Positions 1 through 64,000 of a stretch of 64,000 bases of DNA are shown in pieces (the stretch's first letter is position 1; the number at the start of each line of letters is the position of its first letter). A program made the position numbers and the translations under genes. The notes beneath the pieces are model-generated. The model was not told the DNA's origin, did no database searches, and saw nothing but the letters and a program-made list of their open reading frames with translations. The DNA lies in contig JANQMU010000140.1 in the NCBI GenBank assembly GCA_028279875.1, positions 1-64,000 of the forward strand, written 5' to 3'. The stretch is from Rhizobiaceae bacterium (GTDB lineage Bacteria > Pseudomonadota > Alphaproteobacteria > Rhizobiales > Rhizobiaceae).

Positions 1-1
1 C

Positions 2-1081
2 ATCAAGGTCGAACCGCCTCAGGGCGACCATACCCGCCATCTGACCGGCATGGGACGCGGCTTTTTTCCGACCTTCAACCGCGGAAAGCGCTCGATCACC
101 CTTGATCTTGCCTCATCCGCCGGACACGACGCCTTCGAAAAACTGCTTGAGACGGCCGACGTGTTTGTCGAGAATTTCCGCGACTCGTCCCTGCAGAAAA
201 TGGGATTCTCGCCCGAGCGGCTGCGCGCCAAATATCCAAGGCTGATCATCGCATCCCACAAGGGGTTTCTGCACGGACCCTACCAGGACAGGGCCGCTCT
301 CGATGAAGTGGTGCAGATGATGACCGGCATGGCCTATATGACCGGCCCGACGGGCCGGCCGCTGCGCATCGGATCCTCGGCCAACGACATCATGGGCGGA
401 CTGTTCGGCACCTGCTCCGTTCTGGCGGCGCTGCTTGAACGCCGCGACTCGGGAAAGGGCCGTGACATCCGCGTCGGTCTTTTCGAAAACTGCCTGTTGC
501 TCGTCGCCCAGCACATGGTCCAGTTCGATCTCGAAGGCGTGGAGCCGCCGCCCATGCCCGAGCGCGTGTTCACCTGGCCGGTCTACGACATTTTCGACAC
601 GGCGGACGGAGAACAGCTTTTTGTCGGCGCCGTCTCGCAAGGCCAGTGGGAGGCGCTCTGTCGCGAACTCGGCCTCACCGACCTGCTTGACGATCCGCGC
701 CTGCGCTCGCGCATGGACCGGATCAATGCGCGCGGCTGGACCCTGCCGCTCTTCGCCGAAGCGATTGCCCAACGCGATTCCGACACATTTGCCGCAGTCC
801 TGGAAAAGCTCGGCCTGCCCTTTTCGCCCATCGCCAGACCCGCCGACATGTATGACGATCCCCATGTCCGCCGGCCGGGCGGTCTGATCGAGACGACCAT
901 GCCGGACGGCGGCACCTTTCGCGCGCCGGGCCTGCCGATCGAAATCGGCGGCGTGCCGGTGAGACCGCCGTCGCATCTTCCAGCCGTGGGAGAGGACACG
1001 GTCGAGATCCTGGAAGAACTTGGCCTGAGCGCCGATGAGATCGCCGCGGCGCGGGGCGTTAACGGAGACGCAGCACAATGA
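2..1081 (+). CDS. Family III CoA-transferase (CaiB/BaiF), 5'-truncated by window edge
   Basis: Partial gene. The reading frame is open from base 2 and the residues before the first internal Met at 50 (IKVEPPQGDHTRHLTG) match the usual CaiB/FRC N-terminal region, so the true start lies left of the window. The family moves CoA between carboxylic acids by way of an aspartyl-CoA intermediate. The segment around codon 485-487 reads VGLFEN, where characterised members have Asp in the V-S-x-x-D motif, so the nucleophile position appears to be Glu. The stop overlaps the next gene by ATGA (1078-1081), so it is translationally coupled to the HMG-CoA-lyase-like gene and the TRAP transporter downstream. 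Likely role (inference): activation of a dicarboxylic acid taken up by that transporter. Substrate unknown. Confidence 0.88.
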   Translation: MKVEPPQGDHTRHLTGMGRGFFPTFNRGKRSITLDLASSAGHDAFEKLLETADVFVENFRDSSLQKMGFSPERLRAKYPRLIIASHKGFLHGPYQDRAALDEVVQMMTGMAYMTGPTGRPLRIGSSANDIMGGLFGTCSVLAALLERRDSGKGRDIRVGLFENCLLLVAQHMVQFDLEGVEPPPMPERVFTWPVYDIFDTADGEQLFVGAVSQGQWEALCRELGLTDLLDDPRLRSRMDRINARGWTLPLFAEAIAQRDSDTFAAVLEKLGLPFSPIARPADMYDDPHVRRPGGLIETTMPDGGTFRAPGLPIEIGGVPVRPPSHLPAVGEDTVEILEELGLSADEIAAARGVNGDAAQ

Positions 1082-2025
1082 CGGATGTGAACGCGATCTA
1101 TCCGCAGGACCGGATTGTCATTCGCGAGGTTGGCCTGCGCGACGGTCTCCAGATTTCCAGCGGATTTCCCTCCACCGACGGAAAAATCGAATGGCTGCAA
1201 AAGGAATATGCGGCCGGTGTCCGCCATTTCGAAGCCGGTTCCTATCTGCCGCATGACCGCTTCCCGCAATTCGCCGACGTGCAGACCATCGTCGACGCGC
1301 TGAACCGGCTGGACGGCGCCCACAGCATCGCGCTGGCGATCAACCGCCGCGGCCAGGCGGATGCGCTCGTCGGCGGGGCCGGCGAATTGACCTGCGTCCT
1401 GTCGGCCACCGAGGAACACAACCTCGCCAATGCGCGCTGCAGCCGGCGCGAAACGCTCGAGGCCATCGCCGGGACAGTCGAACTGCGCAACCAGTCCGGA
1501 CACAAACCGCTGATCAATGTCGGGATTTCCATGTCCTTCGGCTGCTCCATTGCCGGACCGGTCGAACCCGAGACTGTTGTCGACCTCGCCGAACAGTGCC
1601 TTGAACGCGGTGTCGATATCGTCGGCATTGCCGATACGGTCGGCTATGCCGGACCGCGCCAGGTGGGCGAATTGTGCAATTCCATGTCGCGGCTGTTTGG
1701 CGACCGCCCCTATGTCGTGCATCTCCACGACACGAGAGGCATGGCGATTGCCAATGCCGCAGCAGCCCTGGATTGCGGCGCGCGGGTCTTTGACGCGTCT
1801 CTTGCCGGATTGGGCGGCTGCCCGTTCGCACCCGGCGCCACCGGCAATATTGTCACCGAGGACCTGGCGTTTCTTTGCCGGACAGCAGGATTCGAGACCG
1901 GGATCGATCTCGAAAAACTCGTCAGCGCGAGGGAGGTCCTGGCGCGCGAAATGCCCGGCGAGCCGTTGCAGGGCGCGCTGTCCAAAGCCGGAATACCAAA
2001 GACCATGATCCCGGATAACGCCTGA
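1078..2025 (+). CDS. HMG-CoA lyase-like (HMGL family) acyl-CoA lyase
   Basis: 315 residues, the usual size for hydroxymethylglutaryl-CoA lyase. Visible motifs are the N-terminal EVGLRDGLQ (catalytic Arg-Asp), HLHDTRG (metal-binding His pair) and GLGGCPFAPGATGN with the conserved Cys of the HMGL signature. The family cleaves 3-hydroxy-3-methylglutaryl-CoA to acetoacetate and acetyl-CoA; relatives cleave citramalyl-CoA or other branched hydroxyacyl-CoAs. ATGA overlap with the CoA transferase, followed by a TRAP transporter, suggests uptake, CoA activation and cleavage of a branched C5/C6 dicarboxylate. HMG or a citramalate/itaconate type compound is a guess, not seen directly. Confidence 0.85.
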   Translation: MTDVNAIYPQDRIVIREVGLRDGLQISSGFPSTDGKIEWLQKEYAAGVRHFEAGSYLPHDRFPQFADVQTIVDALNRLDGAHSIALAINRRGQADALVGGAGELTCVLSATEEHNLANARCSRRETLEAIAGTVELRNQSGHKPLINVGISMSFGCSIAGPVEPETVVDLAEQCLERGVDIVGIADTVGYAGPRQVGELCNSMSRLFGDRPYVVHLHDTRGMAIANAAAALDCGARVFDASLAGLGGCPFAPGATGNIVTEDLAFLCRTAGFETGIDLEKLVSAREVLAREMPGEPLQGALSKAGIPKTMIPDNA

Positions 2026-2086
2026 ACAACACTTGGCGGCGGAGATCGGAACGATTGTTTTCAGCAGACCACAAAGGAGGAACGAA

Positions 2087-3097
2087 ATGAAACACACATT
2101 CACGCTTACGGCTGGCACGCTTGCGGCCGGGCTCCTGGCGGCATTGGCGGTTCCAGGCACGGCGCATGCGGTCACGGAAATGCGCTGCAGCCACCAATTG
2201 CCGCCGCAGCACCACATCGCCCAGGTCATCGACCGGTGGGCGGCGGAGATCGAAACACTGTCCGAGGGCGAAATCGACGTTCAGGTGTTCGGTGCCAACA
2301 GTCTCGTCGGCGCCAGGGAGAACATTCCCTCGGTCGCCAAGGGAAATATCGACTGCGCCTTTTCGGTCAACTTCCAGTGGGGCAAGACCCTGCCGACCAT
2401 GAACGTCACCCTCAAGCCCTATGCCGTAACGGACCTCTACACGCTCAGTGCCTGGTCGGGATCGGAAGCCGCCGCTTATCTCGACAAGCAATTGCTGACC
2501 AAGGGCGTCCGCAATGTCGCCTGGCTGTTCACCACCCGCATGAGCACGATCACCTCGAAGGGCCATCCGATGATCACTCCGGCCGATTTCAAGGGCGTCA
2601 AGATCCGCGGGCTGAACCCGATCGTCGACGCGGGGCTGGTGGCCATGGGCGCAGCCCCGTCGGCCATGTCAGGGTCGAAAGTCTATGAGGCCCTTTCCAC
2701 CGGCGTCATCGATGCCGGATTGACCGACGTGTCCGCTGCCGTGTCGCGCAAATATTACGAGGTTCAGGACCACGCCAATATCATGCCGCTGTTCAGCGTG
2801 TTCTTTCACGGTTATGTCAACCCAGCCTGGTATGACGGCCTGTCGGATCGATCGAAGGCGGCGCTGAGGGACGCCGGCGCGAACGCCGCCCAATGGGCGA
2901 TCGAGGCGACGGAGAAATCCGCCGAGAGCGCGCCTGACGAACTTCGGGCAAAGGGCATGGACGTGCATATCCAGACCGCCGAAGAACAGGCCGAATGGTC
3001 GGCGATCATGACCCCGGCCTTCGATGCGGCCTTTGCAAAGGCAACCGGAAAGGACGGCGAAACGCTGCTGGAGCTTGTCGACAAGATCGGGCCGTAG
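2087..3097 (+). CDS. dctP: TRAP transporter periplasmic solute-binding protein (DctP family)
   Basis: 336 residues from the ATG at 2087, chosen over the in-frame 2033 start because AAAGGAGG lies 8-9 bases upstream and a clean signal peptide follows (MKHTFTLTAGTLAAGLLAAL ending near A-H-A). The mature part has the TRAP receptor features: a KGVKIRG motif, which holds the substrate-carboxylate arginine, and the conserved C-terminal helix region. It binds an organic acid in the periplasm for the DctQM permease encoded next. The DctQ GTG start lies one base after this stop. Confidence 0.9.
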   Translation: MKHTFTLTAGTLAAGLLAALAVPGTAHAVTEMRCSHQLPPQHHIAQVIDRWAAEIETLSEGEIDVQVFGANSLVGARENIPSVAKGNIDCAFSVNFQWGKTLPTMNVTLKPYAVTDLYTLSAWSGSEAAAYLDKQLLTKGVRNVAWLFTTRMSTITSKGHPMITPADFKGVKIRGLNPIVDAGLVAMGAAPSAMSGSKVYEALSTGVIDAGLTDVSAAVSRKYYEVQDHANIMPLFSVFFHGYVNPAWYDGLSDRSKAALRDAGANAAQWAIEATEKSAESAPDELRAKGMDVHIQTAEEQAEWSAIMTPAFDAAFAKATGKDGETLLELVDKIGP

Positions 3098-3098
3098 C

Positions 3099-3632
3099 GT
3101 GGCCGGCAATTCGGGAACCGGGAAGGAACTGCCGCTGCCTCCTTCCCGGACGGGCCGCCTGATACGCGGGCTGTCCTTCACGGGCGCCGCCGTCGCGGCG
3201 GGGCTGGTGATCGTGATGCTGGCGAGCGTCTCCTACAGCGTCTTCATGCGCTATGTGCTCGGCACGCCGGTCACCTGGACCGATGAGTTGAGCGGCTATC
3301 TGGTGGTGGCGCTCGTCATGTTCGGCGCGTCCGAAGCGCTGGTGAAGGGCGACCATTTCGGCGTCGACCTGCTGACATCCCGGCTGAAGGGCGCGCGCGC
3401 CGGGGCGGTCGCGCTCTGGGGACTGTTGGCCGTGATCCTGCTCGGCGGCGCAATTCTCTACAGCGCCATCATCATGGTGCGGTTTTCCTGGGACTTCGGC
3501 ATGTATTCCGAGGGCTATCTGGAAATGCCGATGTGGCTGCCGCAATCGGCGCTGGTGATCGGTTCCGTCTTGCTCATCATCACCGCCGCCGGCTGTCTCG
3601 CCGGCTATCTGATCCGGGACCGGCGGCGGTGA
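3099..3632 (+). CDS. dctQ: TRAP transporter small permease (DctQ family)
   Basis: About 177 residues from a GTG at 3099, one base after the dctP stop; the longer in-frame start at 3024 would run back into dctP. Four hydrophobic stretches are visible, with the family motif around FMRYVLGTPVTWTDELSGYL and the acidic loop before AALV-like helix 2. It is the four-helix membrane subunit that pairs with DctM. The stop overlaps the dctM GTG start (GTGA, 3629-3632). Confidence 0.85.
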   Translation: MAGNSGTGKELPLPPSRTGRLIRGLSFTGAAVAAGLVIVMLASVSYSVFMRYVLGTPVTWTDELSGYLVVALVMFGASEALVKGDHFGVDLLTSRLKGARAGAVALWGLLAVILLGGAILYSAIIMVRFSWDFGMYSEGYLEMPMWLPQSALVIGSVLLIITAAGCLAGYLIRDRRR

Positions 3633-4915
3633 CGGCTGTTCTCATCCTGATCTGTCTGGTCGGCATATTGCTGACCGGAATGCCGATTTTCGCCGGTCTC
3701 GGCCTGACGTCGCTGATCATCATGTTGCTGACCGAAGGCAATATCAACAGCGTTGCCGACACGGTCTTCGCCAAGCTCAACAATGGGGCTCTCACCGCCA
3801 TTCCGATGTTCGCATTCATGGCCCATGTCATGGTGCGCTCAAAGGTGGTCGACGATCTCTACAGCGCCGCCAATGCCATTGTCGGCCATGTGCGCGGTGG
3901 CCTCGGCGTTGCCACCATCCTCGCCTGCACGATCTTCGCGGCCATCTCCGGCTCGTCCGTCGCCACCGCTCTCACCGTCGGGTCGAGCGCCATTCCCCAG
4001 ATGCTGCGCCACAGATACAAATCGTCCAGCGCCTACGGGGTCATCGCCGCCGGCGGAACGCTCGGCATTCTCATACCGCCGTCGGGGCCACTCATCCTCT
4101 ATGCAATCGTCACCGAAGCCTCCATCGGTGCCCTGTTCATCGCCGGCCTCCTGCCCGGCATCATGATGGCACTGCTGTTCTCGGCCTGGGCGGTTTTCGA
4201 GGGGTGGCGCGCATCGGATATCGAGCGCAAGCCATGGGCCGGCTTCGGCAGGATCTGGCGGGAAATCCGCAAATCCGCCTGGGCGCTGCTCATGCCGCCG
4301 GTAGTTCTCGGCGGCATCTATCTTGGCATTTTCACCGCCTCCGAAGCCGCGTCGATCGGCTGCCTCTACGCCCTCTTCGTCGGCACGGTGATCTATCGCA
4401 ATTTCGGCCTGCGCGATCTTTGGGAAACCGCCTACGAGACCGTGCGCACAACCGCCATGCTGTTCATGATCCTGGCGGCTGCCGCCCTGTTTGGCCACGC
4501 GATCACGATCATCCGCATCCCCCTCGAACTGGTGGAACAGGTCGTCGCCATCGGGCTTTCCGCCACCGGATTTGTCCTGGCGGTCATGCTCGTCATCCTG
4601 ATTCTCGGCATGTTTCTGGAGACCATTTCCATCATTCTCATCACCACGCCGATCGTCTTTCCGGTCATGCTCGAACTCGGGATCGATCCGATCTGGTATG
4701 GGATTTTGCTCATGGTCAATCTCGAACTGGCCTTGATCACGCCGCCCGTCGGCATGAACCTGTTCGTCATCAAGGGCATCGCCGACGCCCCGCTTGCCGA
4801 GGTGATCCGCGGCAGCCTGCCCTATGCCGCGCTGATGCTGATCGGCCTGATCATCATCTTCCTGTTCCCGCAGATCGTACTTTACCTGCCAGGCCTTAGC
4901 GGCTTCGGCCGTTGA
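3629..4915 (+). CDS. dctM: TRAP transporter large permease (DctM family)
   Basis: 428 residues from GTG 3629 (overlapping the dctQ stop), the normal DctM length. The protein is hydrophobic throughout, with about 12 membrane segments. Typical DctM stretches are visible: AISGSSVATALTVGS, GGTLGILIPPSGPLILY and the C-terminal LITPPVGMNLFVIKG. This is the Na+-coupled transport channel of the TRAP system. It is the last gene of the + strand operon and is followed by convergent otnC. Confidence 0.92.
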   Translation: MTAVLILICLVGILLTGMPIFAGLGLTSLIIMLLTEGNINSVADTVFAKLNNGALTAIPMFAFMAHVMVRSKVVDDLYSAANAIVGHVRGGLGVATILACTIFAAISGSSVATALTVGSSAIPQMLRHRYKSSSAYGVIAAGGTLGILIPPSGPLILYAIVTEASIGALFIAGLLPGIMMALLFSAWAVFEGWRASDIERKPWAGFGRIWREIRKSAWALLMPPVVLGGIYLGIFTASEAASIGCLYALFVGTVIYRNFGLRDLWETAYETVRTTAMLFMILAAAALFGHAITIIRIPLELVEQVVAIGLSATGFVLAVMLVILILGMFLETISIILITTPIVFPVMLELGIDPIWYGILLMVNLELALITPPVGMNLFVIKGIADAPLAEVIRGSLPYAALMLIGLIIIFLFPQIVLYLPGLSGFGR

Positions 4916-4953
4916 TCAAGAAGGAGCATACCTGCGCCCCGGATCGGACCCGT

Positions 4954-5604
4954 TCACCTTGGCATCGCACCGGTGCCGTAGTGGCGATAGCGGGCCTGCA
5001 CGTCAGCCATCTCCGCATCGCCCAGGATAACCGGGTCGCCCGCCTGACAGGCAAGAATATACTGCCGCGCAAGGGTTTCGAGCTTGATCGCCGACTGCAT
5101 CGCATGGTCCGGCGACCGGCCGGCGACAATCACGCCGTGATTGGCAAGCAGACAGGCCGTGCGCCCTTCCATCGCACGCAGCGCTGCCCGCGCCAGCGCA
5201 TTCGAGCCGAAGGGAGCATAGTCGGAGCAGCGCACATCATTGCCGCCGAAGCTGGCAATCATGTAATGAAAGGCGGGAAGCGGGCGGCGCAGGCACGACA
5301 GCGCCGTACCGGCATCCGGGTGACAATGGATCACGGCGTTCACATCCGTACGATGCGCCAATATGCCGGTGTGAAAGGCCCATTCCGAAGATGCGATGCC
5401 GTCACCGGCGACGACGCCGTCCATGTCGATCCTCACGATCCGGCTTTCCGTAATTGTCGCCGCCGTGGCACCGGTTGGCGTGATCAGCAGGCCGTCACCC
5501 TGGCGCACGGAGACGTTTCCCGTAGCCCCCTGGTTCAGGCCGTGATCCGTAAGCGCCACCATGACCTCCACAAGAGCCCGGCGTTCATCCGCATGGTCAA
5601 TCAA
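4954..5604 (-). CDS. otnC: Class II aldolase/adducin family protein, probable 3-oxo-tetronate 4-phosphate decarboxylase (OtnC)
   Basis: About 216 residues. Zn-binding His residues show in VIHCHPDAG and in the downstream ANHG motif; SEWAFHTGI is the usual substrate-site segment, and GATGNVSVR matches the N-terminal G-N-x-S motif. No ATG fits. A TTG at 5604 overlaps the otnK stop by 8 bases, has GGAAGG about 12 bases upstream and gives the usual N-terminal length; another TTG at 5634 is possible. Pairing with otnK argues for the OtnC role (decarboxylating a 4-phospho-3-oxo acid to dihydroxyacetone phosphate). By sequence alone, fuculose/ribulose-phosphate aldolase activity cannot be excluded. 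Confidence 0.82.
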   Translation of the reverse strand: MIDHADERRALVEVMVALTDHGLNQGATGNVSVRQGDGLLITPTGATAATITESRIVRIDMDGVVAGDGIASSEWAFHTGILAHRTDVNAVIHCHPDAGTALSCLRRPLPAFHYMIASFGGNDVRCSDYAPFGSNALARAALRAMEGRTACLLANHGVIVAGRSPDHAMQSAIKLETLARQYILACQAGDPVILGDAEMADVQARYRHYGTGAMPR

Positions 5605-6892
5605 GCGCCACCTGCCTTCCCGCCATACGCTCAATCGTGTGCCAAAACATGTCGGGCTGTCCCAATTTGCCGGATTTCAGGCATAGTGCGACCGGGTCGT
5701 CCCCGGTGCTGACCGCAAGAACCGGGCCCGGTCCTGTATAGGCGCCGATCCGCAGGCGGCGCAGTCCTAAGGCCCGGACCACGGTTCCGGAGGTTTCGCC
5801 GCCCGCAACCAGGAAGCGTCGCACGCCCGTGTTGGCCAATTGCACGGCAAGGCGCCCGAATATCTCATCCACCCGGGCCGCCGCCCCGTCGCGACCGAAC
5901 CGATCCTGCAGAGTGCGCACGACATCGGGCGAGGCCGACGTCGCAACGGCGCACGGGCCGCCGGATCGGGCGCGGACCCAATCAAATGCGTCACGCACGG
6001 TCTCGTCCACAGAACCACCGGGGTTGATGTACAGGACCGGCGCATGCGCCTCGAAAGCCTTGAGTTGAGCCATGGTCCGGGCGGCACAACTGCCTGCAAG
6101 CACAATGCCCGGAGCCGGGACGGGCGGCAGCTCGCCGGGTGCCGTTGGACCATCACTCCATCCCCTTTCCCGCCAGAGTTGGGGCAGATATTCGGCGATT
6201 GATGAGTTTCCGGTCAGCAGCGGCGCATTGACGCTGGCCTCAGCCAGAACCGGCAGGTCCTCGTTGCGGATCGTATCGGCAATCACAAACCGATAGCCAG
6301 CCGTCCGTTGCGCTTCGATCTCGTCGCGGACGGCATCCGCGCCTTGCAGGATATGCCTTTCTCCCAGAACGCCCACCGTGTTGCGTGACTGACGCCGGAG
6401 CACCGCGCAAAGGTCTGGGTCAGTCATTGGCGTCACCGGATCATCCTTCTTTTCCGTTCGCGAGATCAGTGTGTTGTGGCGAAACTGATGACCGGCGAAA
6501 ACGGTGACGCCCACATCGGGAAAGGAGGGACAAAAGAGGACGGAACGCGACCGCAGCCGATCCGTCAACCGGTCCGCAACGGGCCCGATATTGCCCTGAT
6601 CGGTGCTGTCGAATGTGGCGCAGTATTTGTAGAAAATCTGGCGCACGCCCAGCGACACAAAGGCGTCGGCGGCCGCATCGGCCATCGCAACCGCATGGTC
6701 GGGTGACGCAATCCGGATCTTGAGCGCGACAACGATGGCATCGAGCGCCGGTGCCTCATCTCCGAGATCGGACACGCCATCGACGTCGGTGACAAAGGCA
6801 CAATTGGCACCCTGACCGACCAGCATGGCGGCAAGTTCCATGCCCCCGGTCAGATCATCGGCTATGGCGCCGAAAACAGGACGGCGTGTCAT
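5597..6892 (-). CDS. otnK: Four-carbon acid sugar kinase (DUF1537 family), 3-oxo-tetronate kinase OtnK
   Basis: 431 residues from the ATG at 6892, which has GAGGAG 8 bases upstream; an in-frame GTG at 6901 sits too close to that site. The N-terminal GAIADDLTGGMELA is the DUF1537 substrate-binding signature, and the C-terminal VAGGETSGTVVRALG is the ATP-binding GGETS motif. OtnK phosphorylates 3-oxo-tetronates, and OtnC encoded next decarboxylates the product. The operon also holds a sugar-acid dehydratase, an aminotransferase, a GH2 glycosidase and an ABC importer, so it probably ends a sugar-acid route. Confidence 0.88.
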   Translation of the reverse strand: MTRRPVFGAIADDLTGGMELAAMLVGQGANCAFVTDVDGVSDLGDEAPALDAIVVALKIRIASPDHAVAMADAAADAFVSLGVRQIFYKYCATFDSTDQGNIGPVADRLTDRLRSRSVLFCPSFPDVGVTVFAGHQFRHNTLISRTEKKDDPVTPMTDPDLCAVLRRQSRNTVGVLGERHILQGADAVRDEIEAQRTAGYRFVIADTIRNEDLPVLAEASVNAPLLTGNSSIAEYLPQLWRERGWSDGPTAPGELPPVPAPGIVLAGSCAARTMAQLKAFEAHAPVLYINPGGSVDETVRDAFDWVRARSGGPCAVATSASPDVVRTLQDRFGRDGAAARVDEIFGRLAVQLANTGVRRFLVAGGETSGTVVRALGLRRLRIGAYTGPGPVLAVSTGDDPVALCLKSGKLGQPDMFWHTIERMAGRQVALD

Positions 6893-6956
6893 CCCGCACA
6901 CTCCTCGCCGACAGTCCCGTCAATGCGTGCCAATGCTGGGTTCCTCCGACAAACTG

Positions 6957-8186
6957 CTAAAGCGCGGCCCGATTGCGTTTCAGATCGGCAAAGGCCGCGT
7001 CTGTTGCGTTAAGCGCCTCGTCGATATCGCCGCGCGTCATCGCGCCATTGATGAACATGTTGTGGTACGGGCTCAACCAGACACCGTTCCGCATTGCGAT
7101 CCGGCACCAGTGATTGACCTGCGCGAAACCGGGATCGTCCTCGAACAGAATCATCGGCATCGTGACCGGACCGCTGTGGCGCAACGCAAAGCCGTGGCTT
7201 TCCGCCTGCCCGCGCAAAGCATCGCGAAAATAGGCGCCGATATCCTGCAAATGCTCCAGATAGTCGCTTTCGCGGATGATGCGCAGCGTCTCGACGGCGG
7301 CGGCCATCGGCACGGCGGAAAACCAGAACGAGCCGGTCACGAAAATCTCTCCGGCAGCCCCTCGCAGCTCATCCACGCCGACAAGCGCGGAAATCGGCTG
7401 GCCATTGCCCAGAACCTTTCCCCAGCAGCTCAGATCCGGCGCGGCTCCGACACTGTCCCAGGAACAATCACGGGCCAGCCGGAAGCCTGCCCGAATCTCG
7501 TCTATGATCAGCAGGGCGCCGTGTTCGTCGCAGATGCGGCGAACACCATGCGCATATTCGGGGTCAAGTTCCACCTGATCGGCATATGTGTCATGGCGAT
7601 AGGGCACCGCGAAGACTGCCGCCAGGTCACTCCCGGCCATCCGCACGGCATCTTCAAGCGAATTGAGATCGTTGTAGTCAAAATACTGGATATGGGCGCG
7701 GTCTTCGGCCACGGTGCCGACGGGTCTGGGCGTGTTCCAAAGATGGGCGCCGTGATAGGCGCCCCGTGCAACGAGAATCTTGCGACGCCCCGTATGCGCG
7801 CGCGCCACGACCAGCGCCATGCTGGTCGCATCCGCTCCGTTCTTGCAGAACATGGCCCATTCGGCGTGGCTGATCATGCCGACAAGCGCCTCCGCCAGAT
7901 CGACCATGACCGGGCCCGGACCGGTCATGGTGTCGCCCAGAGCCATCTGAGCCCTCACCGCCTTTTCGATTTGCGGATGATTGTAGCCCAGCAGGTTGGG
8001 GCCGTATGCCGCCATGAAATCGATATAGCTGCGGTCTTCGGTGTCCCATAGGCGCGTGCCTTCCGCCTTCGTGAAGAACTGCGGCGTTCCCGGCGGCATT
8101 TGCGCTACCGATTGATGCCCGTACATGCCGTTCGGGATCACGGCGCGGGCGCGCTCCTCCAGGTCTGAACCTCCAACTCCGTCCAA
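6957..8186 (-). CDS. Class III PLP aminotransferase, glutamate-1-semialdehyde aminomutase-like
   Basis: 409 residues from a TTG at 8186, chosen because TGGAGG (8195-8200) lies 8 bases upstream; the longer open frame to 8360 would overlap the dehydratase gene and its extra N-terminus looks like out-of-frame translation. Lys257 in SCWGKVLGNGQP is the PLP Schiff-base lysine, and LLIIDEIRAGFR carries the PLP-ring Asp. Length and motifs resemble HemL, but the position in a sugar-acid operon suggests a catabolic amine or amino-sugar-acid substrate rather than haem synthesis. Substrate unknown. Confidence 0.83.
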   Translation of the reverse strand: MDGVGGSDLEERARAVIPNGMYGHQSVAQMPPGTPQFFTKAEGTRLWDTEDRSYIDFMAAYGPNLLGYNHPQIEKAVRAQMALGDTMTGPGPVMVDLAEALVGMISHAEWAMFCKNGADATSMALVVARAHTGRRKILVARGAYHGAHLWNTPRPVGTVAEDRAHIQYFDYNDLNSLEDAVRMAGSDLAAVFAVPYRHDTYADQVELDPEYAHGVRRICDEHGALLIIDEIRAGFRLARDCSWDSVGAAPDLSCWGKVLGNGQPISALVGVDELRGAAGEIFVTGSFWFSAVPMAAAVETLRIIRESDYLEHLQDIGAYFRDALRGQAESHGFALRHSGPVTMPMILFEDDPGFAQVNHWCRIAMRNGVWLSPYHNMFINGAMTRGDIDEALNATDAAFADLKRNRAAL

Positions 8187-8265
8187 ATTGATCGCCTCCA
8201 GACTGAACTTCAGATTGCGTCGTTCGACCGCTCGCTCGTTTCTCGCCCGAGGAACCCCGCGACTT

Positions 8266-10059
8266 TTAGTGACTGTCCCGCGGGATGCCGGCCGTCTGTG
8301 CAAGGTTTCGGAACCGATCCGCCGACCGCAGGCCGGCCCCGTCGCCCAATTGCAGCACATTCTGGCGCTGAATATCCTGCCAGGGGGTCTGGGAGGGCGG
8401 GATCACAAAGCCACCCGCCACCTCCAATTCGCCGCGGCGGACAGCCAGCACCTCCGCTGGGAGCATCACGTCCACGCGCCCCTTGCGCAGATCGATGCGG
8501 ACCCGGTCCCCGCTTCGCAGCAGGGCCAGTCCGCCGCCGGCCGCCGCCTCGGGGCTGGCATTGAGGATCGACGGAGAGCCCGAGGTGCCCGACTGCCGGC
8601 CGTCGCCGATGCAGGGCAGGCTGTCGATACCCTTCTTCAAAAGATGCGCCGGCGGGCGCATATTCACGACTTCCGCGGCGCCGGGGTACCCGATCGGCCC
8701 GGCGCCGCGCATCACAAGGACCGTATTCTCATCCACCACCACGCCGGGACCATCGATGGAACGGTGATAGTGTTCGGGACCGTCAAAGACCGCCGCCGTG
8801 ACCTCGAACGCCTCCGGATCATCGGGATTTGACAGATATCGCTGTCTGAAATCATCATCGATCACGCTTGTTTTCATGATCGCCGATTCAAACAGATTGC
8901 CCGTCAATACCTTGAAACCGGCGCGACGCGACAACGGCGCCTCGACCGTGCGGATGACGTCCGGGAGGATGATCTCCGCGTCCCTGCAGTTTTCGCCGAT
9001 CGTTCGTCCCGTGACGGTCGGCGCATCGGCATCGATCAGCCCGTGGCGCATCATTTCTGCCACCACGGCGGGCACACCGCCTGCGCGATAGAAATCCTCC
9101 GCGAGATATTGTCCGGCGGGCTGGAGATTGACCAGCAGGGGAAGATCATAGCCATGTGTTTCCCAGTCGCCGATATCCAGCTCCACGCCGAGCTGGTTTG
9201 CAATCGCCGCCATGTGAACAGGCGCATTGGTGGACCCGCCGATCGCCGTCGAAACGCGAATGGCATTGAGGAACGCCGCGCGGGTCATGATGTCCGACGG
9301 CCTGATGTCCTCGGCCACCAGTTCGACGATCCGCCGGCCGGTCCTCCACGCCATCTCCGCCCGGTCGCGATAGGCCGCCGGAATGGTCGCCGATCCGGGA
9401 AGCTGCATGCCCAGCACCTCGGCAAGGGTGTTCATCGTCGTCGCCGTGCCCATGGTGTTGCAATAGCCCACCGACGGTGTCGATGAGGCCACGAGGGTGA
9501 GGAACGCCGCGTAGTCGATCTCGCCGCGCGCCAGTTGCTCGCGTGCCTCCCAGATGACGGTACCGGAACCGGTTCTCGTCCCGCGGTGCCAGCCATTGAG
9601 CATCGGACCGACGCTGAGTGCAATGGCGGGAATATTGACGGCCGCAGCGCCCATCAGCAGGGCGGGCGTGGTTTTGTCGCAGCCGGTGGTCAGGACCACG
9701 CCGTCGAGCGGATAGCCGAACAGCACCTCGACCAGAGACAGATAGGTCAGATTGCGGTCGAGGCCCGCCGTCGGCCGCTTGCCGCTTTCCTGGATCGGAT
9801 GGACGGGAAAGGAGATCGGGATGCCGCCCGCCGCAATGATGCCCTCCCGGATGCGCGCCTCCAGGACGATGTGATGCCGGTTGCAGGGCGACAGGTCGGA
9901 GCCGGTCTGCGCAATCCCGATAATCGGCTTGCCCGACTGCAGTTCCTCGATGGACAGGCCCCAGTTGAGATATCGCTCGAGATAAAGAGCCGTCAGGTCC
10001 GGCCTCTCGGGATTGTCGAACCAGGCCCGTGAGCGCAGTCCGTCCGATGATTTCGTCAT
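8266..10059 (-). CDS. IlvD/Edd-family sugar-acid dehydratase (2Fe-2S)
   Basis: 597 residues, ATG with GGAGG upstream. Cys59 (SPCNRHH), Cys127 (TTGCDKTTP) and Cys200 (SVGYCNTMG) form the three-cysteine set that holds a 2Fe-2S cluster in the arabinonate/xylonate dehydratase branch. [10 protein letters not shown] and [15 protein letters not shown] are further family signatures. It should dehydrate an aldonic acid to a 2-keto-3-deoxy acid. It overlaps the GH2 gene by ATGA (10056-10059). In this cluster it probably acts on the acid released or taken up upstream; the exact sugar acid is not determinable by eye. Confidence 0.88.
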
Positions 10060-12839
10060 CCGCCGTCCTCCGGCTGGTTTGCCGCCTCGAGGATCACGCA
10101 GCCGGAAATCCGGTCCCCGGGCTTCAGGATCACGGGTTCCTCGAAGCTGCTGAGAAAGTGCTCGCTGCCGGGGCCGCTGAAGTCCAGAACCAGAAGATGC
10201 GTCGCCTCCGCCCGGCTCTGCGCACGCACATGCATCCCGTCCGGCTGCCTGACGGCGATGCCGCGTCCCCGTTCGTCGAGCAGGCTGGCCCGCTGAACAT
10301 CGCGCTTCGTCGAGCAGAAATCATTGGTGCCGAAGGCCGTCTGGTCATGCGCCCACGGCCAGTCGGGCTGCTCGCTCCTGGTCTTGTCGGCGCCGGCCTC
10401 CCGGTCGCGCCAGGCGAGTGCGCGTCCCGTCCCGCGCGCCGGATTTGTCGCCGCCAGATCGCAGGGCTCCGCGCTTTGCCACTCCAGCACGCCAAGTGCC
10501 TTGTCCGAGACGATCTCGACGCCGAACTGAAGCGGCTTGAACTTCTCGGACAGAACGAATTCATAGGATAGGACGAGACTGCCGTCTTCCCGGCCCGTAA
10601 ACTCGAATGTGCCAATAGCGGCATCGTAGCGTCCCGACATGATTCCACGCCCGTCCTCGACGGCAATCCGCTCGACCGCCCAGGCCCCGGCGGCATTGTC
10701 GAGGGGAACATCGTCCTTTGCATTTCGGACACCCTGGCCGCGCGACGGCTGGCGCGGAACCAGCGCCAGTGATATCGAACCGTCAAGCGCCTCGCCATGG
10801 GTGAACATGAGACCGTCCGCCCCCGGGCCGATCACCCATTCTCCGACGGTGAGCTTCGCCCGCTCCTCTGCGAACGGTATGACCGGCGCATCCACTGCGG
10901 CTCCGGTGGCCGCGGCACCTGAATGCCGGAAAACACGCTCATAGCGCAGACGCGGCAGGCGGGCGGCCAGTTCCAGGCATTCTCCGGGTGCCGGCGCAGG
11001 AAGTTGAACTGAGGCGCTGGACCCCGGCGCGCCGGCAATGGTCTCGCCGCCCGACCGTTCGCCAAGCCGCCATTCGATTTCCACCTCCTTCAGATCGGCA
11101 AAATCGAACCGGTTCCCGATTTCGGCATCGATGGCATCGCCCGTCTCCCCTTCCGACATGGTGACGCGCAGCGGATCGAAGGCGCGCTTCATATCCTCAT
11201 ATTCCGGCTTCAGCCGGCGCCAGCCATCGATCGGCCCCCATTCGCCATAGCCATGCCATTCGATCCCGCCGCCGGGCTGCGGAACGGCAAACCAGTCATC
11301 GACCGCAGCCCAGATCGAGCCTCCCGCGCCATTTGGAAGCGCAACGATCTCTTCCCACTGCCGCGCCAGGAAGCCACCCCAGAGATGCCGCAAACCCGGA
11401 TCGGTCGCGAGTTCCCGGTCGTTGTAACAGTAGAGATGGGCGAACTCGTCGAACAGGATGGGCCGGGAATTGTCGGCAAACGCGTGGACCTTGCCGGAAT
11501 TGGGATAATGGTGGTTGGCGATTTCGACATGGTCCTCACAGCCCTCGCCCAGTCTCCACCAGTTGAAGGTCTGAACACGGTTTGGATCCGCGTCCCGTAT
11601 CGCTCTGGAGGACCGGGCAAAAGGCGGCGCCCAATGGGATTCATTGGCAACGGACCAGATCACCACCGACGGATGGGAGCGGTAGAAAGCCACCATTTCC
11701 AGCGATGCCGCCTCGACATAGTCGCTCATCGCATCCTGCTGCTGTTTCGACAGCTTGTCCCATTCCGGCATATAGCTGAATTGCCCGAACGCGAAACAGA
11801 CCGGCGCCTCGACCTCCAGAAGCATGCCCGCCGCATCGCAGGCCTCCGCCAGTTCGATGGTCGGCGGGTAGTGAGACGTCCGCAGCAGATTGACATTAGC
11901 ATCCCGGAACAGCCGGACATCCGTTTCGGCCCAACGGGCCGTGTCCGCCCGCCCCGTCGTTGGATGGGTTTCATGATGGTTCACCCCGCGCAGCAGAATC
12001 GGCTGACCGTTCAGATGCGGGCGGCGATCCTTGACCGTGAATTCCCGAAAACCGATTTTCCGTTCATACAGGGCACCGCCAAAACCCAGCTTCAATGTAT
12101 AAAGCGACGGTGTCTCGGTATCCCAGAGCCGTGGCCCGGCGACCTCGAATTCCACCACGTCCCTCGCTGACACCGGGCTTTTGCCAAGGCTGGTTTCCTT
12201 GCCGTCCGGATCGATCAGCGAGACGTCCAGATCGGATGACTGAGAAACATCCATCTCCAGCCGCAACACGGCACGCGAATAGTCGTTGTCGCGAAACAGT
12301 GTCGACACCCCGAGCCCCAGGATGTGCGTGGCCGGGAGCGCATAGAGGAACGCCTTGCGCGGAATCCCGATCAACGGATGATCGGCATAGCGGGTGCCGA
12401 AGGCGAGCAGATCGGCAACGGAGCTGTTGTCGACATGCAGGGTAAGACGCAGGGTTGTGCCCGGTTTCGCAAGAGCTGTGATATCGATATCGAAGGGCGT
12501 GAAGCCGCCCATGTGCTGGGCAACCGGCCGGCCGTCGATCCAGACCGCGCAGGCGCTGTAGACGGCCTCGAAACGAACGCGGATCGCATGCCCCGCCCAG
12601 TCGGCGGGTATGGTCACCACACGTTCAAGGGCGATACCTGTTGCAGGGTCATAGGCAAGCCCCTGCATCACCACTTCGCCGGGTACATCGAGGACACAGT
12701 CCGTGTCGAGCGGTTGCCGGGCGAATCGATCGAGGACCGGCTGCTGGTAGGCCCACGCTCCGCACAGATCGACAGTTGCCTGCGAAACGGATTGAGGCGC
12801 AACGGGGAGTGGAGGATAGTACGGAAGGGTCATGGACAT
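10056..12839 (-). CDS. Glycoside hydrolase family 2 protein (beta-galactosidase/beta-glucuronidase type)
   Basis: About 927 residues. An N-terminal jelly-roll sugar-binding domain is followed by an Ig-like domain, then a TIM barrel with GVNHHETHP. The acid/base Glu is near residue 400 (WSVANESHW) and the nucleophile Glu near 465 (ILFDEFAHL). A long beta-rich C-terminus follows. No signal peptide is visible, so it probably acts on an imported oligosaccharide or glycoside. Start: ATG 12839 (or 12833, or 12869 with a GGGAAAG site upstream); the open frame continues much further up to 13790 but that part lies over the permease gene. Natural substrate unknown; a glucuronide or galactoside would fit the sugar-acid operon. 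Confidence 0.85.
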
Positions 12840-12907
12840 GCTTGTTTCGTTATCTCGTTTCCAGGTCATGCCGGCAGCTTTCCCGCTGGCGGCCGGTAGT
12901 TCGGCGC

Positions 12908-13747
12908 TCACTTGACGGCACCCGCCGCGATCCCCGACACAAAGTGCTTCTGCAGCAGGATGAACAGCACCAGCATCGGCACGGTGAGGATGATGGATCC
13001 CGCCATAATCGAGCCCCAGGACACGCGCGTCACGCCGATCAGGCTGCCCAGGGCGACCGGCGCGGTCATCATGTCCACCTTTGTGTTGATCAGCAGCGGC
13101 CACAGATAATTGTTCCACGAAAACAGGAACAGAATGATCGTCAGGGCGGCCAGCATCGGACGGGCCAGCGGCATTCCCACAAACACGAAGATGCGCCACT
13201 CGCTGACCCCTTCGACGCGGGCAACATCGAACAGGTCGTGCGGCATCATGGTGAAGGCCTGGCGCATGAACAGTACGCCGAGCGCATTGAACAGCGGCGG
13301 CACGATCAGCGCGAACCAGGTATTCGACAGCCCGAAATCCCTCGCCACCAGAATGAACTGCGGGATGACGACGACGAAGAACGGCAACGTCATGGTTCCG
13401 AGCAAAATCCCCGTCACCGCCGTTTTCCCGACAAAGCGGTAACAGGCCAGCGCCCAGCCCGCCATCGAGGTCAGAAGCACAGAAAGCACCGCATAGACGA
13501 GCGCCACGACAAGCGAATTCACAAAGGTGCGGCTGAAGTCCGTTTCCTCTTCGAGCGCCCGGATATTCGTCATCAGTTCCGTTGACGGCATGAGTGTCAG
13601 ATCGGGGCTGAAAATGCCCGAATCCGGCATCGTGGCAAACACGGCCATCGCCCAGATCGGCAGGAACCAGATGACGGCCAGCGGCAGTATGATCAGGTTC
13701 AGGGTCCATGTGTCCCGGCGCTGCTTCTGCTCCGTTGTCAGGCTCAT
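12908..13747 (-). CDS. Carbohydrate ABC transporter permease (MalG type)
   Basis: 279 residues with six hydrophobic segments. The EAA-like loop is DVARVEGVSEWRIFVFVGMPLARP, and the C-terminus has the family pattern SGIAAGAVK. Its ATG overlaps the stop of the partner permease (ATGA, 13744-13747). It forms the inner-membrane channel with the MalF-type subunit. No ATPase gene is in this operon, so an ATPase encoded elsewhere must drive it. Confidence 0.9.
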   Translation of the reverse strand: MSLTTEQKQRRDTWTLNLIILPLAVIWFLPIWAMAVFATMPDSGIFSPDLTLMPSTELMTNIRALEEETDFSRTFVNSLVVALVYAVLSVLLTSMAGWALACYRFVGKTAVTGILLGTMTLPFFVVVIPQFILVARDFGLSNTWFALIVPPLFNALGVLFMRQAFTMMPHDLFDVARVEGVSEWRIFVFVGMPLARPMLAALTIILFLFSWNNYLWPLLINTKVDMMTAPVALGSLIGVTRVSWGSIMAGSIILTVPMLVLFILLQKHFVSGIAAGAVK

Positions 13748-14604
13748 GGCCTGTCCCTCCCAAGCCTGAGATTGATAACCGAGAAGGCAACCGCCAGCGC
13801 CGCCAGCGTATAGGCCGCCGCCGAGGCGTAACCGAAGTTGAACTGGTTAAAGCCCTGCCTGTAGATGAACAGTCCCAGCGTTTCGGTGCCGCCGCCCGGC
13901 CCGCCCCGGTCGGTAATCAGAAACGGCTCGGTAAAGAGCTGCAGGCTGCCGATGATGGACAGGACGCTGGCAAAGATCAGCACCGGCTTCAAAAGCGGAA
14001 CGGTGATGTAGAGAAACTGTTGCCGGCGCGAAACCCGGTCCAGGATCGCCGCCTCGTAGACATCCTTGGGGATCGATTGAAGACCCGACAGGATGATGAT
14101 TGTGTTGTAACCCACCCAACGCCAGGTGACGGCAATGATGATCACCGCCATGGCCGTATTCGGATGCGAAAACCACGCCACTTCCGGCAGGCCGACCGAT
14201 GCCAGCGTCTTGTTGACGACGCCGAGATCGGCGTTGAAGATCAGTCGAAAGACCGCCGCATAGGCGACCTCACTCACCACGACCGGCGCGAAGAAGGCGA
14301 ACCTGACGAGGCCACGCGCCTTGAGAAGCGGTGAGTTGAGCGCAACGGCAAGCAGCGTCGCCAGCGCGATCATCACAGGCACCTGGATGGCCATGAGGAT
14401 CAGCGTATTCTTGAGGGCGTTGGCGAAAGCCGGGTCGACCAGAAGCCGGCCCCAGTTCATGTTCGGATTGAAACTGTAGACCGGGCCACGCGTATTCATG
14501 AACGACAGATAGGCCGAATAGCCGATCGGCCAGATCCAGAATACAACGAATATTCCGATGAATGGTGTCAGGAAAAAATAGGCTGTACGGGTTCTAAGCG
14601 GCAT
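13744..14604 (-). CDS. Carbohydrate ABC transporter permease (MalF type)
   Basis: 286 residues, six membrane segments, with the EAA loop DVYEAAILDRVSRRQQFLYITVPLLKP. It partners the downstream permease. No Shine-Dalgarno sequence is visible before the ATG at 14604; the leader instead holds a CCTCC run. The 107-base gap to the binding-protein gene contains a strong hairpin. Confidence 0.9.
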   Translation of the reverse strand: MPLRTRTAYFFLTPFIGIFVVFWIWPIGYSAYLSFMNTRGPVYSFNPNMNWGRLLVDPAFANALKNTLILMAIQVPVMIALATLLAVALNSPLLKARGLVRFAFFAPVVVSEVAYAAVFRLIFNADLGVVNKTLASVGLPEVAWFSHPNTAMAVIIIAVTWRWVGYNTIIILSGLQSIPKDVYEAAILDRVSRRQQFLYITVPLLKPVLIFASVLSIIGSLQLFTEPFLITDRGGPGGGTETLGLFIYRQGFNQFNFGYASAAAYTLAALAVAFSVINLRLGRDRP

Positions 14605-14672
14605 CTTGGAGGCGAGCTAAGAATTGAGGCGAGGGGCCAGTGTCGGCGACCCACTCGCTTGTTTTGAAGAGA

Positions 14673-14706
14673 CGCCTCCCCGGGAGGATATTAACCGAGG
14701 GAGGCG
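14673..14706 (-). promoter_or_regulatory. GC-rich hairpin between binding-protein and permease genes
   Basis: Inverted repeat CGCCTCCC (14673-14680) and GGGAGGCG (14699-14706), perfect 8-base arms, starting a few bases after the binding-protein stop codon. No T-run follows, so it looks more like an mRNA-stabilising or attenuating intercistronic hairpin than a full terminator. Such structures commonly keep binding-protein mRNA more abundant than permease mRNA; that role is inferred here. Confidence 0.55.
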
Positions 14707-14711
14707 CCCAC

Positions 14712-16001
14712 TCATTCGACAGGCAGTCCGGTTGCCAGCGAAATCTGTTTCATGGCTTCCGCCAGGGCAGCCTCGGCGCTGTCGAAACCGCCGTTGAGAT
14801 ATTCAAGATGGACACGTGACATCACGGTGTTCGCCTCGCCGTAATGGGGCGTGCCGCGCACCTGCATGATGTCGGGCAGCGTATCCAGAATGGTCGTCCA
14901 GATCGCCTGGTCGCCCCAGAACGCAACCGGTTCCTGGACGTAAGGGTGTTCAAGCGCCGAAAGCAGTGACGGAACCAGACCCTGTTCCTGGAGCATGCGC
15001 ACCTGGCCCTCGGACGTTCCGAGAGCATATTTCAGGAATGCGAACGCCGCCTTGGGGTTTTCGGCAGCGGCCGGGATCAGGAACGCCGATCCGCCGAAAT
15101 TTGCCGCTCGCGGACCGCCCACCTTGACGGACGGCATCTTGTAAACGCCCCATTTGCCGGCCTGGTCTTCCGGAACATTGGGCCGGATCGAGCCTTCATA
15201 CCAGCCGCCGAACATATGCGTTGCAACGATCCCCGCCGCCGCTGCCTGTATCTTGCCGCTCCAGTCCGCCGCCGTCATGATGCCCGCATCATACATGGCT
15301 TTGACGATATCGAGGGCCTCCGCACATTCCGGCGATCCCAGGGTGATGGTATCGCCAGCCTGGGAAAAATATGTGCAGCCATTCTCATGGCCAATCATCT
15401 CAAAGAATTCGACATTGCTGTTGATGGTCGCCTGCGTCATCACCACATCGGGATTGGCGTCCATGACCTTCTTGCCGGCCTCGATAAAATCCGCCCATGT
15501 CTCGATATCATCCGGCGAAACGCCGGCTTTGTCATAGAAGTCGCGGCGATAGAACATGACCACCGGGCCGGTGTCCCACGGCATTGCATAGCGCTTGCCA
15601 CCGACTTCCAGTTCCGTGCGCTTGTATTCCGGGAATTCGGCTGCCAGCGCGTCGTCATAGCCGAGCTCGACCAGATCGGTGAAACATCCCGGGAACTGCA
15701 GCCAGAACACTTCCGCCATCCGGTTCTGCACCGAAACGAGATCCGGCAGGCCGGCACCGCCCGCGGCGCAGGCAGCCAGCAGGCGATCATGGACCTGCGC
15801 ATTGCCGAGATCCTCGACGACAATATCGACATCCGGGTGAAGCGCCTCAAAGGCCCTGGCGTTGCTGTCCATGGCAGCCGCTCCAATGTCCCAGCTCCAG
15901 ACTTTGACCGGGCCCGAGGCGCTGTGATTGTCGGCCATGGCGATGCCGCCTGAGGCCAGAGTGCTGATGGAAAGGACCGTCGCTGTAAGTAAGCTCCGCA
16001 T
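14712..16001 (-). CDS. ABC transporter sugar-binding protein (family 1 SBP)
   Basis: 429 residues from ATG 16001, which has GGGGAG 7 bases upstream and begins a signal peptide (MRSLLTATVLSISTLASGG, cleaved near A-M-A-D). The upstream in-frame ATG at 16073 would place about 24 polar residues before the signal and lacks a good site. The mature protein has the general carbohydrate-binding pattern (DTGPVVMFYRRDFYDKAG). First gene of the minus-strand sugar-acid operon and divergent from iclR, so it is the likely regulated promoter-proximal gene. Confidence 0.9.
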   Translation of the reverse strand: MRSLLTATVLSISTLASGGIAMADNHSASGPVKVWSWDIGAAAMDSNARAFEALHPDVDIVVEDLGNAQVHDRLLAACAAGGAGLPDLVSVQNRMAEVFWLQFPGCFTDLVELGYDDALAAEFPEYKRTELEVGGKRYAMPWDTGPVVMFYRRDFYDKAGVSPDDIETWADFIEAGKKVMDANPDVVMTQATINSNVEFFEMIGHENGCTYFSQAGDTITLGSPECAEALDIVKAMYDAGIMTAADWSGKIQAAAAGIVATHMFGGWYEGSIRPNVPEDQAGKWGVYKMPSVKVGGPRAANFGGSAFLIPAAAENPKAAFAFLKYALGTSEGQVRMLQEQGLVPSLLSALEHPYVQEPVAFWGDQAIWTTILDTLPDIMQVRGTPHYGEANTVMSRVHLEYLNGGFDSAEAALAEAMKQISLATGLPVE

Positions 16002-16021
16002 GATCGAACTCCCCTGTTTTG

Positions 16022-16081
16022 TTGTCCATTTCGCTGAGGAGCCTAGCCATTCCATTTCATTTGTGTCAATCATATGGACAA
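16022..16081. promoter_or_regulatory. Candidate IclR operator (split inverted repeat)
   Basis: TTGTCCAT at 16022-16029 and ATGGACAA at 16074-16081 are perfect inverted 8-base arms 44 bases apart, in the divergent control region between the sugar-binding-protein gene and iclR. The second arm would overlap the first codons of iclR if translation began at 16074, which favours the start at 16104. Function is inferred from position only. Confidence 0.3.
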
Positions 16082-16793
16082 AAATAACCGAATAGTGGTC
16101 AAAATGGCGAATTCAGCATCTCTCACACGCGCGCTCGACATCCTGACGGTGCTCGCCGGCCGCAGCGATGGCATCTCCGTCGCCGAGGTTGTCGAGGTCC
16201 TCGAACAGCCGCGCTCCAATGTCGTGCGCATCGTCAATACCCTGATCGAATACGGGTTGATTGAGAGAAAATCGCGGAAACTGATCCCCACGCGGGCGTT
16301 CTACGATTTGTGTATCCAGGATCGATACACGCATCTGAGGACGAAATACCGGGCTGTGCTGCGCTTTCTGAGCGAACAGTTGAATGAACTCGTTCTGCTC
16401 GGCGTTCAGGAAGGCAACGGAATCATCCATATTGACTTCATCGAAAGCGACCACCGCGTTCGGGTGGCCCCCAGCCCCGTCACGCGGCATGACATCAGCC
16501 GCAACGCCATCGGCAAGGTCGCCCTGGCACGCCGGCCCGATCTCCTGGCAGCCGAAGCGAACCCGGACCTCGAACACGAGATCGCCAAGGTCCGGCGGGA
16601 GGGCATCGGGTGGAACCGCGAAGAGACGACCGAAGGTGTCATCGTCATCGCCTGCCCGGGCTACAGCAACGCGCCTACCGAACCGATCATCGCTGTCGCG
16701 TGGCCGTCCAACAGGTTTACCGAAGACAAGGCGAAGGCCGCGCACAAACTGATCCTGCGCGCTCTTGAAACGATCCCCGCGCGGCATCTGTAG
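16074..16793 (+). CDS. IclR-family transcriptional regulator
   Basis: 239 residues with an N-terminal winged helix-turn-helix (about 15-75, SLTRALDILTVLAGRSDGIS then SNVVRIVNTLIEYGLIER) and a C-terminal IclR effector domain (AIGKVALARRP). Transcribed away from the sugar-acid operon, so it is the obvious local regulator, with a sugar acid or keto-deoxy acid as likely effector (inference). Start uncertain: ATG 16074 or ATG 16104 (MANSASLTRAL); neither has a strong ribosome site. Confidence 0.85.
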   Translation: MDKNNRIVVKMANSASLTRALDILTVLAGRSDGISVAEVVEVLEQPRSNVVRIVNTLIEYGLIERKSRKLIPTRAFYDLCIQDRYTHLRTKYRAVLRFLSEQLNELVLLGVQEGNGIIHIDFIESDHRVRVAPSPVTRHDISRNAIGKVALARRPDLLAAEANPDLEHEIAKVRREGIGWNREETTEGVIVIACPGYSNAPTEPIIAVAWPSNRFTEDKAKAAHKLILRALETIPARHL

Positions 16794-16806
16794 CCGGGCG
16801 TTGCAT

Positions 16807-17643
16807 TCAGCAATCCGCCTCTTTGCGCGCCAGCACCAGATGGCCCGGTACCGGCTGCCCGTCCTCCAGCCGCACCGTGATGTCGTCCAGCGCCAATACG
16901 ACGAAACCGCCCGTTTCGAGCGTCCGGCGGACATAGGATCGCGCATGGGCGTAGCGCTGCCGGGGTCCGACCGTGAAAGGCTTGCCGTCAAACGCTTCCG
17001 CGGGTGCCGTCTCGGTTGAAAACCCGAAAAGACCGGACGGGTTCAGCCGCCCGGCAGCGGCCGAGACGATCGGCTCGATATCTCCGAGATAGGGGAACAC
17101 ATCCGTCGCGGTAATCATGTCCCAGCGCGCATCCGCGCCGCCATCTTCCTCGAATTCCTCAAGGAACGTCACCGCTTCACCGACATAAAGATCGTCATAG
17201 ACATCCCGGTCAAAGGCCAGTTCGATGATCCGCTCCGACAGGTCGACACCGGTCAGGTGGCCCGCGCAGCCCTGCAGGGCCAGCCCCATGAGCCCGGTGC
17301 CGCATCCCAGATCGAGAACCCGGTCGAGCCCGTCGACACCGCGCACATCCAGCATCCCGCGCAATTGCATCGGAACGCAATAGCGCAGATTTTCAACCAG
17401 GATGTCGTCGAAATCGTCGGCATGCTGATCAAACAGCGTCGCCACATAGGTCTCCGGCATCCTGTCGGGCGCATCGCCCTGCCCCATGGCGGCAAGCCGG
17501 ATGGAAACGCCGCAGCGGTCTTCCGGATCGAGCGCCAGCACTTCACGATAGGCATCGGCCGCATCCGCGTGGGCGCCCGCCTTCTCCAGTTCCAGGCCGC
17601 GATGATAGGCCTCCGCCACGGCCTCTTCGTCAAATCCGCTCAT
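16807..17643 (-). CDS. TPR-containing SAM-dependent methyltransferase
   Basis: About 278 residues from ATG 17643 (an in-frame TTG lies at 17655). The N-terminal 45 residues read as one to two tetratricopeptide-like helices (AYHRGLELEKAGAHADAADA, then YREVLALDP). The methyltransferase domain has motif I VLDLGCGTGLMGLAL near residue 110, with the acidic GVDLSERI after it. Rhizobial genomes carry similar TPR-methyltransferases of unknown substrate. Convergent with iclR across a 13-base gap. A decayed copy of the TPR segment lies at 20050-20175. Confidence 0.8.
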   Translation of the reverse strand: MSGFDEEAVAEAYHRGLELEKAGAHADAADAYREVLALDPEDRCGVSIRLAAMGQGDAPDRMPETYVATLFDQHADDFDDILVENLRYCVPMQLRGMLDVRGVDGLDRVLDLGCGTGLMGLALQGCAGHLTGVDLSERIIELAFDRDVYDDLYVGEAVTFLEEFEEDGGADARWDMITATDVFPYLGDIEPIVSAAAGRLNPSGLFGFSTETAPAEAFDGKPFTVGPRQRYAHARSYVRRTLETGGFVVLALDDITVRLEDGQPVPGHLVLARKEADC

Positions 17644-18095
17644 CCGGACATCCAAGCTCGGCTTCGATCAAGATGCGGCCGCCTCCGCAGCCGGCATACC
17701 GCAGACCATGCGGGATACGCGCGCAAGGCGCATGGCGCAACCCGATCGGGCCGCGCAGCATCCTGTCCGTCACGATCAAAGACGATGCAATATAGAGCAT
17801 AGGTTAACGCATTTGGACATTGACACCGGACCGATGCGCAAGCCGATATGGCAATTGTGAATCGAGACGGTTTTTCGGTCACATGGCTGCAAATGGCATA
17901 TCTGCCCATCCTAAGTTCTGTCCACCGCACATTTGCCAGGTCATTGCGTTGCTGTGCGGTAAAATATGACGCCGTAGGACTGGGACCCGTTCGGGAATTA
18001 ACGATAGGTTTGGTGCCGCGTTGCCGTACCGTGAAGATATTGATACCCTAGGTCTTTGGGGCAAGTACTTTTGATTTAAAAAAGTGTTTGGGGAA
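17644..18095. other. 450-base intergenic region upstream of the autotransporter-like gene
   Basis: Divergent control region between the methyltransferase and the outer-membrane protein gene. It is less GC-rich than its surroundings, especially 17790-17880 and 18040-18095. No convincing ORF, RNA gene or repeat was seen. It should contain the promoters of both flanking genes. Confidence 0.5.
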
Positions 18096-19928
18096 ATGAG
18101 TAACATGTTTGTCACCGGCCCGGGTTGGGGACCCCGGAGGCCGTTGTTTCGTAAGACCAGCCCGCAATCGGGAAAGCCCAATAAATCCGAATTGTTCAGC
18201 CGCTTTGCCGTAGTGTCCGCGGTGCTGGCTGCAATGCTGGCGCCCGCGCCGGCCTGGTCGGCGTCCTGCACCAATATCGCCAACCTCAATTTGTCGCAGT
18301 TCAGTGATCTCTCCGCTGGCGGTTCGCCAGCGCAAGTCGCCGTGCCCCCCGTTGAATTGGAAGCGGGCGATATCATAGACTTCAGTACTTCCGTGATCGG
18401 TGGCAGCGGAACGGTTACCGTTACCGTCTTGGACTCGCCGGGCGACGTTCAAAATGGGGTAGACGTCGGGCCTTTTGCCGCGGGTTCCTCGGGGCAATTT
18501 ACCGCAACGGCAAGCGGATTGTATGAATTCCGCTACACGGTGGATGGAGGAACCGGAACCCTCTCGGTTGGAATTTCCGCAAGCTGCAATCCCGGCACGT
18601 CCGGAAGCGGCGGTGGAAGCGGCAGCAGCACATCGCCGGAAGAAAAACAGAAGATCACCGACGCGCTCGTTCGGACGGCTGATGTCGGACGATTAAGCAA
18701 TGCGCCGGCCGACCTGCCCGACCGCGAAGACTTCACACCCGACTTCATTGCCCTGCAGGAGAAGGTCGATGAGGCAAAGCGGCGGCTCGACGAATTGCGA
18801 AGAACCCGCGATCAGGTCTCCAGGGCGCAAATTGAGGCCAGCAGCAGCCTAAGTGAAGTTCTTCGCAACCGGTACGGCGGCAACCTCGAAACAGCGATGA
18901 AAGATCCGAAATTTGCTGCATCGTTTGAATTGTCAAGAGACTTATTGGCAACCGGTGAGGATCTGGACGAACAAATAGACATACAGGAAGCCAAGGTCGT
19001 CAAACTGGAAGAGGCAGCGGATCTGGATATTTTCGGAGAAGACGTCCTTCAATACGCGCCAGGATCACGTAACCCCGCGCCGGCCGTTCGCGGCATGCAG
19101 TTCTGGCCGTTTATCGGCGGCACGGACACGATAAGGACGGGGGCGCGGGCCAATGGTCACATGTTCGATCTATGGACCCGAATGCAACTCTCCGCCATTG
19201 ACGGTTCCCTTGACCGGGATGGGACCACGTTCAACGGCCAGCTCGGTTTGGTCAGATCGCTTTCCAACAACCTTGACGGCGGTCTGTTCGTGTCGGTGTT
19301 TTCCAGCGACATCAACACCGGCGACCTTGCCTCCAATCTGGATTCGCTTGGGTTCGGCGCCGGCGGGTATCTGAAATTTTCGATCAACGACCGTTTGCGG
19401 GCCGGCATCTCGACGAGTTTCGAGCGTTCCGACAACGACATCAATATCGGCGGTGCCACGGGATCGTTCCACCGGAACCGTTTTACACTCGATGCGTCGC
19501 TCAGCAGCAAACGCGTCGTAAGGGGCGTCACAGTCATACCGAGCGCCAATCTGTCCTGGGTTCACAGCGATCGAGATTCCTATGTCGACAGCGTCGGCAC
19601 GGCCGTGCCGAGCACCACCGACGATACGTTGACGGCAACGACGGCGCTGTCGCTCAGCCGAGCATTTGTCCCCGACAACCCGGCAATCCTGGCAGTGACG
19701 CCGAACCTCAACCTGGCTGTCAATTTCCATCTGATACGGTTTGACGACGTGGTGTTTACCGACGGCTCGCAAATCGGATACGGCGCGGTAACCGGAACGG
19801 TCAGTGGCGGCGTGGATGTGCACTTCGTCAACGGCAACAGCCTGAACATCGCCGCCACGGCCGGCGGCATTGGTGGCGATACGCAGGCCTATGGCATCGG
19901 GGCGCAATTCAGAATGCCGCTACCCTGA
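18096..19928 (+). CDS. Autotransporter-like outer-membrane beta-barrel protein with coiled coil
   Basis: About 610 residues. Start is ATG 18096, with ATG 18105 and GTG 18084 also possible; GGGGAA lies just upstream. An extended N-region of about 35 residues precedes a hydrophobic signal core (FAVVSAVLAAMLAPAPAWSA). Then come a small beta-sandwich of about 110 residues and a Gly/Ser linker (about 175-190). A charged coiled coil starts at ALQEKVDEAKRRLDELRR (about 219-262), with a second helical piece near 290. A C-terminal barrel of about 275 residues starts near FWPFIGGTDTIRTG. Alternating patterns and the final QFRMPLP fit an autotransporter-type barrel, though the C-terminal residue is Pro rather than the usual aromatic. 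Passenger function unknown. Confidence 0.72.
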   Translation: MSNMFVTGPGWGPRRPLFRKTSPQSGKPNKSELFSRFAVVSAVLAAMLAPAPAWSASCTNIANLNLSQFSDLSAGGSPAQVAVPPVELEAGDIIDFSTSVIGGSGTVTVTVLDSPGDVQNGVDVGPFAAGSSGQFTATASGLYEFRYTVDGGTGTLSVGISASCNPGTSGSGGGSGSSTSPEEKQKITDALVRTADVGRLSNAPADLPDREDFTPDFIALQEKVDEAKRRLDELRRTRDQVSRAQIEASSSLSEVLRNRYGGNLETAMKDPKFAASFELSRDLLATGEDLDEQIDIQEAKVVKLEEAADLDIFGEDVLQYAPGSRNPAPAVRGMQFWPFIGGTDTIRTGARANGHMFDLWTRMQLSAIDGSLDRDGTTFNGQLGLVRSLSNNLDGGLFVSVFSSDINTGDLASNLDSLGFGAGGYLKFSINDRLRAGISTSFERSDNDINIGGATGSFHRNRFTLDASLSSKRVVRGVTVIPSANLSWVHSDRDSYVDSVGTAVPSTTDDTLTATTALSLSRAFVPDNPAILAVTPNLNLAVNFHLIRFDDVVFTDGSQIGYGAVTGTVSGGVDVHFVNGNSLNIAATAGGIGGDTQAYGIGAQFRMPLP

Positions 19929-19935
19929 TCTCTGG

Positions 19936-19962
19936 GCGGAAGCAATGGCTTATTCCTTCCGC
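19936..19962 (+). terminator. Possible hairpin terminator after the outer-membrane protein gene
   Basis: GCGGAAG (19936-19942) and CTTCCGC (19956-19962) form 7-base arms with a 13-base loop, 7 bases after the stop codon. There is no clear T-run, so intrinsic termination is uncertain. Confidence 0.35.
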
Positions 19963-20049
19963 TCGGAGGCACTGGCCGCAGTCGGTCACCACCTCTTCCA
20001 ACGGCCTGATGACAAGGGTGGTGGCACGGGATGAATGCCAGCCATTTGT

Positions 20050-20175
20050 TCAAATGGCCGCAAGCCGGATGGAAACGCCGCAGCGGTCCTCCGGATCGAG
20101 CGTCGGCACCCGACGATAGACGGCAGCCGCGTCCCCATGGGCACCTGCCATTCGGTTTCCATCGCGTTTCAGCAC
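20050..20175 (-). pseudogene. Decayed fragment of a TPR-methyltransferase N-terminal region
   Basis: Read on the minus strand this gives about 40 codons (including AGAHGDAAAVYRRVPTLDPE then DRCGVSIRLAAI) ending at a TGA at 20050-20052. The intact methyltransferase at 16807-17643 has the parallel segment AGAHADAADAYREVLALDPE followed by DRCGVSIRLAAM. At DNA level bases 20054-20102 match 17486-17534 at 47 of 49 positions; similarity then falls off toward the N-terminal side. The methyltransferase domain is absent, so this is a truncated duplicate. It sits on the far side of the outer-membrane protein gene from the intact copy. Confidence 0.7.
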
Positions 20176-20197
20176 GCCCGCCATCGGCGCATCGCTC

Positions 20198-20213
20198 TAG
20201 GGTCAGGACCCTA
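20198..20213. repeat. Perfect 7-base-arm inverted repeat at the end of the diol cluster
   Basis: TAGGGTC-AG-GACCCTA at 20198-20213, immediately behind the SDR stop codon and beside the methyltransferase fragment. It could be the terminator of the minus-strand diol operon or a leftover insertion-sequence end; it resembles terminal repeats I have seen for alphaproteobacterial IS elements, but that is memory, not a match. No transposase remains nearby. Confidence 0.4.
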
Positions 20214-20215
20214 AG

Positions 20216-20965
20216 CTATCCGGTGTGATAACCGCCATCCACCGGGAGGACTGCTCCCGTAACGAATGATGCGGCATCGGATGCCAGGTAGAGCGCCGGC
20301 CCGACAAGGTCTTCAACCGTGCCCCAGCGCTTCAGGGCGGCCCGGGCCGACGTTTTCTCGGCCATAACCGGATCGGACCAGATCGCTTTCGTCATGTCGG
20401 TCTTGTGGTATCCCGGCGCGATCGCGTTGACCCGCACGCCGCTTTCTCCGTATCGGTGCGCCAGCGCGCGCGTCAGCCCGACGACCCCGCACTTGCTGGC
20501 GCAATAGGCCGGAACGAGCTCATCTGCGAGATAGCTCAACATCGACGCGATATTGATGATACACCCCCCCGACTGGCGAAGATGCGGATAGGCCAGCCGC
20601 GAAAGCCGCATGACGCTGGAGAGATTGATGTCGATCACATTCAGGAAGACGTCTTCATCCCATTCATCCTCGGGCCGTGCCACGCCTTGACTGTTCACCA
20701 GAACATCCAGCCCGTCGAGCGCTTCGATGCCACGCTTGGCAACGTCAATATCACGGACATCGAGGAGGTCGAAGCTGAGCGTGGCCCGTTCGTTGTTCCT
20801 CCGGGCCGCCTCCACACGATCGGTTGAACTGCCGGTTGCCAGAACCGTAGCGCCCGCATCCGCAAATCCGGCGGCGATTGCCAGGCCGATGCCGCTTGTC
20901 CCGCCCGAGACCAGGACCGTCTTGCCGCCAAACAGATCCTTTTCAAACACCGCAGTCCCTGACAT
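20216..20965 (-). CDS. Short-chain dehydrogenase/reductase (SDR)
   Basis: 249 residues; ATG with AAAGGAGG just upstream. Cofactor motif SGGTSGIG near residue 20, catalytic YCASK near 150, C-terminal GAVLPVDGGYHTG. DLLDVRD fits NAD-type binding. The SDR is last in the diol cluster, after the dehydratase subunits and a 127-base gap, so it may oxidise or reduce a hydroxy or keto intermediate of that pathway. Closest general resemblance is to gluconate 5-dehydrogenase and 2-deoxy-gluconate dehydrogenase types; substrate not assignable. Confidence 0.85.
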   Translation of the reverse strand: MSGTAVFEKDLFGGKTVLVSGGTSGIGLAIAAGFADAGATVLATGSSTDRVEAARRNNERATLSFDLLDVRDIDVAKRGIEALDGLDVLVNSQGVARPEDEWDEDVFLNVIDINLSSVMRLSRLAYPHLRQSGGCIINIASMLSYLADELVPAYCASKCGVVGLTRALAHRYGESGVRVNAIAPGYHKTDMTKAIWSDPVMAEKTSARAALKRWGTVEDLVGPALYLASDAASFVTGAVLPVDGGYHTG

Positions 20966-21092
20966 TTTCTTCCTCCTTTGTTGACCGATAGGTCGGGGCA
21001 GCCGCCCTGTTTCTCGACACGAAGGGCCTCAATGCCCCCGGCAGCCACCTGCCCTGCTGCACCGTGTCCGGGATATCTGCCATCCGACGCAA

Positions 21093-21521
21093 TTATTCAT
21101 CGTCCATCTTCAGCAATCCGGTATCGCGATAGGCCTCCGCTGCCTCGCGGACATAGGCTCCGGTATGCTCGGCACCGTACATGCTGATGATTTGCTGGCT
21201 CAGCGACAGAAGCTGGTAATAGGTCGATCGCCCCGGGCGCAGGGCCTCATAGATCTCCAGAATCTGGTCGTTCGGCATGCGGGCCATCTCAGCCGCGCGT
21301 GCGAGGTTTTCAGCCACTTCGTGATAACCCGCCTGCCGTGCAAATTCCGCCTGCATCTCCAGCGTCTTGTCGCTGATCGAAACGTCGTCGGGACTGAGAT
21401 CGCCACCAAGGACACGCTGCAGGTCCAGTTCCGAGAGCGGCCGGCCGGATTTGGTGGCAATCTCGTCGCTGTGATGCTGCCCGAGCGGAAACCGGAAAGC
21501 GCGTTCTTTTTCGTCGCTCAT
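21093..21521 (-). CDS. pduE: Diol/glycerol dehydratase small subunit (PduE/DhaB3-like)
   Basis: 142 residues, a little shorter than enteric PduE. It matches that family along its length: RFPLGQHHSDEIATKSGRPL, then ILEIYEALRPGRSTYYQLL and the final VREAAEAY. It is the gamma subunit of an adenosylcobalamin-dependent diol or glycerol dehydratase. Its ATG overlaps the stop of the fused large-medium subunit gene (ATGA, 21518-21521), ensuring coupled synthesis. Confidence 0.88.
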   Translation of the reverse strand: MSDEKERAFRFPLGQHHSDEIATKSGRPLSELDLQRVLGGDLSPDDVSISDKTLEMQAEFARQAGYHEVAENLARAAEMARMPNDQILEIYEALRPGRSTYYQLLSLSQQIISMYGAEHTGAYVREAAEAYRDTGLLKMDDE

Positions 21522-23755
21522 GGGAAGGTGACCTTCAGTTCCTCGATCCCGCGATTTTCATCGATCTGGCGAACCTCGCGATGGTGCAGAAGGGTCGTGT
21601 GCACGATAAGCCGCAACCGCGCCATATTATCGACTTTCATCGGGACAGGGCTCGGCGCCCGACCGACCGCGTAGCAGGCGGCATTCCGACCCAGCGCCCG
21701 GTAACTCTCGAGCGTCAGGTTCGGCGCCATGCTCAAAAGCTCAAGATTGTTTAAGGGGGCCAGACCCTTCTTGTGGATCAGCGCGGTTCCCTTCGACTGA
21801 AGACCGATCCCGATCCCCGAGCCGCTGAGTCGGGCGCCCGACAAGCCGATATCCGCAACGTCTGCTCCATGCCAGACCTTGACCACCCGCCATGGCACGC
21901 CCTCGCCCTCAATCCCGTCCAGGATTGCACGCAGCACATCGGCGTGGGAGAGATCGGCCAGCGTCTGGTTCATCACCGAACCAAAGGCCGGACCGAGCGC
22001 AACGACGACTTCCGGGCTTGTTCCCTCGGCGGCCTGCCCGACCGGATCGAGCGACAGGTTCGGATCCGGCGCCTCGCCTTCGACGAGCGCAAGCGGGTCG
22101 AGCGCCTGCGGCAATGCACGGATCGCATCCCAGGTCTCGCCTTCGACCCGATATCCGGTTCCCGGGCCCTCGTAATCATTCGGCGTGTTGACCGCACTCA
22201 GCACGTTGAAATCCTTGTCGAAAACGGCCGATGTGTGCAGATAGTCGCCGAGCACCCGCTGGCGCTGCATTTCCAGCACACTTTCGGCAACGTCTTCGAA
22301 ACCGCTGCGTGCCAGGGCTGCGACGACATCAAGCGCCGTCTTGTCGCTTTCCAGGAATGCATCGGCGGCTGCCAGATCTTCAACGGAATTGCGGTCGGGC
22401 ATGTCGTCGGATGAAAACGCCGTGATGGCAGCCGCGACTTCCTCATTCGTGATCTCGGGAAATCCCATGTCGCGAAAGACCGCCTGAATGGCTTTCGCTC
22501 CCTTTTCACGAACCCGCAGGACATCGGCTTCGCGCACGGGTTTCAATCCGCCATTGACCTGCATGTCGCGCTGGATCACCAGCCAGTCATCCATGTCCTC
22601 GGCATCGAAATTGCCGCCGCCGAACAGATTGTCCTTGCGCGGCATCACCGAGTGACCGGAGGTCACGAAATCCGTCCCGGGCAGCAATTGCAGCATCAGC
22701 TTGGCCGTCTTGCGCATCTGGCTGTGCGATGACATCGCATCATTGCCGGCAGCGACTTCCAGGCCAAGCGCCGCGGCCACCAGATTTTCCGCCAATACGC
22801 CGCGAACCCCGTTCGGCAGCGATTCGGGCAGGGCAATGCAGGAGATCGAACCGTTTTGCACCCCCTGGCTGCCGGCCCCCTTGACCATCAGGATACAGCG
22901 GATTTCCAGATAGAGCATCGACCAGCCAAGCCCGTAGCCCATCAGCGCCTCTGAACCGGAACCGGAGGTGAAACGCGACTTGATGCCGCGTGAGGCATAG
23001 GCCGATGCGAGGATACCCTTCGACCACGGCGTGTCATCACCATCGAGAAAACTGGGGATCGTGCCGTATACGGACAGCGTCTCGGCATAGGTGGCCAGCC
23101 CCTTCATGGCCAGCCGCAGGTTCAGTGCCTCCTCGCAACTGATCTGGGTCATCACGCCCGGCCGTCCGACCTGGGAACCGACCAGCAGGGACAGCGCTGA
23201 AAACGGCGCCATCCGCGCCACCCGCACCGTGGTCTCCTCCTCCGCGAAACCGCGCAACCCTGCTTCAGCCGCATCCGCCGCGAGCAGGGCCGGATTTTCC
23301 TTCCAGTTGGTCACATGCGCCTGATCGGCCGGCATCTTGCGCTGCCGCATCTTCTGCATCGCCATCATCATCTCGACCACGTTCAGATGGCTCATCACTT
23401 CGGCGATCATCGCCGGTGTCAGGCCGGAGAACACGTCCATGACCCGCCGCTGGGGGACGTTGATGTCGACAAGCATCCGGGCGATTTCCAGCGACCCCAT
23501 GGCCATCGCTTCTTCAGCCTGCTCGAGATTGATGGCGTGCTTGGCGATGAAGCGGTCTATGGCATCGAATTCACTCTCGCGCCGCTCATCCATCTCGACC
23601 ACTTTGCCGGCGCTTATCCTGAGCGAGGGCTTGGGGTCCGTCGGACTGTCCATCACGATCAGGCCGAGATCGGGAAGTTCGGAAACGAAGACTTCCTTGT
23701 TGATGTCGCGCTCGCGCAGTTTTTCGAAACGCTTCGATCCGCTCGTAACTGTCAT
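21518..23755 (-). CDS. pduCD: Fused large-medium subunit of B12-dependent diol/glycerol dehydratase
   Basis: 745 residues from ATG 23755 (AGGA 8 bases upstream; a GTG lies at 23758). Residues 1-555 match the PduC/DhaB1 barrel that holds adenosylcobalamin and diol: FTSGSGSEALMGYG, KGAGSQGVQNGSISCIALP, LPGTDFVTSGHS, NFDAEDMDDW and DYEGPGTGYR. A linker of about 27 residues follows. Residues 582-745 match the PduD/DhaB2 medium subunit: EVVVALGPAFG, ARLSGSGIGIGLQSKGT, GLAPLNNLELL. Enteric enzymes encode these as two proteins. The reaction is 1,2-diol (1,2-propanediol or glycerol) to aldehyde and water by a radical mechanism. Substrate preference is not readable by eye. No reactivase genes accompany it. 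Confidence 0.9.
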   Translation of the reverse strand: MTVTSGSKRFEKLRERDINKEVFVSELPDLGLIVMDSPTDPKPSLRISAGKVVEMDERRESEFDAIDRFIAKHAINLEQAEEAMAMGSLEIARMLVDINVPQRRVMDVFSGLTPAMIAEVMSHLNVVEMMMAMQKMRQRKMPADQAHVTNWKENPALLAADAAEAGLRGFAEEETTVRVARMAPFSALSLLVGSQVGRPGVMTQISCEEALNLRLAMKGLATYAETLSVYGTIPSFLDGDDTPWSKGILASAYASRGIKSRFTSGSGSEALMGYGLGWSMLYLEIRCILMVKGAGSQGVQNGSISCIALPESLPNGVRGVLAENLVAAALGLEVAAGNDAMSSHSQMRKTAKLMLQLLPGTDFVTSGHSVMPRKDNLFGGGNFDAEDMDDWLVIQRDMQVNGGLKPVREADVLRVREKGAKAIQAVFRDMGFPEITNEEVAAAITAFSSDDMPDRNSVEDLAAADAFLESDKTALDVVAALARSGFEDVAESVLEMQRQRVLGDYLHTSAVFDKDFNVLSAVNTPNDYEGPGTGYRVEGETWDAIRALPQALDPLALVEGEAPDPNLSLDPVGQAAEGTSPEVVVALGPAFGSVMNQTLADLSHADVLRAILDGIEGEGVPWRVVKVWHGADVADIGLSGARLSGSGIGIGLQSKGTALIHKKGLAPLNNLELLSMAPNLTLESYRALGRNAACYAVGRAPSPVPMKVDNMARLRLIVHTTLLHHREVRQIDENRGIEELKVTFP

Positions 23756-23780
23756 CACAGTGTTCCTATCGTTTCAAATG

Positions 23781-24929
23781 TCAGGCACGCTGGCGCAACA
23801 GATTGTCGGCTGACAGTGCCCGGACGTCGGTTTCCCCGCAAAACGCGATCGTCAAATCCAGTTCATTGCGCATGATCTCCAGGACCCTTTCCACGCCACG
23901 CCGTCCATCGACCGCGACACCGTAGAGAAACGGCCGTCCGATATGTGTGGCCCGCGCGCCCAGCGCCAATGCGCGGGCCATATCCTGACCGGAACGCACA
24001 CCGCCATCAATATGAACCTCTGTCTTTTCACCGACACGCGCCGCAATTGTTTCCAACACCGATATCGTGCTGGGCGCACCATCGAGCTGCCGTCCACCGT
24101 GATTGGAAACCACGATCGCGTCGGCGCCGCAATTCACCGCGGCTTCCGCATCATCGGCATCCAGGACGCCCTTCAGGATCAGCGGTCCCTCCCAGAGATC
24201 CCGCATCTCGCGTATGACGTCCCAGGTCAGCGCCGGTTCGAACTGGCGAGCCGTCCATCCGGCCATGTCCGCCAGATTGTCGATTTCCGGAACATGCCCG
24301 GCGATGTTGCCGAACGAACGGTTCCGCGCCCGAAGCATCCGCCAGCACCAGCGCGGCCGCGACAGAAGCTGGATGGCCGCGCCGAGGGACGGCTTTGGAG
24401 GTGCGGCCAGGGAATTGCGGATATCCGCATGCCGCTGGCCGAGGACCTGCAGATCCAGCGTCACCATCAGCGCCGAGCACTCCACCGCCCTGGCACGTTC
24501 GATCAGTTTTTTCACGAAGGCGCGATCGCGCATGACATAGAGCTGAAACCAGAACGGTCGATCGACGGCGTCGGCCACCCTTTCCAGCGAACAGATGCTC
24601 ATCGTCGACATGGTGTAGGGGATATTGAGCTGCGCCGCCGCCTTGGCGATTTCGATTTCGGCATCGGGATAGAGCATTCCGGCCATGCCCGTGGGCGCCA
24701 GCGCAATGGGCATGCTGTAGCGACGACCCAGCATTTCGGTTTCCAGGCTGCGCTGCGATATATCCACGGCGACGCGCTGGCGGAACTGGATGCGGCTGAA
24801 GTCCGTTTCGTTGCGATCGCGGGTGGATTCCGTCCAGGATCCGCTGTCCACATAACCAAAGAACATGCGCGGTACGCGACGCCGCGCGGCGCGGCGCATA
24901 TCCTCCAGCGACAGGATCCGGGTTTCCAT
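23781..24929 (-). CDS. lldD: FMN-dependent alpha-hydroxy-acid (L-lactate) dehydrogenase
   Basis: 382 residues from ATG 24929, 15 bases after the aldehyde dehydrogenase stop. The alpha-hydroxy-acid oxidase pattern is clear: PTGMAGMLYPDAE, FQLYVMRDR, LILKGVLDADDA, then SNHGGRQLDGAPS with the catalytic His, and HIDGGVRSGQD plus GRPFLYG for FMN phosphate. It oxidises L-lactate or a similar 2-hydroxy acid and passes electrons to the respiratory chain. Next to a lactaldehyde-type dehydrogenase it would complete lactaldehyde to lactate to pyruvate. Glycolate or mandelate type substrates remain possible. Confidence 0.85.
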   Translation of the reverse strand: METRILSLEDMRRAARRRVPRMFFGYVDSGSWTESTRDRNETDFSRIQFRQRVAVDISQRSLETEMLGRRYSMPIALAPTGMAGMLYPDAEIEIAKAAAQLNIPYTMSTMSICSLERVADAVDRPFWFQLYVMRDRAFVKKLIERARAVECSALMVTLDLQVLGQRHADIRNSLAAPPKPSLGAAIQLLSRPRWCWRMLRARNRSFGNIAGHVPEIDNLADMAGWTARQFEPALTWDVIREMRDLWEGPLILKGVLDADDAEAAVNCGADAIVVSNHGGRQLDGAPSTISVLETIAARVGEKTEVHIDGGVRSGQDMARALALGARATHIGRPFLYGVAVDGRRGVERVLEIMRNELDLTIAFCGETDVRALSADNLLRQRA

Positions 24930-24943
24930 TCCGCCAATCACCG

Positions 24944-26383
24944 TCAGGCCCAGTTCACATACATCGTCTTTTTGCGCATATAGCCTTCGAAGCCGTGCTG
25001 TCCGTCCTCGCCGCCAAGGCCCGAATGCTTCCAGCCGGTGTGGAATCCCTGAACCAGCTCGCCGCAATGGCGGTTGAGGTAAACCTCGCCGAACTCCAGG
25101 GTCTCGGCGGCCTTCATGACCCGCTTCATGTCGTTGGTGAAAAGATAGGCCGACAACCCGTATTCGGTGGAATTCGCCTCCGCCAGCGCTTCCTCGAAAT
25201 CGCCGACTTCGGTAATCGGCGCCACCGGCCCGAAGATCTCGCGCTTCATCAGCTCCGCATCCTTCGGGGTAGCCATCACCGTCGGCTGATACCAGTATCC
25301 CTTGTCAAAGCCGTCCGGCCGCCCGCCTCCCGTCAACACCTCGGCGCCGGCTTGCCTGGCGGTCTCGACGATCTCGGCAACCTTCTCCAGTTCCGGCTTC
25401 GACACCTTAGGGCCCATATTCGGACTGTCCATCGGGTCGCCCATGGTCAGCGCCTCAGCGGCGGCGACGAATTTCTCCGTGAATTCCTGGGCGATCGATG
25501 CATGAAGGTAGATCCGCTCGGCGCAGGTGCAGATCTGGCCGCAATTGGTGAAGCGCGATATGATTGCCGCGTCGACGGCCCGGTCGATATCGCCGTCTTC
25601 CATGACGATGAAGGGTGCCTTGCCGCCCAGTTCAAGCCGCAGGACCTTCAGGTCTTCGGCCCCGGCGGCATAGATTTCCTTGCCCGCCCGGACCGAGCCG
25701 GTCATCGACAGCATATCCGTCAACGGGCTCTTCACCAGCGCTTCGCCAACATTGCGCCCGTCACCGGTGATCACGTTGATGATACCCGCCGGGAATCCCA
25801 GCCCATGTGCAATCCGGGCAATCTCCAAGCCGGAAAGCGGTGTGATGTCATGGCCCTTCAGCACGACGGCATTGCCCGCCGTCAGCGCCGGACCCAGCTT
25901 GCGTCCGGCCAGGGCGGACGGATAGTTCCAGGCCGTCAGTGCGGCGACAACCCCATAGGGCGAGCGTCGGATCCAGACATCCTCGTTCGGGTGGTCGGAC
26001 GGAAGAAGCTCACCCTGGATGCGCCGGGCCTGCTGGCCCGCATATTCAAGGAACATCGCCGTCGCCGCGATCTCGCCCCTGGCCTGGTCAAGCGGCTTGC
26101 CCTGCTCCTTGACGACGATTTCGGCCAAACGGTCCGTCTCGGCCAGCACGGCATCGGCCAGTTTTCTGACCAGCGTCCCGCGTTCGATCGCCGGCATGGC
26201 CGCCCAGCCGGGCTGCGCCGCCTTGGCTGCCTCCAGGGCACGATGCGCATCCTCGACGGTGCCCTCCGGCACTGTCGCAACGACCGATTCATCGGCCGGG
26301 TTGACGACTTCAATCCGGGCCCCCGAGCAGCCCCGGGTGAACGCACCGTCGATATACATCTGGTAGTCTTCCGGTTCTGGCAT
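24944..26383 (-). CDS. aldA: Aldehyde dehydrogenase, lactaldehyde dehydrogenase (AldA)-like
   Basis: 479 residues, ATG with AAAGGAGG upstream. NAD-dependent non-acylating ALDH features: TAWNYPSALAGRKLGPAL, LELGGKAPFIVMEDGD with the general-base Glu, and the catalytic Cys in NCGQICTCAERIYLH. The C-terminus (FGEVYLNRH, QGFHTGWKHSGLGGEDGQHG) strongly resembles E. coli AldA. It should oxidise lactaldehyde, 3-hydroxypropionaldehyde or propionaldehyde to the free acid rather than to acyl-CoA, unlike PduP of microcompartment pathways. Confidence 0.87.
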   Translation of the reverse strand: MPEPEDYQMYIDGAFTRGCSGARIEVVNPADESVVATVPEGTVEDAHRALEAAKAAQPGWAAMPAIERGTLVRKLADAVLAETDRLAEIVVKEQGKPLDQARGEIAATAMFLEYAGQQARRIQGELLPSDHPNEDVWIRRSPYGVVAALTAWNYPSALAGRKLGPALTAGNAVVLKGHDITPLSGLEIARIAHGLGFPAGIINVITGDGRNVGEALVKSPLTDMLSMTGSVRAGKEIYAAGAEDLKVLRLELGGKAPFIVMEDGDIDRAVDAAIISRFTNCGQICTCAERIYLHASIAQEFTEKFVAAAEALTMGDPMDSPNMGPKVSKPELEKVAEIVETARQAGAEVLTGGGRPDGFDKGYWYQPTVMATPKDAELMKREIFGPVAPITEVGDFEEALAEANSTEYGLSAYLFTNDMKRVMKAAETLEFGEVYLNRHCGELVQGFHTGWKHSGLGGEDGQHGFEGYMRKKTMYVNWA

Positions 26384-26406
26384 TTCATCCTCCTTTCAGT
26401 CGCGGC

Positions 26407-27387
26407 TCAAAGCACCGCTACGAGTTTTCCCTTCACCTGCCGCGCACGCAGCCGTTTCAAGGCGTCCGGAATATCCTCCAGCGCCATCGTTTCGGTAATC
26501 ATCGGATCAAGCTGCCCGTTGCCCAGCATTGCCAGCATCTCATCGCCCATCGCGGCGAAATCGCGCTGGGTGGGCAGATGACCGGCCGCATAGGCTCCGC
26601 CGAGGGCAACTTCATGGATCGATGCGGCATAGGTGTAGGCCGGCGTCTTGCTCAGATCCGGCAACGGGTCGATCGTCACGAGTTGGCCGTTATAGCGAAG
26701 AAGATCCAGGGATTTGCGCGCATCGCCGGGATTGGCGACCTCGAACATGATGTCGGCGCCTTCACCGCCATTCACGGCCCGGACGCGCGCCGGCAGGTCG
26801 TCGGCGCGATAATCCAGTACCTCATCGGCGCCGAGCTTGCGTGCCCAGTCGAATTCCTCCTCCCGCGCCAAGGCAATGACACGCGCACCCCGCGCCTTGG
26901 CGATCTGAATCCCCAAACCGCCGGCTCCGCCGGTTGCCCCCTGGATGACGGCCACATCTCCGGCACCGATATGGGCCTTGCGCACCAGCCCCTGAAACGC
27001 CGTGTAACCGGCACAAGGCAGGGCGGCGGCATCACTATCTTCAATTCCTGCAGGGATGCGGCTCAACACATGGGCGGGTGTCGTGGCAAATTCGGCAAAC
27101 ACACCGTCACGGTTGAGATTGCCATGCAGGAGGACGCGGTCGCCCGGAACCCAGCCCTCCACACCGTCGCCCAGCGCATCGATAACGCCGGCCGCGTCCA
27201 ACCCGACGATATGCGGCTCATTCCACCACGGCGCGACGCCGGCGCACAGCTTCCAGTCGACGGGATTGAGCGAAACCGCATTGACCTTGAGCCGCACCTC
27301 GCCGGGCCTGGGATCGGGCACGTCGACATTCGTCAGGGCCGTTGTTGACAGATCGTCCATCGGTTTGGTGCACAGGATAGCGCGCAT
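26407..27387 (-). CDS. Zinc-independent MDR-family oxidoreductase (NADPH:quinone reductase-like)
   Basis: 326 residues from ATG 27387 (MRAILCTKP); the open frame extends further up but no domain does. The N-terminal GroES-like domain lacks the zinc-binding GHE motif, and the nucleotide-binding segment IQGATGGAGGLGIQIAK is typical of quinone-oxidoreductase-type MDR proteins. It lies between the glycerol dehydrogenase and aldA genes, with a perfect palindrome (27403-27417) 15 bases upstream of its start, so it may begin a separately controlled transcript of aldA-lldD-pduCDE. Substrate unknown; reduction of a reactive enal is a reasonable guess. Confidence 0.82.
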   Translation of the reverse strand: MRAILCTKPMDDLSTTALTNVDVPDPRPGEVRLKVNAVSLNPVDWKLCAGVAPWWNEPHIVGLDAAGVIDALGDGVEGWVPGDRVLLHGNLNRDGVFAEFATTPAHVLSRIPAGIEDSDAAALPCAGYTAFQGLVRKAHIGAGDVAVIQGATGGAGGLGIQIAKARGARVIALAREEEFDWARKLGADEVLDYRADDLPARVRAVNGGEGADIMFEVANPGDARKSLDLLRYNGQLVTIDPLPDLSKTPAYTYAASIHEVALGGAYAAGHLPTQRDFAAMGDEMLAMLGNGQLDPMITETMALEDIPDALKRLRARQVKGKLVAVL

Positions 27388-27402
27388 TATCGATAATCCT
27401 CT

Positions 27403-27417
27403 TGTGTGGCCCACACA
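27403..27417. promoter_or_regulatory. Perfect palindrome upstream of the MDR/aldA/lldD/pdu transcript
   Basis: TGTGTGG-C-CCACACA, 7-base perfect arms around one base, in the 103-base gap (27388-27490) before the MDR gene. Position and symmetry fit a dimeric repressor site; the FadR-type regulator at 29029-29703 is the nearest candidate. Not proven. Confidence 0.45.
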
Positions 27418-27490
27418 GTCCGGGCCGCTATTGTTCATGCTCTGTCGGGAACCGTTTGAAGCCCATGACATCGAAAGCGGGCGTCCGTCG

Positions 27491-28573
27491 TTATCCCCGT
27501 CTCCAGATGGAACGACCCAACTGGTCAGCTCTGCGCAGCGCGTCGGCTGCAATCTGCGCATCAACCGCCATCGGCTCGTTGTGAATGATCTCGCCTTCGC
27601 GCGTCGCGCGGGCGGCGATGACCGGGATTGCCGCCTCGGCGTCGCCAATGCCCAGATCAGCAAGGCATACCGGCAGGTTCACCGAGCGGTTGAACCTTGC
27701 TATCTCGGCAATCCGGTCGTCGCTTTCGCCGCCCAAAGAAAGCTCGGCCAAGACGCCGAAGGCCACCTTTTCGCCATGGAGGGCACCGTGGCTTTCCGGT
27801 AATTCAGCGATACCGTGATGGAAAGCGTGGGCCGCCGCCACACCGCCGGATTCAAAGCCAATTCCCGACAGCAGGATCGTCGCTTCCAGGACATCCTCGA
27901 AATCGCCATCGGGTTGACCGCGTTCACAGGCATCGACGGCGCCGCCGCCCTTTTCAAGGATGGTGTCCAGACACAGGCGCGCGACGGTATGGGCCAGCCT
28001 GGTTGCCGTGCCGCCGCAGACATTATCCGCACCGGAACGCACACAGGCGTCGGCCTCGAAATATGTTGCCAGCGCATCGCCGATGCCGGCCGAAAGAAAG
28101 CGTGCCGGCGCGGCCGCGATCACCGCGCTGTCGACCAGAACGAGATCGGGATTCCTGCGCACGAACCTGTCGAAGAGCACCTTCCCGTCACCGTCATAGA
28201 CGACGGCCAGCGCCGAACAGGGCGCATCCGATGCCGCCACTGTCGGGACCGACACGAAAGGCAATCGCAGCTCGTCGGCAGCGGCGCGACCGAGATCGAT
28301 AACCTTGCCGCCGCCCATGCCGGCAATCATGTCGACGCCCATCTCGCGGGACCGGTGCACCGTCTGGGCAATCGCATCCTGCGTACATGCCGGTTCGACC
28401 AGATGTGTTTCGGCAAGCAGACCCTCAGTGTTCAACCCATCCAGGACACCTGTCGGTAGGTTACGGTCCGCAAGCACCAGCACGTGCTTGCCGAGTCGTG
28501 CCACTTCCGGACCGAAACGCTCGAGTGCGCCCAGTCCCTGGACATATCGGCTGGGAAATTGCGCCGTCCGCAC
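27491..28573 (-). CDS. gldA: Iron/zinc-containing alcohol dehydrogenase, glycerol dehydrogenase (GldA)-like
   Basis: 360 residues from GTG 28573 (GGAGG 9 bases upstream, overlapping the end of the glyoxalase gene). Matches GldA closely: GGGKVIDLGRAAAD, SVPTVAASDAPCSALAVVYD, then the metal-binding Asp in GIGDALATYFEADA and the His residues in AFHHGI and GALHGEKVAFG. GldA oxidises glycerol or 1,2-propanediol to dihydroxyacetone or hydroxyacetone with NAD, and also reduces methylglyoxal. It fits a diol cluster that also has a glyoxalase. Confidence 0.87.
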   Translation of the reverse strand: MRTAQFPSRYVQGLGALERFGPEVARLGKHVLVLADRNLPTGVLDGLNTEGLLAETHLVEPACTQDAIAQTVHRSREMGVDMIAGMGGGKVIDLGRAAADELRLPFVSVPTVAASDAPCSALAVVYDGDGKVLFDRFVRRNPDLVLVDSAVIAAAPARFLSAGIGDALATYFEADACVRSGADNVCGGTATRLAHTVARLCLDTILEKGGGAVDACERGQPDGDFEDVLEATILLSGIGFESGGVAAAHAFHHGIAELPESHGALHGEKVAFGVLAELSLGGESDDRIAEIARFNRSVNLPVCLADLGIGDAEAAIPVIAARATREGEIIHNEPMAVDAQIAADALRRADQLGRSIWRRG

Positions 28574-28577
28574 GGGA

Positions 28578-28982
28578 TCAGCCCTCCAGCCAGTCCGGCT
28601 GGACCAGTTCGACCAGGTATCCGTCCGGATCCTTGATGAAGGCGATGTGTGTTTTGCCGTGTTTCATCGGGCCGGGCTCGCGCACGATTTCGGCGCCGCC
28701 GGCGCGCAGCGTCTCGGTGGTCGCGTAGATATCGGAGGTTTCGAGCGCAATATGGCCATAGCCATTGCCCAGATCGTAGGGCTCGTGCCCGTAATTATAG
28801 GTCAACTCGATGACCGTATTCGTTTCTTCGGGTCCGTAGCCGACGAAGGCGAGTGTGAATTCCCCCTCGGGGAAATCCAGTTCTCTGATCAGCGTCATCC
28901 CCAGAAGCTCGGTGTAGAATGTCTTCGCCTTTTCAAGATCACGCACACGCAGCATGGTGTGCATCATTCGAAGTTCAGGCAT
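28578..28982 (-). CDS. gloA: Glyoxalase I (lactoylglutathione lyase)-like VOC protein
   Basis: 134 residues from ATG 28982 with AGGAGG upstream. The vicinal-oxygen-chelate pattern is complete: His near residue 8 (HTMLRVRD), an internal Glu in TVIELTYN, His in YGHIAL and Glu in DGYLVELVQ. Glyoxalase I converts the methylglyoxal-glutathione adduct to S-lactoylglutathione. Methylglyoxal forms readily from dihydroxyacetone and hydroxyacetone, so it probably detoxifies by-products of the diol pathway. Four bases separate it from gldA. Confidence 0.87.
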   Translation of the reverse strand: MPELRMMHTMLRVRDLEKAKTFYTELLGMTLIRELDFPEGEFTLAFVGYGPEETNTVIELTYNYGHEPYDLGNGYGHIALETSDIYATTETLRAGGAEIVREPGPMKHGKTHIAFIKDPDGYLVELVQPDWLEG

Positions 28983-29028
28983 ATTCGTCCTCCTTCGCAT
29001 AACAGGTTTGCATGGCCGGTTTGCCGGC

Positions 29029-29703
29029 CTATTCGGCAAGAAAGCCGGTGTAGTAGCGCTCGGTGTAAGCGATGTGCGCCCGCAAAGCCTTGCGTGATTT
29101 GTCGATGTCGCCCGAGGCGATGAGATCGCGCAATTGCTTGTGCTCCGAGATGGAATTCTCATTGTGTGTGGCATTGCGGCTGAACCGATACCGCAATGCC
29201 GAAAACCGGCCGTTCACGCGGCTTTCGAACGTTGTGGCAAGGAGCGGACTCTCGGCATTGTCGATGATCGCGGTGTGGAAGGTACTGTCGAGTTGCTGGT
29301 ACAGGTGTTGGTCTTCGGCATCGAGCGCTTCGATCATCTTGTCGTAGATGCCGCTTATGCTTTGCTGCAACCGCGGCAGATTGCGCTGCATCGCCAGCAG
29401 CAGCGCCTCGAGCTCCAGCGCGGTACGCAATTCGCACAGCGCCTTCAATTCATCGAAACTCGGCTTGAACACGAACGTCCCGGATTGCGGCCGCACCTCC
29501 AGCAGTCCTTCCGTCACCAGGTGGATATAGGCGGACCGAATGGGCGCTTTGGTAACGCCGTAAAGTCTGGAAAGCTGCGCCTCGGAGATTTTTTCACCAA
29601 GATCGAAGCGTGCTTCGATGATATCCGACCGCAGCCGCTCCAGAACCAGTTCAGAGACCGGTTTGGGTTTCTGGATCTTCTCGATTTCCCTTGCTACTAC
29701 CAC
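29029..29703 (-). CDS. GntR-family (FadR subfamily, FCD domain) transcriptional regulator
   Basis: 224 residues. N-terminal winged helix about 15-75 (VLERLRSDIIEARFDLGEKI, SEAQLSRLYGVTKAPIRSA, GLLEVRPQSGTFV) and a helical FCD effector domain to the end, with FHTAIIDNA and SEHKQLRDLIASGDID. It starts at a GTG sharing one base with the stop of the GMC oxidoreductase gene. Likely local regulator of the transporter and diol genes; candidate sites are the palindromes at 27403 and 36927. Confidence 0.87.
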   Translation of the reverse strand: MVVAREIEKIQKPKPVSELVLERLRSDIIEARFDLGEKISEAQLSRLYGVTKAPIRSAYIHLVTEGLLEVRPQSGTFVFKPSFDELKALCELRTALELEALLLAMQRNLPRLQQSISGIYDKMIEALDAEDQHLYQQLDSTFHTAIIDNAESPLLATTFESRVNGRFSALRYRFSRNATHNENSISEHKQLRDLIASGDIDKSRKALRAHIAYTERYYTGFLAE

Positions 29704-31310
29704 TAGCCCCTTGCCTCTAACATGAAATCGACGGCGCGATCGGCTATGACCAGCGTTGTCGAGTTGGTGTTGCCGCTGATGATATTCGGCATGACAGATG
29801 CATCGCCGACCCGCAGCCCATCAACCCCTTTCACACGCAATTGCGGGGTTGTCACCGCCATCGGATCCTCGTCGGCGCCCATGCGAGCCGTGCCGACCGG
29901 ATGATACACGGTCTTGACGAACCTCTTTGCATGGATCGCGATCTGCGCATCGGACTGCACGTCCGGCCCCGGAAAAACCTCCTGTTTGATGATCGATTTC
30001 AAAGGCTCCGAATCAAGAATGCGGCGCGCCACGCGAACGCCCTCGATCGACAGGCGCAGATCTTCGGGATCCTCGAAATAGTTGGTGTCGACCAGCGGCT
30101 GATCCTCTGGATTGGCACTTGCCAAACGGACGGAACCCTTGGAGCCCGGCCGCAACACACAGGAATTCAGCGTCAACCCCCATGTCGGCTCCAGATCGGT
30201 CGTCCCGGGCTCCAGATAGACGGAGGGCACGCAGAACTGCTGGATCTTCGCTTCGTTTGACAGGTCGTCCGGATCGAAGAAGGAGCATGCTTCAACGCCG
30301 TTGGAGGCGACCGGACCGCTCTTGAAAAGCAGATATTGCAAACCGTTGCGGATCTGGTTCCAGCCCCGGTCCTGCCCGAAATAGCCATAGGGCCCGTCGA
30401 AGAAGGCCAGGGTCGGGACCTCGGTATGATCCTGCAGATTCTGGCCCACACCGTCGAGATCGACCTTTGTCTCGATTCCCATTTCCTTGAGGTGGAATTG
30501 CGGACCGATGCCCGAAAGCATCAGGATCTTGGGTGTGGCGACGGCGCCGGCGCACATCACCACCTCGGCGTCTGCCCGGGCCGACACATGCCGGCCGTCG
30601 CGAACATAGTCCACACCCGCAGCGCGGCCGTTTTCCAAGGTCACCCGATGCACCAGACATCCTGTGAGCAGGTCGATGTTTCCGGTCTTCATCGCCGGAT
30701 GCAGGAAGGCCGTCGCCGCCGAACAACGCCGGCCTTTGTCGACCGAGAGCTGGAAATACCCGGTGCCGGCCTGACGTGATCCGTTGAAGTCGGGGTTGAA
30801 CGGCAAGCCGATCGCCTGGGCTGCCTGCACATATTTCCGGCTGGCCTCGGTGATGTGGATCGGGTCCGATATTTTCAGCGGCCCGTCAATGCCGTGCAGG
30901 TCGTCATTGAAGCGATTGTTGCTCTCCATCGCCCTGAAACGGGGCAGAAGCCCTTCCCAGCCCCAGCTTTCATCACCCGTCGCCTCGACCCAATGACCAT
31001 AATCCTCGGCCTGCCCGCGGATATAGACCATCGCGTTGACCGAGGAACCGCCGCCCACGACCCGCCCGGTCGGCACCACGGGCTGGCGGCCCGACAGGCG
31101 TTGCTGAACGGTGGACTGATAGAACCACATATATTTTTCGGCGGTCAGCAGCTTGACGAATCCGGCCGGCATCCGGATGAGCGGATTCTTGTCCGATCCC
31201 CCGGCTTCGAGCACGAGAACCGTGGCTCCGGCGTTTGCCAGGCGACCGGCAACCAGCGACCCGGACGATCCGCCGCCGACAACGATATAGTCATAGCCTT
31301 TCGCCATCAT
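29703..31310 (-). CDS. GMC-family FAD oxidoreductase (choline/alcohol dehydrogenase type)
   Basis: 535 residues. N-terminal dinucleotide motif YDYIVVGGGSSGSLVAGRLA with LVLEAGG, then GGSSVNAMVYIRGQAEDYGHW, and the C-terminal HPVGTARMG and SGNTNSTTLVIADRA that hold the active-site His/Asn pair. FAD-dependent, oxidising primary alcohols or polyols into the respiratory chain. It overlaps the upstream ATPase stop by ATGA (31307-31310), so it is part of the transporter operon and probably oxidises the imported alcohol or polyol. Choline itself is unlikely in the absence of betaine genes. Confidence 0.87.
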   Translation of the reverse strand: MMAKGYDYIVVGGGSSGSLVAGRLANAGATVLVLEAGGSDKNPLIRMPAGFVKLLTAEKYMWFYQSTVQQRLSGRQPVVPTGRVVGGGSSVNAMVYIRGQAEDYGHWVEATGDESWGWEGLLPRFRAMESNNRFNDDLHGIDGPLKISDPIHITEASRKYVQAAQAIGLPFNPDFNGSRQAGTGYFQLSVDKGRRCSAATAFLHPAMKTGNIDLLTGCLVHRVTLENGRAAGVDYVRDGRHVSARADAEVVMCAGAVATPKILMLSGIGPQFHLKEMGIETKVDLDGVGQNLQDHTEVPTLAFFDGPYGYFGQDRGWNQIRNGLQYLLFKSGPVASNGVEACSFFDPDDLSNEAKIQQFCVPSVYLEPGTTDLEPTWGLTLNSCVLRPGSKGSVRLASANPEDQPLVDTNYFEDPEDLRLSIEGVRVARRILDSEPLKSIIKQEVFPGPDVQSDAQIAIHAKRFVKTVYHPVGTARMGADEDPMAVTTPQLRVKGVDGLRVGDASVMPNIISGNTNSTTLVIADRAVDFMLEARG

Positions 31311-32377
31311 TCAAACTCTCGTTCGACGCCTTCCGGAAAAAGCAGAAGGTGAATCGGATCGATGGAAACGGTGACGTCTTCGCCGCGGCTGACCCGCTGG
31401 CTCGGTGCGGCGATCAATGAAATCCGGGTTTTGCCGATATCGACAAAAATCTCGTTGTGATCCTGCAATTCCTCCGTCACGAACCCCCTGCCCGACAGCG
31501 TGATGCCGCCATTGTCGCCGAGTGCCATGAAATGCGGCCGCACCCCGGCGCGGCCGGAGGCACCGATCTGTTTCAGACGCGGTTTCGCGGCCTCCGGAAC
31601 TTCAATTCTGTGGCCCTCGATGACGATCCCGTCGCCATCGGCGGAAAAAGGCAGGAAGTTGATCGGCGGCTCGCCGACGAAGCCTGCGACAAAGGCGTTG
31701 GCCGGACGGGTATAGACCTCTTGCGCCGAACCCATTTGCTGGATTTCACCATCCGACATCACCATCACCCTGTCGGCCAGCGCCAATGCCTCCTCCTGGT
31801 CGTGCGTGACATAGATCATCGTATAGCCGAACTCCTGATGGATCGACTTGATGAAGCGGCGCATCCGGTAGCGTTGGCGGGTATCCAGATGGCTGATGGG
31901 CTCGTCGAGCAGAAAAACCTCCGGTTCCCGCACCAGTGCCCGGGCAAGACTGACCCGCTGCGCCTGGCCCGATGAAAGGCCGGTCGGCTTCTGGTCCAGC
32001 AGGGGTTCGAGTTCCATTTTGCGGGCAATGTCGTGGACCCGCCTGTTGACGTCCGAAGCATTCATTCCCGACGCCCGCAGCGGAAAGGCGATATTCTCGA
32101 AAATCGTGATCGGCGAATAGAGCGCATAGTTCTCGAAACTCATCGCCACATTGCGGTCACGGGCGCGAATATCGTTGACGGGACGCTCGTCGAACAGGAT
32201 CTGCCCGCCGCTGATTTCCTCAAGCCCGGCGATCATCCGCATCGTCGAGGATTTGCCGCATCCCGACGGACCGAGGATCGCCACGAACTCGCCATCGGCA
32301 ATGTCGAATTCGATTCCCAGCACGGCCTTCACCGACCCGTAATTCTTCACCAGGTTTTCGGCCCTGATCCGAGCCAT
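31307..32377 (-). CDS. ABC transporter ATPase (sugar/glycerol type, GlpT-like)
   Basis: 356 residues. Walker A GPSGCGKSS, Q-loop region, Walker B VFLLDEPISHLD, and a C-terminal regulatory beta domain typical of MalK/UgpC proteins. The signature reads LSSGQAQRV instead of LSGGQ. Two bases after the companion ATPase gene (32380-33459), whose signature is canonical, so the two likely form a heterodimer as in glycerol GlpST systems. Confidence 0.88.
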   Translation of the reverse strand: MARIRAENLVKNYGSVKAVLGIEFDIADGEFVAILGPSGCGKSSTMRMIAGLEEISGGQILFDERPVNDIRARDRNVAMSFENYALYSPITIFENIAFPLRASGMNASDVNRRVHDIARKMELEPLLDQKPTGLSSGQAQRVSLARALVREPEVFLLDEPISHLDTRQRYRMRRFIKSIHQEFGYTMIYVTHDQEEALALADRVMVMSDGEIQQMGSAQEVYTRPANAFVAGFVGEPPINFLPFSADGDGIVIEGHRIEVPEAAKPRLKQIGASGRAGVRPHFMALGDNGGITLSGRGFVTEELQDHNEIFVDIGKTRISLIAAPSQRVSRGEDVTVSIDPIHLLLFPEGVEREFE

Positions 32378-32379
32378 GC

Positions 32380-33459
32380 TCAGCGCCCCCCGCTTGCCAC
32401 GGCCACATCGTCCTTGAAGAGATGCAGCGCGTCGGCGTCGATCTTCAGCCCCAGTTCCTCACCCGGGCGCACCGGGCTGTCGGCAGCCAACGAGACGGAC
32501 AATTGGTCTTCGCCCACATCGACCACCGCAATGTTCGAATAGCCCAGATGTTCGATCACCCGGACACGGGCCGGAACGGCTTCGGCCTCACCGCGGTCCA
32601 CGAACCTGATGGCGTCGGCGCGAAGTCCGGCGCTCAGTCCGGTCGCTCCGGCCATCTCGGCGGCGGCGCGCCCAAGCGTCCGGCCACCATGACCCACAAG
32701 GCGCGCCCGGTCGCCATCGGCCACGGCCTCGACCTTCAGAAAGCTCATTGGCGGGTCGCCGACGAATGACGCAACGAATGCGTTGGCGGGGGAGTCATAA
32801 AGCGCGCGTGGCGTGCCGACCTGCTCCAGCCTGCCCTCATTGATGACCGCCATGCGGTCGGCCAGCGCCAGCGCCTCGCGCGACGAGGTCGTGGTGAAAA
32901 CCACGGTCGCATTCAGCTCTTCGGCCAGCGCCTTGAGCTCCGCCCGCATCCGGTGGCGCAATTTGGCATCGAGATGCCCGATCGGTTCATCGAGCAGATA
33001 GATATCCGCCGGTCGGATGATGGCCCTTCCGAGAGCCACCCGCTGGCGCTGGCCACCGGACAGGAAACCGGGACGGCGGTCCAGCAGGTGGTCGATCTCC
33101 AGCGTCGCCGCGATCTTCTTCACCCGATCCTCGGCATCGGATTTGCCCATCCCCTTGGCACGCAGGGGAAATCCGAGATTCTCGCCGACCGACAAATGGG
33201 AATACAGCGCATAGTTCTCGAATGCCATGGCCGCATCGCGCTGCTCGGGCGGCAGGCCGACGATGGACTTGCCGTCCCGCAGAATATCGCCCGATGTCGG
33301 TTTCGTGATGCCGGCAATCACGTTCAGCATGGTCGACTTGCCGGCGCCCGCGGGCCCGTACAGAACAAAGAAATCGCGCGTCTCGATGTCGAGATTGATC
33401 CGGCGCAGCGCAACCGTGCGCAGACCGTATCGTTTATGCACATCGCGGAAGCTGTACAT
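32380..33459 (-). CDS. ABC transporter ATPase (sugar/glycerol type, GlpS-like)
   Basis: 359 residues. Walker A GPAGAGKST, signature LSGGQRQRV, Walker B IYLLDEPIGHLD, MalK-type C-terminal domain. Its ATG shares one base with the stop of the small membrane protein gene (TGATG at 33459-33463). Together with the next gene it energises the two permeases upstream. Confidence 0.88.
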   Translation of the reverse strand: MYSFRDVHKRYGLRTVALRRINLDIETRDFFVLYGPAGAGKSTMLNVIAGITKPTSGDILRDGKSIVGLPPEQRDAAMAFENYALYSHLSVGENLGFPLRAKGMGKSDAEDRVKKIAATLEIDHLLDRRPGFLSGGQRQRVALGRAIIRPADIYLLDEPIGHLDAKLRHRMRAELKALAEELNATVVFTTTSSREALALADRMAVINEGRLEQVGTPRALYDSPANAFVASFVGDPPMSFLKVEAVADGDRARLVGHGGRTLGRAAAEMAGATGLSAGLRADAIRFVDRGEAEAVPARVRVIEHLGYSNIAVVDVGEDQLSVSLAADSPVRPGEELGLKIDADALHLFKDDVAVASGGR

Positions 33460-33701
33460 CAGACACCGTCTCCCAGAAGCGCCTGGATATCGGCATCCGC
33501 GGCAGCCTTTTCGGCCCGGTGTACAAGGCGGCGGCGCAGGAAATAGGCGACGGCCAGCGCAATTCCGAGACCATTCATGATCCAGACCGACAGCGTCTCA
33601 TCTGTGAAGAACGGCTCGATGAAAATCAGCCAGCCGAAAACCACGCCCACATAGATCAGAACCGCCTTGAACCCGGCATCCCATCCTTGCGAAAAACTCA
33701 T
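33459..33701 (-). CDS. Small two-helix membrane protein of the ABC operon (GlpU-like position)
   Basis: 80 residues with two hydrophobic helices (about 12-32, VLIYVGVVFGWLIF, and 40-55, WIMNGLGIALAVAYF) followed by a charged tail. Ribosome site GAGGGGGTG upstream; coupled to both neighbours. Rhizobial glycerol ABC operons carry a small membrane protein (GlpU) beside the permeases, which makes this a positional counterpart; sequence homology was not checked. Confidence 0.75.
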   Translation of the reverse strand: MSFSQGWDAGFKAVLIYVGVVFGWLIFIEPFFTDETLSVWIMNGLGIALAVAYFLRRRLVHRAEKAAADADIQALLGDGV

Positions 33702-33705
33702 GGCT

Positions 33706-34566
33706 TCACCCCCTCACCGCGCCGAATGTCAGGCCGCGCACCATGTAGCGCTGCATGATCAGGACGAAGATCAACATCGGCGCGACCGAGATTGTCGCCG
33801 CTGCCGCCACCGGTCCCCAGAGGATGCCCTGGAGCGTGAAGAAACTCTCCACGCCGACGGTCACGGTGGAGGCGAACTTGCGCGTCAGGATCGAGGCGAA
33901 CAGATACTCATTCCAGCTGAAGATCAGCGTAAAGACGGCCGTCACCGCGATGCCTGGCGCCGCCAGGGGAAACGTGACCTTGCGCAGCACCTGCATGCGC
34001 GACAGGCCGTCAAGCCGGGCCGAATGCTCCAGTTCGCGCGGAATTTCCTGGAAGAAGCTCACCAGGAGCCAGATGGCGAAGGGCAGGTTGAACATCACAT
34101 AGGAGACGATCAGCGCGCCATACTGGTCGAGCCCCAACTGCAGGGCCGAGCCGAAATCGGTACGCCCCAGGTCCCGGAAGATGAGGAAATAGGGCAGGAT
34201 CACCGCGATCGCCGGCATCATCTTGGTCGAGAGGATGAAGAACAGGATATGCCCGTCGCCCACATTGAAGCGTGCGAAACTATAGGCCGCGAGCGAGCCG
34301 ATGGCGATCACGATGGCGGTGGATGAAACCGAAACGATCAGCGAGTTTTTGACATAGAACAGGAAGTTCTTCTCTCCCAGGGCGTGCGCATAATTGTCCA
34401 GTGTCGGCGTGAAGAAGAACTGCGGCGGCGAAACCATGATGGCTTCGGCCGGTTTGAGGCTCGTCACGATCATCCAGAAAATCGGAAAGAAGAAGAACCC
34501 GACGACCAGCGCAATCAGGCCGTAGCGCAGCAGTTCCTTTGCCAGCGAGGTCTTGTGTTGAAGCAT
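33706..34566 (-). CDS. Sugar/glycerol ABC transporter permease (MalG type)
   Basis: 286 residues from ATG 34566 (GTG at 34569 also in frame). Six membrane helices; EAA loop EHSARLDGLSRMQVLRKVTFPLAAP; C-terminal RGLTFGAVRG. It starts directly after the partner permease stop and forms the channel with it. Confidence 0.9.
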   Translation of the reverse strand: MLQHKTSLAKELLRYGLIALVVGFFFFPIFWMIVTSLKPAEAIMVSPPQFFFTPTLDNYAHALGEKNFLFYVKNSLIVSVSSTAIVIAIGSLAAYSFARFNVGDGHILFFILSTKMMPAIAVILPYFLIFRDLGRTDFGSALQLGLDQYGALIVSYVMFNLPFAIWLLVSFFQEIPRELEHSARLDGLSRMQVLRKVTFPLAAPGIAVTAVFTLIFSWNEYLFASILTRKFASTVTVGVESFFTLQGILWGPVAAAATISVAPMLIFVLIMQRYMVRGLTFGAVRG

Positions 34567-34569
34567 CAC

Positions 34570-35484
34570 TCAGCCCTCTGCCGCACGCGACGTGAATTGC
34601 TTGAGAAGCGGAGTCAGCGCAAAGACAGCGGCCACCAGCATGACATAGAGGAAGAAAATGCTCATGGTCGAGGCATAGTCCATGCGAAACAGGGACAGCC
34701 CGGTGCGGGCCAGATAGAAGGTCAGCGTTTCGGTAGAGGTTCCCGGCCCGCCGCGAGTGAGCACCGCAACGGCATCATAGAGCCGCGCGCAGTCGATGGT
34801 GCGCAGCACAAGGACCAGGAAAAGCACCGGCGCCAGCAGCGGAAATGTCAGTGTTCTGAGCACCATCCAGGTCGAGGCGCCATCCAGTTCGGCCGCTTCA
34901 AACGGCTCTTTCGGCAGCGACTGAAGTCCGGCCAGCGCAATCAGCGCGACGAACGGCGTCCATTGCCAGACGTCGAAAATCACGACCGACCAGAGCGCGA
35001 TGTTGAAATCACCCAGCCAGTTCGGTTCATAAAGCCCCATCAGGCCGAGCAGCCAGTTCAGGACCCCGAACTGGGTGTCGTAAAGATATCGCCAAAAGAG
35101 CCCGGTCACCGCTGCGGACGTGGCGAGCGGCAGGATGATCAGCGAACGAATGATGCCCTTGCCGCGGGTCGCGCCATGCAACAGGAATGCGATGGCAACG
35201 CCAAGGATCATTTCAGTGCCCACGGCGACCACGGTGAATTTCAGCGTGATCCAGCTTGCGTCCCAGAACGCCTGATCGGCAAAGACCGTGCGGTAATTGT
35301 CGAGGCCCACATATTCACCGACCCCGCCACGGGTCAGATCGGCGAAGCGGAACGAGACGTTCAGGGCATAGGCCAGCGGAAAAAGCGCAAAGGACAGGAT
35401 CACGATCATCGCGGGCGCGATCAACAGGATCGAGAACCAGCGGTCGGACAGACCGGGTCGCCTGTAAGCAGCTTGGGACGCCAT
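34570..35484 (-). CDS. Sugar/glycerol ABC transporter permease (MalF type)
   Basis: 304 residues, six membrane helices, EAA loop PFEAAELDGASTWMVLRTLTFP. It follows the binding-protein gene after a 62-base gap that contains a GC-rich hairpin (35512-35532). Confidence 0.9.
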   Translation of the reverse strand: MASQAAYRRPGLSDRWFSILLIAPAMIVILSFALFPLAYALNVSFRFADLTRGGVGEYVGLDNYRTVFADQAFWDASWITLKFTVVAVGTEMILGVAIAFLLHGATRGKGIIRSLIILPLATSAAVTGLFWRYLYDTQFGVLNWLLGLMGLYEPNWLGDFNIALWSVVIFDVWQWTPFVALIALAGLQSLPKEPFEAAELDGASTWMVLRTLTFPLLAPVLFLVLVLRTIDCARLYDAVAVLTRGGPGTSTETLTFYLARTGLSLFRMDYASTMSIFFLYVMLVAAVFALTPLLKQFTSRAAEG

Positions 35485-35511
35485 CGGGCACTCCGATATT
35501 CATCAGGGCAA

Positions 35512-35532
35512 GGGGGCGGGTGCACCGCCCCC
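35512..35532 (-). promoter_or_regulatory. GC-rich hairpin behind the binding-protein gene
   Basis: GGGGGCGG (35512-35519) and CCGCCCCC (35525-35532): perfect 8-base arms with a 5-base loop, 14 bases downstream of the binding-protein stop on the minus strand. No T-run. Same placement as the hairpin at 14673-14706, consistent with differential expression of binding protein over permeases. Confidence 0.55.
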
Positions 35533-35546
35533 CTGCACCGGGAGGA

Positions 35547-36884
35547 TCATTTTGCGATCGGACAGGCCCCGCCGCAAATCTTCTCAACCTCCTGCGCCAG
35601 CTTTTCGGCGGCGGTTCGCGCATCCGTCTGTCCGGCCGCGGCGGCCTGAAGCGGAATATGCATCGTGTTGTAGATCTTCGCCCCAAACGGTGTGGAGAAC
35701 AGGTTTGACGAGAAGCCCGCCATGCTGTCGAACACTTTGTTCAAGGTGGCATACTGACCGTTCGTCGCCCGCCTGTCGGCGGTGGCGAATTGCGGATCGG
35801 TCAGTACGCTGGTCAGCGTCGAGGCGCCGCCCATCTGGGCAAAGGGCACCTGGGCTCCACGCCCGCCGATATGGGCGACGAACTTCATCGCCATTTCCGG
35901 GTTGGCCGAACTTGACGACACACCCAGCAGGAACCCGCCAATATAGGCTTTCTTCAGGGGAGCCTCGATCGCCGCCATCCTGGCGCCCGGAACCAGCTTC
36001 TCGGTCTGCACCGCATTCGGCCACTGATCGAGGAAGAAGCCATGCGTCATGGCGATCTGGCCATCCTTCATCTGGTTCATCACGCCGTCATAGGTCACGG
36101 TGAGCGCCGCGGGCGGTGCGAATTTCAGCAGTTCCAGATAATCGGAAAGCACCTTCTCCACGTCATCGACCGGCACCTTGCCTTCATCGGTCAGCCAGTC
36201 CGAGCCCATGCCCCAGAGCGGCGCGGACAATTCGTCCTGAATCTCGGGAAAGCGCCCGGCCATCAGTCCGACGCCGTAGAAATCCTTCTCCAGCGTTTCG
36301 CCTTTCAGCGTCTCGCCCGCCTTGCGGGTGAAGAATTCGGCGATATCGCGATGCTGTTCCCATGTCGTGGGCTGCGCGAGGTCGTAGCCATATCGGGCTT
36401 TGAAGGCCTCCTGCTCGCCGGCATCGTCCAGCAGGTCCTGACGGACAAACATCCCGGCCGAATAGGTATAATAGGGCAGGCCCCAGACATCGTCCTTGTA
36501 CTCGACCGTCATGGCCCTCAATGTCGGCGACACATCATTCAAAAGCTCCTGTTTGTCGGCAAAGAAATCCGACATCGGGAGGATGAAGCCGTTTTCGGCG
36601 AATTCCGCTTTCTCAGCGGTCTCCAGCGTCACAACGTCATAGGCTCCGGTCTGGCCGACCATCTCGATGACCTGTTTGTTGTAGAGCTGGGAGTTGTCGA
36701 TGTTGACGATATTGACCTTGGCGCATTCCTCCGCCTCGAAACTCTCCGCGAACTGAGCCATCGCGTCGGTGTAGAAACCCGCAATGGTAGACCAGGTTAT
36801 CTCGACCCGCTCGTCGTCTTCGCAGGCCTGCGCAGCTCCGGTCACGAGCGCAATGGCTGCGGTTGCCATCAGAAATCTCTTCAT
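35547..36884 (-). CDS. ABC transporter solute-binding protein (family 1, GlpV-like position)
   Basis: 445 residues; ATG with GGGAGGAAGG upstream. Signal peptide MKRFLMATAAIALVTGAAQA. The mature protein has the extracellular sugar/polyol-binding pattern (VWGLPYYTYSAGMFVRQDLL, MSDFF). First gene of the long minus-strand operon, with a palindrome (36927-36939) about 45 bases upstream. Gene order binding protein, two permeases, small membrane protein, two ATPases resembles glycerol Glp-type ABC operons; the substrate could be glycerol, 1,2-propanediol or another polyol. Confidence 0.87.
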   Translation of the reverse strand: MKRFLMATAAIALVTGAAQACEDDERVEITWSTIAGFYTDAMAQFAESFEAEECAKVNIVNIDNSQLYNKQVIEMVGQTGAYDVVTLETAEKAEFAENGFILPMSDFFADKQELLNDVSPTLRAMTVEYKDDVWGLPYYTYSAGMFVRQDLLDDAGEQEAFKARYGYDLAQPTTWEQHRDIAEFFTRKAGETLKGETLEKDFYGVGLMAGRFPEIQDELSAPLWGMGSDWLTDEGKVPVDDVEKVLSDYLELLKFAPPAALTVTYDGVMNQMKDGQIAMTHGFFLDQWPNAVQTEKLVPGARMAAIEAPLKKAYIGGFLLGVSSSSANPEMAMKFVAHIGGRGAQVPFAQMGGASTLTSVLTDPQFATADRRATNGQYATLNKVFDSMAGFSSNLFSTPFGAKIYNTMHIPLQAAAAGQTDARTAAEKLAQEVEKICGGACPIAK

Positions 36885-37163
36885 TCCTTCCTCCCTGAAT
36901 GTCTGACTTGATTAATCTGAACTGTAACATGTGACATGTCAGTTTGCAAGATACGAATTGGCGCAAGCCGGTCAGTCGGCTTCGAGCACGTGAAACATGA
37001 GGTCAGCTAATGAATTACTTAATTAAGATAATTTGACTTTATGATTAGGCAATTGCGAATGTCAGCAGGCCAGACACGCAAGCCAACGGTCAAACATCCG
37101 TAACGTCTCCAGCGCCCTGTGTTGATCCCCAATCCGGGCGCGATCCGACTGAAGGAAGCTCCT
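36885..37163. other. Divergent control region between the transporter operon and the dehalogenase genes
   Basis: About 280 bases, noticeably AT-rich between 37000 and 37060 (AATTACTTAATTAAG). It should hold promoters in both directions. Apart from the palindrome at 36927-36939, no ORF, RNA gene or riboswitch consensus was recognised. Confidence 0.5.
36927..36939. promoter_or_regulatory. Palindromic candidate operator ACATGT-G-ACATGT
   Basis: Two copies of the self-complementary hexamer ACATGT separated by one G, flanked by CTG and CAG in near symmetry (36922-36942). It lies about 45 bases before the binding-protein ATG, where a repressor would block the promoter. The FadR-type regulator encoded in the same operon is the first candidate. 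Confidence 0.45.
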
Positions 37164-38201
37164 GTGACAATCCAAAGCGCCAACCAGGAACAGATTGCCG
37201 AGATGACCAGAGCGGCAATCGATGTCATTCGTCCGCCCGGCCGGGCCACGTTGATTTCGGCGGACCATCCTTTGCCGGAGATTGCCCGATCCGCGACCGC
37301 CGATGCACCGGAACTGGAACTGTTTCATTTCGGATTTTCGATCTGCTCGCAGAAAGTGCGCACGGTCTTGAGTGAATTGAACGTTGGATTTGGCTCCAAT
37401 CAATTTGCCGGTCCGATCGAATATGAAAACTACACGCCTGCCTATGTGCGCCTTCGGCTTCAATCGGATGTCGCCAAAAGCGCGAAACTGGTTTCGAGCT
37501 ATTCCGGAGGATCGGCCGTCGAAAGCGAAGGCTTCGATCCGCTTGTCGTGCCGACGCTTGTCGACAATCGCCACGGGCGGGTCATCGCAGACTCCAAACT
37601 TATATGCCTTTATCTGGCGCGCAACTTCCGGGAGCACATTGATCTGCTGCCCCGCGACATCGAGCCGGCAATCATTGAGCAGATCGATCGCGTCGACCGA
37701 ACGCCACATGTCGCGATGCTCTATGGCGCCAACCCGGATTGCGATACGCGCCCGCCCGAACTGCAGGCGAGAATGCCGGGCATTCATCAGAAGAAATTCA
37801 GGGTCATCGAGGCCTATATCGATCAGGTTCGGGACGAGCCGGATCTTGTCGCCGCCTACCGGGCAAAGCTGGAAAAGGAAAAGGCGGCCGAGACATTTGT
37901 GGTCGACGATGCGGCCATGCGATCGGCCACGGCACAGGCCGAAACCCTCATTCGCGGACTTGAAGACAAACTCGCCGAAACATCCGGCCCCTGGATTTTC
38001 GGTGAACGGTTTACCCTGGCCGATGTCGTGTGGGGGGTCAGCCTGATCCGGCTCGATTACCTCGGCAACGCCGAATTCTGGGGCAACGCAGCCGGAAGAC
38101 CACGCGTGAAATCCTATTTCGAGCGGGCTCTCAATCGCCCGAGCCTGGTGACGGGGGTTCTCGAATGGCCGGGCTCCGGCAGGCGTCTGCCGACGACCTA
38201 G
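37164..38201 (+). CDS. LinD-like glutathione S-transferase reductive dehalogenase
   Basis: 345 residues from GTG 37164, preferred to GTG 37119 because AAGGAAG lies 6-7 bases upstream. The thioredoxin-fold half has the active segment ELFHFGFSICSQKVRTVLSE with Ser/Cys at the glutathione site, then DPLVVPTLVD and VIADSKLIC. A long insert precedes the helical half, which ends with GPWIFGERFTLADVVWGVSL. Length and these segments match what I recall of LinD, the glutathione-dependent 2,5-dichlorohydroquinone dechlorinase, far better than ordinary GSTs of about 210 residues. Cytoplasmic. Upstream of the reductive dehalogenase gene by 72 bases on the same strand, so probably one transcript. Substrate is inferred, likely a halogenated hydroquinone. 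Confidence 0.75.
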   Translation: MTIQSANQEQIAEMTRAAIDVIRPPGRATLISADHPLPEIARSATADAPELELFHFGFSICSQKVRTVLSELNVGFGSNQFAGPIEYENYTPAYVRLRLQSDVAKSAKLVSSYSGGSAVESEGFDPLVVPTLVDNRHGRVIADSKLICLYLARNFREHIDLLPRDIEPAIIEQIDRVDRTPHVAMLYGANPDCDTRPPELQARMPGIHQKKFRVIEAYIDQVRDEPDLVAAYRAKLEKEKAAETFVVDDAAMRSATAQAETLIRGLEDKLAETSGPWIFGERFTLADVVWGVSLIRLDYLGNAEFWGNAAGRPRVKSYFERALNRPSLVTGVLEWPGSGRRLPTT

Positions 38202-38273
38202 CCTGTATCCGGCAGACATCGCGCGCCGCAGCGCAACATCTTCACACGAAATCAGCGGATACGGGATAAAGGC

Positions 38274-41200
38274 ATGGCAGCTCAGGTGTTCTCGCAAAGA
38301 AGCCGGTTGCCGCATCTCGGGCCGCATCGCCTGGAGACACTGAAACGTCAGCCCTCGGTCGACCTTGAGTGCGTGCCCGGCTTCATCCCCTATTCGTTTT
38401 CGCGCCCCGATACGCCGCAATCGATTGTCAATGCGATGCGCGATCACCAGGCCGTCCTGGACGCCATTCGGGTCGGATTGGTGAATCCCGTCATTGCCGA
38501 GGTCCCCGATGATCTGAACGAGCGATCCAATCACCTCAAATCCTTCGGCTATTTCTCCGATGCGTCGATGGTCGGGATATGCGCGATTCCCCCGATTGCC
38601 CGGTTGGAGGAGCCCTATATCAATCCGGGAATAGCGGATATCGCCCGGGATCTGCAGACGCGGCAGATGAAATCCGTGGCGCCCGGCTTTGACCTCATCA
38701 TGGCGGATCTGAAGGATTCCATTTCGGCGCCACCATCGTCGATCGACAGCCACACGCACGCCATCGTCTATCTCTACGAGACACCGCGCGACCCCCAGCC
38801 TGACGAGGCCGGGGCCGACTGGATCCTTGAGGCGACGCAGCACCGATCCGCCCTGATTGCAACGGAGACTGCGGCCGTTCTTGCCAATTACCTCCGCCTG
38901 CTCGGGTTTGACGCTCGCGGACACTCCGTCACCTCCTCCGAGGTCGACCTCAACAAACTCGCCGTCGCGGCCGGCCTTGCCTATGTGAAGGATGGCGAGG
39001 TGATCGCACCCTTCATCGGCAACGGCTTTGCACTGTCGGTTGTGACGACGTCGCTGGAACTCGCCGTCGACATGCCCCTTGCATCCGGCCAGCCGGCGCA
39101 CCGCAGTCGCCTGAAATATGCCGACCGTCTTTTCAAAGAAGGTGCCCATCCGTTCGAGAGGATCAAGCGCGTCGACGAACCGACGACCTATATCGACGAA
39201 GAGCGGGTTCCGCGCGTTCCCAAGCGCTCGGACATGTTCGTTCGCGCCCAGTTCGGTGACCTGGGCAAGAAGGCGCAGGACGTGTCGATCGGCGGCTACC
39301 ACACGCTGAAATCGCCGCTGGTGAGTGCGCAGAGGCGGGCGCTGGGTGCGTTGCTGATATTGCAGGACGGCCCGTCCGCCGCAACGCGGGAGGCGCTGGA
39401 CCCGCAACGGGCGCATGATCTGGTGAAAGCGGCGACCTACTTCATGAGCGTCGATGCCGTCGGCATTTCCCGCTGCCCGGAATGGGCCTGGTACAGCCAT
39501 GATGCCGTCGGCGAGGCGATCACGCCGACGCATGATCAGGCCATCTCGATGATCATCGACCAGGGCTTTGAGACCATGGACGGTTCGTCCGGCGACGACT
39601 GGGTGTCGGCGGCCCTGTCGATGCGCGCCTATCTGCGGTTTTCAACGCTTGGCGGCGTCATCGCCCGGCAGCTCAGAAACCTGGGCTACAGGGCCAAGGC
39701 CCATACGACCATGGATGGGGGCGTGCTCCACCCGCCGCTGCTGCTGCTCAGCGGGCTTGGCGAAGTCAGCCGCATCGGCGAGGTCATCCTCAATCCCTAT
39801 CTGGGGCCGCGGCTGAAATCCGGCGTCGTGACGACCGACCTCGTCATGTCCCATGACAAGCCGATCGATTTCGGCCTGCAGGCCTTTTGCGAGAGCTGCA
39901 AGAAATGCGCGCGCGAATGCCCGTCCGGGGCCATCACGGCCGGACCCAAGCTGATGTTCAACGGCTATGAAATCTGGAAATCGGACAGCCAGAAATGCGC
40001 GACATATCGCATGACCAATCAAGGCGGTGCCATGTGCGGGCGCTGCATGAAAACCTGTCCCTGGAACCTTGAAGGCATCCTGGCGGATGCGGCCTTCCGC
40101 TGGACGGCGATCAACATTCCCGGCACGGCGCCGGCTCTGGCAAGGCTCGATGACCTTTTGAACCGGGGCGACCTGAATCCGGCAAAGCAATGGTGGTGGG
40201 ATCTGTCACTGTCCGGCGACGGCGGTTACAAAATGACGACGGCGCCGGTCCATCGTCGAGGATTGCAGAAGACGCTGGATCTCAAATACGAAGACCAGAC
40301 CTTGGCGACCTATCCGGCAAATCTTGCACCGCAGCCCTATGCCTACCCGTTCCCGATCGATCGGGAAGAGGGCATCAAGGCCTTCAAGGAGATGATCACC
40401 CCGGAAGAATACAAGAAACGGCTGAAGGACGGCAAAACGCAGGGCTTGGTCAAGCCGTTCGAAAAGGATGAAAACAGCCCGGTCCTCTCGCTTGTCGTCA
40501 CCAGGGTCGAGGAAACGGCCCGCTTGGTGCGCAAATACACGCTCGAGGATCAACACGGCGCCGATCTCCCGGAATGGACGGCCGGGGCGCATCTGGACGT
40601 CGTCGTCACGCCTGAGTTCTTTCGCCAGTACTCGATCTGCAGCGACCCGGCCGATCGAAGCCGCTACGAAATAGGCGTGCTGCTGGAGCAGGACGGCCGC
40701 GGCGGCTCGCGCATGCTCCACCGCATTTTCAATGAAAACAGGCGGGTTTTTGCCTCGCGCCCGCAAAACCACTTCCCCTTGTGCGAGACCGCATCAAAAA
40801 CATTTCTGATGGGGGGCGGGATAGGGGTGACGCCGATGATTGCCATGGCGCACCGCCTGCACGCCCTGGGAAGCGATTTCGAACTGCATTATTCCGGGCG
40901 TTCAAGGGAAGCGATGGGCTTTCTCGATGAGCTTCAAAAGACCGCATGGGCCGACCGGGTGCATCTCCATGTATCGGAGGAAGGCACGCGGGCCGATCTC
41001 GCCCGGATACTCGACTACCGGGAAGGCGCGCATGTCTACACCTGCGGCGCCGAACCCTATATGAAGGCGGTTCTGGGCACTGCCGAACACAACGGCTTTC
41101 CGGAAGACAGCCGTCATTTTGAATATTTCAGCGTTCCTGAAACGCCGGAATATGAGAACAATGAATTCAGCGTGGTTCTTTCCCGGTCCGAGCGCCAACT

Positions 41201-41426
41201 GAACGTGCCCGCGGACAGATCGCTTGCCGACATTCTCATCGAAAACGGGGTGGGCGTCGATCTGAAATGCTCCGACGGAATATGCGGTGTCTGCAAATGC
41301 CGGCTGAAATCCGGCCGGGTCGAGCACCGGGATTTCGTGCTGTCCAACAAGCAGCGGGAGACCGAGATCATCACCTGTCAGTCACGCGCCGCCGAGCCGG
41401 GTGGAACCCTGGTTCTGGACCTGTGA
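38274..41426 (+). CDS. rdhA: Self-sufficient cobamide-dependent reductive dehalogenase (RdhA fused to flavin reductase and 2Fe-2S ferredoxin)
   Basis: 1050 residues, three modules. Residues 1-680 are a catabolic-type RdhA: a degenerate N-terminal half, then the cobamide half with SISRCPEWAWYSH-like segment (candidate catalytic Tyr), then two 4Fe-4S motifs, C539-C542-C545-C549-P and C588-C591-C595-P with C575 nearby. Residues about 705-960 are a phthalate-dioxygenase-reductase-like unit: R784-Q-Y-S787 flavin motif, GGGIGVTP at 847-854 for NAD(P), YTCGAEPYM. Residues 965-1050 are a plant-type ferredoxin with C999, C1004, C1007 and C1035. There is no Tat signal or RdhB anchor, so it is cytoplasmic. 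It should remove halogen from aryl halides using NAD(P)H, as the Comamonas BhbA type does; substrate unknown. Confidence 0.9.
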   Translation: MAAQVFSQRSRLPHLGPHRLETLKRQPSVDLECVPGFIPYSFSRPDTPQSIVNAMRDHQAVLDAIRVGLVNPVIAEVPDDLNERSNHLKSFGYFSDASMVGICAIPPIARLEEPYINPGIADIARDLQTRQMKSVAPGFDLIMADLKDSISAPPSSIDSHTHAIVYLYETPRDPQPDEAGADWILEATQHRSALIATETAAVLANYLRLLGFDARGHSVTSSEVDLNKLAVAAGLAYVKDGEVIAPFIGNGFALSVVTTSLELAVDMPLASGQPAHRSRLKYADRLFKEGAHPFERIKRVDEPTTYIDEERVPRVPKRSDMFVRAQFGDLGKKAQDVSIGGYHTLKSPLVSAQRRALGALLILQDGPSAATREALDPQRAHDLVKAATYFMSVDAVGISRCPEWAWYSHDAVGEAITPTHDQAISMIIDQGFETMDGSSGDDWVSAALSMRAYLRFSTLGGVIARQLRNLGYRAKAHTTMDGGVLHPPLLLLSGLGEVSRIGEVILNPYLGPRLKSGVVTTDLVMSHDKPIDFGLQAFCESCKKCARECPSGAITAGPKLMFNGYEIWKSDSQKCATYRMTNQGGAMCGRCMKTCPWNLEGILADAAFRWTAINIPGTAPALARLDDLLNRGDLNPAKQWWWDLSLSGDGGYKMTTAPVHRRGLQKTLDLKYEDQTLATYPANLAPQPYAYPFPIDREEGIKAFKEMITPEEYKKRLKDGKTQGLVKPFEKDENSPVLSLVVTRVEETARLVRKYTLEDQHGADLPEWTAGAHLDVVVTPEFFRQYSICSDPADRSRYEIGVLLEQDGRGGSRMLHRIFNENRRVFASRPQNHFPLCETASKTFLMGGGIGVTPMIAMAHRLHALGSDFELHYSGRSREAMGFLDELQKTAWADRVHLHVSEEGTRADLARILDYREGAHVYTCGAEPYMKAVLGTAEHNGFPEDSRHFEYFSVPETPEYENNEFSVVLSRSERQLNVPADRSLADILIENGVGVDLKCSDGICGVCKCRLKSGRVEHRDFVLSNKQRETEIITCQSRAAEPGGTLVLDL

Positions 41427-42344
41427 GCGACGCGTTTCGGCCTGCCCTTCGCCAAAGCTGCTTCGCAGCATGGCCGCAAAATCCATAATGAGATTCGGCA
41501 TCGCATATTCGGTTCTGTAAACGAATCCCATCGGCCAGCGCGTCCCCTCCAGCGGGAAGTCCAGCGTGCGGATGCCCGACCCGGCAATCCCGAAGCGCAA
41601 CAGTGTCTTCGGCAGCAAGGTCACATATTGGTCGGAGAGCAGGAAGCTCACAATGCTGCTGACCGACCAGAGCTCGATCTGCGTTCGCATCCCGGTAAAA
41701 CCGTTGACCGCCAGGACCGAACGCGTATGCGTGCTCATCGCTGTTCCCGCATGGTGATCGATCCAGTTCGCGGCCTCCAGATCGGCGCGTTCTATCTTGG
41801 CCTTTTTTGTGAGCGGGTGGTTTTTCCCGGCCATGATACACAGATGATCATCATAGAGGTGATGCGTGTTCAGCCCCTCCGGCGTTTCCACCATGCCGAT
41901 CGCCCCGACGGCAACGTCGACATCCCCTTTTTCAATGGCTGTGATCAGACCGGGTAGACTGCTCTCGTGCAGCCGGACGCTCAGCTTGGGGCGTTCCGTC
42001 AGAAACGCGCTCAGGACCAGTGGCACAATCGAGGCCGTCAGGGGCGTGACACCGATGGCCAGCCGTCCGGATCGTCCTGCCTTCCAATCCAGAACATCCT
42101 CACGCGCTCGATCGATCATCCGGTCGATAATGCGCCCGTAGCGAACGATCCGGCCGCCGATCTCCGTGACTTCCGCCCCATGGCGGTTTCGGTTCACCAG
42201 TTTTTCGTCGACCGTGGTTTCAAGTTGTTTCAACCCCTGCGACAGTGCCGACTGGGTCAGATTCAACGAATCCGCCGCCTTGGTCAGGGATCCCCTGTCG
42301 GCAATTTTGACGAGAAGGGACAGGAGGCGCGGGGTGATATGCAT
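41382..42344 (-). CDS. LysR-family transcriptional regulator
   Basis: 320 residues. N-terminal helix-turn-helix about 1-60 (LLSLLVKIADRGSLTKAADS, LNLTQSALSQGLKQLE), then a LysR effector domain (LAIGVTPLTASIVPLVLSAF). Its 3' end overlaps the end of rdhA by 45 bases in convergent orientation. Its 5' end is divergent from tctB, with an AT-rich inverted repeat between, so it most likely regulates the tct operon. A role in dehalogenase control is possible but less supported. Confidence 0.88.
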   Translation of the reverse strand: MHITPRLLSLLVKIADRGSLTKAADSLNLTQSALSQGLKQLETTVDEKLVNRNRHGAEVTEIGGRIVRYGRIIDRMIDRAREDVLDWKAGRSGRLAIGVTPLTASIVPLVLSAFLTERPKLSVRLHESSLPGLITAIEKGDVDVAVGAIGMVETPEGLNTHHLYDDHLCIMAGKNHPLTKKAKIERADLEAANWIDHHAGTAMSTHTRSVLAVNGFTGMRTQIELWSVSSIVSFLLSDQYVTLLPKTLLRFGIAGSGIRTLDFPLEGTRWPMGFVYRTEYAMPNLIMDFAAMLRSSFGEGQAETRRSQVQNQGSTRLGGA

Positions 42345-42360
42345 TAAGAGACCTAATGGT

Positions 42361-42379
42361 AGTTAAACTTTATATAACT
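42361..42379. promoter_or_regulatory. Candidate LysR binding site in the lysR-tctB divergent region
   Basis: AGTTA (42361-42365) and TAACT (42375-42379) form an inverted repeat with a 9-base spacer, in an AT-rich stretch of the 81-base gap. Wider symmetry TAGT...ACTA spans 42360-42385. This fits the loose T-N11-A LysR pattern and the usual divergent layout. Confidence 0.4.
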
Positions 42380-42425
42380 TGACTAAACCTACCCAATTGT
42401 CGACGTCTGTCAAAAGGGAGGCTTT

Positions 42426-42914
42426 ATGCAGCGAAACAAAATATCCTTTTCCGACGTCGCGTTGGCCGGAACGATGCTGTTGTTGGCAGCGCTTCTTTTC
42501 ATCGGCGGATGGTCATTGCCTGCATCACGGTTCGAGCCGATGGGCCCGTCCGGAATGCCCCTGACCGTCGCGACGGCGCTGGCCGTCCTGTCGGTCATCT
42601 TGCTGATCTCGGCCATTTTCAGGCACGAGCCGGATGAAGCGGCCGAGCCTTCGGACGAGGTGGGGATCGATCCGATGCACCGCCTTCGCGTCGGTCTGCG
42701 CATCGCCGTTTTCTTTGCCTATCTGATCGCCCTGGCGACACATCTCCTGTCATTCATGGTCGCGACCGTTGCCTTCCTGGTCATCTACGGGCTGATCGAG
42801 GGCGATTTTTCGCGACGCGCGTTGCTGACCCTCGTGACGCTGGCGTTTGCCATCGGGGTCGGCGTGACCCTCATCCTGGAAAAACTGCTTGCCGTGACCT
42901 TGCCAGGCGCGTGA
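42426..42914 (+). CDS. tctB: Tripartite tricarboxylate transporter small permease TctB
   Basis: 162 residues; ATG with AAGGGAGG upstream. Four hydrophobic helices, with the TctB pattern of SRFEPMGPSGMP after helix 1 and a polar loop before RLRVGLRIAVFFAYLIALA. It pairs with TctA in Na+-coupled carboxylate uptake. Confidence 0.85.
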   Translation: MQRNKISFSDVALAGTMLLLAALLFIGGWSLPASRFEPMGPSGMPLTVATALAVLSVILLISAIFRHEPDEAAEPSDEVGIDPMHRLRVGLRIAVFFAYLIALATHLLSFMVATVAFLVIYGLIEGDFSRRALLTLVTLAFAIGVGVTLILEKLLAVTLPGA

Positions 42915-42958
42915 CGGGCCATGGTCCATGTCGCAATCACACCAGATAGGGTAGCTTA

Positions 42959-44458
42959 GTGGATCAGCTCTTTGCCGCATTTTCCGCCCTGACGGGCCCG
43001 GTGCCGTTGTTTTTCATCGCGCTCGGGACGATTCTCGGGATTGTCATCGGTGCAATTCCGGGTTTGGGGCCGGCAATGCTCATCGCATTGCTGCTACCGC
43101 TGACATTCTACATGGAAAGCGTTCACGCGCTGATCCTGCTGGTGTCGATCTATGTCGGTGCCATCAGCGGCGGACTGATCTCGGCTGCCCTGCTGAAAAT
43201 GCCGGGAACCCCTGCCGCGATCATGACAACGCTGGACGCCTATCCGCTTGCAATGAAAGGTCAGGCCAGCCGGGCGCTTTCCCTCGGGGTTGTGGCGTCC
43301 TTTGCGGGCGGCATGATCTCCTGGATCTTCCTCGCGGCTATGTCTCCACCCCTGGCTGAGCTTGCCCTTCATTTCGGACCCTACGAGTTCCTCGCCCTGG
43401 TCATCATGGCGCTGGTGCTGATTTCCGCCGTATCAGGCGGGGCAATGCTCAAGGGCCTTCTTGGCGGGCTCTTTGGCGTCTCGATCGCAATGGTCGGTCC
43501 GGATGCGGCATCCGGCATCATCCGTCTGAACTTCGGCATCGACGAACTGAACGCCGGTTTCCGGCTTCTTCCGACACTGCTCGGACTGTTTGTCGTCAGT
43601 CAGCTGATCGAGATGCTGATAAAAGATCAAATGCCCGTGCAGCAGGCGAGAGCAAGTGCGTGGGATATTCTTCGCAACACGGGTGACATGCTCAAGCACT
43701 GGCGGAACTGCCTGCGGTCTTCGCTGATAGGCACATGGATCGGCGTTCTGCCCGGGGTCGGCAGCGCCGTGGCGTCGATTGTCGCCTATTCGGTGACGCG
43801 CAATGTTTCCAAAAACAAGCAGGAGTTCGGGACCGGGGCCGAGGAGGGTATTGTCGCGTCGGAATCGGCGAACAATGCCGCCGTCAATGGCGCGCTCGTG
43901 CCTCTGATCGCGCTGGGAATACCCGGCAGCGTCGTCGACGCGATCCTCATCGGGGCCCTCATCGTCCATGACCTGCAACCGGGGCCGGGCCTGTTCCGTG
44001 AGCAGCCGCAAATCGCCTACGGCATCATCGCCGCCGCCCTGATCGCCAATGTGATCATGTTCGCATTCATGATCACCTGTTCCGGCTACATCGCGAAAGT
44101 GGCGCGCATTCCCAAACATCTCCTGTTGCCGGCAATCCTGGTTTTCTGCGTCATCGGCGTCTACACAACGACCAATCGCTTCTTCGACATCTGGATCATG
44201 CTGGGCTTCGGGCTCATCGGCTACATCCTGCGCCGAAGCGGCGTGCCCATCGGAACCGTTGTTCTCGGCTTCATCCTGGCGCCGATTGCCGAAAGCCAGT
44301 TGCGCAACGGCCTGATGCTCTACAACGGCGCCATCCTTCCCCTGTTTACCCGGCCGATTGCGCTGACCTTCGTCATTGCCTCCATCGCAATGCTGGCATG
44401 GCCGTTGCTTGGCAGGCTGATCCAGGGCCCCTCAAGGCGGTCCCGGACGGTGGAATGA
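42959..44458 (+). CDS. tctA: Tripartite tricarboxylate transporter large permease TctA
   Basis: 499 residues from GTG 42959. Twelve or so membrane helices with TctA hallmarks: GIVIGAIPGLGPAMLIALLL, YVGAISGGLISAALLKMPGT and the second half GVLPGVGSAVASIVAYS, then ALGIPGSVVDAILIGAL. The membrane pump of the TTT system, between TctB and TctC. Confidence 0.92.
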   Translation: MDQLFAAFSALTGPVPLFFIALGTILGIVIGAIPGLGPAMLIALLLPLTFYMESVHALILLVSIYVGAISGGLISAALLKMPGTPAAIMTTLDAYPLAMKGQASRALSLGVVASFAGGMISWIFLAAMSPPLAELALHFGPYEFLALVIMALVLISAVSGGAMLKGLLGGLFGVSIAMVGPDAASGIIRLNFGIDELNAGFRLLPTLLGLFVVSQLIEMLIKDQMPVQQARASAWDILRNTGDMLKHWRNCLRSSLIGTWIGVLPGVGSAVASIVAYSVTRNVSKNKQEFGTGAEEGIVASESANNAAVNGALVPLIALGIPGSVVDAILIGALIVHDLQPGPGLFREQPQIAYGIIAAALIANVIMFAFMITCSGYIAKVARIPKHLLLPAILVFCVIGVYTTTNRFFDIWIMLGFGLIGYILRRSGVPIGTVVLGFILAPIAESQLRNGLMLYNGAILPLFTRPIALTFVIASIAMLAWPLLGRLIQGPSRRSRTVE

Positions 44459-44501
44459 ATTGAGGCGAAACCACAACAAAAAGCGAGAAAGGGAGTTGAA
44501 C

Positions 44502-45467
44502 ATGAACACAACGAAATGGATGAAGCGGACTCTGCCGCCACTCGCCGCCTGCACATTGGCACTGGCGGTCACGTCTCACGCGGTGGCGCAGGAGAGCTAT
44601 CCGAGCCAACCCATACAACTGGTCGTTCCGTGGAAACCGGGCGGCCCGGGCGACACCTATGGCCGCATGATCGCCAATGCGATCAACGACAACAAATTGC
44701 TGCCGCAGCCGGTGGCCGTCATCAACGTGCCCGGAGGCGGGACGACGATCGGTTCCCGTGACGTCCGCGATGCGGATGCGGATGGATATCGCGTGCTGTT
44801 TCAGCACCAGACGCTGATCACGTCGGAACTGATGGGCACCGCCGACTACGGCATCGAAGCCTTCGAGCCCATTGCGGAAACCAATAATTTCTGCCTGGTC
44901 TATGGAACCGCGGCCGATTCCGGCATCGAGAGCATGGCGGGGCTGAAGGAACAGGCCGACGCCAATCCCGGTTCGATCAAGGATGCGACCCTTCTCGGCA
45001 GCCTGTCCCATTTCAGCTCTGAAATGCTGAATTCGGCCGCCGGGATCGATATGGGCTATGTCAATATCGGCGGCGGCAGTGCCCGAACGACCTCCCTGCT
45101 GGGCGGACATACGCAAGTCGCCATCATGCCGCCAAGCGCCGTGACCCGCTCGGACGGGCGTCTGCGCGCCCTGGTCTTCATGGGAGCGGAACGCCATCCC
45201 GATCTTCCCGATGTGCCGACCGCGGTCGAGTTGGGCTATGACGTCGTGTCGTGTCTCAACTATATGTGGTTCGCGCCGAAGGGAACGCCGAAGGAACGGG
45301 TGGATGTCCTGACGGACGCCCTTCGCAAGGCCATGGAACTGCCGGAACTGCGGGAGGCGATGATCAAGCGCGGCGTCGTTCCCGAATTCCACACCGGTGA
45401 GGCCCTGCTCACCAGAATCTCGGACAGCCAGAAGGCTCTCAAGGCAATCGCCGCGAACCTTCAGTAA
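44502..45467 (+). CDS. tctC: Tripartite tricarboxylate transporter binding protein TctC
   Basis: 321 residues from ATG 44502, with GGGAG upstream; an in-frame start at 44460 has none. Signal peptide with hydrophobic core PPLAACTLALAVTSHAVAQ. Mature N-terminus YPSQPIQLVVPWKPGGPGD is the TctC/Bug signature. Binds a carboxylate in the periplasm; ligand unknown. A hairpin follows at 45484-45501. Confidence 0.9.
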   Translation: MNTTKWMKRTLPPLAACTLALAVTSHAVAQESYPSQPIQLVVPWKPGGPGDTYGRMIANAINDNKLLPQPVAVINVPGGGTTIGSRDVRDADADGYRVLFQHQTLITSELMGTADYGIEAFEPIAETNNFCLVYGTAADSGIESMAGLKEQADANPGSIKDATLLGSLSHFSSEMLNSAAGIDMGYVNIGGGSARTTSLLGGHTQVAIMPPSAVTRSDGRLRALVFMGAERHPDLPDVPTAVELGYDVVSCLNYMWFAPKGTPKERVDVLTDALRKAMELPELREAMIKRGVVPEFHTGEALLTRISDSQKALKAIAANLQ

Positions 45468-45483
45468 ACGCGTTGATTGGTCT

Positions 45484-45501
45484 GCGCCGGGCTCCCGGCG
45501 C
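45484..45501 (+). promoter_or_regulatory. GC-rich hairpin between tctC and the sulfatase gene
   Basis: GCGCCGGG (45484-45491) and CCCGGCGC (45494-45501), perfect arms with a 2-base (practically 4-base) loop, 17 bases after the tctC stop. No T-run. Third case in this window of a hairpin directly behind a binding-protein gene. Confidence 0.5.
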
Positions 45502-45536
45502 GGGTCATCCCGATACCAACAACAAAGAATGATGCG

Positions 45537-47126
45537 ATGACCAGTCGACCGAATGTGATTTTGCTGATGACCGACCAGCATCGGGCCGATCATCTGGGAT
45601 GTTACGGAAATCCCGTCGTCAAGACCCCCAATATTGACCGCATTGCCGCAAGAGGATGCTGCTTCGACAAGAGCTTTGTGGCGAACCCCATCTGCATGCC
45701 CAACCGGGCCTCGATCCTGACCGGACGCATGCCCTCTGTCCACGGCCTGCGATCCAATGGCGTTTCGCTCTCGCTCAAGGCTAGGACCTTTGTCGAGGAA
45801 CTGGCAAACGCCGACTACGATACGGCCTTGATGGGCAAGTTGCATGTCCAGAACATGACCGGCATGGATCGCGAGTTCACGCCGCCGGGCGCGCAGGAAC
45901 TAGTTGATGAACAGGGCAATATCCGCGAGGCCGTCCGGCACGATCTGGCCGGTCCGGACTATCAATCCGAAAACTCGATCCTGTGGCGAACCAATCCCGA
46001 CCACAGGGCCCGAACGCCCTATTACGGATTTGACCACGTCAACCTCACGACATTTCACGGCGACAATGTCCAGGCGGAATATCTCAGATGGCTGGACGAA
46101 AGCTGTGACAACCCGGATGCCCTGCGCGGGCCGAAGAACGCCCTGCCCGACGATTCGATCAGTCTTCCGCAGGCCTGGCGAACGGCCATTCCCGAAGAGC
46201 TCTACCCGAGCTCTTTCGTGGCCAACAAGACGGTCGAATATCTGGAAAACAGGGTGGCCGAAGGAACGGACAAACCGTTCTTCATTCAATGCTCCTTCCC
46301 GGACCCGCATCACCCTTTTACGCCGCCCGGCAAATACTGGGACATGTACGATCCCGATGACATGGAATTGCCCGACGCTTTCGGGCTGGGCGATACGCCG
46401 ATGCTTCGCCACATGCGAAAAGAACGGGAAAACGGGACGGCGATCCGGCACGGCCAAGTCCCCTTTTCGATCAGCGAACGCGAGGCCAGGGAAGCCATCG
46501 CATTGACCTATGGGATGATCACCATGGTCGATGATTGCATCGGACAGGTGCTGGACTGTCTGGCGCGGCTCGGCCTTGAGGACGACACGATCGTCATCTT
46601 CATGTCGGACCACGGCGATCTCATGGGCGATTATGGCGTCCTGCTCAAAGGCCCGATCCACAACCAGGGAACGGTGCGCGTGCCGTTCATCTGGGCCGAC
46701 CCGTCAGGACCGTCCGGCGTGCGGTCCGACGCTCTGATGTCGTCCATCGATCTGTCGGCAACCCTTTTCGACCGTCTCGGGATCACCCCCTATTACGGTG
46801 CCCAGGGACGATCCATGCTGCCTGCCATGGTGGACAAAAGGCAAGGCCGCGAAGCGATCCTGATTGAGGATGATCGAGAGCGCGTCTACCTGAACTTCGA
46901 TCGCCCGCAGCGATTGCGCACCGTGATCACCGACCGCCACCGGATGACCGTTTGTCTGCCGCTCGGCTTTCATGAACTGTATGACCTGCAGGAGGACCCC
47001 TGCGAGGCAAACAATCTGTGGAACGACGACGCGCCGACTCCGCTCATGTACGAGATGCAAAAGACACTGATGGAACAACTGATGATCCACCAGGACTGGA
47101 CACCGGCGCTGACCAGTCGCGCCTGA
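45537..47126 (+). CDS. Type I sulfatase/phosphonate monoester hydrolase family (formylglycine-dependent)
   Basis: 529 residues from ATG 45537. Cys53 in the motif NPICMPNRASILTGR is the C-x-P-x-R site oxidised to formylglycine by a maturase encoded elsewhere. Metal ligands show in LLMTDQHRADHLG and FMSDHGDLMGD. No signal peptide, so probably cytoplasmic, like phosphonate monoester hydrolases and choline sulfatases. Linked to the TTT importer, it may hydrolyse an imported sulfate or phosphonate ester. The presence of Gln after the first Asp resembles the PMH/arylsulfatase branch. Confidence 0.87.
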   Translation: MTSRPNVILLMTDQHRADHLGCYGNPVVKTPNIDRIAARGCCFDKSFVANPICMPNRASILTGRMPSVHGLRSNGVSLSLKARTFVEELANADYDTALMGKLHVQNMTGMDREFTPPGAQELVDEQGNIREAVRHDLAGPDYQSENSILWRTNPDHRARTPYYGFDHVNLTTFHGDNVQAEYLRWLDESCDNPDALRGPKNALPDDSISLPQAWRTAIPEELYPSSFVANKTVEYLENRVAEGTDKPFFIQCSFPDPHHPFTPPGKYWDMYDPDDMELPDAFGLGDTPMLRHMRKERENGTAIRHGQVPFSISEREAREAIALTYGMITMVDDCIGQVLDCLARLGLEDDTIVIFMSDHGDLMGDYGVLLKGPIHNQGTVRVPFIWADPSGPSGVRSDALMSSIDLSATLFDRLGITPYYGAQGRSMLPAMVDKRQGREAILIEDDRERVYLNFDRPQRLRTVITDRHRMTVCLPLGFHELYDLQEDPCEANNLWNDDAPTPLMYEMQKTLMEQLMIHQDWTPALTSRA

Positions 47127-47258
47127 TCAGGCTCCGGAAAACCAGCTCGAGCCTGCAGGCCAGGGAAACCACGCCATGCGAAGGGTGGGCGTCAAAGCAA
47201 AAGGATGATATGCCGGGTGCCATCCGAAGCGACGGCGCAGACGGCAGGAGGAGCGGCA

Positions 47259-47390
47259 ATGATCGGAAAGGCGTTGACATTCGCCGTGTCCGGATTTGTC
47301 GTTGCCACGGCGCTGCTCGTGCTCAGCCTTGGAACCGCGAATATCGGCGACCCGATGGACCAACCTGTGATGAATATGGGGCTCGGATGA
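47259..47390 (+). CDS. 43-residue single-helix membrane peptide
   Basis: ATG 47259 has AGGAGG 7-8 bases upstream. One hydrophobic helix (KALTFAVSGFVVATALLVLS) then a short polar tail ending MNMGLG. Its stop overlaps the ABC ATPase ATG (ATGA, 47387-47390), so it is placed for translational coupling. I do not recognise a family. It may be a real small subunit or a leader peptide; the good ribosome site and the overlap argue that it is translated. Confidence 0.55.
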   Translation: MIGKALTFAVSGFVVATALLVLSLGTANIGDPMDQPVMNMGLG

Positions 47391-49093
47391 CGCTTCTCAC
47401 GATCCGGGACCTCAGTGTCGAATATCCGTCGCGGCGCGCCACGCTGACCGCGGTCGATCACGCAAATCTGACTGTCGAACCCGGCGAGATCCATGGTCTC
47501 GTCGGCGAAAGCGGCGCCGGCAAATCGACCATCGGCGCGGCGGTCCTCGGCCTTCTCGACCCGCCGGGCCGGATCTCGGGCGGCGAGATCGGCCTGCACC
47601 AGACGCTTATCAGCGGTCTCGACGCCGAACGCATGCGTGCCCTGAGAGGCCGGAAGATCTCGATGATCTTCCAGGACCCGCTGACCTCGCTCAACCCGCT
47701 ATTCACCATACGAAGGCAACTGGTCGAGACCATCACAACGCATCTCAAGGTGACCCGCGAGGAAGCCAACCGGCGGGCTTTCGACCTGATGGAACGGGTC
47801 GGCATCCCCGATCCGGCGACGCGTCTCGATCAATATCCGCACCAGTTTTCCGGCGGCATGCGCCAGCGCGTGGTCATCGCACTGGCACTGTGCTCGGAGC
47901 CCGAGGTGATCATCGCCGACGAACCGACCACCGCGCTGGACGTGGCGGTGCAGGCGCAGATCCTCGACCTGATCAAGGAACTCGCCAGGGAACGGCAGGT
48001 GGGCGTGATCCTGATCACCCATGATATGGGCGTCATTGCCGACACCACCGACCGGGTGACCGTCATGTATGGCGGTCGCGTCGTCGAAAGCGGCCCGACA
48101 CAAGACATTATGGGCCGGCCGCAGCACCCCTACACCAAGGGGCTGATCGCGGTGGTTCCGCGCCCCAACATCAAACTGAAACGGTTCCCGCAGGTCAGCT
48201 ATAGCGGCCGCGAAAACCGCTTCGACATCGAGGATCTCAGCCGCGACTGGCCGAAACAGAAGATCGACGCCTCACGCCCCCTGCTCGAGGTGCAGAACCT
48301 GACCAAGACCTTCGGCCGCAAGGGCGGCCTGCTCGCCGGCCGGCACACACTGCTGACGGCGGTCGACGATGTCAGCTTCGACATCTGGCCCGGCGAAGTG
48401 TTCGGGCTGGTGGGAGAATCGGGATCGGGAAAGTCGACTGTTGCCCGCATGATCGCCGGCCTCTACCCCGTCGACGCGGGCGCCGTCATCTTCGATGGCC
48501 GAACGGTCAGCGACCACAGCGACCGCGCGGTGCTGCAGGCCTATCGGCGAAAGATCCAGATGATCTTCCAGGATCCCTTCTCGTCGCTCAATCCGCGCAT
48601 GCGTGTGGCGGATATCATCGCCGAGCCGATTCGCCATCTCGATCTGCTGAGCGGCAGGGCCGTCACCGCAAGGGTGGACGAACTGCTCGACCGGGTCGGC
48701 CTCAGCGCCGCGGCGGGCGTCAAATATCCGCATGAGTTTTCCGGTGGCCAGAGACAGCGCATCAGTATCGCCCGGGCGCTTGCGACCCAGCCGGCCTTCC
48801 TCATCTGCGACGAGCCGACATCAGCGCTCGACGTCTCGATACAGGCGCAGATCCTCAACATCCTGAAAGACCTGCAGCAGCATCTGGGCGTCACGATGCT
48901 CTTCATCAGCCATGACCTGCCGGTGGTTCGCCAGATGTGCGATCGGGTGGCGGTGATGAAAAACGGCAAGCTCGTCGAACTGCGGGAAACCGACGAGCTG
49001 TTCTCCAACCCGCAAAACACCTACACACAGGACCTGCTGCGGCTAATGCCGCGCCTCGACAGCCTGTCCGAGGAGGGACTGGCAACGCAGTGA
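47387..49093 (+). CDS. Double ABC ATPase, peptide/nickel (DppD-DppF) type
   Basis: 568 residues made of two ATPase units. Unit 1: GESGAGKST, FSGGMRQRV, IIADEPTTALD, with the oligopeptide-type C-terminal extension HPYTKGLIAVVP. Unit 2 from about residue 300: GESGSGKST, FSGGQRQRI, LICDEPTSALD. The fusion matches GsiA/YejF-like proteins that drive peptide or glutathione importers. The open frame upstream to 47018 overlaps the sulfatase and is ignored. No Dpp-type permease or binding protein lies beside it. Confidence 0.88.
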   Translation: MTLLTIRDLSVEYPSRRATLTAVDHANLTVEPGEIHGLVGESGAGKSTIGAAVLGLLDPPGRISGGEIGLHQTLISGLDAERMRALRGRKISMIFQDPLTSLNPLFTIRRQLVETITTHLKVTREEANRRAFDLMERVGIPDPATRLDQYPHQFSGGMRQRVVIALALCSEPEVIIADEPTTALDVAVQAQILDLIKELARERQVGVILITHDMGVIADTTDRVTVMYGGRVVESGPTQDIMGRPQHPYTKGLIAVVPRPNIKLKRFPQVSYSGRENRFDIEDLSRDWPKQKIDASRPLLEVQNLTKTFGRKGGLLAGRHTLLTAVDDVSFDIWPGEVFGLVGESGSGKSTVARMIAGLYPVDAGAVIFDGRTVSDHSDRAVLQAYRRKIQMIFQDPFSSLNPRMRVADIIAEPIRHLDLLSGRAVTARVDELLDRVGLSAAAGVKYPHEFSGGQRQRISIARALATQPAFLICDEPTSALDVSIQAQILNILKDLQQHLGVTMLFISHDLPVVRQMCDRVAVMKNGKLVELRETDELFSNPQNTYTQDLLRLMPRLDSLSEEGLATQ

Positions 49094-49152
49094 CGCGGGG
49101 CCCCAGCCGCCACCCGAACCGCCTGACAACCCGTTGATCCGGCGGTCGTCGT

Positions 49153-50331
49153 TCATATGTGAATCAGATCATGCGGCAAGGTCGTTATCGGCTCATAGCC
49201 GTCATCCGATACCAGAATCGTGTCTTCAAGCATCATCCCTCCCCAACCGATTTCGTAGAAAGGCGTCTCGACACACAGACACATTCCGGCTGTCAGAGTT
49301 GCGTCGCTTTCAGGACCAATAAGCGGGTACTCGTATCCGTTGATACCGATCCCATGGCCACAATGCTGCCGGCGGTATGTCGGGATGCCGCTTCTGCGGA
49401 CCATGTCGATCGTATTCTCAAAAAGACCGGTGCTGTTCACGCCGGCCCGGACTTCCGCGAGTTCATATTCGAGGCCGACACGGATGGCCTCATATCGTTT
49501 TCGCTGGTTTGAATCCGGTTCGCCAACCACGAAGGTTCTGGCCATATCCGAGCTGTAACCCCGCCACACACAACCTGCGTCAATGCGGATCAGGTCGCCC
49601 GGTTCGATCCGACGCTCGGTCGGATAGGCATCGGCAAGCGCCGAACGACTTCCGGACGTCACGCTGATAAATCTCGGAACGCCGCCGCCCTTGACCATCG
49701 CCGCGGCGACAAGCCCGGCCAGATCATGTTCGCTCATGCCGGCCCTGGCATGGGTCCTGACAGACAGCAGACCGTCTTCGACGAGCTTCGTCGACCGCCG
49801 TATGCGCTCGATTTCTCCGGGCAGTTTGGTTCTTCGTGACCGGTCCAGCGAGCCGGTGATGTCGACGACGCGTTGAGCCGGCAAGGGGGTGCAGACCCGG
49901 TCCCAAAGGGCATCTCCGTTGCTTCTGTCGACGCCGACAATGTCGTCATTGTGAAGAAAACGCTCAAGAGCCGCCGTTACAGCGTCTCCAAAGGTGTCAT
50001 GCCCCGGCTCATCATAATGCGCCGGTCCGTACCCGACTGCAGATTCGAAGCAGAAAAAGCCATATCTGAATATCAGCTCTTCATGACCCGTGGCCTCGAG
50101 GGCGGGCCCTGCATCTGCGGCGCTGACGACGAGGGCCGCCTCGTCAGGCCTGGCAAGAACAGCCGATTGATAGGCCGGCGCCACATCGTGGCTCATGCTC
50201 CAATAGCCACTGAGATAGGCTTTGTTTGCGGTGTTGCCGGAAATCACGACAGACACATCGCCGCCGATCTCGTTGAACAGCTTCCGCCGGGCCTGACCGG
50301 CCAGATCTCTGGAGCATTCAAACAGGTCCAT
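49153..50331 (-). CDS. M24-family metallopeptidase-fold hydrolase (Xaa-Pro dipeptidase/creatinase/ectoine hydrolase type)
   Basis: 392 residues. N-terminal creatinase-like domain (VVISGNTANKAYLSGYWS) and a pita-bread catalytic domain with all five metal ligands in order: Asp in RIDAGCVWRGY, Asp in SSDMART, His in CGHGIG, Glu in CVETPFY, Glu in MMLEDTI. It may cleave Xaa-Pro peptides or a small amide; the family also includes creatinase and ectoine hydrolase. It ends the Liv operon, 58 bases after livF, so its substrate is probably the compound imported by that transporter or a product of it. Confidence 0.85.
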   Translation of the reverse strand: MDLFECSRDLAGQARRKLFNEIGGDVSVVISGNTANKAYLSGYWSMSHDVAPAYQSAVLARPDEAALVVSAADAGPALEATGHEELIFRYGFFCFESAVGYGPAHYDEPGHDTFGDAVTAALERFLHNDDIVGVDRSNGDALWDRVCTPLPAQRVVDITGSLDRSRRTKLPGEIERIRRSTKLVEDGLLSVRTHARAGMSEHDLAGLVAAAMVKGGGVPRFISVTSGSRSALADAYPTERRIEPGDLIRIDAGCVWRGYSSDMARTFVVGEPDSNQRKRYEAIRVGLEYELAEVRAGVNSTGLFENTIDMVRRSGIPTYRRQHCGHGIGINGYEYPLIGPESDATLTAGMCLCVETPFYEIGWGGMMLEDTILVSDDGYEPITTLPHDLIHI

Positions 50332-50389
50332 GCGGCTTCAATCGCCCTTTTCCAGATGATCAAGTTCACCTGTGTTCCAGCGTCCTGAC

Positions 50390-51109
50390 CTATCCACCAA
50401 GATAAGCACGCCTCATCCCTTCATCCTCAACGACCTTGTCTGCCGGCCCGTGCATGACGATTTCGCCCTGTACGAGGACCGCGGCCTCGTCTGAAACCGC
50501 CAGTGCTTCACGCACATTCTGTTCGACCGCGATGACTGTCATCTCCATGTCCCGCAATTCAGCGAGATTGGCGAAAATGTCGGCCTGCATCTTCGGAGAA
50601 AGGCCGAGCGATGGCTCATCGACCAACAGACAAACGGGGCGCGTTTGCAGCACCATGCCCATTTCCAGAAGCTGCTGCTCGCCGCCACTCAGATTTCCGG
50701 CAAGCGTCGTAAAACGCTCCTGCAGGACCGGAAACAGCTCGAAGACATGTTCCCGCGCAGCCTTGCGTTCGGCACGGGGAATCCTGTGTGCTGCAATCTC
50801 CAGATTCTCGGCGACGCTCATTTGCCCGAAATTGCAGCGACCTTGCGGGACAAACACGATACCTCTCGCATAGCGGTCGAGAGCGGAGGACTGATCGAGC
50901 CGCTCATCGTCATAGGTAATCGTACCGCTATACGATTTGGCTATGCCGTAGAGCGCTCTCAATAACGTCGATTTGCCGGCGCCGTTGGGGCCGACGAAGG
51001 TGATCATTTTTCCCCGGCGTATATCGAGATCGACGCCCCGGACAATAGCCGGCCCACCATACCCTGCATCAAGCGCTCTGATGTTGATCAGGATGTCTGG
51101 GTCAGCCAT
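50390..51109 (-). CDS. livF: Branched-chain amino acid-type ABC transporter ATPase LivF
   Basis: 239 residues from ATG 51109, with GGGAGG 8 bases upstream, overlapping livG by 8 bases. Walker A GPNGAGKST, signature LSGGEQQLLEM, Walker B CLLVDEPSLGLSP, all LivF-typical. It pairs with LivG. Confidence 0.9.
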   Translation of the reverse strand: MADPDILINIRALDAGYGGPAIVRGVDLDIRRGKMITFVGPNGAGKSTLLRALYGIAKSYSGTITYDDERLDQSSALDRYARGIVFVPQGRCNFGQMSVAENLEIAAHRIPRAERKAAREHVFELFPVLQERFTTLAGNLSGGEQQLLEMGMVLQTRPVCLLVDEPSLGLSPKMQADIFANLAELRDMEMTVIAVEQNVREALAVSDEAAVLVQGEIVMHGPADKVVEDEGMRRAYLGG

Positions 51110-51923
51110 CGCCAACACCTCCCAGATAGGCATCCAGAACCCGGCTGTCGGCTTGAACTTCAGATGGTGATCCCGACGCAAGGCATCTGCCGCGATCCAT
51201 GACGATGATCCTGTCTGACAGGTTCATCACGAACTGAATATTATGCTCGATAACAAGGAACGTGATCCCCTTCTCGTTCAGCATTCGCAAGGTGGCAGCG
51301 ATTTCATGGGTCAATGTCGGGTTAACGCCGGCTACGGGCTCATCGAGAATGATCAGCTTGGGCGCGGACATCAGAATTCCGGCCAGCGCCAGCAGCTTTT
51401 TCTGCCCGTATGAAAGATTTCCGGCCGGTTCCCGAAGCTTGTCCTTGAGCCCGACTGTTTCCAGCAATTCGACGGCGCGCTGTCTGGTGTTTCGTTCCAC
51501 CTGCCGGTAGCGCCTGTTCCGCAACACCGTATCCCAAACGCTCAATCCGTCGAAACTTTGCATCCCGATCATCGCGTTCTCCAGCACCGAGAAACGGTCG
51601 AAAACACGGATGGCCTGGAAAGTCCGCATGATTCCGGCGCGCGCAACGCCGTCCGGGCTCAGTTCATTGATCGGTTGGCCTTCAATTTCAACGGTGCCGC
51701 CGGACGGAGTATCGAAACCCGTGATGCAGTTGACGGAAGTCGTTTTGCCACATCCGTTCGGTCCGATCATGCCGGTAATCGTGCCCTCGGGCACTTCGAA
51801 GCTCAGCCCGTCGAGCGCTCTAACCGCCCCGTAATTCCGAGACAATCCGCTCACCTTGAGCAGCGGTTCGCTATTATCGGGTGCCGATACGGGGACCACG
51901 TCCTGAGGCAGCGCGTTGCTCAT
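51102..51923 (-). CDS. livG: Branched-chain amino acid-type ABC transporter ATPase LivG
   Basis: 273 residues. Walker A GPNGCGKTT, LivG-type GIMRTFQAIRVF, signature LSYGQKKLLALA, Walker B LIILDEPVAGVNP. The ATG overlaps the livM stop by ATGA (51920-51923). The signature Y in place of G is normal for LivG. Confidence 0.9.
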   Translation of the reverse strand: MSNALPQDVVPVSAPDNSEPLLKVSGLSRNYGAVRALDGLSFEVPEGTITGMIGPNGCGKTTSVNCITGFDTPSGGTVEIEGQPINELSPDGVARAGIMRTFQAIRVFDRFSVLENAMIGMQSFDGLSVWDTVLRNRRYRQVERNTRQRAVELLETVGLKDKLREPAGNLSYGQKKLLALAGILMSAPKLIILDEPVAGVNPTLTHEIAATLRMLNEKGITFLVIEHNIQFVMNLSDRIIVMDRGRCLASGSPSEVQADSRVLDAYLGGVGDG

Positions 51924-52945
51924 GCGGGCCTCCCCTGATCGGAGGTGCGTTTCGCATGTGCCTCGGTTCTTCCGGACAACAACCGGCCCGCAAATGCGGA
52001 CAATCTTCCCTCTGCCAGGCCGGCCAGGCCGCGAGGAAACAGGATGATCGTCAGGATCAGAATGACACCATAGTTGATCATTCTGATCTCGTTGGGCGTC
52101 CGCAGAAGCTCCGGCAAAACAGTCAGCACGAAACCGGCAATCACGACCGGCCAGTAACTCCCCAGACCGCCGACAATGACGATCACCAGAATCAACTGTG
52201 TGAAATAGACATCAAAAATGATCGGATCGACCACGGAAACCGAAAACACGTATAATGAACCGGCCAGCGCGGCGAACGCCGCGGAAAATGCGGCGGAGAA
52301 AAGTTTCCAACGGGTGACCCTGACCCCACAGGACCGCGCCAGCGTTTCATCGTGTTTGATCATCTTCAAGGTGCGGCCAAGTCTCGATGACAGGACAACT
52401 CTCATCGTTGCAAGCGATAGGAACGCGAAGGCAGCCGCCAGAAAGTAGAACCTGAAAGGACTGTTGATCTCGAAACTGAACGATCCGAGGGCAATGGCCG
52501 GTGAAGGCAGTCCTGCAATGCCCATCGGACCATTGGTGACCTCGATCCACTCGGAGGCCAGCAACTGCATCAGAAGCGTGAATGCAATCGACACGATGAC
52601 GAACGCATGATTGGAAAGCCTGAGCGAAATCGCTCCGATGACCGTCGCCAGCCCCATGCACAGCAGCGCGGCTAGAAGCATTCCTTCCCACACACTGCCG
52701 CCAAGTCGCATGACCGTCAGCGCACCGACATATCCGCCGATACCCCAGAACGCGACCTGCGCGAAGGACAGAAGGCCGGTGTAGCCGTAAATGACGTTCA
52801 ACGACATTGCCAGCACGGTAAAGAAGAACGCATTGATGATGATGTTCAGATAGTAGTTGGAATCGGAGAGGAACGGCACGGCAAGCAACGCCATTGCCCC
52901 AACCATCAGGACCATGGTCTTTCGGATATTCATTTCCGCCAGCAT
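51920..52945 (-). CDS. livM: Branched-chain amino acid-type ABC transporter permease LivM
   Basis: 341 residues, about ten helices; LivM features YGYTGLLSFAQVAFWGIGGY and ARSCGVRVTRWKLFSAAFSAAFAALAG-type segment, and VIVGGLGSYWP. Start ATG 52945, with AAGGG upstream, three bases after the livH stop. Confidence 0.9.
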   Translation of the reverse strand: MLAEMNIRKTMVLMVGAMALLAVPFLSDSNYYLNIIINAFFFTVLAMSLNVIYGYTGLLSFAQVAFWGIGGYVGALTVMRLGGSVWEGMLLAALLCMGLATVIGAISLRLSNHAFVIVSIAFTLLMQLLASEWIEVTNGPMGIAGLPSPAIALGSFSFEINSPFRFYFLAAAFAFLSLATMRVVLSSRLGRTLKMIKHDETLARSCGVRVTRWKLFSAAFSAAFAALAGSLYVFSVSVVDPIIFDVYFTQLILVIVIVGGLGSYWPVVIAGFVLTVLPELLRTPNEIRMINYGVILILTIILFPRGLAGLAEGRLSAFAGRLLSGRTEAHAKRTSDQGRPA

Positions 52946-52948
52946 CGT

Positions 52949-53842
52949 TCAACCCTTCCTGACCGCATTCGAGAAAAGGCCGTTCGGGCGGACGATGAGC
53001 GCCAGGATCATCGCGATAAAGGCAGTCGCGTTTTGCCACACGATATTGGTGAAGCCACCGATGACGCTTTCAAGGATGCCAAGCGCCAACGCAACGATGA
53101 CCGCGCCGGCAATGTTTCCCATGCCGCCAATGATCACCACGGCAAAGGCTTTCAATAGAAACGTCTGACCAACGATGGGCTGGAAGACGATGATGGGTAC
53201 CAATACCGCGCCTGCAATGGCGCTGAGCGCGACACTGATTGTGATCGCGCGTCCAGCGACCTTGTCGGCATCGAGGCCGATCATCACCGCAGCTTCCTTG
53301 TTTTGAGCCACGGCCCGCAACGCTCGCCCGGCATTCGTGCGCATGAGAAAATAGAAAAGGACAATGAAGGTGGCTATCGACACGGCGCCGGCCACCGCGT
53401 GCGCGTGAGTCAGCCTGACATTGCCGAAATCAAAGCCGCCATACCCTATGTCGGTCGTGCCCATCTGAGGGTTGGCGGTATAAAAATACTGAATGCCGTT
53501 TATCAGGATGATCGACAGGCCAAGCGTCAGAATGAGGCTCTTCTCGAAGACCCCGACATTCTTGTCTCCGGTTGCGAGCGAGGCCAGCAATCCACGTGAT
53601 GCCAAAACGCCGATCACACTCGACAGCACAATCATGGCCAGAAAGGCGAGCGCAAAACTCCCCCCGAACAAGGGGAGCAATGCGATCATGCCGTACATCG
53701 CGACCATCATGAACTCGCCATGCGCGAAGTTGACGATATGGAGGATTCCGAATTGCAACGACAGTCCGGTCGCGATCAGCCCGTATATCAGGCCGATCAC
53801 CACGCCGTTGAGCAGCAGTTGGAAAAACAGGTCGTAGTTCAT
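52949..53842 (-). CDS. livH: Branched-chain amino acid-type ABC transporter permease LivH
   Basis: 297 residues from ATG 53842 (MNYDLFFQ); the open frame to 53902 overlaps the binding-protein gene. LivH features: LIYGLIATGLSLQFG, IVNFAHGEFMM, RAVAQNKEAAVMIGL, AFAVVIIGGMGNIAGAV. Confidence 0.9.
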   Translation of the reverse strand: MNYDLFFQLLLNGVVIGLIYGLIATGLSLQFGILHIVNFAHGEFMMVAMYGMIALLPLFGGSFALAFLAMIVLSSVIGVLASRGLLASLATGDKNVGVFEKSLILTLGLSIILINGIQYFYTANPQMGTTDIGYGGFDFGNVRLTHAHAVAGAVSIATFIVLFYFLMRTNAGRALRAVAQNKEAAVMIGLDADKVAGRAITISVALSAIAGAVLVPIIVFQPIVGQTFLLKAFAVVIIGGMGNIAGAVIVALALGILESVIGGFTNIVWQNATAFIAMILALIVRPNGLFSNAVRKG

Positions 53843-53855
53843 GATGGTCTGACTT

Positions 53856-54992
53856 TCAGTCCGTCGGGAACACGTCGACGACCTTTTCCTCGGTCCCGTC
53901 AACCACGCTGATCACGGCGTTGTTGTGGGCCTGATTGTGGTCATCGAACTCGACCACCCCACCCATGATCGACTTGTATGAGGTATCTTTCAAAGCCTGC
54001 CGAATGGCATCGCCGTCGGTACTCCCCGCACGCTCAATGGCATCAGTCAGCACATAGGTTGCTTCGTAACCGGCAAAGCTCTGCAGCACGGCACCTTCGC
54101 CAAACTTCTGTGCGACCTTTTCGTCGAAGGCCTTGTTCTCTGGGAGGTCGACCTGGCTATTGTAAGGAAAGCCGGTGATGGCACCGTCAAACGCACCGGC
54201 GGCGAGCAGCGCCTGGAGCGCATCGCCGCCGAAACTCAGCTTGCCGGTCATAATGGTTTTCAGGCCCTGGGCCTGAGCCTGCTTGCCGAAATTGGCGATG
54301 TCGGTCACCGAGTTGTAGAGCGCCACAGCATCCGCACCGGTGCTTTTCAGGCGCGTGATAATTGTTGTGAAGTCGGCAGCGCCAATCGGGTGAAAATCAG
54401 TTGAAACAATCTCGAATCCCTTGGCTTTGGCCGCTGCGGAGAATGCGTCAGCGCCGCCGCGACCATAATCGGTGCTTTCCGCCACAATCGCGATTGTCTT
54501 CACCGTGCCCAGGCTTGCCAGATAGTTGACATTTGCCGCTGCAAGTTCCTTGTCGGATGGATTGAGCCGGAACACCCAGGGATTCCCGCCGACCCCGGAC
54601 TTCTCCGAAATCTCCGGGCTCGAAGCGATGGCCGAAACCAGAGGGATCCTGGCTTTCATGAATACCGGCATTGCCGCCAGCACCGCCGAACTGCATTGCG
54701 CACCCATGACTGCAACGACGCCCTGCTCGATAAGCCTGTTGGCGACGGTGACGGAAACGCCGGGATTGCATTGATTGTCCTCGGTAATGACTCTTACCTC
54801 CTTGCCAAGTATCCCGCCGGCCGCATTGATTTCTTCCAGAGCAAGTTCGATGCCGCGTCGTTCATGCAGCGAGCCATAGGCAACAGGACCCGTCAGAGGT
54901 GTCGACAGGCCGATATCGATGGTTTCCTGCGCGCTGGCTCCGCTCGCCATCATTGTCATGGCGAGGCCAATGGCCATTTTCCCCAGTCTCAT
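53856..54992 (-). CDS. livK: Amino acid-type ABC transporter binding protein (LivK family, type 1 fold)
   Basis: 378 residues from ATG 54992 (GGGAG upstream). Signal peptide RLGKMAIGLAMTMMASGASA. Mature N-terminus IDIGLSTPLTGPVAYGS is typical of Leu/Ile/Val-binding proteins, with the VMGAQCSSAVLAAMPV ligand-site segment. Ligand may be any amino acid, amide or small organic compound; context suggests one handled by the PLP enzyme and the M24 hydrolase. Confidence 0.88.
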   Translation of the reverse strand: MRLGKMAIGLAMTMMASGASAQETIDIGLSTPLTGPVAYGSLHERRGIELALEEINAAGGILGKEVRVITEDNQCNPGVSVTVANRLIEQGVVAVMGAQCSSAVLAAMPVFMKARIPLVSAIASSPEISEKSGVGGNPWVFRLNPSDKELAAANVNYLASLGTVKTIAIVAESTDYGRGGADAFSAAAKAKGFEIVSTDFHPIGAADFTTIITRLKSTGADAVALYNSVTDIANFGKQAQAQGLKTIMTGKLSFGGDALQALLAAGAFDGAITGFPYNSQVDLPENKAFDEKVAQKFGEGAVLQSFAGYEATYVLTDAIERAGSTDGDAIRQALKDTSYKSIMGGVVEFDDHNQAHNNAVISVVDGTEEKVVDVFPTD

Positions 54993-55026
54993 TTTCTTCT
55001 CCCATTCCGTTGGAATATTTCTGACT

Positions 55027-56328
55027 TCATTGCGCGGGGTTGGTATTCGATGCGTCGAAGGCGTAGTGCTCGGACAGATACTGAAGACACCGTTCAAAGC
55101 CGCCTTCGACAATGGGGGCTCGCTGCTTCGGGTCCACAGACTGGTCGAGGTCCTTCAGGCCGCTGGCGGTCAGCAGGCTTACGACCGTGTCATTGCCGGC
55201 AATCAGGCCGCGATCGACCAGTTTTTTGATGCCGGCCAGAGGTACGACCGCCGATAGCTCACCCAGCAGGCCCTCGCGGCCGGCGAGCACGTCCTGCCAG
55301 TGTTGAAGGTCAACATCGCCGATCGCGACCGCGGCACCGTTGGATTCACGAACCGCCTTGAGAGCCTGGTAGGAGCCTTGACTGGTGCCGATCGAGATCG
55401 CTGCCGTGCGGAAATTGGGAATGATGTTGACGGGACGATCTTCATCGGTTGCAAGTGTCTGTTCGAGAGAGCCGTAGACTTCGATTGCCGCCAGTTTCGG
55501 AAGCTTGCGGGTCAGGCGGGCATCCTTCAGGTCCTTGAAGCCGCGCCAGATACCGGCCATCGCATCGCCATAGGCAACGGGCAGTGCCAGCCAGTCGGGA
55601 ACCGTGTTTCCCAACTGTTCGAATATCTCGTAGGCGATGGTCTTGTAGCCTTCGATGCCGACCGGATGGGAGCCGACGACGGGCGCAACAAATGGCGAGG
55701 TTGCATACCATCCCAGTTCACGGACACCACGTTCGAGCAGCGGCCACCGATCCTGCTGGTCGCGCAACGGCAGGACCATCGCGCCATATTTCCGAATCTG
55801 GTCCAGCAACGGACCTGCTGCACCCTCGAAAGTCAGCACAATGCAGGCCAGTCCTGCCTTCGCCGCATAGGCCGCCAACGACGCACCGGCATTACCGGAG
55901 GAACTGGTGGCAACGACCCGGGCATCGATTTGCCTGGCGTAGGAGATCGCCACCGTGGACAGGCGATCCTTGTAGGACCAGGTCGGATTGCGGCTTTCAT
56001 CCTTGATATGGATTGATTGCAGGCCGAGCATGTCCGCCAGGCGGTCAGCCCGGCAAAGCGGCGTGCCACCTTCGCCGAGAGTGATGACATTTCCCTCTCC
56101 AATCGGCAGGAATGACTGATATCGCCACAATCCCGATGGCTGGCGATCGGAAGGCAATAGGCGGGAAGCGCGCGCATCGGCCATATAATCCAGCTCGAAA
56201 TTGGCAGGCGCCGTCGTGCGGCAGGCGGGACAGCCCCGCGAGTCAATTGGTCGCGTTATGGGCTGTCCCTCTCCGCATCGAGCACAGACCAACCCCGCTA
56301 TTCGTTGTGAAACAGCCGGCGCGGACAT
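55027..56328 (-). CDS. Threonine synthase-like PLP enzyme (fold type II) with N-terminal zinc ribbon
   Basis: 433 residues. Cys15-x2-Cys18 and Cys33-x2-Cys36 form a zinc ribbon; Lys120 in WSYKDRLS is the PLP lysine; SSSGNAGASLAA binds the PLP phosphate. Looks like the threonine synthase/threonine dehydratase superfamily. It overlaps the iclR stop by TGATG and precedes livK by 34 bases. Its place in an IclR-controlled uptake operon suggests a catabolic lyase or dehydratase on an amino acid rather than threonine biosynthesis. Confidence 0.82.
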   Translation of the reverse strand: MSAPAVSQRIAGLVCARCGEGQPITRPIDSRGCPACRTTAPANFELDYMADARASRLLPSDRQPSGLWRYQSFLPIGEGNVITLGEGGTPLCRADRLADMLGLQSIHIKDESRNPTWSYKDRLSTVAISYARQIDARVVATSSSGNAGASLAAYAAKAGLACIVLTFEGAAGPLLDQIRKYGAMVLPLRDQQDRWPLLERGVRELGWYATSPFVAPVVGSHPVGIEGYKTIAYEIFEQLGNTVPDWLALPVAYGDAMAGIWRGFKDLKDARLTRKLPKLAAIEVYGSLEQTLATDEDRPVNIIPNFRTAAISIGTSQGSYQALKAVRESNGAAVAIGDVDLQHWQDVLAGREGLLGELSAVVPLAGIKKLVDRGLIAGNDTVVSLLTASGLKDLDQSVDPKQRAPIVEGGFERCLQYLSEHYAFDASNTNPAQ

Positions 56329-57113
56329 CAGTCCATCTCCCAGCTGTTTCGCGCTGTGCTCGGGCAGCCGAGGCTGTCGGAAATCGCAGATGCCGCATCG
56401 ACGATCAGCCTGGTGATCTCGTCCTGTTTCAGCGACACCGTGTTGGGCATATAGGCAACGCTGACGCCGGCTATGACCTTGCCATTCGCGCCCCGAACGG
56501 GTGCGCCGACGGATGTTACGCCGGCGATATTCTCACCATCGACAACGACAAATCCCGCTTCCCGAACGCTTTTCAGTTGCCGGACGATCCTGGCGGGTTC
56601 GGTGATTGTCTTGTCGGTGAACTCCTCAAGAGGATTTGCTTCCAGCAACTCAAGTGAACGATCCTCACCCGCGGCTGCAAGGAGGATCCTGCCAAGCGCG
56701 GTCGAGTGAAGCGGAAGAATTTCACCGGCATCAAGCCTCACCACGAGGCGGTGCTTGCTGGGAACCGAAAGAACATAGACCCCTCGACCGGCTCGAAGAG
56801 CGCCCAGGAATCCATTCAGCCCGTGCTCTTCGGCGAGGCGTGCAAGATGGAGCTGCGCGATACGCGCTGTGGTGTTTCCATGACGAATTGACATGCCGAG
56901 AGACACGGAACGATAGCCAATCCGATATCTCCTGGTTTCATCGACCTGTTCGATAAAACCTCGTTCCAGCAAGGTGTTCAACGCGCGCTGGATGATCGTT
57001 GCCCCCAAACCCAGCCTTCTGGACAATTCGCGAACACCAAGGGGTTCGGCCGAAAGATCTATGGTTTCCAGCACTTCCAACCCGCGATCGAGAGATTGAT
57101 TGATTTCGCTCAT
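56328..57113 (-). CDS. IclR-family transcriptional regulator
   Basis: 261 residues. Winged helix 1-70 (SLDRGLEVLETIDLS, LGVRELSRRLGLGATIIQRA, LNTLLERGFIEQ) and IclR effector domain with LHSTALGRILLAA and VVDGENIAGVTSVGAPV. First gene of the minus-strand Liv operon and probably autoregulated through the repeats at 57120-57144, one of which forms part of its ribosome-binding region. Confidence 0.88.
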   Translation of the reverse strand: MSEINQSLDRGLEVLETIDLSAEPLGVRELSRRLGLGATIIQRALNTLLERGFIEQVDETRRYRIGYRSVSLGMSIRHGNTTARIAQLHLARLAEEHGLNGFLGALRAGRGVYVLSVPSKHRLVVRLDAGEILPLHSTALGRILLAAAGEDRSLELLEANPLEEFTDKTITEPARIVRQLKSVREAGFVVVDGENIAGVTSVGAPVRGANGKVIAGVSVAYMPNTVSLKQDEITRLIVDAASAISDSLGCPSTARNSWEMD

Positions 57114-57119
57114 TCATTT

Positions 57120-57144
57120 GTTCCTATATACGGAACAACGTTCC
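57120..57144. promoter_or_regulatory. Triple half-site IclR-type operator
   Basis: Three alternating half-sites: GTTCC (57120-57124), GGAAC (57132-57136) and GTTCC (57140-57144). They give GTTCC-N7-GGAAC and GGAAC-AAC-GTTCC. The sequence resembles known IclR-family palindromes with GTTCC/GGAAC arms and lies 6-31 bases before the iclR start; the first half-site doubles as the AGGAAC ribosome site on the minus strand. Confidence 0.6.
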
Positions 57145-57393
57145 GATTAGGATATTTATAGATGTTTCATATCGTGAGTCAAGCAAGCCAATCTCATAAC
57201 GACTCGCTCGATGCTCGATTCCTCTCGAGGCTAACGGGGAAGCTGATACTCGCGGAGCCTGCCGGGCTGAAGACGTGGTTCGACCGGGTGATGGAAACCA
57301 CATTTCACGGTTCATCGAAAACCAAACCGAATTTCGAGCTTGAATTTATCGAAATGAACAAAGGGAGCGTTTGGTGCTCAAACCCGGAGGGGT
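57145..57393. other. Gene-free boundary between the Liv operon and the hydrogenase cluster
   Basis: About 250 bases. An open frame reads through part of it on the + strand (57162-57470), but it runs into hypE on the opposite strand and shows no recognisable protein pattern. A weak hairpin AACCC-GGAG-GGGTT (57381-57394) overlaps the end of hypE. Nothing else supported. Confidence 0.45.
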
Positions 57394-58431
57394 TCAGCAG
57401 ATCCGGGGAAGCTGCTCACCCGGGAGCCAGTCGACCACCCTTGCGCCGCCGAAGCCGGTTTGCATGGTGACCATGCAGTCGGTGTCCTCGACCACGTGAC
57501 CGATTTGCGCCGTCTGGCCCCCCAGCGGATGGGCGCGCATGACCCCCATCACCCGGTCCGCATCGCCGGCATGGCAGATGCAGATTAGCCTGCCCTCATT
57601 GGCGACATAGAGCGGATCGAGGCCAAGGAGTTCGCAGGCCGCCTGAACGTCCGGGCGGATCGGAATATCGTCCTCCCGCAGGACAACGCCGACCCGCGAG
57701 GCATGGGCGATTTCATTGAGCGCCGTCGCAAGGCCGCCCCTTGTCGGATCGCGCAGCACCGAAATGCCCTGCACCGCGGTGATCATGGCCTCGACAAGCC
57801 CGTGCAGGGCGGTGCTGTCGGAACGGATCTCGGTTTCGAATTCCAGGTTCTCGCGCTTCGACAAGATGGCGACGCCATGGTCGCCAATCGGTCCGGAAAT
57901 CAACACGACCTGTCCGGGCTGTGCGGCCGTTGGCGATATCGCGACGCCCTCCGGCACGACACCCACACCGGCTGTCGTGATGAACACCCCGTCGCCCTTG
58001 CCTTTCTCGACCACCTTGGTGTCGCCAGCGACCACGGGCACGCCGGCCTCACGGGCGGCATCGGCCATCGACATGACGATGCGCTCCAGATCGGCAAGCG
58101 GAAAACCCTCCTCCAGAATGAAGCCAGCCGTCAGCGAAACCGGTTTCGCCCCGGCCATGGCGACATCGTTCAGCGTGCCGTGGACGGCAAGCGAACCGAT
58201 GTCTCCGCCCGGGAAAAACAGCGGTGAGACCACATGGGCGTCGGTCGACATCACCAGGCGGCCCGGCGGCACGTCGAAAACGGCCGCATCATGACCCTGA
58301 TCCAGGATCGGGTTCTTCAGGTGACGGTAAAACAGATCGCCGATCAGCTCCGTCATGGCGCGGCCGCCCCCGCCATGGGTCATGTCGACGGCGCCGGCAC
58401 GCAAGCCCGCGCGGCCCTCCGTGCTGTTCAT
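57394..58431 (-). CDS. hypE: Hydrogenase maturation protein HypE
   Basis: 345 residues from ATG 58431, overlapping the hypD stop (ATGA). Begins with the HGGGGRAMTELI motif, has the ATP-binding GTLNDVAMAGAKP and ends with the essential PRIC tail, whose Cys carries the thiocarboxamide dehydrated to cyanide for the NiFe active site. Works with HypF, which is not in this window. Last gene of the hox-hyp operon. Confidence 0.95.
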   Translation of the reverse strand: MNSTEGRAGLRAGAVDMTHGGGGRAMTELIGDLFYRHLKNPILDQGHDAAVFDVPPGRLVMSTDAHVVSPLFFPGGDIGSLAVHGTLNDVAMAGAKPVSLTAGFILEEGFPLADLERIVMSMADAAREAGVPVVAGDTKVVEKGKGDGVFITTAGVGVVPEGVAISPTAAQPGQVVLISGPIGDHGVAILSKRENLEFETEIRSDSTALHGLVEAMITAVQGISVLRDPTRGGLATALNEIAHASRVGVVLREDDIPIRPDVQAACELLGLDPLYVANEGRLICICHAGDADRVMGVMRAHPLGGQTAQIGHVVEDTDCMVTMQTGFGGARVVDWLPGEQLPRIC

Positions 58432-59579
58432 GCCGCCGCGTCCCCGGTCGCCAGCGCCGCCTCCCGCTTGCGTCCGTAGGTCCAGTAGGCGGCGCAGGCG
58501 CCTTCCGATGACACCATGCAGGCCCCAATCGGGTTGTCGGGCGTACAGACCGTACCGAACAGTTTGCATTCGGTCGGTTTCTTCGCGCCGCGCAGCACTG
58601 CCGGACATTCGCAGGATTTGACCTCCCGCGAGGCCTTCGGGCTGAGCGTGAAACGGCTTTCGGCGTCAAACTCCTCATAGGCGCTGCGGATCTTCAGGGC
58701 GCTCTCCGGCACGGTTCCAAGCCCGCGCCACTCGAAATCCCTGCGCCGCTCCAGAACGTCGGCAACCAGTCGCTGCGCCTTGCGATTGCCATGGCGGGTC
58801 ACGACCCGCGTGTACTGGTTCTCCACCACATGACGGCCTTCATTGATCTGGCGGATCAGCATCAGTGTCGACTGCATGACATCCAGCGGTTCGAAACCGG
58901 CAATGACGATCGGCTTGCGGAACGCCCGCGCCGCCGGCTCGTAAGGGGCCGACCCGATGACGGAACTGACATGGGACGGCCCCAGGAAGCCGTCAATCCG
59001 CACCGGCGCTTCACCCGGCCCCGCGGGCGCCTCGACGATATGGGCGATCGCCGGCGGCGTCAGGACATGATTGCAGAAGACCGTGAAATTCGCGATTCCC
59101 TCGGCCTTTGCCTGCAGGATGGCGACAGCGGTCGGCGGTGTCGTGGTTTCAAATCCGATGGCGAAGAACACCACCTCACGGCCCGGATTATCCCGCGCGA
59201 TCTTCAGCGCGTCCTGAGTCGAATACACCATGCGGATATCGGCGCCTTCCGCCTTCGCTTTCAACAGGCTCTTCTGCTTGGTCCCCGGCACCCGCATCAT
59301 GTCGCCATAGGTGGTCAGGATCACATCCTGCCTGAGCGCCAGTTCGACGGCGTCGTCCAGCCGGCGCACCGGCAGGACACAGACCGGGCAGCCCGGACCA
59401 TGGACATATTCGACATTGTCCGGCATCAGATCCTGCACGCCGTAGCGGAAGATCGCATGGGTATGGCCGCCGCAGAATTCCATCAGGTGATAGCGCCGGC
59501 CCGGATCGGCCTCGCGGGCAATCGCCGTGCCGAGCCTGCGCGCCAGCTTGCCGTCACGAAATTCGCGGATGTATTTCAT
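58428..59579 (-). CDS. hypD: Hydrogenase maturation protein HypD
   Basis: 383 residues. Conserved CGGHTHAIFRYG, GPGCPVCVLP and IGFETTTPPTA. C-terminal 4Fe-4S cysteines begin at KSCECPAVLRG. With HypC it is the scaffold for assembling the Fe(CN)2CO unit. ATGA overlaps on both sides with hypC and hypE. Confidence 0.95.
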   Translation of the reverse strand: MKYIREFRDGKLARRLGTAIAREADPGRRYHLMEFCGGHTHAIFRYGVQDLMPDNVEYVHGPGCPVCVLPVRRLDDAVELALRQDVILTTYGDMMRVPGTKQKSLLKAKAEGADIRMVYSTQDALKIARDNPGREVVFFAIGFETTTPPTAVAILQAKAEGIANFTVFCNHVLTPPAIAHIVEAPAGPGEAPVRIDGFLGPSHVSSVIGSAPYEPAARAFRKPIVIAGFEPLDVMQSTLMLIRQINEGRHVVENQYTRVVTRHGNRKAQRLVADVLERRRDFEWRGLGTVPESALKIRSAYEEFDAESRFTLSPKASREVKSCECPAVLRGAKKPTECKLFGTVCTPDNPIGACMVSSEGACAAYWTYGRKREAALATGDAAA

Positions 59580-59857
59580 GCGCCTGCCTCCCCGCCGGTT
59601 TCGGCCGCCGCGCCACCGGCCATTTCCTCCAGTTCCTCTGCCAGCACGCCGGTTTCCGCCATCAGTTTGAGCGTCCGGTCCGCTTCTTCTTCGGACAGCT
59701 TGTGCAGCGCGAAACCGACATGGACAAGCAGGTAGTCACCGACCTTCACCTCATCGAGCAGAGCCGTGGAAACCGGTTTCCGGATGCCTTCCAGAGCGAC
59801 GGTCGCAATATCGCCTGATTCGAGGGAAACGACCCGGGCGGGGATTGCAAGGCACAT
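59576..59857 (-). CDS. hypC: Hydrogenase maturation chaperone HypC
   Basis: 93 residues from ATG 59857, chosen over TTG 59863 because HypC must start MCLAIPARV with Cys2 exposed. GGAGCG upstream. DYLLVHVGFALHKL is the family motif. The Ala/Glu/Gly-rich C-terminal tail (about residues 80-93) is longer than usual. It carries the Fe(CN)2CO unit from HypD to the large subunit. Confidence 0.93.
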   Translation of the reverse strand: MCLAIPARVVSLESGDIATVALEGIRKPVSTALLDEVKVGDYLLVHVGFALHKLSEEEADRTLKLMAETGVLAEELEEMAGGAAAETGGEAGA

Positions 59858-59869
59858 GATCAAACGCTC

Positions 59870-60678
<809 letters not shown>

Positions 60679-60679
<1 letters not shown>

Positions 60680-61020
60680 CACACCACCTCCAATTCGCGG
60701 ATCTTGAGCTCTTCGCCGCCGGTCACGTGCAGGGCCTCGGAACCGCAATGCGGACAGGTGCCGAACCGTTCCCCCACCAGGGCAGTTTCGAGGCAGGACA
60801 GACACAGGGCCTCGGCCGGCGGACGGGATATTTCAAGCGCCGCGCCCTCGGCGAGCGAACCTTTCATGACGACATCAAAGCCGAATTTCAGCGCCTCCGG
60901 TTCGACGCAGGACAGCGCGCCAACGTCGACGCGCACCCGTTTGACGCGGCTGAAATGGTCGCGGGCGGCCTGATCCTTCAGGAGATCCAGAATGCTCTCG
61001 CAAAGCGACATTTCATGCAT
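60679..61020 (-). CDS. hypA: Hydrogenase nickel-incorporation protein HypA
   Basis: 113 residues from ATG 61020. Starts MHEMSLCES, with His2-Glu3 for nickel, and has the zinc site CLSC...CPHC. The start overlaps the end of hoxW by 8 bases. Confidence 0.94.
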
Positions 61021-61471
61021 CAACACGCTCCCTTGCCGGCCGCGCATCCTCCAGCCAGGTCAGAAAGAACTGCTCGGCCTCGGCGAGATTTGCCACCGCT
61101 TCCGTCGAGAGCCCCTCTTTCATGGCGCCGAAGTCACGGCCCGAAATGCCGAGCACATAGGCACGCGGTCTGGCGCCGTACAGCGTCTCGCAAAGCGCCA
61201 GCACCGTCTCGGGAACCAGGCTGTGGCTCCCAAGCAACTGCGACGCGCCGGGCCGGATTTCCCGAAAGGAATAGGCGGATTCACCGCCGATTTCAGCGTC
61301 GGCGAAGACGACCAGATCGTGGGTCGACATCGCCAGCGCATGCTCGGCGACCAGTTGATAATCGGTGTCCACATCCCAGCCGGGAAGCGCATGCGCGGCC
61401 ATCAATTGCGAAAAGGCCGGCCCCAGCCCGTCATCGCCCCGCCCCGGATTGCCGTAGCCGATCAAAAGCAC
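61013..61471 (-). CDS. hoxW: NiFe hydrogenase maturation endopeptidase (HoxW/HyaD family)
   Basis: 152 residues from GTG 61471, with GAGGAG upstream. N-terminal LLIGYGNPGRGDDGLGPA holds the nickel-sensing Asp, and VVFADAEIGG the second Asp of the peptidase site. It should remove the C-terminal peptide of HoxH after nickel insertion. 10 bases after hoxH. Confidence 0.9.
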   Translation of the reverse strand: MLLIGYGNPGRGDDGLGPAFSQLMAAHALPGWDVDTDYQLVAEHALAMSTHDLVVFADAEIGGESAYSFREIRPGASQLLGSHSLVPETVLALCETLYGARPRAYVLGISGRDFGAMKEGLSTEAVANLAEAEQFFLTWLEDARPARERVDA

Positions 61472-61481
61472 ATTGCGCTCC

Positions 61482-62924
61482 TCAGATGCTCTGCGTCCTG
61501 CTGTCGACCAGGGACCCGTCCGCGCCGAACAGTTCCACCTTCAGCGGCATCTGCCCGAGCGCATGGGTGGCGCAGGACAGGCACGGATCATAGGCGCGGA
61601 TCGCTACCTCGACATGGTTGAGCATGCCTTCGGTGATCTGATCCCGGCCGGACAGATGCTTGACGGCCACATCCTTGACCGCCCGGTTCATGCCTTCATT
61701 GTTATGGGTCGTGGACACGATCAGGTTGCAATAGGTGACCTGATCGTTTTCATCGACCCGGTAGTGGTGGATCAGGTTTCCGCGCGGCGCTTCGATCACG
61801 CCGATACCCTCTTCGCGGCGATCCCCGCTGGCCACAAGGTCCGTCCCCTGCAGATCCGGATCGTTGAGAAGGTCGCGGATTTTCTCCATGCAATGTAACA
61901 CTTCGATCATGCGCGCCCAGTGATTGGCGAGCGTCGAATGGTTCGGGCCGCCATTGCTCACCGCCCTCAGATCCTGATGCGCGGCATTGGCCAGCGGCGT
62001 ATCGATGAAGCTCGCGGTGTTCATGCGCGCCAGCGGCCCGACCCGGTACCAGCCGGCATCCGGCCCCAGCGCCGTGATGAACGGAAACTTCATATAGGAC
62101 CAGGAACGAACATCCTCCACGATCATCTCGTGATAGCGCGAATAGGGCACCTGATCGAAAATCTCGTCGCCACTGGAGTTCAAGGCGCGCAGATTGCCGT
62201 GGTAAAGATCCAGCGCGCCGTCGCTTTCGCGCACCAGCGACAGATAGTTGGACGGGAAGGATCCGAACCCGGCAACGAGCTCCGCATGCTCCAGCGTGTA
62301 GTCCCTGGCAAGCTTCAGCGCATCCTGCACCCAGGCGATCATCTCATCGATGGTCGACAGGAAATGATCCCGTTTTTCGAGCGGTAGATTGGCGTTGATC
62401 CCGCCGGGAATGGCGCCCGTTCCGTGGATTTTCTTGCCGGCGGTCGCCTCGATGATTTCCTGGCCGTATTTGCGCATCAGCACGGCCCGTTTGCCGAGCT
62501 CCGGCTTTTCCCGGATCACCTCGAAAATATTGCGTTTTTCGGCCGGCGCCCCGAAGCCGAACAAAAGGTCCGGTGCCGCCAGATGGAAGAAGTGCAGCAC
62601 ATGGCTCTGCATCACCTGGCCGTAATGCATCAGCCGCCGCATCTTTTCCGCCGTCGGCGTCAACTGATCGACGCCGGCGATCATGTCCATCGCCTTTGCC
62701 GCCGCGATATGGTGGCTGACGGGGCATATGCCGCACAGGCGCTGCACGATCACCGGCACTTCCCACATCAGACGCCCGCGGATGAAGCGTTCGAAGCCAC
62801 GGAATTCGACAATGTGAAGCCGGGCTTCCTCGACCCGGTTTTCCGCATCGAGATGGATGGTCACCTTGCCATGGCCCTCCACGCGGGTGACCGGCGAGAT
62901 CTCTATCATTCTGGGTTCGGTCAT
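61482..62924 (-). CDS. hoxH: NiFe hydrogenase large subunit HoxH (group 3 type)
   Basis: 480 residues. N-terminal ligand motif RLCGICPVSHH (Cys64, Cys67) and C-terminal DPCLSCATH (Cys448, Cys451, His454) bind the NiFe centre. A 26-residue tail (455-480) follows His454 and should be cleaved by HoxW. No membrane-type features; partnered by HoxY and HoxU, so a soluble NAD(P)-linked bidirectional hydrogenase. Confidence 0.95.
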   Translation of the reverse strand: MTEPRMIEISPVTRVEGHGKVTIHLDAENRVEEARLHIVEFRGFERFIRGRLMWEVPVIVQRLCGICPVSHHIAAAKAMDMIAGVDQLTPTAEKMRRLMHYGQVMQSHVLHFFHLAAPDLLFGFGAPAEKRNIFEVIREKPELGKRAVLMRKYGQEIIEATAGKKIHGTGAIPGGINANLPLEKRDHFLSTIDEMIAWVQDALKLARDYTLEHAELVAGFGSFPSNYLSLVRESDGALDLYHGNLRALNSSGDEIFDQVPYSRYHEMIVEDVRSWSYMKFPFITALGPDAGWYRVGPLARMNTASFIDTPLANAAHQDLRAVSNGGPNHSTLANHWARMIEVLHCMEKIRDLLNDPDLQGTDLVASGDRREEGIGVIEAPRGNLIHHYRVDENDQVTYCNLIVSTTHNNEGMNRAVKDVAVKHLSGRDQITEGMLNHVEVAIRAYDPCLSCATHALGQMPLKVELFGADGSLVDSRTQSI

Positions 62925-62936
62925 TGCGCTGCACCC

Positions 62937-63506
62937 TCAATCGAATCTGATCTTGTCGCGCTCGAAGCCATGGAACCGGCCCGTCAGCAGCTTCATGAGC
63001 GTGTCGAAGATGATATCGCCTTCCGGCGCACAGCCGGGGATCTGATAGTCGATTTCGACCACTTGCGAGCACGGATAGACTTCGTCGAGAAGCAGCGGCA
63101 GCGCCGGGTCGTTGGGCACATTGTGCGTCGTGTTGCGGATATACTGGCCGGTGATATAGGCCTCGTCCAGGCACTCCCGCAGCGGCGCATCGGAATGCAT
63201 GATGGCATTGCGCATCGCCGGCAGCCCGCCCATGATCGCACATTGGCCAAGGGCGATCAGCACATCGCAATTGCGCCGGAAATCACGCAGCACATGGACA
63301 TTTTCCTCGTTGCAGCAGCCGCCCTCGATAATGCCGATATCGCAGCGCTGGGTGAAGCGTTTCTTGTCGGTGAGCGGCGACCGGTCGACATCCACGAGTT
63401 TCATCAGCTCGATCAGGCGCTCGTCGACATCGAGGATGGCCATGTGGCAGCCGAAGCAGCCGGCCAGCGACGCCGTGGCGATCCGGGCCTTCGGCAACGC
63501 GCTCAT
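62937..63506 (-). CDS. hoxY: NiFe hydrogenase small subunit HoxY
   Basis: 189 residues, the short group 3 form with no Tat signal and only the proximal-cluster region. Cys17 and Cys20 (LAGCFGCHMA), then EGGCCNEEN, LGQCAIMGG and IPGCAPEGD. Its ATG overlaps the hoxU stop (ATGA, 63503-63506). Transfers electrons from HoxH to the diaphorase module. Confidence 0.94.
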   Translation of the reverse strand: MSALPKARIATASLAGCFGCHMAILDVDERLIELMKLVDVDRSPLTDKKRFTQRCDIGIIEGGCCNEENVHVLRDFRRNCDVLIALGQCAIMGGLPAMRNAIMHSDAPLRECLDEAYITGQYIRNTTHNVPNDPALPLLLDEVYPCSQVVEIDYQIPGCAPEGDIIFDTLMKLLTGRFHGFERDKIRFD

Positions 63507-64000
63507 TTGCGTTTCGCCTCGATGTCGTGGCCGATCAGCCCCTTGTCGAACTTGCGCTCGCCGATCGGCGTTGTAAACCCGACCCGTTTGCGGATGATGC
63601 AGCCGACCGGACAGACTTCGTCAGAGATGGCGTGATCGGAGACATCCGCGTCGGTATCCGCCAGATTGGCGCCATTGACCGCGACACGCCGATGAATGCC
63701 GCGGCCGACATAGCCGAAGACGCCCTTGCCGTCGACATCCTGGGATGCGCGGATGCAGCGGCCGCAACTGATGCAGCGATTGGTGTCGAGCGCGATGTCC
63801 GGATGCGAGGCATCGACGGCCCGGCAGGGTTCCAGATAGGGAAATTTCGTCGCCTCGGTCATGTCGAGCCGGTAGGCCATCGCCTGCAATTCGCAATTGC
63901 CGCTGGCCTCGCAGATCGGGCAAAGGTGATTGCCCTCGTGAAACAGCATTTCCACAAGATCCCGCCGCATCTTGTTGAGATGCGCGGTTTCGTTCTCCAC
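63503..64000 (-). CDS. hoxU: Hydrogenase diaphorase subunit HoxU, 5'-truncated by window edge
   Basis: 166 codons visible; the frame is open at base 64000, so the N-terminal part (the 2Fe-2S domain expected in HoxU of about 230 residues) lies outside. Visible are the His-Cys3 cluster HEGNHLCPICEASGNC and the ferredoxin-type RCISCGRCIRASQ with the later CPVGC. NuoG-like electron relay between HoxY and the NAD-binding HoxF, which should be encoded to the right. Confidence 0.92.
   Translation of the reverse strand: MENETAHLNKMRRDLVEMLFHEGNHLCPICEASGNCELQAMAYRLDMTEATKFPYLEPCRAVDASHPDIALDTNRCISCGRCIRASQDVDGKGVFGYVGRGIHRRVAVNGANLADTDADVSDHAISDEVCPVGCIIRKRVGFTTPIGERKFDKGLIGHDIEAKRK

Follow-up and report, generated by a model that had tools for sequence, protein, structure and literature searches.

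A conserved gene module pairing a LinD-like protein with a self-sufficient reductive dehalogenase suggests a catabolic route for sulfated, halogenated aromatics

A Rhizobiaceae bacterium (GenBank assembly GCA_028279875.1) carries a LinD-like, putatively glutathione-dependent dehalogenase gene and a cobalamin-type reductive dehalogenase gene, rdhA, within one seven-gene module that also encodes a LysR-type regulator, a tripartite tricarboxylate transporter (TctABC) and a sulfatase. We lean, if only modestly, towards reading this module as one LysR-controlled catabolic set for a sulfated, halogenated hydroquinone-ring acid, the likeliest candidate being the sulfate of a brominated homogentisate (2,5-dihydroxyphenylacetate) or a closely related compound. 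That the seven genes form one co-regulated halo-aromatic pathway is the part we hold with good confidence, while a homogentisate-type substrate could equally well prove right or wrong. The enzyme families are already known; their combination is new.

Results and Discussion

Gene organisation and conservation

The window is the whole stretch of DNA analysed here, 64,000 nucleotides from contig JANQMU010000140.1. Its module of linD-like, rdhA, lysR, tctB, tctA, tctC and sulfatase genes spans 37164-47126 and, with two putative regulator boxes, is laid out as follows.

37029..37041, + strand: box 1, TAATTTGACTTTA, of the T-N11-A type, 122 bases 5' of the linD-like start
37164..38201, + strand: linD-like glutathione-dependent dehalogenase gene (function inferred), 345 aa, S-x-C at S59/C61
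38274..41426, + strand: rdhA, putative self-sufficient catabolic RdhA, 1050 aa
41382..42344, - strand: lysR, LysR-type regulator gene, overlapping the convergent rdhA by 45 bases and transcribed away from tctB
42375..42387, + strand: box 2, TAACTTGACTAAA, inside the 81-base lysR-tctB intergenic region
42426..42914, + strand: tctB, small membrane subunit of the tripartite tricarboxylate transporter (PF07331)
42959..44458, + strand: tctA, large membrane subunit (PF01970)
44502..45467, + strand: tctC, periplasmic solute-binding subunit (PF03401); ATG at 44502, frame opens with TTG at 44460
45537..47126, + strand: sulfatase gene, CMPNR at 45693-45707; ATG at 45537, frame opens with TTG at 45477

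The linD-like and rdhA reading frames are both intact on the + strand and separated by a spacer of 72 bases (38202-38273). The linD-like gene starts with GTG behind an AAGGAAG sequence, an alternative GTG at 37119 being possible. The original prediction, a GST-type dehalogenase gene followed after 72 bases by an RdhA gene, was thus confirmed in its frames, domains and spacing. It knew of no described LinD-type/RdhA pairing, and our literature searches found none either. The search for the same pair in other genomes that it proposed returned the pair together with the five further genes in Roseobacter sp. HKCCD6576-2, so that the pairing exceeds chance.

All seven genes recur there in the same order and orientation with 50-84 % protein identity, namely 65-67 % for the linD-like protein, 61-62 % for LysR, 49-50 % for TctB, 82-84 % for TctA, 70-73 % for TctC and 75-77 % for the sulfatase. 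Their dN values range from 0.12 to 0.48 and dS from 1.1 to 1.6, and this arrangement is kept even though third codon positions match at only 43-50 %. The flanks of the module differ between the two genomes, which are the only ones from which the full module is known. The nearest gene relatives of the window's bacterium are marine roseobacters.

The reductive dehalogenase RdhA

RdhA scores above the TIGR02486 cut-off (175.4 versus 160.35 bits) and has NpRdhA as its best solved relative (E 6e-154), while its tail resembles phthalate-dioxygenase-reductase (2pia, E 2.3e-57) and matches reductase models as well. The Fer4_16 (double cluster), Fer4_7 and Fer2 domains correspond to 4Fe-4S and 2Fe-2S clusters. 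By alignment, Tyr453, Lys515 and Arg579 are equivalent to Y426, K488 and R552 of NpRdhA and are identical in the Roseobacter copy. Direct reading of the N terminus, MAAQVFSQRSRLPHLG, revealed no twin-arginine (Tat) signal, and the genes beside rdhA are linD-like and lysR, not one for an RdhB membrane anchor. Judged by these features, the protein is predicted to be a complete self-sufficient catabolic RdhA, from which NADPH-driven dehalogenation of ortho-halophenols is inferred.

The two module RdhAs form a separate tree group (100/100) on a long stem. They alone among the 18 rows compared show a deletion of 17 residues, all of which are present in 16 of 16 other fused RdhAs, and their Leu448, five residues before the catalytic Tyr, is Gln in the same 16 of 16. 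The Yoonia RdhA, a partial tree row with one internal stop, was left out of this signature count. An AlphaFold model based on a two-row alignment was unusable (mean pLDDT 28.9). No LinD-like match was detected in 23 other RdhA stretches representing 18 distinct genes, 12 of which have about 3 kb or more of flank on at least one side. Elsewhere, rdhA adjoins protocatechuate-type genes on pBHB and in Nitratireductor OM-1, and a MaiA-like small GST quite different from the linD-like one lies about 1.5 kb past rdhA on a Jannaschia plasmid.

Transporter, sulfatase and the homogentisate link

The sulfatase matches PF00884 with 145.6 bits, falls short of the threshold in each of the four NCBIfam models listed, and shows no evident signal peptide. 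Its C-x-P-x-R sequence, which we take to be the type I sulfatase signature, reads CMPNR in both the window and Roseobacter copies. Besides the Roseobacter protein, its next best match in 394 family genomes is only 51 % identical. A neighbouring sulfatase clade joins the module pair with a support of 93/93, which is not full, and members of this clade belong to homogentisate clusters in two other genomes, G305 and G005; in G305, HmgA and FahA were confirmed by a scan that did not cover MaiA. The 20-kb regions around these two sulfatases contain no RdhA or LinD-like match. Across all seven related sulfatase regions outside both modules, two lie in homogentisate clusters and five do not. Furthermore, two plasmids carry Tct-sulfatase neighbourhoods without RdhA or LinD-like match, so the module sulfatase could serve something else. 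TctC is 28 % identical to the TctC-type gene product adjoining bhbA on pBHB.

In Roseobacter sp. HKCCD6576-2, hmgA-maiA-fahA follows directly after the module on the same strand, hmgA starting 65 bases past the sulfatase gene. All three products score above their NCBIfam cut-offs, and this HmgA is the second one of that genome. The window's genome has a single HmgA match, located on a separate contig (C80) in a region without a copy of the regulator box; here the homogentisate genes lie on another contig and not beside the module. As none of the seven module genes encodes a ring hydroxylase in either genome, the compound may have a hydroquinone ring already on import. Related natural products have been reported: 4,6-dibromohomogentisamide is listed among sponge metabolites (PMC3229238) and a red alga has lanosol-4,7-disulfate as one of its main metabolites (PMC9322897), as stated in the accessible portions of these sources. 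No paper on homogentisate sulfates turned up in our literature search. The halogenated aromatic substrate originally predicted is thus refined: the Tct importer, the sulfatase with no evident signal peptide and the Roseobacter homogentisate set fit a sulfated, halogenated hydroquinone acid better than the simple bromophenols suggested.

The proposed pathway would start with import of the organic acid by TctABC, followed by liberation of the phenol by the cytoplasmic sulfatase. RdhA may then remove the halogen ortho to the free hydroxyl group, electrons passing from NADPH via the fused reductase and the iron-sulfur clusters to cob(I)alamin, before the LinD-like enzyme would use glutathione to take the remaining halogen off the hydroquinone. 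HmgA would then open the ring of the resulting homogentisate, and MaiA and FahA would process the product. We infer, and do not show, which compound is used, that it is sulfated and brominated, which of the two dehalogenation steps comes first, and every enzymatic activity. Still more tentatively, roseobacter-type bacteria may possess a complete aerobic route, so far undescribed, that draws carbon from natural products of the sponge or algal type, namely sulfated polyhalogenated homogentisates, with Tct, the sulfatase, an RdhA with changed residues near the active site and a LinD-type enzyme in one LysR regulon that delivers homogentisate to HmgA.

The same co-regulated pathway with its two dehalogenases might instead act on another ring, such as a brominated 4-hydroxybenzoate, 4-hydroxyphenylacetate or bromotyrosine derivative, with a hydroxylase encoded elsewhere and the LinD-like enzyme acting on a later hydroquinone. 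We regard this as unlikely, though worth keeping in view. According to the part of the report available, JtRdhA acts on 3,5-dibromo-4-hydroxybenzoate and handles 3-bromo-4-hydroxyphenylacetate well (PMC10463259), and the protocatechuate-type neighbours of rdhA on pBHB and in Nitratireductor OM-1 point in the same direction. The window's module contains no linE-type hydroquinone dioxygenase gene, but a LinE-like gene (34 % identity) and a PF04444 dioxygenase are located elsewhere in the genome. Against such a ring stand the missing hydroxylase in both seven-gene sets and the Roseobacter genome, which has zero LinE-like or PF04444 matches and yet carries hmgA-maiA-fahA right behind its module. 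Ring cleavage by a LinE-type or intradiol enzyme as the way out of the pathway was given less weight, as neither has a match in that genome.

The LinD-like protein

The LinD-like protein lies above the cut-offs of the Pfam models GST_N_3, GST_N_2 and GST_C_2 and is 49.1 % identical over 97 % of the query to the products of annotated linD genes, which 8 of the 25 matching plasmid records carry. LinD, the window protein and the Roseobacter protein form one group (98/97) in a midpoint-rooted tree of 17 rows, among them a very long Nostoc outlier, a partial Cupriavidus campinensis row and several long open frames. The S-x-C motif, presumably the glutathione site by a label carried over from PcpC and zeta-class GSTs, reads FSICSQKVR here and FSVCSQKVR in LinD; it cannot single out LinD, as less related tree rows contain it too. 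We discarded the idea of an ordinary zeta or FzlA-type GST, since the corresponding models score far below cut-off and the tree places the protein with LinD. The AlphaFold model, again from a two-row alignment, could not be used (mean pLDDT 36.8). We infer from family membership, without enzyme data, that the gene product is a LinD-family glutathione-dependent dehalogenase.

It seems improbable to us, yet conceivable, that this GST is instead a glutathione-dependent isomerase, lyase or quinone detoxifier that leaves halogen removal to RdhA alone. GST functions drift easily, and the best solved relative of the protein is GDAP1, which is no dehalogenase. Bacterial relatives of about 40 % identity occur in other contexts, for example by a tryptophan-2,3-dioxygenase-like gene in Cupriavidus, and the MaiA-like protein on the Jannaschia plasmid implies that a GST close to rdhA need not be LinD. 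However, the grouping with LinD and the kept S-x-C motif speak for a dehalogenase, and in the Roseobacter cluster a separate maiA already fills the isomerase role.

At E ≤ 1e-30, a survey for LinD-clade genes gave matches in 6 of 394 family genomes; apart from the window's gene, the best of these reached 45 % identity and fell outside the LinD group. Among 61 genomes around Roseobacter sp. HKCCD6576-2, two matched: that genome itself (66 %) and a 45 % relative. The class (1/385) and phylum (1/398) samples returned the window's own genome only. These samples overlap, and in the family, class and phylum surveys at most five candidates per genome were scored among the matches listed. The results suggest that LinD-clade genes are rare among sampled genomes but do not prove it, considering this limit and the lack of any hit to a linD-bearing Sphingobium in the phylum and class samples. 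A pattern-based scan of genome contigs yielded one locus, L013.

Regulation by a LysR-type protein

The best NCBIfam model for the regulator is PcaQ (136.9 bits), below the cut-off of 303.8. In LysR regulons, a T-N11-A box precedes each controlled transcription unit, and such boxes, which are predicted sites without binding data, are present before both module arms. The 13-base box TAANTTGACTWWA has exactly two exact matches in the whole 6.9-Mb genome of the window's bacterium and likewise two in the whole genome of Roseobacter sp. HKCCD6576-2, in each case in the module promoter regions 5' of linD-like and between lysR and tctB. A reversed-pattern control gave two matches in the window's genome and none in Roseobacter. 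A fairer test than exact-match counting is a mismatch-tolerant search with the Roseobacter 13-mer, which at up to two mismatches hit the 64-kb window twice, each time within the module, against 0.13 matches expected. Since the same box precedes each arm in both genomes, both look like parts of one LysR regulon.

A point against this is that just 38 bases separate box 2 from the start of tctB, a short distance for an activator site of the classical LysR kind. The shared TTGACT core is unlikely to be a plain sigma-70 -35 hexamer, as direct reading showed no -10 hexamer at the customary distance; a scan of 36800-38400 on the + strand, which left out the tctB promoter, found no promoter.

Two separate systems merely co-travelling on a mobile segment would agree with the differing flanks, which suggest transfer, and with Tct-sulfatase pairs existing without these dehalogenases, but this we can hardly credit in view of a box shared by both arms in both genomes and present nowhere else at zero mismatches, and of an order and orientation that outlasted the divergence at third codon positions. 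One aerobic pathway removing several halogens by two reductive dehalogenases, as had been proposed, is supported by the conserved module, dN far below dS and the common box. Unrelated induction of the two genes would have spoken against it, and the box common to both promoter regions points the opposite way. At the level of sequence comparison, we regard the gene families, the order kept in two genomes, the common box and the Roseobacter hmgA-maiA-fahA set as demonstrated.

Comparison with known systems

The sulfatase-TRAP transporter-hmgA clusters of G305 and G005 resemble the module in that a sulfatase about 50 % identical to ours lies beside homogentisate genes, but they rely on a TRAP-type instead of a Tct-type transporter. 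The presence of a sulfatase in the module suggests that such bacteria do draw carbon from sulfated halo-aromatics, and if our reading of the substrate is true, the module links marine halogenated, sulfated natural products to central metabolism.

BhbA of Comamonas sp. 7D-2 is 48 % identical to the window RdhA and shares the reductase fusion and the catalytic Tyr, Lys and Arg. From what is accessible of the respective papers, JtRdhA of Jhaorihella thermophila is likewise a self-sufficient RdhA with this fusion and these catalytic residues (PMC10463259), and Ros_A3X954 of the marine Roseobacter MED193 is a cobamide reductive debrominase from the same bacterial group (PMC13101508). For the latter, the available part of the source describes no gene neighbourhood, and a term search of its main text returned neither glutathione nor sulfatase.

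The window protein shares its tree group and S-x-C motif with LinD, the 2,5-dichlorohydroquinone reductive dechlorinase encoded on pCHQ1 of Sphingobium indicum UT26S. There, linD neighbours linE and a PDR/VanB-type oxidoreductase gene, whereas the window's gene shares its module with rdhA, the transporter and the sulfatase. A linE-type neighbour is a matter of gene context and no condition for belonging to the LinD enzyme family. LinD-type enzymes are best known from man-made chlorinated pesticides, LinD itself from lindane breakdown; the module points to a natural setting for them and, if this holds, to a LinD relative with a natural-product role. Cobalamin-dependent RdhAs and glutathione-dependent LinD/PcpC enzymes are usually separate answers to one chemical problem. 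Here they appear joined in one regulon, a testable case for why two reductive dehalogenases would be used on one ring.

Results and Discussion

The dehalogenase pair consists of two intact reading frames:
37164-38201, + strand, linD-like gene of the GST fold
38274-41426, + strand, rdhA, reductive dehalogenase of 1050 aa, starting 72 bases after the GST gene

The tandem arrangement named in the original prediction was borne out by the placement of the GST in the LinD group, the TIGR02486 match of the RdhA and its fused reductase tail. The window GST shares 49.1 % identity with annotated linD genes over 97 % of its length (H1-H8; 25 records matched overall), and in a 17-row tree it forms one group with LinD and its counterpart from Roseobacter sp. 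HKCCD6576-2 (support 98/97), the remaining rows, 28-45 % identical to it, falling outside. Its S-x-C motif (S59, C61) is also found in most tree rows outside the LinD group, and GDAP1 is its closest relative with a solved structure. LinD-type enzymes require a hydroquinone and glutathione. The RdhA scores above the TIGR02486 cut-off, carries a phthalate-dioxygenase-reductase-like tail and is nearest to NpRdhA among solved structures, with Tyr453, Lys515 and Arg579 aligning with the NpRdhA residues Y426, K488 and R552 named in the available text of PMC10463259.

Related genes were seen elsewhere. The window's genome encodes a second LinD-like gene (38 % identical; contig C72, about 56.8-57.7 kb), with a LigB-like extradiol dioxygenase match ~8.5 kb away, and a second self-sufficient RdhA (54 % identical; C125:123790-127017) that groups with RdhAs from four other members of its genus. 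Plasmid p2 of Cupriavidus pinatubonensis HN-2 carries a LinD-like gene (40 % identical) preceded by genes annotated as iron-containing alcohol dehydrogenase, amidase and tryptophan 2,3-dioxygenase family protein. On plasmid pCHQ1 (locus L037), a PDR/VanB-type oxidoreductase gene (7152-8117) lies immediately 3' of linD, and its product resembles the reductase tail found in fused RdhAs at ~35 % identity.

Downstream of rdhA, the window continues with a convergent lysR, a divergent tctB, then tctA, tctC and a sulfatase gene with the C-x-P-x-R signature. Scanned with the window GST, GTDB genome contigs yielded a single locus, in Roseobacter sp. HKCCD6576-2, where the pair recurs with the five further genes, all seven in identical order and orientation. 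Identities amount to 65 % for the linD-like protein, 74.5 % for RdhA, 62 % for LysR, 50 % for TctB, 83.5 % for TctA, 70 % for TctC and 77 % for the sulfatase, and the linD-like/rdhA spacing is 38 bases in Roseobacter versus 72 in the window. Because dN lies at 0.12-0.48 versus a dS of 1.1-1.6, the latter near saturation, the comparison speaks for purifying selection acting on an old module. The two modules have unlike flanks: the window has an oligopeptide-type ABC gene and an ABC transporter operon that encodes an SBP_bac_1 binding protein and whose ATPase and permease genes were named by sequence reading, whereas Roseobacter has other genes. Further off in the window (21521-23758, - strand), a diol/glycerol dehydratase of the coenzyme-B12 type has its large and medium subunits (PF02286, PF02288) fused in one frame; genes for alcohol, aldehyde and FMN-dependent dehydrogenases are nearby.

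The promoter regions of both modules have a 13-base box of the T-N11-A form, TAANTTGACTWWA, in common. It matches exactly twice in the window's genome (6.9 Mb) and twice in the Roseobacter genome (4.4 Mb), and all four sites lie upstream of the linD-like gene or in the lysR-tctB interval, in constant orientation to the structural genes; the reversed-pattern control gave two matches and none, respectively. As the pattern was derived from these same sites, the Roseobacter 13-mer alone is the fairer test: allowing up to two mismatches, it found only these two sites in the window, against an expectation of 0.13, and 1 of 100 shuffles reached two. An exact box was absent from all 11 related regions checked, which covered sulfatase, homogentisate and RdhA loci. 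Since the box sits at both promoter regions in both genomes with no other exact match, there is strong sequence evidence that the dehalogenase and transporter-sulfatase arms are jointly controlled, presumably by the module LysR, whose binding is inferred from sequence alone. The inference of one pathway for removing several halogens is backed by the conserved module and the common box more strongly than could originally be known.

The substrate was inferred from the neighbourhood. In Roseobacter, hmgA, maiA and fahA, whose products all exceed curated cut-offs, follow the module sulfatase after 65 bases on the same strand. This HmgA is a second copy, 82 % identical to the one on contig C1 and closer (85 %) to that of a third genome, G305. 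There, a related sulfatase (~50 %) directly precedes hmgA, maiA and fahA, the maiA frame being interrupted by an in-frame stop in the assembly (L098:7075-7695); on the opposite side of the sulfatase lie a LysR-like match and a TRAP-type transporter. G005, from the window's genus, has a related sulfatase, TRAP transporter, maiA, flavin hydroxylase and hmgA within ~8 kb. Such a neighbourhood was found in two of seven related sulfatase regions examined and not in the other five; the window's own hmgA, fahA and maiA lie on contig C80. Homogentisate is a hydroquinone, the ring class on which LinD acts, and the seven module genes include no ring hydroxylase. The neighbourhood is therefore most simply read as serving the import of a halogenated, homogentisate-like acid in the form of its sulfate ester. 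The regions in G005 and G305 (L097, L098) also share a LysR-like gene, an NMT1-type binding protein and a fused TRAP permease with the sulfatase beside the hmgA genes; homogentisate sulfate without halogen is the candidate substrate of such an operon. A literature search for homogentisate sulfates turned up no paper; the accessible parts of two reports list 4,6-dibromohomogentisamide among Aplysina sponge metabolites (PMC3229238) and lanosol-4,7-disulfate as a major metabolite of a red alga (PMC9322897). That the window organism is marine is inferred from gene relatives only.

As far as the available text of PMC10463259 goes, the fused RdhA JtRdhA removes bromine or iodine from phenols at positions ortho to a free hydroxyl; the chlorinated analogues tested only inhibited it. 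The sulfatase would supply the free hydroxyl needed for such ortho dehalogenation. Since each open position of the homogentisate ring is ortho to a hydroxyl, RdhA and the LinD-like enzyme may divide ring positions, halogens (bromine versus chlorine) or redox conditions between them. The two module RdhAs form a separate, long-stemmed group (100/100), with a segment of 34 residues versus 51-53 and Leu448, five residues before the catalytic Tyr, versus Gln in 16 of 16 other fused RdhAs, which together suggest a changed substrate, without structural support.

The pairing is rare in our samples. Fused RdhA matches, full-length or long (>1000 bits), occurred in 12 of the 61 genomes first searched, a GST gene >45 % identical only in the window's own. 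Surveys of 394, 61, 385 and 398 genomes, overlapping and thin, revealed no further carrier except Roseobacter itself (G418); others may well exist. Across 23 other RdhA stretches (18 distinct genes, about half with only 1.5 kb per side), no LinD-like match appeared at E <= 1; annotated RdhA records have a TRAP transporter nearby in two cases and protocatechuate-type genes in two. A Jannaschia sp. M317 plasmid encodes a 208-aa GST (L035:14745-15371) ~1.5 kb past rdhA with a lysR gene between; barely similar to the window GST and nearest to the MaiA model (71.6 bits, below the cut-off of 171), it possibly marks a second, unrelated GST-RdhA neighbourhood.

In line with the original prediction, no described pairing of the two dehalogenase types was found in the literature searched; the accessible part of PMC2842291 mentions a GST-type reductive dehalogenase for Cupriavidus JMP134 and names no RdhA. 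The module enzymes are all from known families. New, as judged from the searched literature, is their combination: a conserved dehalogenase pair with an importer and a sulfatase, apparently co-regulated and in one genome followed by a homogentisate branch.
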